Source: a virus
DNA: 23,321 nt
Reading direction: 5' to 3' (one strand)
IMG/VR virus record: IMGVR_UViG_3300009285_007947
Span: 1 to 23,321 of that record
Shown here one piece after another: positions 1 through 23,321 of the stretch; positions within the stretch are counted from its first letter, which is position 1; each line of letters opens with the position of its first letter. The notes beneath the pieces were generated by a model. The model did no database searches. It saw only the letters and a list, made by a program, of their open reading frames with translations, and was not told the origin of the DNA. Both the position numbers and the translations under genes were made by a program.

Positions 1-11
1 CTTCACTACCC

Positions 12-41
12 TTGACAGTCACCCTATTATTATTTTATAAT
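12..41 (+). promoter_or_regulatory. near-consensus sigma70 promoter
   Basis: TTGACA at 12-17 and TATAAT at 36-41 are both exact consensus hexamers, separated by 18 bases. The predicted start is near 48, directly before the first ATGAACAT element at 50. The repeats therefore lie across the start and early leader, where operators are often found. The transcript would run toward the nuclease gene at 311 with a leader of about 260 bases. The prediction rests on sequence alone. Confidence 0.65.
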
Positions 42-49
42 ATATATAT

Positions 50-251
50 ATGAACATATAGATGTTCATGTAGGAACGATGTTCATGGGATCTTCATGGT
101 CGGTAGGAGAGGAGGAGGGGGGGGTGGGATAGGGTACCCCTCAACCCCCCCCCTAAAGATCTTCAATGTTCATATTGAGCTAATCTATGGCTAATGTTAG
201 CCTAGAAATGACCATGAACATAGCATGAACATGAAGATGTAGTATCTTCAT
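50..251. repeat. cluster of ATGTTCAT/ATGAACAT elements
   Basis: Exact ATGTTCAT occurs at 62-69, 79-86 and 166-173, and its reverse complement ATGAACAT at 50-57, 214-221 and 225-232. One-base variants (ATCTTCAT, ATGAAGAT, ATCTTCAA) occur at 90-97, 159-166, 231-238 and 244-251. Two pairs form clean inverted repeats: 50-57 with 62-69 (4-base spacer) and 231-238 with 244-251 (5-base spacer). The spacing is irregular, so this is not a CRISPR array. The elements could be binding sites for a phage regulator, or iterons for a replication initiator. Their position just after a consensus promoter favours operators. Confidence 0.7.
111..153. other. G-run/C-run block, possible G-quadruplex
   Basis: The plus strand has runs of G at 117-124, 126-128 and 132-134, enough for four G-triplets with short loops. 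These are followed by the palindrome GGGTACCC (132-139) and a nine-C run at 145-153. The G runs could fold as a quadruplex, or pair with the C run as a hairpin. The block lies inside the repeat cluster between the promoter at 12-41 and the first gene. Function is unknown. Homopolymer length could also be affected by sequencing error. Confidence 0.45.
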
Positions 252-273
252 ATTGTGATAGGTTAGCGAAATT

Positions 274-302
274 TTGGTTTTATGGTGTTGGGAGAGTACA
301 AT
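274..302 (+). promoter_or_regulatory. promoter for the nuclease gene, apparently leaderless
   Basis: TTGGTT at 274-279 and TACAAT at 297-302 are separated by exactly 17 bases. The -10 ends 8 bases before the ATG at 311, so the predicted start (about 309) leaves a leader of about two bases. There is no convincing ribosome site upstream of the ATG. The arrangement matches that at 907-944. Confidence 0.45.
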
Positions 303-310
303 GTAGGTAT

Positions 311-631
311 ATGCACACGGTAGCTAAGGGTAGACGTAACCAAAACAAGACTCGTGACTGGTTTGTTGCGCAGGGGTACAAAGTAGAGGTAGCTAAGTTT
401 TCGCGTTGGGGTTCGACTGACTTGTTTGGGTTGTGGGATATGATTTGCTGTTGTGCGCAGGGGGTGGTTTTTGTGCAGGTGAAGTCTAATAGGTTAGCGA
501 GTCCTGCTGACCGGAGGGCAATGTATGAGTTTGAGGTGCCTGAAGGGGTGAGAAAAGAGTTGTGGATATGGTATGACAGGACGAAAACGCCGAGAGTAAT
601 TGATATAAGAACTAAAATCTTAGTGAAATAA
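311..631 (+). CDS. small PD-(D/E)XK / VRR-NUC-like nuclease
   Basis: This 106-residue protein looks like a minimal restriction-endonuclease-fold nuclease of the Hjc/VRR-NUC type. A basic N-terminus (KGRRNQNKTRDWFVAQGYKV) is followed by a candidate active site: S-T-D-L-F around residue 37, then a hydrophobic strand ending F-V-Q-V-K-S around residues 54-59. This is the D...(E/Q)-x-K signature, with Gln replacing the usual Glu as in some RecB-like members. Phage proteins of this kind cut branched or damaged DNA during replication or packaging. It stands alone, upstream of the terminase operon. The start is the first ATG after a 17-spaced promoter. The fold assignment rests on a short motif, so the exact substrate is unknown. 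Confidence 0.6.
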   Translation: MHTVAKGRRNQNKTRDWFVAQGYKVEVAKFSRWGSTDLFGLWDMICCCAQGVVFVQVKSNRLASPADRRAMYEFEVPEGVRKELWIWYDRTKTPRVIDIRTKILVK

Positions 632-906
632 GAAGAATAAAGGTAAAAGAAGCAAGAGAATGAGCGAAAGTCGTTTCGTGTTGATATGCTATCATTTTTA
701 TTTTGTAGATGTTAAAATACACCTTATTACTCTCTAATTCTATCTATTTATCTTTTTTGTGTGCCATTTAATCGCTAAGGTTAGTTATTTAATAGCTATG
801 CGTCGTATAATACACATTGTACGACGCTTAAATTAGCGGTGACGGGTAGGGGTACGACCCCCTCGCGTAAGATAAAAATATTTACATCTTCTGTAGTGTG
901 AAATTT
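632..906. other. non-coding interval before the terminase promoter
   Basis: No convincing gene is seen on either strand. The stretch is AT-rich and holds a long hairpin at 800-827, flanked by CGCTAA (773-778) and its complement TTAGCG (833-838). A second small inverted repeat follows: GGGGT at 849-853 and ACCCC at 857-861. A minus-strand ORF over 796-1029 has no recognisable features and is antisense to the terminase start. The interval separates the lone nuclease gene from the packaging operon and probably holds regulation for the latter. Confidence 0.5.
800..827. promoter_or_regulatory. 12-bp hairpin
   Basis: GCGTCGTATAAT (800-811) pairs with ATTGTACGACGC (816-827) around the loop ACAC, giving twelve pairs with a single G-U. 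There is no T-run on either side, so it is not a normal intrinsic terminator. The left arm contains TATAAT (806-811) but has no good -35. It could be a protein-binding palindrome, a transcript-stabilising hairpin or part of a small RNA. Confidence 0.5.
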
Positions 907-935
907 TTGAAAAAATTTTAAAAAAAGTGTATTAT
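907..935 (+). promoter_or_regulatory. promoter of the packaging/head operon, apparently leaderless
   Basis: TTGAAA at 907-912 and TATTAT at 930-935 are separated by 17 bases, with A/T-rich DNA around the -35. The predicted start is near 942 and the small-terminase ATG is at 944, so the leader would be about two bases. No purine-rich ribosome site precedes that ATG (the bases are CCTCCAT). A genuinely leaderless operon start is the simplest reading. Confidence 0.55.
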
Positions 936-943
936 TCCTCCAT

Positions 944-1720
944 ATGTCTCTTCGCCGTCGTGATAAAAATTCAACTGCTTGGGACCTCCTTCTCCCTAAA
1001 GAAAAAAAACTTTTGTCTGATATTATCACAAAGGATGAACCACTCTTTGATTCTGTCAGTCGTTATTATAAAAGGCCTAAACAGAAATTAGAAAAAATTT
1101 ACAGAGAACCATTTTTCCGCAACGCATGGGTGGGTTACATGGAAGACCATGGCCTTCCTTTGGAAAAACTTCTCGCGAAGGTAAACAGTCTTCTTTTTGC
1201 CACAAAAGACGTGGTACGATGGGATAAGGATGGGAACAAGCAAATCCACAAAGCTCCAGATAATACGACTCGCATTGCTGCCGCAAGAATGCTTCTCGAC
1301 CGCGCGGCCCCCATTGAGAAGAATGTCAATATAAAACATCAATCTTTGAAAGTTAATGTCAACGCAAATGTCGACACTGAAGGAGTCATTACCAAGCTCA
1401 AGTTCATTGAGTCAAGAATTAAAGAACTCGATGAATCCGAAAGACGAGAAGGAATTCCTGCTGAAGGAATACCAGCGGCTGGAACAACAACTCGTTCACG
1501 CGAAGCAGAGGGAGCTGGAGATGAAGGATTTGTACACGTTCAACAAGGAATGTCTGGGATTCAAGGAGATGATGCCGGTTCCGCATCAGGAGTTGTGCAA
1601 ATTCGCAACCCAATGGAAGAACAACAAGAGGAAGAAATTGATACTGATGCCGCGGGGAACGTTCAAGTCGAGCTGCATAACGATGGGGATGTCGATATGG
1701 GAAATACTCAAGAATCCTGA
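944..1720 (+). CDS. terS: terminase small subunit (putative)
   Basis: This 258-residue protein lies directly upstream of the large terminase, where the DNA-recognition subunit is expected. The N-terminal half (about residues 1-135) is helical and basic, with a putative DNA-binding and oligomerisation region and a segment F-R-N-A-W-x-x-Y-M-E-D-H-G around residues 58-71 that resembles other phage small terminases. Residues 145-170 form a charged helix. The last 90 or so residues are Gly/Glu/Asp/Ala-rich and lie entirely over the start of the large-subunit gene in another frame. They look like an overprinted extension rather than a conserved domain. Codon 1445-1447 (CGA) would be a TGA stop after one base change, which would give an ordinary short overlap. 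Function is assigned mainly from position. Confidence 0.7.
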   Translation: MSLRRRDKNSTAWDLLLPKEKKLLSDIITKDEPLFDSVSRYYKRPKQKLEKIYREPFFRNAWVGYMEDHGLPLEKLLAKVNSLLFATKDVVRWDKDGNKQIHKAPDNTTRIAAARMLLDRAAPIEKNVNIKHQSLKVNVNANVDTEGVITKLKFIESRIKELDESERREGIPAEGIPAAGTTTRSREAEGAGDEGFVHVQQGMSGIQGDDAGSASGVVQIRNPMEEQQEEEIDTDAAGNVQVELHNDGDVDMGNTQES

Positions 1721-2912
1721 TATCAGGATTTTGATTGATTCTGAACGCTTGGTGAACAGCGTAAAATTTTTAGGTTCAATCAAGGATCATTTTTTGAGGA
1801 ATCAAACGTTGATTGATCGTTACGGATCTCAATATAATGAGAACGCATGGACGAAATTTGAATTCACGGTAAAAGGAAGGACAAGATTTGATTTGAAGGA
1901 GTCTACGGTAAGTATAGGAGGAGTGGATGTGGTGAAGGTGGGGATGCACTATGATTTCATCATTGCGGATGATTTGGTGAGCGACCAGAATGTGGGGACG
2001 AAAGAACAAGTGGAGAAGGTGATTCAGCATTATCGTCTTTTATTGTCGCTTCTGGAACCGACGGGAAGGATAATATTGATAGGCACGCGTTGGGATTATG
2101 CGGATCTATACGGACATATCATGGCGGCGGAGGAGGATAACTTTGATATTTTAGTGAAGCAGGCGGTAAGCGGCAGCGGAAAATTGCTGTTTCCCGAACG
2201 TTTGACTGAGGATTTTTTGGCAGAGCAGAAGATAAGCCAAGGGCCCTACCTTTTTTCCTGCCAATATCTTAACCAGCCGGTGGACCAGGAAAACGCGATA
2301 TTCAAGAAAAGCTGGCTGCAATATCATGAAGGAGTGGCGCAGAATGGGGCGCTTGTGTTTCCTGACGGGAAAAGGAAGCCGGTGAATATTTTCATGACGA
2401 TTGATCCTGCGGTGTCAGAATCACGGAGAGCTGATTTTTCCGCGATTGTGGTTGCCGCGGTGGATAGTGAAAATAACTTGTATATGGTAGACTATATGCA
2501 GGAAAGGATGTTGCCGAACAAGTTGATTGATGAAATTTTTAGGATGTACAAGAAATGGAGGCCGCAGCGGGTGGGAGTGGAACGGGTGGCGGCGCAAAGG
2601 TTTTTTACGCTCGCGCTTCCTCCCGAACAGAAGCGGCAAGGAATTTTTTTCCGCCTTGAGGAGTTGATGCCTGACGTGGATAAAGAGCGAAGAATCCAGG
2701 CGCTTCAGCCGATGTTTGCCGCGCGTTCCGTCTGGTTGAAAAAAGGGATGAAAGAGCTTGAAGATCAGCTATTGAGATTCCCTTTTAATGTGCACGATGA
2801 CCTTTTGGATGCGTTTGCGTATGTAAGGCAGATGGCGTACCCGAAAGGGAAAGAAAGAAAAGATAAATCACAGTTTGCCTATGCCCCCCTCTTCAAAATC
2901 ACGGGATATTAA
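1431..2912 (+). CDS. terL: terminase large subunit
   Basis: This is the ATP-driven packaging motor and headful or end-cutting nuclease. Counting from the ATG at 1431 (493 residues), the Walker A-like segment is P-R-G-T-F-K-S-S at 74-81. Walker B is F-I-I-A-D-D near 176-181, and the coupling motif is I-G-T-R-W. The RNase H-fold nuclease carries D325 (IDPAVS), E384 (VGVE) and D456/D457/D460 (HDDLLDA). The frame is open back to an ATG at 1356. An ATG at 1521 has the best ribosome site (AGAGGGAG, six bases upstream). 1431 is chosen because a plausible helix starts there, but the start is uncertain. The overlap with the small-subunit frame is 200-365 bases depending on the start. The gene ends 32 bases inside the portal gene. 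Confidence 0.93.
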   Translation: MNPKDEKEFLLKEYQRLEQQLVHAKQRELEMKDLYTFNKECLGFKEMMPVPHQELCKFATQWKNNKRKKLILMPRGTFKSSCITMGMSIWEILKNPDIRILIDSERLVNSVKFLGSIKDHFLRNQTLIDRYGSQYNENAWTKFEFTVKGRTRFDLKESTVSIGGVDVVKVGMHYDFIIADDLVSDQNVGTKEQVEKVIQHYRLLLSLLEPTGRIILIGTRWDYADLYGHIMAAEEDNFDILVKQAVSGSGKLLFPERLTEDFLAEQKISQGPYLFSCQYLNQPVDQENAIFKKSWLQYHEGVAQNGALVFPDGKRKPVNIFMTIDPAVSESRRADFSAIVVAAVDSENNLYMVDYMQERMLPNKLIDEIFRMYKKWRPQRVGVERVAAQRFFTLALPPEQKRQGIFFRLEELMPDVDKERRIQALQPMFAARSVWLKKGMKELEDQLLRFPFNVHDDLLDAFAYVRQMAYPKGKERKDKSQFAYAPLFKITGY

Positions 2913-4752
2913 TGTGTATTATAAGCCTGAGAAAGGCGATACTTGGTATATCCCTGAAGGGAAAGAGAGCAGGCAGTTGAACATGATTGCCGAGCAGATG
3001 GAGTATATGAAGAAGGTGAGAGCGAAGAAGGAAGCGGAGTGGGATGAAGCGGATAAACAATACCAGATGTTTCTGGAGGAGCGGCCAAAGGAGGAATGGC
3101 GGAGTCAGTTGAAACTGCCGACTACGTTTGCGATAGTGGAAACGGCGTTGTCGGAGATGATTGAACAATCGCCTGGGATAAGTCTGCGCCCCCGCGAACC
3201 TGGGGATAAGAAAGCGGCGAAGAATTTGCAGGCGATATGGGATTATACGTGGGAAAAGGGAGATGGAGACCTTGAGCTTTATTATTTTGCCAAGGATTTT
3301 TTAATTTACGGGAATGCCGTTGCAGAGGAATATTATCGGAAAGAGAATAGGGAAGTGAAAAGCATTTCTGAAATGGATGAAGAGACAAACCAGCCGAAGA
3401 AGTGGAAGAAGGTTGAGCGCCAGGAATATGATGATTGTTATTTTGAAACGATTAACTTGAAGGATTTTTATGTGGATGAGATGGCAATGAATTTTTCCAA
3501 GGCGCGGTATTGCGTAAAGCGGCAAATTGTTTCTTATGATACCGCGAAGCAATGGCATGGCCATTATCAGAATTTCAAATACGTGATTGAGGGCAAGAAG
3601 TCGTTGGAATACGTGCCGTGGTTTAAGCCCACCATGGAACTTGATAATAACCAGGTGGAATTGCTGCATTATTATAATAAGGAGCAGGATTTGTATCACC
3701 TGCGCTGCCAAGGGATATTATTGACGAAGCCTGATAACCCGATTCCGTATAAGCATAAAGATTTTCCATTTGTGTGGGGCACGGATGTGCCGCTTCCTCA
3801 TTCGGTGTGGGGAATTGGGGAGCCGAAAATTGTGCAGGGATTGCAACAGGAGAGAGACACGCTGAGGAATATGCGGATTGACACGGTGCATTTGAATATT
3901 CAGACTCAATTTTTAGTGGATGATAGGATAGAATTGGATGACAATGATTTTATTTCGCGTCCTCATGGGATATATAAAGGACCGCCTGGAAGCATTGTGC
4001 CGATTCCTTCTAGGCCGTTATATAACGAGGCGTATCGGGAAGATGAAGCGCTCATGCAGGATATCGTGCGGGCGACGGGAATCGACCCGCAGCCTCCCAT
4101 GCGCGGGGACACGACGGCGACTGAGGTGGCAATCGTGAAGGAGACGCAACTGAAGCGGATTAGGATGAAGCTGCGGTTGATGGAAAGGATGGCCTTGAGG
4201 AGAGCGGCGAGGTTGAGGATTGCGAATATTCAGCAATTTTATTCGATTCCGAAGATTGAGTCGGTAATCGGGGAAAATGGGAAGCCGATCGCGGAAGAAC
4301 AGTTCAGGATGATTCCAAAAATGACAAAAAAAGGAAAGACAATATATTTTACTACGCATCCCGAAGATATTACGGGGGAAGTGGATATTAAAGTGCTCCC
4401 TGGCAGCACGCAGCCAGTAAGCCGCGCGATGGAAGAACAGAAGGCGACAATCAGGTATGATCGCTTGGTTGGTCATCCAGAAATAGATCAGCGTAAATTG
4501 GTCGAAAAGTATTTGGAGGCAACGGGTGAAAACCCTGACGAATACACGATAGAGAAGGGTCCTGAAGGGGGCATGGGAGGAATGGGCGGTCCTGCCGGAG
4601 GTCTGCCTATAGGCCCTAGACCTACTGGCGGTCCTCCTACGGCCCTTTCAAACAGGTTCACGGTTTCCCAAACGGGCGGACCAGCGACTCCGTCAATCGG
4701 GCAAGAAGTCCTTCCTGCGAGGAATATGGGGACGGTGGGAGGAGGATTATGA
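2881..4752 (+). CDS. portal protein
   Basis: This 623-residue dodecameric-ring candidate is the head vertex through which DNA is packed. Visible portal features are a charged helical N-terminus, P-T-T-F-A-I-V-E-T-A-L-S-E-M, the wing segment D-F-L-I-Y-G-N-A-V-A-E-E-Y, and the long stem-helix stretch G-E-P-K-I-V-Q-G-L-Q-Q-E-R-D-T-L-R-N followed by A-T-G-I-D-P-Q and T-T-A-T-E-V-A-I-V-K. The size is close to P22-like portals. The C-terminal 60 residues are Gly/Pro-rich and probably disordered. The ATG at 2881 is preferred over an in-frame TTG two codons earlier. The gene overlaps the terminase end and couples by ATGA to the next ORF. Confidence 0.9.
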   Translation: MPPSSKSRDINVYYKPEKGDTWYIPEGKESRQLNMIAEQMEYMKKVRAKKEAEWDEADKQYQMFLEERPKEEWRSQLKLPTTFAIVETALSEMIEQSPGISLRPREPGDKKAAKNLQAIWDYTWEKGDGDLELYYFAKDFLIYGNAVAEEYYRKENREVKSISEMDEETNQPKKWKKVERQEYDDCYFETINLKDFYVDEMAMNFSKARYCVKRQIVSYDTAKQWHGHYQNFKYVIEGKKSLEYVPWFKPTMELDNNQVELLHYYNKEQDLYHLRCQGILLTKPDNPIPYKHKDFPFVWGTDVPLPHSVWGIGEPKIVQGLQQERDTLRNMRIDTVHLNIQTQFLVDDRIELDDNDFISRPHGIYKGPPGSIVPIPSRPLYNEAYREDEALMQDIVRATGIDPQPPMRGDTTATEVAIVKETQLKRIRMKLRLMERMALRRAARLRIANIQQFYSIPKIESVIGENGKPIAEEQFRMIPKMTKKGKTIYFTTHPEDITGEVDIKVLPGSTQPVSRAMEEQKATIRYDRLVGHPEIDQRKLVEKYLEATGENPDEYTIEKGPEGGMGGMGGPAGGLPIGPRPTGGPPTALSNRFTVSQTGGPATPSIGQEVLPARNMGTVGGGL

Positions 4753-4991
4753 TAAAAGTTTCGGAAAAAACACAGGATTCATTGGCGGAACTGTGGTATA
4801 ATAAGGATTTCCAAGTACTGGTGAAGTTATTGCAGAACCGGCTTGATCTTTTAGGAAAAGGAGTGTTGACTATTAGGGATTCTGAAATAATAAAGGAATA
4901 TCAGATGGAAGCGCAGGTTATTGTAAAGTTTATCAAGAATATTAAAGATGCCGCGCTTAAAGTCGAGAAGCGGCAGAAGAAAGGTAAATAA
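4749..4991 (+). CDS. small phage protein after portal, unknown function
   Basis: This 80-residue helical, charged protein has a Lys-rich end. Its ATG overlaps the portal stop (ATGA at 4749-4752), and a strong GGGAGGAGG lies just upstream at 4737-4745, so it is very probably translated with portal. No catalytic motif is visible. Small helical proteins at this position in other phages are often head-assembly factors, but nothing in the sequence shows that here. Confidence 0.75.
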   Translation: MIKVSEKTQDSLAELWYNKDFQVLVKLLQNRLDLLGKGVLTIRDSEIIKEYQMEAQVIVKFIKNIKDAALKVEKRQKKGK

Positions 4992-4992
4992 T

Positions 4993-5148
4993 ATGCCTAT
5001 CAATAAATTTGTTGATTTCAATAAAAAGATAATGAAAGCGCATATCGGGAAAAAACTTCATGAAGCGCCCACTAAGGGCATGTCCATGAATTTGCGCCCT
5101 GATCTTAAATCTTTCCGCAAAATCGGAAAGAGCAAAAAAGGGATGTAG
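4993..5148 (+). CDS. 51-residue basic protein, unknown function
   Basis: The frame is open from further upstream, but the ATG at 4993 lies right after the preceding stop and follows the purine-rich AGAAGAAAGG, so the upstream extension is rejected. The product is Lys-rich with no Cys and no membrane segment. It sits in a run of tiny genes packed head to tail between portal and scaffold. It may bind DNA or the prohead, but no family is recognised. Confidence 0.6.
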   Translation: MPINKFVDFNKKIMKAHIGKKLHEAPTKGMSMNLRPDLKSFRKIGKSKKGM

Positions 5149-5149
5149 T

Positions 5150-5287
5150 ATGCCAAAGGCGATGGAACGCGCTTTGAAAGCGAAAGCGCGTAAGAAATTC
5201 GGTTCTGCGACAAGCGAGCGGGCGCGCGGATATATTTATGGCGCGATGCGGAAGGCGGGATGGAAGCCTAAAAAACAGAGAGCATAG
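5150..5287 (+). CDS. 45-residue basic protein (R-G-Y-I-Y-G type)
   Basis: This short ORF starts one base after the previous stop. The product begins MPKAMERALKAKARKKFG and contains S-E-R-A-R-G-Y-I-Y-G-A-M-R-K-A-G-W-K-P. This pattern (an Ala/Lys helix, then R-x-Y-I-Y-G-x-x-R-K-x-G-W-x-P) recurs in small uncharacterised phage proteins, so the gene is probably real despite its size. The role is unknown. The high positive charge suggests nucleic-acid contact. Confidence 0.6.
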   Translation: MPKAMERALKAKARKKFGSATSERARGYIYGAMRKAGWKPKKQRA

Positions 5288-5288
5288 T

Positions 5289-5612
5289 ATGTCAATGTGG
5301 AAGTTTTTAAAGACTGATCAGGGGAAAGCGGAATATATCCGCCGCAAGAAGGCAATGCCTGATCTTCCTTCAAATTGGGATTTTCATCTTGCGACAAAGA
5401 ATCTTCCGCTTGAGCGTGCGCAGAAGACAAAAATCCAGATTGCCATGTCGAAGATGGATAAGAAAACGCTGAAGGAAACATTGGATATTTTGGGAAGTAT
5501 GCGTTTCGATGCGATTCGCGCAAAAAATTATAAGATGGCGGCGTACTGCAAAGCGGTGCATGAATTCGGAGAAAAATATTTAATATCGCTTGAATGGCAA
5601 AAGAAAATCTGA
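5289..5612 (+). CDS. hypothetical helical protein
   Basis: The product is 107 residues, taken from the ATG at 5289 just after the preceding stop. An in-frame start at 5238 would overlap the previous gene by 50 bases. It has many Lys, Met and aromatic residues and is predicted mostly helical, with M-S-K-M-D-K-K-T-L-K-E-T-L-D-I-L as one amphipathic stretch. No catalytic motif, signal peptide or membrane span is seen. It is the last of four small genes after portal and overlaps the next gene by 19 bases. Confidence 0.65.
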   Translation: MSMWKFLKTDQGKAEYIRRKKAMPDLPSNWDFHLATKNLPLERAQKTKIQIAMSKMDKKTLKETLDILGSMRFDAIRAKNYKMAAYCKAVHEFGEKYLISLEWQKKI

Positions 5613-6292
5613 AAATTACGATTGGCATCCCGACGAAAGGGTGGTGCGATTCGTCGTTTGCGTATGGGTATGGAGAAATAATGGTGGCGACATTGGCCCA
5701 TGGGCATGAAGTACAGCCGATATTTTCAGTGGGGTCGTTGATTGATGTGGGGCGCAATAGGATTGTGGCGAAAATGATGGGAGATTATCTGTTTTTCTTG
5801 GATGATGATACGCTTCCTCCCGCTGAGGTAATTATAAAATTGTTGGTGCATAAAAAAGATATTGTCACGGCATTGTATTTCAATAGGCAGGCGCCGTATC
5901 AGCCGCAGATTTATTTGAAAAATAAAGAGAATTCGGAACGGTATGATGCCATTCAGGATTATCAAGGATTGATGGAGGTTGACGGATGCGGACTCGGCGC
6001 GTGTCTGATTAAAAAAACAGTATTTGATAAATTAGTGAAGCCTTATTTTTCCGTTAAACTTTCTCCTGAAACGGGAGAACGGCTTATGGGAGAAGATTTT
6101 GGATTCTGTAGGGCGGCGCAGGATGCAGGATTCAAAATTTACGCGGATACGGATATTATTTGTGGGCATATTGCGCGGGATGTGGTGAATGAAACTCATT
6201 GGGAAGGATCAAAGCGGAGATTAGCGCATATTAAAGAGCAGATGGGAGAAGAAAAATTTAATAAATGGAAAAAGGAGTTTCGGGATAATTAG
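5594..6292 (+). CDS. GT-A glycosyltransferase within the head module
   Basis: This 232-residue protein has a GT-A fold and moves a sugar from a nucleotide donor. The first strand is I-T-I-G-I-P-T-K-G. The metal-binding motif is F-F-L-D-D-D-T at 68-73, and the acceptor-side motif is G-E-D-F-G-F-C-R-A-A-Q-D-A-G near 165-178, the usual ED of GT2-like enzymes. No membrane helix is seen. It is separated by about 4 kb from the other glycosyltransferases and lies between portal-associated genes and scaffold, so it may act on a head protein. Base composition matches its head-gene neighbours rather than the AT-richer cassette downstream. Confidence 0.82.
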   Translation: MAKENLKITIGIPTKGWCDSSFAYGYGEIMVATLAHGHEVQPIFSVGSLIDVGRNRIVAKMMGDYLFFLDDDTLPPAEVIIKLLVHKKDIVTALYFNRQAPYQPQIYLKNKENSERYDAIQDYQGLMEVDGCGLGACLIKKTVFDKLVKPYFSVKLSPETGERLMGEDFGFCRAAQDAGFKIYADTDIICGHIARDVVNETHWEGSKRRLAHIKEQMGEEKFNKWKKEFRDN

Positions 6293-6299
6293 AGAGTTG

Positions 6300-6349
6300 T
6301 TTTTTCCTGCTTCGGGTACCTGGCGGGAAAAAATGGTTCTTTAAGAACC
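6300..6349. promoter_or_regulatory. paired hairpins upstream of scaffold gene
   Basis: TTTTTTCCTGC (6300-6310) pairs with GCGGGAAAAAA (6323-6333), eleven pairs including one G-U. It is followed at once by GGTTC/GAACC (6335-6339 and 6345-6349). The T-run is in the upstream arm, so this is not a standard forward terminator. With the following 75 bases it forms a 133-base gap in an otherwise tight operon. It could set relative expression of scaffold and capsid by transcript processing or stabilisation. Confidence 0.4.
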
Positions 6350-6425
6350 GAGTGCTTATCATTAATGCCGAACCCTTTTTAGCGGACGGGAATCCTAACC
6401 CGCGGGAAGGAAGGCCAAACAATTT

Positions 6426-7175
6426 ATGCCAGACCAAACCCAGAAGGAGGACGCGCAAGCAAACCCTCCGAAGGACGGACAGGACAGCCAACCTGCGCAA
6501 CAAATGGCTACACCCGCGCCCCAACTTGATTGGGAAAAACGGTATAAAGAATCCACAAAGGAATTCCAGAATTTAAAATCCCAATGGGATGCAGACAAGG
6601 CTCGAATATCTACGCTTGAACAAGTGCAGGAAAAATGGGATAAAGCTGAACCTATCTTACAAAAGATCGCTAATAATCAGCGCATCTTAGAAGTCATAGA
6701 CGAAGAAGAAGGTAAAACTTTAACTCCGCAAGCTCCTATGCAAATCATTGAACCGCTTCTCGAAGATAAATTGCAAAAGCGAATTGGACCGATTGAAAAA
6801 CAGCTTGATGATATGCGTCAAGCATCCATCAACCAGCGGATTGAAACATATCGCTCAAATCGGCCTGAATTCGACAATAAATTCGATGAAGAAGCGCAGA
6901 AGTATTTTCGTGCTTTGCTGAAGGAAGGAATTCCAGTGGAAGACGCTTTGGATAAATCCGTTTATCTTAAATCAATCGGGGAACAAAAAGCCGCGGGGAA
7001 GAGAGAAGCACTTATCGAACTTTATCAAGCTAACTTGGCCGCGCAAAGCGGCGGCGGCGCTTCAATTCCTTCATCTCAAATTGCCGATTCTCTTACTCCT
7101 GAAGAGGAAAGAATAGCGGGAATATTTAAGATGACGGCGGAAGAGTACCGCAAAAACAAGGTGAAAGGGAAGTAA
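6426..7175 (+). CDS. head scaffolding protein (putative)
   Basis: This 249-residue protein has the profile of a phage scaffold. The N-terminus is Gln/Pro/Asp-rich and disordered (residues 1-35). A long coiled-coil segment follows from L-D-W-E-K-R-Y-K-E-S to about residue 95. A second helical region (110-200) precedes a basic C-terminus (R-K-N-K-V-K-G-K), the kind of tail that binds capsid subunits. It contains no Cys. Its place directly before the decoration and capsid genes fits. It has a strong ribosome site (GGAAGGAAGG at 6405-6414), as expected for a high-copy protein. The call rests on context and composition. Confidence 0.75.
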   Translation: MPDQTQKEDAQANPPKDGQDSQPAQQMATPAPQLDWEKRYKESTKEFQNLKSQWDADKARISTLEQVQEKWDKAEPILQKIANNQRILEVIDEEEGKTLTPQAPMQIIEPLLEDKLQKRIGPIEKQLDDMRQASINQRIETYRSNRPEFDNKFDEEAQKYFRALLKEGIPVEDALDKSVYLKSIGEQKAAGKREALIELYQANLAAQSGGGASIPSSQIADSLTPEEERIAGIFKMTAEEYRKNKVKGK

Positions 7176-7177
7176 TT

Positions 7178-7741
7178 ATGGCAGCGACCAATACAGGAGC
7201 CAAGCTCGTATATAACTTGGCGGGTCGCACCTCGGGCATTTTGAAGATAGTTCGCATCTATGATAGCGTAACGCTCACAAATGGAGATTTCGTGAAAATA
7301 GATACGAATGGGTTCGTGGCACTTGCAACCGCAGGCGCGCGTATTTTCGGTGTGGTGACTGGTATTGTAGATAATGTCGGCACTGATATCGAGAATACGA
7401 AGCAAACTACGGGTGCAACATATACTCCATCGACACAGACCGTGGTATGCGCATCGGATAACTCGTCGCGTACAACTGGGTATGTGCAGGCAGTAATTGA
7501 TATTGATCCATTTTCGGTTTTCTCATGTGAACCGGATGCGGCGATTAGTACCACTACATCTTCAGGATCCTCGGATCAGCTCGGTTCTTATACGGACCTT
7601 CTGGACGAGGACGAGGTGGACGAAAACAATGGCGGCAACGCATTTAATGTGGTTGCACAGCTCTTTATCTGGGGAGTCGACCCTTCAGACTCAACAAGAG
7701 GTCTCTATTCAATCATGGAATCTCAATTCCTTGGTGGTTAA
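7178..7741 (+). CDS. capsid decoration / head fibre-like protein (putative)
   Basis: This 187-residue, beta-rich, acidic protein starts three bases after the scaffold stop behind AAAGGGAAG. The run of V-x-L-x-N-G-D-F-V-K-I-D, F-V-A-L-A-T-A-G-A-R-I-F-G-V-V-T-G resembles small beta-barrel decoration (cement) proteins of the DUF2190/gpD-like kind, which are often encoded beside the capsid gene. Residues 125-150 form a Ser/Thr- and Asp/Glu-rich loop. It probably sits on the outside of the shell. No direct motif proves this. Confidence 0.65.
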   Translation: MAATNTGAKLVYNLAGRTSGILKIVRIYDSVTLTNGDFVKIDTNGFVALATAGARIFGVVTGIVDNVGTDIENTKQTTGATYTPSTQTVVCASDNSSRTTGYVQAVIDIDPFSVFSCEPDAAISTTTSSGSSDQLGSYTDLLDEDEVDENNGGNAFNVVAQLFIWGVDPSDSTRGLYSIMESQFLGG

Positions 7742-7756
7742 TGAAAGAAATAATAT

Positions 7757-7983
7757 ATGGCAGTATCTGGCACTGGCACTTCGCGTGCCAACTTTGGGGA
7801 CTTGCTTGAACCAGTCTTCAGGAAGATATTCTTCGACCAATATCAGCAAATTCCCCAGATTTATAGTCAGATCTTCCATGTTATCGAGACTGACCGGCGT
7901 GATCTCCGCGATACTTCAGTGTCCGGTTTCGGACAGTTAGTGGAGACAACGGAAGGCGGTCCTATAACATACGAAGATCCCGT
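7757..7983 (+). CDS. major capsid protein, exon 1
   Basis: This is the first exon of the HK97-fold shell protein. It encodes 75 complete codons plus two bases of Val76, ending Y-E-D-P-(V). It begins MAVSGTGTSRANFGDLLEPV and contains F-G-Q-L-V-E-T-T-E-G-G-P-I, the N-terminal arm/E-loop pattern of Mu gpT-like capsid proteins. The frame continues past 7983 to a stop at 8138, but that extension is intron sequence with a group I core. Joining 7983 to 8765 restores P-V-Q-G-F-D-Y-T-Y-T-P-V-K-F-A-K-G and a 303-residue protein, a normal length for this family. The spliced junction is inferred, not observed. Confidence 0.87.
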
Positions 7984-8166
7984 TAATTTTGTAGCGGCTT
8001 ACAGTCGAGAGATTGTAAGAAAATCCTTTAAATTGCTGGAAACTCTCTTTGAGACAATCAGCAGCCAAATCAGAGAAATTAAAAAATCTCTGAGAGGTTC
8101 AGAGACTATAATAAGGACATCCTTCTGGATGATGGTATAGTCCGAACTCCATGGCGACATGGAGAG

Positions 8167-8712
8167 TCAAGTAGAAATATCTTGATCGTTCTTTGACAAA
8201 GTATTCTCAAACATGGCTATAAGTTTCGTGCGGTTGGTAGTTTTCAAGTCACCGAAGAGCAGGCGTTTCACGAAATAATTAAGCATTATTTCGTAATCAC
8301 GATGTTCTTCTCTGGTAGGAAACAATTTTAGATTATCAGGATGATTATTGATGGTATTTCCATCTTTATGATGTACGGTTTCTTCTGGTTTAAGTGATCG
8401 TTTTAATGTTTTCTCCATTACGAGACGATGTTCTCTAACACGTCGTCCATTAAGAGGAATCATTATATACTCCTTGGTAGAAAAATGTTTTCCGCCATAC
8501 AGTTTTCTATGTTGCCTACCACCCTTCCATCTACCATTCCATTTTCCCATATGGCGTTTGGAGTGAGAACGTCCCTTAAGACCGAATCGTAAAAAAAATC
8601 TTGCCACAGTTTCTCTTTGGACACCGCACATATCAGCGATCTCAGACATTAACATTTGGTCTTTAAAATAACGAGTTTTAAGCCATTGTTTATTACGATA
8701 CATTGTATTCAT
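8167..8712 (-). CDS. intron-encoded HNH homing endonuclease (antisense)
   Basis: This 181-residue protein is encoded opposite to the capsid gene within the intron. Residues 8-45 form a helix-turn-helix resembling the DNA-binding end of other phage HNH enzymes. The HNH core (about 80-140) shows R-E-H-R-L-V-M-E-K, the catalytic V-H-H-K-D-G (H114/H115), N-x-x-D-N-L-K-L-F, and E-E-H (136-137), matching the HNH_3 family. The enzyme would cut intron-less capsid alleles and drive intron spread. Its stop codon lies inside the P9.1-like hairpin. A 17-spaced promoter lies directly upstream, with the predicted start on the ATG at 8712. A second Met codon occurs at residue 4. The opposite orientation is unusual for phage introns. 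Confidence 0.9.
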   Translation of the reverse strand: MNTMYRNKQWLKTRYFKDQMLMSEIADMCGVQRETVARFFLRFGLKGRSHSKRHMGKWNGRWKGGRQHRKLYGGKHFSTKEYIMIPLNGRRVREHRLVMEKTLKRSLKPEETVHHKDGNTINNHPDNLKLFPTREEHRDYEIMLNYFVKRLLFGDLKTTNRTKLIAMFENTLSKNDQDIST

Positions 8713-8714
8713 AA

Positions 8715-8788
8715 GTATAGTGTAATCGTAAGTGATTACTTTGTCAAGAATAGTAACAAAATTGTCAAGGATTCGATTACACCTATAC
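8715..8788. repeat. inverted repeat spanning the 3' splice site
   Basis: GTATAGTGTAATCG (8715-8728) in the intron is complementary to CGATTACACCTATAC (8774-8788) in exon 2 over fourteen pairs, with a single extra C. The 3' splice site (8764/8765) lies in the loop. In the same interval TTGTCAAG occurs twice, at 8741-8748 and at the true junction 8762-8769. The upstream copy is an in-frame decoy that would lead to a stop codon. The stem may mask or present the splice site. Confidence 0.65.
8719..8747 (-). promoter_or_regulatory. minus-strand promoter for the intron endonuclease
   Basis: On the minus strand, TTGACA (8742-8747, exact consensus) and TACACT (8719-8724) are separated by 17 bases. 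The predicted start, seven bases past the -10, is 8712, the A of the endonuclease ATG, so the message would be leaderless. An inverted repeat GTAATC/GATTAC (8722-8727 and 8734-8739) overlaps the -10 and spacer and could bind a repressor. Confidence 0.6.
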
Positions 8789-9449
8789 CCCAGTGAAGTT
8801 TGCGAAAGGATTCAAAGTAACGAAAGAAATGTGGGAGGACGATCTTTACAATATCATGACAAAGATGCCGTCCAAACTCGGTGACGCGGCGCGTCAAACC
8901 GAGGAAACAGAAGCAGCGGATATCTTTGATAATTCTTTCACTTTAGGCATTGGTGGCGATGGGTCGTATCTTTGCGTAACCAATCATGCTCGTGAAGACG
9001 GCGGTACGGTGCAGTCAAATAGACTTTCTGGAAATACTGCGCCTTCAGAAACTACTTTTGAAACGACGCTTGTCGGCATGAGAGGCACGCTTGATGCGAA
9101 GGGTCAAAAAATATTAGTGCGCCCCGACACGATTCTTATTCCAAAAGAATTGGAAAAGGAAGTGTTGGTGCTCTTGAAGTCTTCAGGAAGAACCGCTACT
9201 AACTACAATGAGATCAATCCCTACGAAGGGAGATTGAAGACGGTAGTGTGGGATTATCTTGATTTGACTCAAGCATGGTATGTGCTTGATTCAGGGCTTC
9301 ATCAGCTCAATTTCGTGTGGCGCATTCGTCCTGAATTCGGTCAGGATGAGTCATTCGATACGGATGTTGCACTTTATAAAGTGCGCGAGAGGTTCACGGT
9401 CGGGTTCTCTGACTGGCGCGGTGTCTATGGTTCGACAGGCACTCAATAA
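8765..9449 (+). CDS. major capsid protein, exon 2
   Basis: The second exon supplies the last base of Val76 and 227 further codons. It encodes Q-G-F-D-Y-T-Y-T-P-V-K-F-A-K-G-F-K-V-T-K-E-M, then W-E-D-D-L-Y-N and A-A-R-Q-T-E-E-T-E-A-A-D, continuous with exon 1 and typical of Mu gpT-like HK97-fold capsids. Downstream come the P- and A-domain strands, such as I-L-V-R-P-D-T-I-L-I-P-K and W-Y-V-L-D-S-G. There is no in-frame stop from 8765 on. A GTG at 8793 could be mistaken for a gene start, but it is Val inside the exon and has no ribosome site. The C-terminus is G-S-T-G-T-Q. Confidence 0.9.
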
Positions 9450-9463
9450 TTGATTTTTGCCTT

Positions 9464-9598
9464 ATGAAATGTCCAACTTGCGGAGCTATTATCAACAAAT
9501 GGTATCTGTATGGGATAGATCCTGAGACTGCTGACGCATGTTGCGATAATTGCAAGCATGAACGCAAGGCGAAACCAGCAAAGATAGAGGAGAAATAA
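9464..9598 (+). CDS. 44-residue zinc-ribbon protein
   Basis: This short ORF after the capsid gene encodes M-K-C-P-T-C-G at its start and C-C-D-N-C-K at residues 26-31. Two CxxC pairs (C3/C6 and C27/C30) can bind one zinc, and a Lys-rich tail follows. The size and pattern fit a free-standing zinc ribbon. The stop is three bases before the next ATG, and its last codons carry that gene's ribosome site (GAGGAG at 9587-9592), so translation is probably coupled. The target is unknown. Confidence 0.65.
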   Translation: MKCPTCGAIINKWYLYGIDPETADACCDNCKHERKAKPAKIEEK

Positions 9599-9601
9599 AC
9601 T

Positions 9602-10300
9602 ATGTCTGCTCCCAAACTTTATACGGAGCGAGAATTGCTGGAACGTATTGCGTATCTTGGTCCTAATCCGCATACCGCGGGTGAGGCGACTGTGCGATCG
9701 TATACATGGTCTGGTGCGGTCACTGAAGCAGCCGTGTGGACTCCGCAGTCTGGGAACCGATACGTTGTATCTAACATTGTAGTGAGTGCTTCCGCGGCAT
9801 GTACGGTAACGCTCATGGATGAGGTAAACGACGGCGATCATATATTCTTTTCGCTTTCAATGGCGGGAGATTCGTCTGTCGTAGTTCCTTATCCCATTCC
9901 CCGTCCTTCACGGGCGGTGGATACCGTGATGCGTATTACCACTTCTGCGACGGGCGGCACCGTTACAGTGTATGGCTGGGAAACTGGCATAAGCGTTGAA
10001 ACGACGTCGACTTCTACTTCATCGAGTTCTAGCTCATCGAGTTCTAGCTCATCGAGTTCTAGTTCTAGTACATCGATTTCTAATTCATCGAGTTCTAGTT
10101 CTTACTCCTCGAGTTCTAGCTCGTCTAGTTCTTCGAGTTCGTCGAGTTCATCGATCAGTAATTCGACAAGCTCTTCATCGAGTTCTTCGATTTCTGAAAC
10201 GACGAGTTCCTCGAGTAGTATATCTGCGACATCGTCTTCATCGTCATCCAGTTCGGAATCTCAATCTTCCAGCTCTATCTCGCAGACATCAACTGGTTAA
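9602..10300 (+). CDS. virion-type protein with poly-serine tail
   Basis: This 232-residue protein has two parts. Residues 1-130 look like a compact beta-sandwich (V-S-N-I-V-V-S-A-S-A-A-C-T-V-T-L and T-V-T-V-Y-G-W-E) of a kind seen in small head or tail surface proteins. Residues 131-232 are almost wholly Ser with some Thr, Ile, Asn and Glu. Both TCN and AGY serine codons are mixed throughout, which argues for selection on serine rather than simple repeat slippage. There is no signal peptide or anchor. It has a good ribosome site (GAGGAG). The tail could be a flexible spacer or a dense O-glycosylation acceptor, which is interesting given the glycosyltransferases that start 67 bases downstream. 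No family name can be given with confidence. Confidence 0.8.
   Translation: MSAPKLYTERELLERIAYLGPNPHTAGEATVRSYTWSGAVTEAAVWTPQSGNRYVVSNIVVSASAACTVTLMDEVNDGDHIFFSLSMAGDSSVVVPYPIPRPSRAVDTVMRITTSATGGTVTVYGWETGISVETTSTSTSSSSSSSSSSSSSSSSSTSISNSSSSSSYSSSSSSSSSSSSSSSSISNSTSSSSSSSISETTSSSSSISATSSSSSSSSESQSSSSISQTSTG
10019..10063 (+). repeat. 15-bp tandem repeat in the serine tract
   Basis: TCATCGAGTTCTAGC occurs at 10019-10033 and 10034-10048, with a one-base variant at 10049-10063. Degenerate copies continue to about 10260. The unit is five serine codons, so gain or loss of units keeps the frame and changes only tail length. This makes the tail length a likely site of strain variation. Confidence 0.75.
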
Positions 10301-10316
10301 TAGCCAGAACCATCAA

Positions 10317-10345
10317 GGGGGAGCAGAGCGTTGCTTCGCTCCCCC
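10317..10345 (+). terminator. strong GC hairpin between head operon and glycan operon
   Basis: GGGGGAGC (10317-10324) pairs with GCTCCCCC (10338-10345), with a smaller AGC/GCT stem inside. No T-run follows, so it is not a textbook intrinsic terminator. Its location, just after the Ser-rich gene and immediately before the next promoter, suggests it ends or protects the head transcript. It also overlaps the place where a -35 of that promoter would be. Confidence 0.5.
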
Positions 10346-10351
10346 TGTGGG

Positions 10352-10360
10352 TGGTATAAT
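10352..10360 (+). promoter_or_regulatory. extended -10 promoter of the glycan cassette
   Basis: TGGTATAAT is a perfect extended -10 (TGnTATAAT). A weak -35 (TTGCTT at 10331-10336, 18-base spacer) lies inside the hairpin. The predicted start, seven bases past the -10, is the A of the ATG at 10367, so the first glycosyltransferase would be read from a leaderless message. Confidence 0.65.
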
Positions 10361-10366
10361 TCCAAT

Positions 10367-11680
10367 ATGGAACAAAAGCGCGTTGCAATTTTTTCAACAT
10401 TTTATACCATAGATCCTTCTTATTCTTTGAATAATGTAGTGGAGGATCAAATTTCTATGTTCGTGAACAATGGATATTCCATTGTTTTTTTAGCTGATGA
10501 AGCATTTGAACCGAAGGGGATTTATGCGCATCCTATGGTTATATTAAGGAAATTACCGAAAGCTCAACGCGATAATTACGGCAATCTGAATAATGATTGG
10601 AAGATGGAGACTGGTCGGATGTATGAAGCATTAAAAGTTCATTTAGCAGATATCGATGTGGTATTGGCGCATGATATTACTTTGCAATGCGCTCATATTG
10701 TTTTCAATATCGCTTCACGCCGATTGGCAATAGAACGCCCTGATTTGCTTTGGATTCATTGGTGCCATTCAGCGACCTCGCCTTCCATTCATTGCAATAT
10801 TCCTGAAGCAAGTGAATTGATAAAGCCAAAATTTCCAAATTCAGTAGTGGCATATCCAAATGATTGGGATCGCCCGCGTGTGGCAAGGAATTATCATTAT
10901 GAATTGGATGAAGTATTCTGTGTTCATCATCCGACTGATTTGGCTGAATATTTCGGATTTCATGAATTGACGCGGCAACTTATCAAAGAGAAAGACTTAT
11001 ATTCTGCCGATGTGATCAATGTGTATCCTTGCCGATTGGATCGCGGAAAACAAGTCGAGTACAATATCCGCATGATGGCATCAGTGAAGCGGACAGGAAG
11101 AGACATGCGTTTGATTATCATGGATTTTTCTTCAACAGGAGATGATAAATTGGCATATCGAGAAACATTTTATAAACGGCATGGTGATGGCGGATTGGTG
11201 GAACTGGCAAAATCATGGGGATTGGAGGAAAAAGAGATCACATTTACTTCGATGTGGAAACCGGAAACGAACTATTCTTGTCCACGGCAGATGGTGAAAG
11301 ATTTATTCCTTCTTTCCAATATATACATTCATCCTTCGACTTCGGAAACGTATTCTTTAGTAACGCAGGAAGCGATACTTTGCAAGAATTTTTGCATTTT
11401 GAATCATCATTTCCCGCCCATGCGTAGCATTTATGGAGATAAGAATGTGCTTTATGAGCCATTTGGTTCTGCGGTGGATGCGTTAAGCGGCGATAATGGT
11501 TCAACGCAACTTAATATCCATGACGAAGAAAAGCATTTTTTGAATCTTGCGAATAAGATCAATTATTTTATTGAAAATAATCCAGTGTTGGCAGAGCATA
11601 CATTTATTCGCAAATTCAGGAATCCCGATTATGTGTTTAAACATGAGATTGAGCCGTTAATTAATAGGACGAAATTATGA
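10367..11680 (+). CDS. GT4-type (GT-B) glycosyltransferase
   Basis: This 437-residue protein is a two-domain GT-B enzyme. The N-terminal Rossmann domain begins R-V-A-I-F-S-T-F-Y. The C-terminal donor domain starts near V-I-N-V-Y-P-C-R-L-D-R-G-K (a version of the GT4 GRLxxxKG motif) and contains H-P-S-T-S-E-T-Y-S-L-V-T-Q-E-A with the E-x7-E pair at E327/E335 that contacts the nucleotide sugar. The frame extends upstream to a TTG at 10331, but the ATG at 10367 is chosen because the promoter -10 ends at 10360. This is the first gene of the cassette, and its stop overlaps the next start (ATGA). The sugar donor is unknown. Confidence 0.88.
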   Translation: MEQKRVAIFSTFYTIDPSYSLNNVVEDQISMFVNNGYSIVFLADEAFEPKGIYAHPMVILRKLPKAQRDNYGNLNNDWKMETGRMYEALKVHLADIDVVLAHDITLQCAHIVFNIASRRLAIERPDLLWIHWCHSATSPSIHCNIPEASELIKPKFPNSVVAYPNDWDRPRVARNYHYELDEVFCVHHPTDLAEYFGFHELTRQLIKEKDLYSADVINVYPCRLDRGKQVEYNIRMMASVKRTGRDMRLIIMDFSSTGDDKLAYRETFYKRHGDGGLVELAKSWGLEEKEITFTSMWKPETNYSCPRQMVKDLFLLSNIYIHPSTSETYSLVTQEAILCKNFCILNHHFPPMRSIYGDKNVLYEPFGSAVDALSGDNGSTQLNIHDEEKHFLNLANKINYFIENNPVLAEHTFIRKFRNPDYVFKHEIEPLINRTKL

Positions 11681-12462
11681 GTGAAAACACGTTTTCTATT
11701 ATCATGCCAACTTGTCAAAGAAAGAATCTGATGCAACGGTCTATTCTCTCAGTGTTTAATCAATGGTATCAGAATTGGGAATTGATTGCGGTGGATGACG
11801 GTTCAACTGATGGGACATGGGAGAAATTGCAGGAATATGCGGCGAAAGAACCACGAATGAAAATTATTAAGCATGAGGTGAGGAAACAGAGATGTGCAGC
11901 AATTAATACAGGCATGAGAGCCGCAACAAATGATTGGATTTGTATTTTAGAATCAGATGATGAATATTTGCGGAATTATTTAAATAGTTTGAATTGGGCA
12001 ATAAATGAACATCCACAATATCGTGTATTTCATTTTGGAGCATTAGTGGTAAGGTTAAAATATTGTTCTGTAAGAGAAACACCGAATTATAAAGAACAAG
12101 GGGATGGAATGGAATCAATCAAAAGTGGAAAGTTGGGGATGGGAAGTTTTATATTCAAACGCGAATTATTAAATGAAATTCCTGATCTTTATTTATTTGA
12201 AACTGGCAGTCCATACAAATTTGCGGATTATTATAAAGATAAATTTCCTGAATTTTTGGAAATGTATGGACCGAAATATATGGATGGAGGGAAGGAATTA
12301 GGGAATCCTTGGGGAAATGATGCCGTGATGATGTATCTTTTAACAAGAAAAAATAAAAGCAAGGCATTGCCATTTTTTACTTATGTAAATTATATCCGCC
12401 GTTCTGGATTTATGAATCAAGATGATGACAAGCCGGAGGTTATCCGTTTTTTAGCACGATAG
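11677..12462 (+). CDS. GT2 glycosyltransferase
   Basis: This 261-residue GT-A protein has the classic family 2 layout: F-S-I-I-M-P-T-C-Q-R-K at the N-terminus, nucleotide-binding V-D-D-G-S-T-D-G-T at 39-47, and the metal-binding L-E-S-D-D-E-Y (D94/D95). There is no transmembrane helix, so it is a soluble enzyme. The C-terminal half (G-G-K-E-L-G-N-P-W-G-N-D-A-V-M) holds the acceptor/base region. It couples to the previous gene by an ATGA overlap. A 28-base gap with GGAAGAA follows before the next gene. Confidence 0.88.
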   Translation: MSENTFSIIMPTCQRKNLMQRSILSVFNQWYQNWELIAVDDGSTDGTWEKLQEYAAKEPRMKIIKHEVRKQRCAAINTGMRAATNDWICILESDDEYLRNYLNSLNWAINEHPQYRVFHFGALVVRLKYCSVRETPNYKEQGDGMESIKSGKLGMGSFIFKRELLNEIPDLYLFETGSPYKFADYYKDKFPEFLEMYGPKYMDGGKELGNPWGNDAVMMYLLTRKNKSKALPFFTYVNYIRRSGFMNQDDDKPEVIRFLAR

Positions 12463-12490
12463 CGGGTGCTCCAGGAAGAATTATAGAAGT

Positions 12491-13423
12491 ATGAAAATTC
12501 AAATTATTGCACTTTCGAATCATCTTACCTACGGCGGGATGCGGCAGCGTCTTGAATGGGGATTTAAACAAATAGGTCATGAAACAGTAGAAGGGAGTCC
12601 TGATGTGGTATTGGTAATTGGTCAATCAGCTCTATGGAATGACGTAAAACAATATGGAGTTCCTGTATATCTCTGGTGTCATGGTGTAGATATAGGAAAT
12701 TTTGAAAGCGCTAATAATAAAAAATTGAGAACAGTGTATGATAACTGTGCAGGAGTAGCATATCAGTCAACATTTGCCCGTAATATGACATGGCGGGCGT
12801 TTGGAGAGAAAAAAGGTTCGATTATTTTTAATGCGGGGATACCTAATTTCGGATCTATATATCCGATATGTCTCCCAGGAGGACGAATCGATGTCGCAAC
12901 TACGGCAATTTGGCGAGCTTGGAAACGTTTGCCAGAAACTGAAAGACTGGTACGCGAAGCGAATGATCAAGGCAGGAATATCCATTTGTGGGTTGGCGGT
13001 AAAGAGGGTGATTCTGGATCTCCTTTCATCCATTACATGGGCATGCTTCATGATTTTGAGCATTATCATAAGTGTCATTTCTATCTTCAATTATCGTTCT
13101 GCGATTATTCTCCAGGTACTGTGGGTGAGGCTCTCGCAATGGGACTCCCAGTCCTTACCGTCAATTCTGGAGGTGCTAAAGAAATTGTGGACGGAGCAGG
13201 AATCGCATTAGATAATGATCCGATACCAGAAGGGTCTATAAATGTGAATGATGAACGGAATATTCCAAAGATTAATACTGATAATTTTTGGCGCGGGTTT
13301 AATCAGATGACGCGGGAGGCGTATGAATTTTATCGCAATAAAGTCATTGAACGGGTAACGACAGTGGCAAATGCTGAATATAGCGCTCGACAATTTATCG
13401 ATTTATTTAATGGTTTAGAATGA
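12491..13423 (+). CDS. GT4-like (GT-B) glycosyltransferase
   Basis: This 310-residue enzyme has a short N-terminal domain (M-K-I-Q-I-I-A-L-S-N-H-L-T-Y-G-G-M-R-Q-R-L) and a C-terminal GT-B donor domain. The donor domain includes H-L-W-V-G-G-K-E-G-D, then D-Y-S-P-G-T-V-G-E-A-L-A-M-G-L-P-V-L-T and G-G-A-K-E-I-V, the usual nucleotide-sugar loop of GT4 proteins. It is smaller than a typical GT4 enzyme (350-400 residues). It has no membrane segment. GGAAGAA lies 12 bases upstream. It is likely a later step in the same glycan. Confidence 0.83.
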   Translation: MKIQIIALSNHLTYGGMRQRLEWGFKQIGHETVEGSPDVVLVIGQSALWNDVKQYGVPVYLWCHGVDIGNFESANNKKLRTVYDNCAGVAYQSTFARNMTWRAFGEKKGSIIFNAGIPNFGSIYPICLPGGRIDVATTAIWRAWKRLPETERLVREANDQGRNIHLWVGGKEGDSGSPFIHYMGMLHDFEHYHKCHFYLQLSFCDYSPGTVGEALAMGLPVLTVNSGGAKEIVDGAGIALDNDPIPEGSINVNDERNIPKINTDNFWRGFNQMTREAYEFYRNKVIERVTTVANAEYSARQFIDLFNGLE

Positions 13424-13427
13424 ATAT

Positions 13428-13964
13428 ATGGCGAGAATTAATAATCTCATTTCACAATTTATTCCCTATAATAATACTTGGCGGTCGTGGCTTGATATTG
13501 GCACAGGAAATGGATTGGTGGCGCAAGAAATGCGCGGTTTTAATTCAATGCCTCGTAAAATAGCGATGGATGCGGGATCATTTCCTGAAGATGTGCAGGA
13601 AGGTATGGGTCATTATTTAGATGCTTCATGGGAAAAGATACATGAAAATTTTACTCAGAATGGAAAATTATGGAATGAAACATTTGATGTAGTGACATTG
13701 ATGGATGTAATTCAATATTATCCGAAACCAGATGCGACTGTTCTTTTAGATCATTTAGACGAAATTGTCCGTCATCTCATTGTTATTTGGACACCTGATG
13801 GATTGTATCCTCATCCAGGGCATGTATCTGGTTGGGTTGCTGATGAATTTCTAGATCGCGGATATAGCGTGTATAAAGCGATTGGTTTTCATCAAGGTCC
13901 TCCGCAAGTAGGAAATGGACTTTTAGCGTGGAAGAATCCTGAATGGAGAAAGATTTATATATGA
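13428..13964 (+). CDS. class I SAM-dependent methyltransferase
   Basis: This 178-residue protein has motif I at W-L-D-I-G-T-G-N-G-L-V-A (21-32), an acidic strand-2 end (A-M-D-A-G), and F-D-V-V-T-L-M-D-V-I-Q-Y-Y after strand 4. It is a small Rossmann methyltransferase of the Methyltransf_23/25 type. Set between glycosyltransferases, it probably methylates a sugar or a glycan end rather than DNA. No target-recognition domain is present and the catalytic N/D-P-P-Y of DNA amino-methyltransferases is absent. It starts four bases after the previous stop. Confidence 0.8.
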   Translation: MARINNLISQFIPYNNTWRSWLDIGTGNGLVAQEMRGFNSMPRKIAMDAGSFPEDVQEGMGHYLDASWEKIHENFTQNGKLWNETFDVVTLMDVIQYYPKPDATVLLDHLDEIVRHLIVIWTPDGLYPHPGHVSGWVADEFLDRGYSVYKAIGFHQGPPQVGNGLLAWKNPEWRKIYI

Positions 13965-14530
13965 AAGAATTCCCTGATCAAGAAAAACTTTACAATGAAC
14001 GTTGTGAACGGTTAAAGCTCTCGCGTGGGTTGTATAAAGAAGATTTGTTGCATCTTTTAGAGCAAGCGATGTATATTCCTTTAAATGGCATATATGTAGA
14101 AATTGGCGTGGCGAATGGATCGTCGCTTATGGCAATATCATCATTTCGTCCTGATGTTTATTGTTTTGGCATTGAAGAAAATGAAGGATGCAAAGCGGAT
14201 AAAAATATTGAACAGGAAGGAATAAGAAATACGCAGATTTTATGGGGAAAATCTGAAGAGATTTGTAAAACATGGGATAAAGAGATTGATTTGTTGTTTA
14301 TTGACGGTGAACATTATATGAAGAATATATTTTGGGATTGTTTAGGGTGGTTTCCGTTCGTGAAACAGGAAGGCACAATCATGTTTCATGATTATGAAAA
14401 GCCTGAAGAAGGGAAACATGAGGTGGGGAAAGCAGTGCAGATTTTCAGGAATCATCCGAAATATAAATGTATGATTCCTTCAGTGGATGAGATTATTTCA
14501 ACGAGCATGGTAATCTTGAAAAAGTTATGA
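13961..14530 (+). CDS. class I SAM methyltransferase (Methyltransf_24-like)
   Basis: This 189-residue protein is taken from the ATG at 13961, which overlaps the previous stop as ATGA and follows GGAG at 13945. An in-frame ATG at 13943 is less likely. Motif I is Y-V-E-I-G-V-A-N-G-S-S-L (45-56). Later motifs are C-F-G-I-E-E-N, L-L-F-I-D-G-E-H-Y and G-T-I-M-F-H-D-Y. The D-G-x-H and F-H-D-Y pairs are typical of the O-methyltransferase-like family found in polysaccharide and macrolide-sugar loci. It is a likely sugar O-methyltransferase in this pathway. Confidence 0.82.
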   Translation: MKEFPDQEKLYNERCERLKLSRGLYKEDLLHLLEQAMYIPLNGIYVEIGVANGSSLMAISSFRPDVYCFGIEENEGCKADKNIEQEGIRNTQILWGKSEEICKTWDKEIDLLFIDGEHYMKNIFWDCLGWFPFVKQEGTIMFHDYEKPEEGKHEVGKAVQIFRNHPKYKCMIPSVDEIISTSMVILKKL

Positions 14531-15108
14531 AACTCCATTTAGCGTCGGGAACTGTTTATTTGGAGGGATATCAGAACATTGATTTAGAAGGGGAATTGGC
14601 ATCAGAACATCCTGAATTAGTGGAAATTTGTAAAACAACTATTGATAAATATTATAAGTATCCGTTTCGGCAAAACATGTACAATAAGGTTGCGGATATA
14701 AAAGCAGATGTGAGAGATTTATTGATGTTTGCGGATGAGACAGTGGATGAGATATTATGCGTGAATTTGATAGATCATTTTAAAAGAGTGGAATTTAGGA
14801 AAACATTGTGGGAATGGTATCGCGTATTGAAACGTGGCGGTCAACTTATTATTGATATTGATGATCGAGAGAAACAAGCAAAAATGTTTTTGGAAGCGAA
14901 AACGGTAAAAGAATTGGAATGGGGATTGCGTCTTTTATATTGTCATCATCGCACGCTGTACGATACGCATTATTGGGGATATACGCGGAAATATCTACAA
15001 TGGATATTGGAACAAACTGATTTTAAAGTGCTTTGGATTCGGGATGATTACATTGTGCATGATATGTATCCAAATTTTCAGATTTGCGCGGAGAAAATTG
15101 TTTTATGA
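14527..15108 (+). CDS. class I SAM methyltransferase (Methyltransf_11-like)
   Basis: This 193-residue protein begins K-L-H-L-A-S-G-T-V-Y-L-E-G-Y-Q-N-I-D-L-E, the variant motif I / post-I (L-x-L-G-C-G...W-x-N-I-D) common in methyltransferases of glycan loci. It continues with D-V-R-D-L-L-M-F-A-D-E-T-V-D-E-I and W-Y-R-V-L-K-R-G-G-Q-L-I-I-D, the motif-III region of ubiE-like enzymes. It is the third methyltransferase in a row, and the three are too different to be recent duplicates. It couples by ATGA at both ends. The acceptor is unknown. Confidence 0.82.
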   Translation: MKLHLASGTVYLEGYQNIDLEGELASEHPELVEICKTTIDKYYKYPFRQNMYNKVADIKADVRDLLMFADETVDEILCVNLIDHFKRVEFRKTLWEWYRVLKRGGQLIIDIDDREKQAKMFLEAKTVKELEWGLRLLYCHHRTLYDTHYWGYTRKYLQWILEQTDFKVLWIRDDYIVHDMYPNFQICAEKIVL

Positions 15109-15770
15109 ATAAAACATCGATTATCGTAGTAGCGTATGATCGTTTAAAAATTTCTCGCCATATTACCAGTGCGTGTTTAGGAACAGTACAAGCATATACT
15201 GATAGAGAAGAATATGAGTTGATATTGATTGATAATGATCCTGTGGGAGAATTGAACAGAAAATATAATATTATTGAATTGGATAAACATATTACGATAC
15301 AAGATATAGGATATGCGGCATCGGTAAATATGGGCGTTAAATTATCTACTGTATCTTATCCGTATATATGTCTTTTGCATAATGATGTGTTTGTGCAGGA
15401 AGGCTGGCTCCAAACGCTTATTCAAGAAATGGAATCACAAAATGGAGATGTGATTATGCCAGGACAGAATCCTTATACACGAGAACAAATTAAAGGATTG
15501 CGGAAAGGAGAAAATATAAACATGTGGAATGATGCGGGATTGATGCTCATGAGACGGTCTTTATTTGAAAAAATGGGAGGGTACGATGAGAGATTCAGGG
15601 CAATATATCATCAATGGAGTTTTGGGAGAAGATTAGGAGAAGCAAACAGTATAATGTGTTATACCAATAAAACTATTATTATCCATATCGGTGCTGCAAC
15701 GCTTTTAAATGATGAAAATTATTTTCATGAACGGCATAATATAGAATCGCCTTTTACTCAAGAATTATGA
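15105..15770 (+). CDS. GT2-like glycosyltransferase
   Basis: This 221-residue product is taken from the ATG at 15105 (ATGA overlap, with GGAG at 15090). The upstream in-frame start at 15084 lies inside the previous gene. It is a GT-A fold protein with T-S-I-I-V-V-A-Y-D-R, L-I-L-I-D-N-D-P, and the metal-site variant L-L-H-N-D-V-F at 90-96. N-D-A-G-L-M-L-M-R-R-S-L-F-E-K-M-G-G-Y-D-E-R-F resembles the acceptor loop of rhamnosyltransferase-like GT2 enzymes. The usual final E-D is not obvious, so activity is probable but not certain. Confidence 0.83.
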   Translation: MNKTSIIVVAYDRLKISRHITSACLGTVQAYTDREEYELILIDNDPVGELNRKYNIIELDKHITIQDIGYAASVNMGVKLSTVSYPYICLLHNDVFVQEGWLQTLIQEMESQNGDVIMPGQNPYTREQIKGLRKGENINMWNDAGLMLMRRSLFEKMGGYDERFRAIYHQWSFGRRLGEANSIMCYTNKTIIIHIGAATLLNDENYFHERHNIESPFTQEL

Positions 15771-16582
15771 AAATATCAATTATCATTCCCGTATACGCAA
15801 AAACCGACAAAGGTTTTGTTAAACTTTGTCTTGAATCTATCCATAAGTATTCAAAAGAAAAACATGAAATCATCGTATGTGTGAATCCCGCATTGAATAT
15901 TGAAGGATATGAAGATTTGCCCGCAACATATGTAATTGCTTCAGATATTCAAGGCCAATGGCACGCGAACAATGTTATGGTGCGGAAAGCGAGCAATGAA
16001 TGGATAATGCTTATTGATGATGATACAGTTTTGCCGTCGAATTGGGAGGAGATATTTGAGCACTTGGAGAGCGATGTAGTTTCAATGAATTGCATGGAAC
16101 CAGATCGTTTTGGGAGGGGTTATGCGCCGCCATTTGTAAAATGCGATTGTGGAACCACTCCTGATACATTTGATTGGGTAAAGTTTGAGAAGATGGCATT
16201 GGAGTTGCGGGAGGAGAAAATGGAATCAGGGAATTCTTATCCATTTCTTTTTAAAAAATCTCTTTGGGAAAAGATTGGCGGATGGGATGAACGATATGAT
16301 CCATGGGGTTCAAATGGCGATTCGGACTGGCTCTACCAGTGTGTGCTTGCTGGTGTTGAGCCTCTACGTTGGCGTGGAGTGTTTGCGTATCATATTAGTC
16401 AGATCTCAGGAACATTTACGCTTCCTGAGGCTGATGATTATTTGGCACGTAATCGCAGTATGTTTGAAAAAAAATGGGGAATTGTACGAGTAGGGAGTCC
16501 TGATATCTGGTATGCAAAATTAAATTTACCAAATCCAAATTTAAGATTTAAACCTTCTTGGACTGATCCTAAATTTGTATGA
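15767..16582 (+). CDS. GT2 glycosyltransferase
   Basis: This 271-residue GT-A protein begins K-I-S-I-I-I-P-V-Y. It has the metal motif M-L-I-D-D-D-T-V-L-P (D84-D86) and the acceptor loop W-E-K-I-G-G-W-D-E-R-Y-D-P-W-G-S-N-G-D-S-D-W, which carries the catalytic-base Asp cluster. It has ATGA overlaps with both neighbours, so it is an internal cistron of the cassette. No membrane helix is present, so the acceptor is likely a soluble or protein-bound glycan. Confidence 0.87.
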   Translation: MKISIIIPVYAKTDKGFVKLCLESIHKYSKEKHEIIVCVNPALNIEGYEDLPATYVIASDIQGQWHANNVMVRKASNEWIMLIDDDTVLPSNWEEIFEHLESDVVSMNCMEPDRFGRGYAPPFVKCDCGTTPDTFDWVKFEKMALELREEKMESGNSYPFLFKKSLWEKIGGWDERYDPWGSNGDSDWLYQCVLAGVEPLRWRGVFAYHISQISGTFTLPEADDYLARNRSMFEKKWGIVRVGSPDIWYAKLNLPNPNLRFKPSWTDPKFV

Positions 16583-17550
16583 ATATCTCAATGTTTTATA
16601 ACGATGGATTGAATGAAGGTCAAGTGAGAGATGAAGTTAATATTCACCATACTTTATCTTATTATGGAGGTCACACTTATCCTAGATGGGAAGAATTTTG
16701 GCCTATCAAGGTTACAGTGAATGATGAGGAATCAGTTCTTGAAGCTGATCTTATTCTTGCATTTAATGGTAATCAAGTGAGTCCCGAAAAGATACGTGAA
16801 TGGAAATCAAAAACTAAAGCACCAGTGTGGTTTTGGACATTCGATAATTGTGATCGCCGTCCTGCAATTTATAATATTATTAAAGAATGTGATTTATGGT
16901 TAGGCGAAGAATTGGGAAGAAGAGAACGTTTTAAAAAAGAAGGATTACCATTTTATTATTTTCCTCTTCATGCGGGAGATGAAAAAGTATTCCGTCCTTT
17001 TGATCCGCCGATTGATCATACTAAACCTTATGATGTTACTTTCATGGGAACTCCTTATGGAGCGGAAATGAGGAAAGAATTGCTTCTTGCCGTGCAAGAA
17101 AAATTTGATTTGCATGTATGGGGCAATAATCCAGAAAGTTGGAAAAATTGGGGAATTAAAAATGTGCATGGTCCTGCATTTGATCAAGCAGCAAATGAGA
17201 TTATTAATCAAAGTAAAATAATATTAGGAGTATCTAATTGTTCATGTGAAGGATATTGGTCGGTACGTACTGCTTGTGTAATGTTGGCAGGAGGTTTTCA
17301 TATTGTGCGCTTTACTCCTCAAATGGAAAAAGAATGTGGTGATGGTGTTATATATTTTTCAGATATTGAAGATTGTTTAAAAAAAATAGAATATTATTTA
17401 GATAAAGATTCTCCCTGTTCTTGGCAGAGAAGAATTCATATACAAGGAAGAGCTAATAATATTGCTTATAATAAATTAACATTTCAAATTCGATGTCATG
17501 AATTGATGGTGTTGTTTCAACATCGTAATCGTTTGATGCAAATGATATGA
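16579..17550 (+). CDS. CgeB-like GT-B glycosyltransferase
   Basis: This 323-residue protein resembles CgeB/DUF3880-type glycosyltransferases, known from spore-coat and maturation glycosylation and from phage genomes. Features are a short N-terminal domain with V-W-F-W-T-F-D-N-C-D-R-R, then Y-D-V-T-F-M-G-T-P-Y-G-A-E-M-R-K-E at the start of the C-terminal domain. I-L-G-V-S-N-C-S-C-E-G-Y-W-S-V-R-T-A-C-V with L-A-G-G-F-H-I-V replaces the usual R-x-F-E...G-G loop. CgeB relatives often act on proteins, which would fit modification of a virion protein. It overlaps the HNH gene start by ATGA. Confidence 0.78.
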   Translation: MNISMFYNDGLNEGQVRDEVNIHHTLSYYGGHTYPRWEEFWPIKVTVNDEESVLEADLILAFNGNQVSPEKIREWKSKTKAPVWFWTFDNCDRRPAIYNIIKECDLWLGEELGRRERFKKEGLPFYYFPLHAGDEKVFRPFDPPIDHTKPYDVTFMGTPYGAEMRKELLLAVQEKFDLHVWGNNPESWKNWGIKNVHGPAFDQAANEIINQSKIILGVSNCSCEGYWSVRTACVMLAGGFHIVRFTPQMEKECGDGVIYFSDIEDCLKKIEYYLDKDSPCSWQRRIHIQGRANNIAYNKLTFQIRCHELMVLFQHRNRLMQMI

Positions 17551-18098
17551 AGAGAATATTTTATAGAAATAAAAAATTAAGAAGATGTTCGAAATGCAAG
17601 AAATTTAAATTAAATAGTTTAAAATTTTTCCGTTATCGAAATGAAGAAAATAGGAATAAAGAATTTCGTTCTTCGTGTCGTATGTGTGAATTGAAGTCAT
17701 GGACAGAAGATTGGTATAAGAAAAATAAAGAATCAAGAAAGCAATATAAGAGTCAGGATTGGTATTTAAAATATAATAGGATATATGCTAAAAAATATGC
17801 ATCTTTACATAAAAAAGAACGGTCATTTTGGCAAAGGAGAAGGGTTATTCGGAGATTGGAAAATGGAGGTAATCATACATTAGATGAATGGGAAGATTTG
17901 AAAAAAAAATTTGGCTATAGATGTCTATGTTGTAATAGGAAGGAGCCTTTTATTAAATTAACTGCTGATCATGTGATACCGTTAAATTATGGAGGAAGAG
18001 ATGATATAAAAAATATTCAACCATTATGCTTACCATGTAATTGTAGAAAAAGATTTCAAATAATTGATTTTCGAAAATTATATGGAAGAAAAATATAG
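17547..18098 (+). CDS. free-standing HNH endonuclease
   Basis: This 183-residue protein is very Lys/Arg-rich. The N-terminal zinc motif is C14-x2-C17...C44-x2-C47 (the CxxC...F-R-S-S-C-x-x-C type common in phage HNH proteins). A basic linker follows, then the HNH fold at 122-166: C126/C129, L-T-A-D-H-V-I-P (catalytic D141-H142), N-I-Q-P-L-C-x-x-C (N156, C161/C164). It is markedly AT-richer than its neighbours. It sits neatly at a gene junction: its ATG overlaps the CgeB-like stop (ATGA) and its end overlaps the aminotransferase start by 17 bases. It is probably a homing endonuclease that targets this locus in related phages. Confidence 0.88.
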   Translation: MKRIFYRNKKLRRCSKCKKFKLNSLKFFRYRNEENRNKEFRSSCRMCELKSWTEDWYKKNKESRKQYKSQDWYLKYNRIYAKKYASLHKKERSFWQRRRVIRRLENGGNHTLDEWEDLKKKFGYRCLCCNRKEPFIKLTADHVIPLNYGGRDDIKNIQPLCLPCNCRKRFQIIDFRKLYGRKI

Positions 18099-20262
18099 AA
18101 TTCCTTTATTCTATCCTTATGTCAATGATGACATGAGAAATGAAGTGATGGATACTTTGCATAGTAGGTGGATAGGTCAAGGTGTAAAGGTAGACCAATT
18201 TGAGCAGGCGTTTGCTAAAAAATTCAATCAACAATATGTTCTCGCGTTTAATTCAGGAAGTTCAGCTTTGGAAACTGCGTATGAACTTGCGGGTATTCAA
18301 TTTGGTGATGAGGTTATTACAACGCCTTATACATGTTTATATGGAGAAGAACAGATACAATGTGAAAATGGAAAATATATTTCTATAAGAAAATTAGTAC
18401 AGGAAAAATATAAAGATAAGGTTTTATCTTATAATCAATTTACAAAAGAAATAGAATTTAAGAAAGTGATAGGTTGGTATAAATTTTTAAAAAAAGGAAA
18501 TGATTGGATAAAAATATCTCATCAGAAAGCGAGAAATAGTGTTCAGTGGAAAGAAGGAGTATGGTTAACAGGAGATCATAAAGTTTTTACCATACAAGGA
18601 TGGAAGAGAGCAGATGAATTGAATAAAAATGATAAACTTATTTTAGCAGAACCATCTCTTAATGATAAACAAAAAGAATTATTTGACGGAATGATGCTAG
18701 GAGATGGATATTTAAAATTATCTAATAATAAAAATGCATTATGTAGATTAGAATGTGTACACACATTTTCTCAGAAAGAATGGTTATTAATTAAAGAGAA
18801 GGCTTTTAATGGATTTAAGACTACTATTTATAATAAGAAAAAATATAAACAATCGAAAAAAGCGATGGGATTTTATATTCATTCTAATATTTCCATTCAT
18901 GGACAAAATAAGCGATGGTTAAAAAATGGGAAAAAAATAATTCCAAAAGATTTAAAATTAACTCCTCTTGTTATTGCAACGTGGTATTTAGATGATGGAA
19001 ATTTATATTATAAAAAGGGGGTATATCGAATATTAATTTGTACTGATTGTTTTAATTTTAAAGAAATATGTTTTTTAATAAAACAATTAAAGCAATTGAA
19101 TATAGACGCTTCTTATCAAAAGAATGGACGAGAAAAATGGAGAATATATATAGGTAAAAAAAATGAAGTAGATAAATTTTGTGGAATAATAGCACCATTC
19201 GTTCCTCCCTCAATGGAATATAAATTGCCTGTTCATTTAAAGAATAAATTTAATAAAAAAATGTGGGATTTAGGAATCGCTAATAGATTTACTGATAAGG
19301 TATATATTCATAAAGGGAAGCCTAAGAATTTGTCTAAAAGATTGAAATATGTTTACTGTATTGAAGTTGAGGATAATAATAATTTTGTATCAAAAAGTAT
19401 TATCCTTCATAACTGTACTGCAACGAATATACCTTTGCTTCGCATGGGTGCGCATTTGGTTTTTTCGGATATTCGTAAAGATACATTCAATATTGATTAT
19501 GGTGACGTTGAGAGGAGAATCACAGAAAAAACAAAAGCAATCGTTAATGTCCACATGGGAGGAATCGAATCAGTCATCCCGCGAGAAATGGAAGTGGGGT
19601 TGAAAGAACGCGGCATTAAAGTAATATCAGATGCGTGTCAGGCGCTTGGTGTATTTAACGGAGATTATGTATGTAATTCTTTCCAAGCGATCAAGAGCAT
19701 CACGACTGGCGATGGAGGTATGCTCACGGTATATGATCCTGAAGAGTATCGGGTGGCGAAGTTAAAAAGGTGGTTTGGGATAGATCGTGTAAAGAAACGG
19801 GCGGAAGGATGGCAAGCATATAAGGAGCGAGAGATGACTTTCGATATATTTCTTTTAGGCTATAAACGACAGATGACCGATATTGCCGCGGGAATGGGTT
19901 TAGCTGGTTTGAGGGTTTATGATGAGGTTTTGAGGCATCGGAAGGCGATTTTTGAGCGTTATAAGAACAATTTGAAAGAAATTAACGGCATCACTTTGAT
20001 TGATGGGGATGTAAATAAATATTGGTTAGTGACTGTTTTGGTCGAAAAACGCGATGAATTCGCCAAAATGTGCAAGTTTTATGATATTGAAACCAATATG
20101 GTGCATATTAGGAATGACGCATATAAAATATTCGGGGGACGCAGACATGATCTTCCAAACATGGATTGGGTTGAATCAAGATATACTTGTCTCCCAATCA
20201 ATATGAAGGTGAGTTTGGAGGATGTTGATTATATCTGCGATTGTATAAAGAAAGGATGGTGA
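18082..20262 (+). CDS. DegT/DnrJ/EryC1 sugar aminotransferase with intein
   Basis: This 726-residue precursor is a PLP enzyme that puts an amino group on a nucleotide keto-sugar. The 366-residue extein is normal family length. The N-extein has F-N-S-G-S-S-A-L-E-T-A-Y (the PLP phosphate site). The C-extein has D-A-C-Q-A-L-G, where the PLP-ring Asp lies, and Q-A-I-K-S-I-T-T-G-D-G-G with the Schiff-base Lys (extein residue 178). An intein interrupts T-T-P-Y-T / C-T-A-T-N, a conserved active-site region. The ATG at 18082 gives M-E-E-K-Y-R-I-P-L-F; a TTG six codons earlier is less likely. No 4,6-dehydratase or sugar-nucleotide synthase is seen here, so the host probably supplies the keto-sugar. 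Confidence 0.9.
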   Translation: MEEKYRIPLFYPYVNDDMRNEVMDTLHSRWIGQGVKVDQFEQAFAKKFNQQYVLAFNSGSSALETAYELAGIQFGDEVITTPYTCLYGEEQIQCENGKYISIRKLVQEKYKDKVLSYNQFTKEIEFKKVIGWYKFLKKGNDWIKISHQKARNSVQWKEGVWLTGDHKVFTIQGWKRADELNKNDKLILAEPSLNDKQKELFDGMMLGDGYLKLSNNKNALCRLECVHTFSQKEWLLIKEKAFNGFKTTIYNKKKYKQSKKAMGFYIHSNISIHGQNKRWLKNGKKIIPKDLKLTPLVIATWYLDDGNLYYKKGVYRILICTDCFNFKEICFLIKQLKQLNIDASYQKNGREKWRIYIGKKNEVDKFCGIIAPFVPPSMEYKLPVHLKNKFNKKMWDLGIANRFTDKVYIHKGKPKNLSKRLKYVYCIEVEDNNNFVSKSIILHNCTATNIPLLRMGAHLVFSDIRKDTFNIDYGDVERRITEKTKAIVNVHMGGIESVIPREMEVGLKERGIKVISDACQALGVFNGDYVCNSFQAIKSITTGDGGMLTVYDPEEYRVAKLKRWFGIDRVKKRAEGWQAYKEREMTFDIFLLGYKRQMTDIAAGMGLAGLRVYDEVLRHRKAIFERYKNNLKEINGITLIDGDVNKYWLVTVLVEKRDEFAKMCKFYDIETNMVHIRNDAYKIFGGRRHDLPNMDWVESRYTCLPINMKVSLEDVDYICDCIKKGW
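18334..19413 (+). mobile_element. LAGLIDADG intein
   Basis: This 360-residue, in-frame protein intron is in the aminotransferase. Residue 1 is Cys (C-L-Y-G-E-E-Q-I). Block B is L-T-G-D-H-K-V-F with H82. The homing domain has two LAGLIDADG-like motifs, F-D-G-M-M-L-G-D-G-Y (117-126) and A-T-W-Y-L-D-D-G-N (215-223). Blocks F/G are Y-C-I-E-V-E-D-N-N-N-F-V-S-K-S-I-I-L-H-N, ending His359-Asn360 followed by Cys+1. All splicing residues are present, so it is likely active. The DNA is strongly A-rich compared with the flanking extein, a sign of separate origin. Confidence 0.93.
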
Positions 20263-20266
20263 TTTT

Positions 20267-20452
20267 ATGTATAAATTTAAAATAGATGAATACGATAGTG
20301 CAACTATGGAACCCTTAGAAACTGTATTGAATAATTTAAGTGAACAACGTTGGTTGCTTCATACATTAATTCGGATAGACGATAGATATATGACGATAAT
20401 TTCACGACAAATGCTGTCAAAGGAAAAATTTTATGGAGATAGTGATGTTTGA
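20267..20452 (+). CDS. small DUF4177-like protein
   Basis: This 61-residue protein starts M-Y-K-F-K-I-D-E-Y and contains L-E-T-V-L-N-N-L-S-E-Q-R-W-L-L-H-T-L-I-R and Y-M-T-I-I-S-R-Q. The order (a strand, then a helix ending in a G/R-W-x-L motif, then strands) resembles the small DUF4177 family, whose function is unknown. It starts four bases after the aminotransferase stop, behind AAAGGATGG. Its stop overlaps an eight-base stretch of the glycosyltransferase relic that follows. Confidence 0.6.
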   Translation: MYKFKIDEYDSATMEPLETVLNNLSEQRWLLHTLIRIDDRYMTIISRQMLSKEKFYGDSDV

Positions 20453-20507
20453 TAATACGATGTTCAAGTTCTCCCGCATGTTGATTGAGCATTGGGAATC
20501 GCTATGA
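20445..20507 (+). pseudogene. 20-codon relic of a glycosyltransferase 5' end
   Basis: The frame from the ATG at 20445 reads M-F-D-N-T-M-F-K-F-S-R-M-L-I-E-H-W-E-S-L and then stops. The gene at 20950 starts with M-I-I-A followed by V-F-D-V-N-N-F-R-F-T-K-D-L-I-A-H-W-E-S-L. Eleven of twenty positions are identical, including the whole of H-W-E-S-L. The relic ends exactly where the HNH gene begins (ATGA at 20504). It looks like the 5' end of a glycosyltransferase gene cut off by the HNH insertion, or the stump of a lost paralogue. Confidence 0.65.
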
Positions 20508-20953
20508 AAAGAAATCCTCCTCATTATTATGGTAAGGATCATCCTTCATGGAAAGGAAATAAAATTACTAATATAACATGGTTACATACCTGGTTAAGAA
20601 ATAATTATGGTTTTGCGGATCATTGTGAAAATCCTTCATGTGAAGATGAGTCAGATTGTTTTGATTGGTCGATGCTTCATAATAAAAAGGGCGATAATCG
20701 GAGAGCATGGTTCATTCAGTTATGTAGGAGTTGTCATTTAACGTATGATTATACTCCTGAACGTAATAAGAAAAAACGTCGTGCGATGCAAAAATTTTGG
20801 AGAAAAAATTCTAAATTGCGCGCCCGTTATAGAAAGGATTTTAAAGGAAGAAAAATTACATGGACTCAGGAGATACTAAAAAGTAGAAAAATAGGAAAGA
20901 AAAAGATGAAAAAAAGAAATAATATTATTAGTGGCTTAAAAAAGATAACATGA
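20504..20953 (+). CDS. free-standing HNH endonuclease
   Basis: This 149-residue protein is taken from the ATG at 20504; a TTG four codons earlier is also in frame. The N-terminus Y-Y-G-K-D-H-P-S-W-K-G-N is the start motif of a phage HNH family. W-L-H-T-W follows, then zinc ligands C41/C46 and C74/C77, W-S-M-L-H-N and L-C-R-S-C-H-L-T-Y-D. Beyond residue 82 is a Lys/Arg-rich tail likely to grip DNA. It is AT-rich like the other homing genes. Its start overlaps the stop of the glycosyltransferase relic and its stop overlaps the ATG of the complete glycosyltransferase, so it sits within one gene's former 5' end. Confidence 0.82.
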   Translation: MKRNPPHYYGKDHPSWKGNKITNITWLHTWLRNNYGFADHCENPSCEDESDCFDWSMLHNKKGDNRRAWFIQLCRSCHLTYDYTPERNKKKRRAMQKFWRKNSKLRARYRKDFKGRKITWTQEILKSRKIGKKKMKKRNNIISGLKKIT

Positions 20954-21867
20954 TCATCGCTGTTTTTGATGTTAATAATTTTCGTTTCACAAAAGATCTC
21001 ATTGCTCATTGGGAATCATTAGGTTATATTGTTTTGCGTGATAAAATGTTTGATCCTAAACTTTGTATAAATGCAGATGTTTTATTTTTTGATGATCTTG
21101 GGAATGATATTGCACGAGCATCACATGAGGAAGATAATATATGGAAACAAATTTCAGGAGGTCAATTAAAAAATAAAAAAATAATAGTTCGTTGTCATGA
21201 TATTACAGGATGGGTTGGAGCTGCAACTAATGTAAATTGGATATGGGTTCACGATTTAATTTTCGTTGCTCAGCATATACAGGATCATGTCGATTCTTAT
21301 ATGCATTTTGCAGAACGATATCCACATCTTAAAATCCATTCTATCAAGCATGGTATTGACGACAAGAAATTTACGTTTCGTAAACATTTCGATCGTAAAA
21401 TTGCATGGTTCGGCCCATTTAACGAAAAAAAATGTTTTGAACTTGCGCTTCTTGTTTTATTAAAACTTCCTAATTACGAATTGCACGCGGTGGGAAAAGA
21501 ATTACGAAATTGGCGCAGGGCGTATGTGTTGGATTTTATAAAGCGCAATAATCTGAAAGTTACCTTTTATGATGAAGTGCCAGATGTGAATGAATTTTTG
21601 GAAGATAAAACTTTTCTTCTTACTTCAGGATTTAAAGAAGCATTCGGGTATATCATCGGAGAAGCGGCAATGAAAGGGTTAATACCAGTAGTTCATCATT
21701 TTTATGGCGCGGAGAATGTTTGGCCTAAAGAATGGTTATGGGATGATCCAGAGAAGGCTTCTGCTAAAATTATGTATCCGACATATATACCAGAAGAATA
21801 TCGGCAATACGTCATTGATAATTATCCCTTAAACCGCATGTTGGCGGAATATGATGCTTTATTATGA
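20950..21867 (+). CDS. GT4-like (GT-B) glycosyltransferase
   Basis: This 305-residue protein begins M-I-I-A-V-F-D-V-N-N-F-R-F. Its donor domain has K-I-A-W-F-G-P-F-N-E-K-K, then L-T-S-G-F-K-E-A-F-G-Y-I-I-G-E-A-A-M-K-G with the E-x7-E pair typical of GT4. It lacks a membrane segment. The first 24 codons have a homologous relic upstream of the HNH gene (20445-20507), so the present 5' end may have been restored after the insertion. It has ATGA overlaps on both sides. The sugar is unknown. Confidence 0.82.
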   Translation: MIIAVFDVNNFRFTKDLIAHWESLGYIVLRDKMFDPKLCINADVLFFDDLGNDIARASHEEDNIWKQISGGQLKNKKIIVRCHDITGWVGAATNVNWIWVHDLIFVAQHIQDHVDSYMHFAERYPHLKIHSIKHGIDDKKFTFRKHFDRKIAWFGPFNEKKCFELALLVLLKLPNYELHAVGKELRNWRRAYVLDFIKRNNLKVTFYDEVPDVNEFLEDKTFLLTSGFKEAFGYIIGEAAMKGLIPVVHHFYGAENVWPKEWLWDDPEKASAKIMYPTYIPEEYRQYVIDNYPLNRMLAEYDALL

Positions 21868-22697
21868 AAGAAAATACATTTATTATTCCTCATCTTAATT
21901 ATGGAGATTTGCGTAAATCATTGGAGAAATTGCATAAACATACGCCTCCAAATTTTTATGTCATTTTAGTGGATCAAAATGAAGTTTATCAACAGGTTGA
22001 TGATTTGGTAGATGTTCATATAAGACCAAATCGTAATTTGGGATTTGCGAAGGCATGTAATTGGGGCATACGCCTGTCTGATACGCCTTTCGTAACATTA
22101 ATGAATGATGATGTGGAAATGTTAAATGTAAAATGGTGGGATGGGATTATAGAGACGTTCAAACGGTATGATAAACAGGCATTATGCGTGAATCCATCAT
22201 CACCGCGTAATCCTCGCGCTTCTGGAGATATTCCCGTGAATCATCCTGGATGGGATTATAAAGAGGAATTTACAGAAGAAGAATATGACAAAATGGTAAA
22301 AGAAATAGGAAAAGGCCATATAATTGATGGGATTTGTATGTGGTGTCCAGTATTTAAACGGGAAGCACTAGATAAAGTGAAAGGTAATATTCCTGGAGTA
22401 TGGTTGGATGAGGTGTTTTGGCCAGGCGGGGGAGAGGATTATGACATGAATAGAAGGGGATATTTAACGAAGAATGAATCTAATGAACTGCGTGGATATC
22501 GTTGTTTAGGTACAGGATTATCATTTTCATTTCACTGGTGGTACTCTACTGTCTCTCCTAAAACAGGCAAAACAGGCGTAAAAGACGCAGGAACCACGTA
22601 TTATGACAAATGGGCGGTGCACGGCGAAGGAATGCCTGATATTTATGGCAGAACGGGAAAACAAGAAATTATCATGAATACCTTGCGTGAGTTATAA
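21864..22697 (+). CDS. GT2 glycosyltransferase, rhamnosyltransferase-like
   Basis: This 277-residue GT-A protein contains R-P-N-R-N-L-G-F-A-K-A-C-N-W-G-I, a close match to the N-x-G-F-A-x-x-x-N-x-G motif of rhamnosyltransferase-like GT2 enzymes. It also has L-M-N-D-D-V-E-M (D82/D83, metal site) and W-P-G-G-G-E-D-Y-D-M-N-R-R (catalytic ED). It is the last cistron of the cassette, coupled by ATGA to the previous gene. Its stop lies just before the structured RNA region that closes the operon. Confidence 0.87.
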   Translation: MKENTFIIPHLNYGDLRKSLEKLHKHTPPNFYVILVDQNEVYQQVDDLVDVHIRPNRNLGFAKACNWGIRLSDTPFVTLMNDDVEMLNVKWWDGIIETFKRYDKQALCVNPSSPRNPRASGDIPVNHPGWDYKEEFTEEEYDKMVKEIGKGHIIDGICMWCPVFKREALDKVKGNIPGVWLDEVFWPGGGEDYDMNRRGYLTKNESNELRGYRCLGTGLSFSFHWWYSTVSPKTGKTGVKDAGTTYYDKWAVHGEGMPDIYGRTGKQEIIMNTLREL

Positions 22698-22701
22698 TTA
22701 A

Positions 22702-22795
22702 GGAGAAGCGCGTTGCAGTCTTTGGGTTCTCCATCGGGGCGGGAGATCCGTGCAACGCGCATCTTTTTGTAAGTCCCTGATGGAGAACCCAGAGA
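22702..22795 (+). ncRNA. interleaved stem structure, candidate attenuator RNA
   Basis: Two long pairings cross each other. GCGCGTTGCA (22708-22717) matches TGCAACGCGC (22751-22760) perfectly. 22719-22735 (core GGGTTCTCCATC) matches 22779-22795 (core GATGGAGAACCC) over 17 pairs with one G-U. The order A-B-A'-B' is that of a pseudoknot. B' also contains CCCAGA, the 5' arm of the terminator. In addition, GGAGAA at 22702-22707 can take TTCTCC (22727-22732) away from B'. The transcript therefore has mutually exclusive folds with and without the terminator, as in attenuators or riboswitches. No known class is recognised. Confidence 0.6.
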
Positions 22796-22811
22796 TTATT
22801 CTGGGTTTTTT
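22788..22811 (+). terminator. intrinsic terminator of the glycan operon
   Basis: CCCAGA (22788-22793), loop GATTAT, TCTGGG (22800-22805), then six T (22806-22811). This is a classic Rho-independent terminator and the only clear one in the window. Its upstream arm is shared with the 22719-22735/22779-22795 stem, so termination may be conditional. Confidence 0.85.
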
Positions 22812-22818
22812 GTGATTT

Positions 22819-22884
22819 ATGGCAATAGCTTTTGATGCAGCCTTCAATAGTGGTGCGGTATTTGTAGTAGAGCTGAGTCTATAA
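22819..22884 (+). pseudogene. remnant of a structural-protein gene start (21 codons)
   Basis: The ORF reads M-A-I-A-F-D-A-A-F-N-S-G-A-V-F-V-V-E-L-S-L and stops. M-A-I-A-F-D-A-A-x-x-S-G is a start often seen in phage and metagenomic surface or tail proteins with LamG-like domains. The remainder is absent and no ribosome site is present. The next 108 bases to the fibre gene hold only a promoter and small hairpins. It is best read as the stump of a deleted fibre gene, although a random short ORF is possible. Confidence 0.4.
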
Positions 22885-22956
22885 TATAACAGAAGGAACC
22901 TCTTCTACTATTTTAAAAGAAAAACTCCAGAAAATTGGTTAAAAGTCGAGTACTCG

Positions 22957-22965
22957 TGATATAAT
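22957..22965 (+). promoter_or_regulatory. extended -10 promoter for the fibre gene
   Basis: TGATATAAT is an exact extended -10. A weak -35 (TTGGTT at 22935-22940) is 19 bases upstream, and a palindrome GAGTACTC (22949-22956) lies between them. The predicted start near 22972 leaves a leader of about 21 bases before the ATG at 22993, with no strong ribosome site. It gives the fibre gene expression independent of the terminator upstream. Confidence 0.55.
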
Positions 22966-22992
22966 AATGGCGTAAAGATAATTCTTTATTAT

Positions 22993-23321
22993 ATGGCTAT
23001 TGCACAACCTTTATCCACAGATTTTTTAAATAGTCCTGATCATTCTGTATTACATAGGATAATAGCAGCTGATACTGATGCAACTGTTAAATCAATCCAA
23101 GTCTCCACAACGCAGACTATCATTAGTGCCCCCGCAGACAGCACTACTGCTATTCAATTTAATAAAGCGGATTTAACGACAAATGTATTAAATATAGATA
23201 CCACAAATGGTCGTGTCGGCATCGGGACGACGAGTCCGGGGACAACTTTGGATGTAAATGGCGGTTCGGGGTTGAGAGTTCTTTCTTCTGCTTTTTCTAC
23301 TCCGGGAAGCGGGACAGGTCT
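22993..23321 (+). CDS. tail fibre / surface protein, 5' part only
   Basis: The gene runs off the window after 109 codons with no stop. The N-terminus (M-A-I-A-Q-P-L-S-T-D-F-L-N) is followed by a beta-rich region and T-N-G-R-V-G-I-G-T-T-S-P-G-T-T-L-D-V-N-G. The V-G-I-G-T-x-S-P-x-x-x-L-D-V-x-G motif recurs in long phage fibres and other extracellular trimeric proteins, where it often precedes repeated strands and a C-terminal chaperone domain. This suggests a receptor-binding or fibre role at the tail or capsid surface. The rest of the protein would be needed to decide. Confidence 0.7.
   Translation, partial: MAIAQPLSTDFLNSPDHSVLHRIIAADTDATVKSIQVSTTQTIISAPADSTTAIQFNKADLTTNVLNIDTTNGRVGIGTTSPGTTLDVNGGSGLRVLSSAFSTPGSGTG

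Follow-up and report, generated by a model that had tools for sequence, protein, structure and literature searches.

The analyzed stretch of DNA, herein referred to as the window, is a viral sequence of 23,321 nucleotides (IMG/VR record IMGVR_UViG_3300009285_007947). Its capsid gene is split by a predicted group I intron, and a predicted gene for an HNH homing endonuclease lies inside this intron on the opposite strand. The locus contains the following features:

7757-7983, plus strand: exon 1 of the capsid gene (ORF start, splice junction)
7974-8164, plus strand: ribozyme from P1 to P9 by the Rfam match (folding energy z-score of -3.75 for 7974-8210)
7980-7997, plus strand: P1 helix, CCGU/UA (7980-7985) with UAGCGG (7992-7997) (sequence, Rfam alignment)
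7984-8764, plus strand: group I intron of 781 nt (RF00028, restored frame, 3' end motif)
8085-8107, minus strand: hairpin and T run resembling a terminator, beyond the 3' end of the HNH gene (consensus only)
8147-8164, plus strand: P9 hairpin (pairing intact across 12 introns; both sides changed in 5 of 7 pairs)
8166-8186, plus strand: P9.1 hairpin (pairing in 97% of cells; both sides changed in all 6 pairs)
8167-8712, minus strand: predicted HNH homing endonuclease gene, 181 aa (Pfam HNH_3, phrog_7545, homologue in the L026 intron, I-HmuI fold match)
8188-8203, plus strand: 5' arm of P9.2, within the opposite-strand HNH gene
8719-8747, minus strand: candidate sigma-70 promoter TTGACA-17-TACACT (10 of 12 consensus positions)
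8737-8751, plus strand: 3' arm of P9.2, the complement of which contains the TTGACA hexamer
8752-8764, plus strand: conserved intron 3' end AGTAACAAAATTG, common to other viral introns
8765-9449, plus strand: exon 2 of the capsid gene (ORF, restored frame, capsid alignment)

Joining of position 7983 to 8765 yields a single open frame of 303 amino acids with one stop, and without splicing the capsid frame ends at 8140. The joined protein was matched by the Pfam families Phage_capsid_4 (87 bits) and Mu-like gpT, as well as by major head proteins in PHROGs. Uninterrupted capsid relatives with about 30% identity were found in 21 phage records. Four of these, at 30-32% identity, were aligned over the junction EDPV|QGF, and none has a gap at that point. 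Since the restored 303-aa capsid aligns in this gap-free manner to uninterrupted proteins, the splice call is well supported by sequence. No close relatives lacking the intron were found in the viral contigs, and phages yielded only the capsids of about 30% identity. The sole other copy of the locus found, on a 16.8-kb contig, differs by 1 base over 10.7 kb and is not independent. The capsid gene is followed by an ORF (9602-10300, plus strand) with a long serine-rich C-terminal stretch.

In the Rfam search, the group I intron model RF00028 scored 90.1 bits (E 3.6e-22) against a gathering score of 50, and its match at plus-strand positions 7974-8164 covers the entire length of the model. This is the sole group I intron match in the window, and the pattern of the ribozyme P7 region has a single occurrence there and none in the shuffles. 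The sequence has what defines the group I type, namely a P3-P8 core with P7, a U-G pair at the splice site in P1, and a terminal G (G8764) at which exact excision restores the capsid gene. The 5' splice site follows U7983, which is the U of the P1 U-G pair, and CCGU, the end of the 5' exon, pairs with the intron GCGG. A search of bacterial genomes for the intron pattern gave no match.

When G residues from 8165 onward were scanned as possible intron ends, only 8764 and 8770 kept the frame. The former is favored because it ends the motif AGTAACAAA..G at 8752-8764, which is the terminus of other viral introns of the same type; 8770 was rejected on this ground. In introns without an endonuclease gene, the motif is located 57-71 nt downstream of P7, and AGTAACAA was found in that post-P7 stretch in 13 of 132 intron places (those with a located P7, among the matches listed) versus 0.45 expected, the 13 places representing 10 distinct sequences. 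In the window, the motif sits 3' of the HNH gene, directly after P9.2. A P10 helix may be drawn between 7987-7991 and 8766-8770, and P9.0 between AA 8145-8146 and UU 8762-8763. The preliminary description had placed a group I intron in the capsid gene with these two splice sites. The covariance-model match confirms the intron, and the restored capsid, the U7983-G pair and the conserved terminal motif agree with both sites. The sequence TTGTCAAG, 8 bases long, is found at both 8741 and 8762; it was considered as an I-TevI-like operator and dismissed, being so short that chance suffices.

The protein encoded at 8167-8712 on the minus strand, inside the plus-strand intron at 7984-8764, was matched by HNH_3 (PF13392) in Pfam just over the threshold (26.5 bits, cut-off 24.8) and by 14 PHROG families in total, including phrog_7545 (E 1.4e-19, residues 4-139). 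Its HNH catalytic motif stands in an intact frame, with H114, H115, N123, and N127 kept among 22 relatives and N119 also present in the L026 protein described below. The structure model has a moderate mean pLDDT of 71 for the full protein and values above 90 for the HNH part. A sequence search of solved structures (PDB) with the protein gave no significant match. No relatives of the HNH protein were confirmed in bacterial genomes. The top PDB match of the model was I-HmuI (probability 0.97, but E 0.095 and TM 0.31), a phage intron HNH homing endonuclease.

The introns bearing the 3' terminal motif form three hairpins downstream of P7, namely P9, P9.1, and P9.2, with P9.2 immediately 5' of the motif in each. 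For P9 and P9.1 over 12 motif-bearing introns, 98.7% of cells are paired and 11 of 13 pairs are changed on both sides. This covariation far exceeds that in 500 shuffles and in every slid control; the structure was read from those same 12 sequences, and the shuffle comparison is not a probability. In the window, P9.2 is a 15-pair stem with one bulge, drawn with the approximately 530 nt in between omitted. Among 2000 base shuffles, 2 reached its duplex energy, as did 8 of 2000 equally spaced segment pairs drawn at random from the window. The pairing of these arms places the HNH gene in the loop of the predicted helix P9.2. The gene reads leftwards and continues across the P9.2 5' arm into P9.1, the complement of which codes the final HNH codons and the stop, and it ends at 8167, three bases past P9. 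Thus, the antisense HNH gene proposed earlier downstream of P9 is indeed present, and its position can be narrowed to the P9.2 loop with an overlap of the 5' arm and P9.1. Sense nuclease genes, HNH and Vsr-like, occupy the P9.2 slot in two other viral introns (L042 and L065), so this slot accepts either gene orientation.

When viral contigs were scanned for the P7 pattern, at least 119 stretches were obtained. One of the introns, herein referred to as L026 (IMGVR_UViG_3300029286_001127; RF00028, 63.7 bits), contains an antisense gene for a 204-aa protein (HNH_3, 42.8 bits) that is 34% identical to the HNH protein of the window across 180 residues and has the C-terminal LSKND in common with it. 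The joined exons of L026 weakly match the same capsid family (PF25209, 36.3 bits), with the insertion after about residue 153 of the capsid versus residue 76 in the window. The P9.2 arms of L026, TTCTTTGA and TCAAAGAA, pair perfectly, and the duplex by itself is not unusual (energy reached by 338 of 2000 shuffles). Because this independent relative carries an antisense HNH gene in the same slot at a different capsid site, the antisense layout is maintained. A combined pattern of P7 and the common C-terminal coding stretch was found only in the introns of the window and L026 in the collection. In the HNH protein tree, both belong to a supported set of four; their sisterhood is unsupported and the branches are long.

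The exact TTGACA hexamer, previously read as a promoter for the HNH gene, is present upstream of it as part of the candidate sigma-70 promoter. The promoter reading itself is less secure: the hexamer can be explained by the P9.2 pairing alone and makes weak promoter evidence, because the sequence of the 3' arm is tied to the other arm, and minus-strand sites scoring 10 of 12 were found at nine places within 23 kb. By a rough estimate, the chance of such a site within 50 bases upstream of the HNH start is about 2%. Judged from these letters, the site is a possible promoter for the HNH gene. If the site is used, its transcript would begin at the 8712 ATG itself and thus be a leaderless mRNA; no Shine-Dalgarno sequence is evident upstream of 8712. 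Apart from the HNH gene, no ORF on the minus strand of the window makes a convincing gene, and the other gene-like ORFs are located on the plus strand. Hence, read-through from a minus-strand gene further upstream is not evident, and some minus-strand start must exist if the HNH gene is expressed. A perfect promoter-like site, TTGACA-18-TATAAT, was found on the plus strand at the left end of the window (12-47).

These data bear on the possibility that the ribozyme splices and the HNH gene is an expression-silent passenger, derived from a free-standing HNH gene, with mobility by its own enzyme lost. Consistent with such an origin, most other HNH relatives in the viral contigs lie at places without a group I match nearby; the Rfam search around them found no intron beside an HNH gene, the lone match (L159) being 2 kb off. 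The P9.2 pairing, which accounts for the -35 hexamer, and the lack of a visible ribosome-binding site point the same way. Against it, the frame is intact, the HNH core residues are kept, and a 34%-identical protein is found in the same antisense slot of L026, which would not be expected for a silent gene; we therefore regard a silent passenger as quite unlikely. The window and L026 might represent a capsid-intron lineage in which P9.2, the C-terminal HNH codons, and the promoter -35 box are one inverted repeat serving ribozyme structure, enzyme, and minus-strand expression, so that the enzyme would be expressed independently of the late transcript that it could silence. This proposal is a doubtful one.

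The novelty attributed to the antisense layout in the preliminary description was overstated, since the capsid gene of mycobacteriophage LittleE contains an intron, most likely of group I, with a homing endonuclease frame on the bottom strand (PMC3706429). Splicing of that intron in infected cells was demonstrated in 2013 by RT-PCR and protein sequencing (PMC3706429). Like that of the window, the LittleE intron (JF937101, capsid gene 13, about 0.8 kb) has an antisense endonuclease gene in a major capsid gene, and the stop of gp14 lies a few bases past P9, a layout confirmed on the record. The two differ in capsid and host, as well as in the enzyme, which is of the LAGLIDADG_3 family in LittleE (Pfam, 23.3 bits) and HNH in the window. 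In JF937101, gp14 (9064-9597, minus strand) is annotated as an HNH endonuclease, and its Pfam match to LAGLIDADG_3 agrees with the original paper (PMC3706429). The LittleE ribozyme scored 30.7 bits with RF00028, under the cut-off, compared with 90.1 bits for the window.

Other known systems share single elements with the window. I-HmuI of SPO1 and I-PfoP3I of Pf-WMP3 are likewise HNH enzymes within phage group I introns, but they are encoded on the sense strand. Their host genes are DNA polymerase genes, not capsid genes (PMC3428280). A nuclear rDNA intron of Didymium squamulosum L2066 contains an antisense gene for an active enzyme, I-DsqI, in P9.2 (PMC9548176). The position of the gene is the same as in the window, whereas the host DNA is eukaryotic rDNA, the enzyme is of the His-Cys box type, and the ribozyme belongs to group IE. 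IStrons likewise carry a protein-coding cassette within a group I intron, in the 3' terminal stem (PMC4227781); their cassette is a transposon located downstream of P9.2, whereas the gene of the window is in P9.2 and no transposase is present. An IStron identity was rejected, as no transposase or TnpB ORF was found in the intron and only nuclease and DNA-binding families were matched. No mention of antisense genes was found in a limited search of the literature, covering homing endonucleases and the introns of bacteria and phages.

Two scans provided at least 130 distinct introns, a sample biased by the search patterns. Among the matches listed, 63 antisense ORFs of at least 100 aa were found near introns, and only three of them match nuclease families: HNH_3 in L026, LAGLIDADG_3 in L109, and Endonuclease_7 in L041. 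With the window, this makes four antisense nuclease genes versus roughly a dozen sense ORFs with nuclease family matches, again among the matches listed. Antisense endonuclease genes are thus a real minority layout in phage introns, as had been suggested. The abundance of antisense ORFs raises the question of whether 8167-8712 is a chance open frame opposite the intron. The rarity of nuclease matches among them, the HNH_3 score above its cut-off, the 14 PHROG families, and the homologue in the same place in L026 refute this by homology, and its probability is practically negligible. In L109, the antisense LAGLIDADG gene (5411-6193, minus strand) directly follows P9 in a group I intron of a phage primase-like gene, and its protein is homologous to sense endonucleases of other introns. 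The L041 case is a candidate: an Endonuclease VII-type gene (4498-5034, plus strand) is antisense to an intron core that lies downstream of a structural-looking phage ORF (5434-7152, minus strand).

Antisense genes are often found in capsid genes (the window, L026, LittleE, and possibly L041), which would fit a regulatory device uncoupling the endonuclease from late capsid transcription, with antisense RNA tuning splicing. The preliminary description had likewise suggested that the layout separates endonuclease from late capsid expression and that antisense transcription could disturb splicing. The terminator-like site at 8107-8085, which would stop antisense RNA within the ribozyme core, would also fit such a device. 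The orientation looks permissive, however, because the antisense LAGLIDADG gene of L109 is in a primase gene, a sense LAGLIDADG gene lies beside a related capsid gene in L006, and the P9.2 slot holds sense genes in L042 and L065. A regulatory role of the layout is therefore possible but rather unlikely.

Taken together, the locus is very likely a phage capsid gene interrupted by a mobile group I intron whose P9.2 loop holds an antisense HNH homing endonuclease gene; as far as the letters tell, intron and antisense gene are both real and the element is probably mobile. We infer that the ribozyme would excise 7984-8764 from the transcript and join the exons, restoring the capsid mRNA, and that the reversed HNH gene in the P9.2 loop would leave the catalytic core intact. 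Production of the HNH protein would depend on transcription of the minus strand, for which the simplest source would be a promoter a short way upstream of 8712, inside or beside the P9.2 3' arm. In mixed infections, the enzyme may then nick or cut capsid alleles that lack the intron, and repair would copy the intron into them. The window and L026 add two related but divergent phage introns with antisense homing endonuclease genes to the one described earlier. They also pinpoint the position of the gene as P9.2, which in other viral introns is either empty or occupied by a sense gene. It thereby becomes testable whether orientation matters for how a selfish enzyme encoded within a strongly expressed late gene is itself expressed, and whether antisense RNA costs the phage splicing.

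Several other features were observed in the window. A long near-perfect inverted repeat (22717-22797) lies past the gene ending at 22697; its Rfam match as a miRNA is sub-threshold, occurs on both strands, and is surely spurious. ORF translations indicate that the capsid genes are followed by a long series of genes resembling those for glycosyltransferases and methyltransferases (10331-17550 and 20950-22697, plus strand), which is unusual in a small phage contig. A DegT/DnrJ-type aminotransferase gene (18064-20262, plus strand) contains an intein with a LAGLIDADG_2 domain. Directly 5' of it is a second HNH gene (17547-18098, plus strand; HNH_5, endonuclease VII-like), and it is followed by a small HNH-like ORF with no Pfam match (20492-20953, plus strand).

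Follow-up and report, generated by a model that had tools for sequence, protein, structure and literature searches.

The protein encoded by open reading frame (ORF) 9602-10300 ends in a tail made almost wholly of serine and threonine. We put the probability at roughly three in four that this tail is an O-glycan acceptor, primed by the product of the neighbouring glycosyltransferase (GT) gene, GT4a, and extended by the rest of the GT cassette. A preliminary description of this DNA had interpreted the tail and the cassette as a system for coating the virion with glycan; that interpretation is partly supported by the comparisons of related sequences presented here. The window is the whole 23,321-nt IMG/VR fragment IMGVR_UViG_3300009285_007947 (positions 1-23,321), and coordinates refer to it unless another record is named; L and G numbers are labels of the collected loci and records.

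The Ser/Thr-tailed protein and its gene

The window has the gene order of a tailed-phage late operon. TerL (1356) and the portal gene (2875) are followed by a GT2-like ORF (5594-6292), a probable scaffold gene (6426), an ORF without an assigned family (7178) and the major capsid gene (7757..9449, + strand; phrog_371). The capsid gene has two exons, with matches to PF25209/PF10124 on exon 2 (8793-9449); this structure is supported by alignment with intact relatives and by a group I intron. The intron that splits the gene (RF00028, 90 bits) lies at 7974-8164 (+), and an HNH endonuclease ORF is found at 8167-8712 on the strand opposite to the capsid gene. The tailed gene comes directly after the capsid gene, with a small zinc-ribbon ORF (9464-9598) between them. 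The cassette (10331-22697) and then a fibre-like ORF (from 22993) follow.

ORF 9602-10300 (+, ATG start) is real and in frame, and it encodes a 232-aa protein. An N-terminal domain of 132 aa (9602..9997, +) is predicted with low confidence to be all-beta; the proposed acceptor tail, defined by its composition, occupies 9995..10297 (+). The final 101 residues contain 74 Ser and 11 Thr (84% Ser/Thr), which bears out the earlier report of a nearly pure Ser/Thr tail of about 100 residues. The mixture of serine codons reported at the same time is also found: 52 are TCN and 22 are AGY, and there are 11 Thr codons. The other two forward frames across the tail yield only 1-3% Ser/Thr, and dinucleotide-shuffled tail DNA yields a mean of 26% and a maximum of 41%, compared with 84% in the real tail. 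Chance or a repeat artefact as the source of the tail was rejected on the evidence of the frames, the shuffles and, in homologous tails of a related carrier family, codon drift that keeps Ser/Thr (see below).

In-frame 15-bp repeats had been described in the tail and were thought to let its length vary. TRF does report a period of 15 bp at 10007-10101 (5.9 copies), but the repeats are degenerate (76% matches) and a 36-bp period at 10025-10132 scores better. Variation in length is plausible in that tails among the small carriers of relatives range from about 26 to about 125 residues; however, no length polymorphism was seen within the window phage, as its near-clonal relative L002 has an ORF of equal length.

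Pfam and PHROG searches with the N-terminal domain gave no match, and its AF2 pLDDT of 60.6 is too low for a structure search. When the domain was compared by hhalign with untailed ORFs of ~100 aa that lie 5' of GT4a in relatives, a weak match was obtained (probability 43%, E 2.4e-4); this is only suggestive of homology with these untailed small beta proteins. The tailed protein was also sought in isolate phages, with no match. By prediction it is probably a protein of the head decoration type.

Tails and GT4a in related phages

Relatives were collected via two anchors, the capsid gene and GT4a; all records are fragments. With only same-strand ORFs counted and the window's twin left out, a Ser/Thr-rich ORF is present at 37 of 55 GT4a loci, compared with none of 79 loci anchored on GT2e (an unrelated phage GT) and none of 48 random loci chosen by random 15-mer. 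When ORFs on any strand are counted, the figures are 41/56 for GT4a loci and 2/48 for random loci (Fisher p 6e-14); many loci share descent, so Fisher values overstate both independence and evidence. The lack of tails at GT2e loci shows that the link is with the GT4a family and not with GTs in general; a link to any phage GT was rejected on this control. Ser-rich genes and the cassette, which the preliminary description had paired, do therefore occur together in related phages, strongly and specifically. Of the two control loci that hold a Ser/Thr-rich ORF, one (L255:394-789, -) lies in the only random control record that has GT2 and GT group 1 genes.

The capsid family gives a similar distribution. 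Among records that extend at least 3 kb downstream, nine have both tail and GT4a, 24 have neither, two have a tail without GT4a and none has GT4a without a tail. The two exceptions are L136, which has GT2 genes on the opposite strand, and L005/L137, which ends ~6 kb past the capsid gene. On the GT4a tree, tailed loci are found on every main branch, with 9 label changes compared with 15 in shuffles. Lineage grouping by shared backbone genes was too lax, merging most loci, and was replaced by carrier families and the GT4a tree.

Six GT4a records that appeared to lack a tail were checked in further regions of their own contigs, and three of them have tails elsewhere. In G151 a tailed carrier lies just upstream, across the contig ends; in G147 and G149 the tails are farther off in the same record. 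The 31-kb fragment G146 was read completely and contains GT4a but no tail, and no tail was found in the further regions of G148 and G150 that were read.

Poly-Ser proteins are not confined to such loci. A DNA pattern for alternating Ser codons gave at least 120 stretches in viral contigs. In 49 records with real poly-Ser ORFs, GT4a was found in none, GT2 in seven and GT group 1 (GT4) in 12; in the controls, GT2 and GT group 1 were each found in 1 of 48. GTs are partly enriched in the poly-Ser records, yet most of these records show none, and they are longer than the controls; they are also fragments of unequal length, in which absence of a GT is weak evidence. Poly-Ser as a general sign of glycosylation is not supported by these counts (0/49 for GT4a, most records without recognised GTs), and glycosylation should not be read from a Ser-rich tail by itself.

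Tail carriers

Within the phage group of the window, the gene with the tail is preceded by the capsid gene and soon followed by GT4a, at a distance of 30 bp in the window itself and of 6-24 bp in L201-L203, where the tails are nearly naked (roughly 7-15 non-tail residues). Three main N-terminal types of carrier occupy this one slot: the window type, a ~45-aa type with the motif YxN...YDGTxW (between one and three genes in each genome) and a ~215-aa type that ends in TTTxP. In L127, L128, L131, L134, L135, L136, L184 and L188, two or three paralogous small carrier genes follow the capsid gene, each with a YxN...YDGTxW-like motif and a Ser/Thr tail.

The tail is also found on other proteins. L186, from a phage whose capsid protein is different, has next to its GT4a cassette a tailed homologue (8466-9011) that is 28% identical overall to the window protein. 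In L377, which contains GT4a, the major capsid protein (12286-13641, -; PF03864, Phage_cap_E, E 3e-29) has its own C-terminal Ser/Thr tail. Tails elsewhere are carried by a tail-assembly protein (phrog_1082) and a fibre-like protein (phrog_11585/7049). On the question of a place in the virion for the proposed acceptor, the window protein matches no family and is encoded after the capsid gene; the carriers of relatives include the capsid, tail-assembly and fibre-like proteins above.

The tails of the window and its close relatives are at the extreme C-terminus, with nothing beyond. Among more distant relatives of GT4a, most Ser/Thr stretches lie inside large proteins encoded several kb from it; the clean arrangement of a tail next to GT4a is not universal.

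Selection on hydroxyl residues

Selection was tested on 12 homologous tails of the ~215-aa carrier type. In these, 78% of aligned codon pairs differ; 61% of all pairs have synonymous changes only, 9% exchange Ser and Thr, and 7.5% have other changes, compared with 49% other changes in the N-terminal domain of the same proteins. Random single-base changes from these tail codons would retain Ser/Thr only 41% of the time. Switches between TCN and AGY are found in 381 Ser-Ser pairs, and all 12 tails share the same 11 Ser/Thr residues immediately ahead of the final x-P. Since the order of Ser and Thr is kept while the codons drift, selection in the ~215-aa carrier family acts on hydroxyl residues and to some extent distinguishes Ser from Thr. 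The preliminary description had suggested that serine itself is selected; in that family the selection is on Ser/Thr identity, while for the window's own tail the evidence is its composition. In L005 and L006, Thr recurs in the tail at a spacing of 3-4 residues (TSSTSSS heptads), and the TTTxP end is conserved in 12 phages.

A single natural comparison is provided by the isolate Microcystis phage Mwe-Yong1. A homologue of the ~215-aa-type domain is encoded directly after its capsid gene but has no tail, and no GT was found in the genome. Homologous Ser-rich proteins in phages lacking GTs had been named as evidence that would speak against a glycan coat; in this one case the carrier is present, and GTs and tail are both absent.

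These observations bear on the reading that ranks next, in which virion proteins bear the tail as a flexible, hydrophilic spacer or brush that receives no modification, and the enzymes of the cassette have another target. Ser/Thr-rich linkers and tails do occur in many phages without recognised GTs, and the internal stretches in distant GT4a relatives could be linkers. However, the C-terminal tails of the window and its close relatives have nothing to link. A spacer needs neither a conserved order of Ser and Thr under codon drift nor a specific partner GT, and the tail is missing from the carrier in Mwe-Yong1, where GTs are absent. We consider the spacer unlikely, though it deserves to be kept in mind.

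The glycosyltransferase cassette

Seven GTs had been described immediately downstream of the tail gene. The cassette does start 30 bp on, but it has eight GT-like ORFs, starting at 10331, 11677, 12491, 15084, 15767, 16579, 20950 and 21864; the GT2-like ORF at 5594-6292, upstream of the tailed gene, is a ninth. Three of the GT4-type matches (10331, 12491 and 20950) fall just under the Pfam curated cut-offs.

GT4a (10331..11680, +; PF00534, sub-threshold) is a predicted retaining GT-B glycosyltransferase. It is followed by GT2a, a GT2 glycosyltransferase (11677..12462, +; PF00535, E 3.6e-30), and by a GT4-like enzyme (12491..13423, +; PF13692, E 3.7e-5, below cut-off). Three methyltransferase ORFs (13428-13964, 13943-14530 and 14527-15108, +; PF13489, PF13578 and PF08241) come next; it is possible that the enzymes of this block (13428..15108) act in sugar methylation. 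Beyond these are two GT2 enzymes (15084..15770, +, PF00535, E 7e-9; 15767..16582, +, PF00535, E 2e-7), a CgeB-like glycosyltransferase (16579..17550, +; PF13524, E 1e-10) and a free-standing HNH endonuclease gene (17547-18098). A DegT/DnrJ/EryC1 sugar aminotransferase with an intein (18064..20262, +; PF01041, E 1.3e-63; PF14890; PF03161) suggests that the window phage may make its own amino sugar; the intein includes a LAGLIDADG endonuclease domain. The cassette ends with a second HNH-like ORF (20492-20953, no Pfam match), a GT4-like enzyme (20950..21867, +; PF00534, E 9.5e-6, just below cut-off) and a GT2 enzyme (21864..22697, +; PF00535, E 1.5e-11).

Between L002 and the window there are only 3 mismatches across 311-15766 (15.5 kb). 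From 15919 (15919-16548), inside the GT2 gene 15767..16582, the two diverge abruptly, by up to 35%. This break could reflect allele exchange or a mis-assembly (assembly chimera), and it gives a hint of possible glycan diversification.

The cassette might instead remodel a host surface polysaccharide, leading to superinfection exclusion or receptor change, with its closeness to the tailed gene being accidental. Pathways for surface polysaccharides often include GT2 and aminotransferase genes, and GT2a resembles TuaG, EpsE and WcaA at family level, far under their cut-offs. Against this, hydropathy analysis found a membrane-like segment in none of the cassette ORFs tested, so these ORFs include neither a flippase nor a polyprenol-linked transferase. 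The surroundings of the cassette are late structural genes (capsid genes precede it and the fibre-like ORF follows), and the linkage of GT4a is specific to tails; host polysaccharide is an improbable target.

Some phages glycosylate modified bases, and phage DNA is thus a further target with precedent. Among the genes of the window (a fragment), none was recognised as a base hydroxymethylase or nucleotide-modifying gene, and arrays of soluble GT2 and GT4 enzymes with sugar-modifying enzymes better fit the building of an oligosaccharide; we regard DNA glycosylation by this cassette as very improbable. Least credible of all is a tail that arose as a side effect of slippage at DNA repeats and serves no selected function: the window does have degenerate repeats of 15 and 36 bp, but the saturated synonymous change of homologous tails with Ser/Thr conserved contradicts this for the related carrier family, and across carriers the repeat units differ while the residues are the same.

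GT4a as candidate initiating enzyme

The AF2 model of GT4a (pLDDT 88.5, pTM 0.85) has a confident GT-B fold. Its best Foldseek matches are the retaining GT4 enzymes MshA and BshA (E 7e-15 to MshA), with TM-scores of only 0.3-0.4 and identities of 12-16%; the low TM-scores are probably due to a differing angle between the two domains. R238, K240, E339 and E347 (EX7E) are invariant across 19 divergent members of the family, and the enzyme looks catalytically intact. Fold, EX7E and basic phosphate-binding residues all agree with membership of GT4 (retaining GT-B). The conserved part of the protein starts near residue 13, and the true start may lie downstream of the annotated TTG.

A tblastn search with three GT4a members against 50,697 isolate phage records gave no match. 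When 84,980 genomes of bacteria and archaea were scanned, six GT4a loci were found, all on MAG contigs; at least one of these (L284) has phage tail-type genes to one side and genes of bacterial type to the other. A GT4a relative on a Luminiphilus MAG contig (L280:9701-11808) has no obvious phage genes nearby and is convergent with a gene for a Ser/Thr/Gly-rich protein; this locus is possibly a cellular relative of the system. The GT4a profile matched no solved chain at E 0.01, including any solved protein O-glycosyltransferase.

Proposed glycosylation module

In the proposed module, the Ser/Thr tail would act as a disordered multi-site acceptor on a protein expressed together with the head genes. 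GT4a would attach the first sugar to Ser/Thr residues of the tail in the host cytoplasm. The remaining GT2, GT4 and CgeB enzymes, the methyltransferases and the aminotransferase would then extend and decorate this sugar to give a short modified oligosaccharide. The glycan would be built before or during particle assembly, and the particle would carry a brush of short glycans. We infer the chemistry, the order of steps and the place of the window protein in the virion, as well as the purpose of the coat, which may be shielding, surface attachment or altered adsorption.

A wider reading is more tentative, and we hold it at somewhat less than even odds: the tail may be a transferable acceptor tag, placed on any convenient virion protein and served by a dedicated GT4 enzyme and exchangeable cassette genes. 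If so, near-clonal phages can bear different glycan coats. If the glycan-acceptor reading is right, a module that is readable from sequence alone marks a set of uncultivated phages with sugar-coated virions. The module would identify the acceptor as well as the enzyme that probably initiates; phage glycosylation would become testable in laboratory E. coli without phage culture, and a simple acceptor tag would be available together with its enzyme. It would also raise the question of which pressure outside the host selects phage glycan coats.

Comparison with known systems

To our knowledge, glycosylation of phage-particle proteins has been reported in few phages. The open literature was searched for Ser/Thr-tailed phage proteins beside GTs, and no paper was found.

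In the Fap1 system, a serine-rich adhesin is glycosylated by a GT cluster; a dedicated enzyme initiates on Ser, and GTs extend the glycan stepwise in the cytoplasm (PMC5207161). As in this SRRP/GtfA-GtfB system, the window encodes a serine-rich candidate acceptor beside a GT cluster; in contrast to it, the acceptor is a phage protein encoded among head genes and not a secreted adhesin. A GtfB-like partner for a GtfA-GtfB pair was not matched among the cassette ORFs, GtfA is absent from the best 50 Foldseek folds for GT4a, and no solved GtfA was matched by the GT4a profile. No accessory Sec genes for export were recognised among the ORFs searched. MshA and BshA (CAZy GT4) have the GT-B fold and EX7E in common with GT4a, but they act on small molecules and are only 12-16% identical to it.

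Virion glycosylation is known in mycobacteriophages Che8 and Rita (Freeman et al. 2023, Cell Host Microbe, cited in PMC11256854). A Che8-type system would have phage-encoded glycosyltransferases, and such genes are present in the window. Two differences seem likely. The acceptor proposed here is a long Ser/Thr tail on interchangeable proteins, mostly not capsid proteins; the proposed initiator would belong to a distinct GT4 family, for which three members gave no match in isolate phages. Virion glycosylation itself is known; the acceptor-tail form proposed here looks new.
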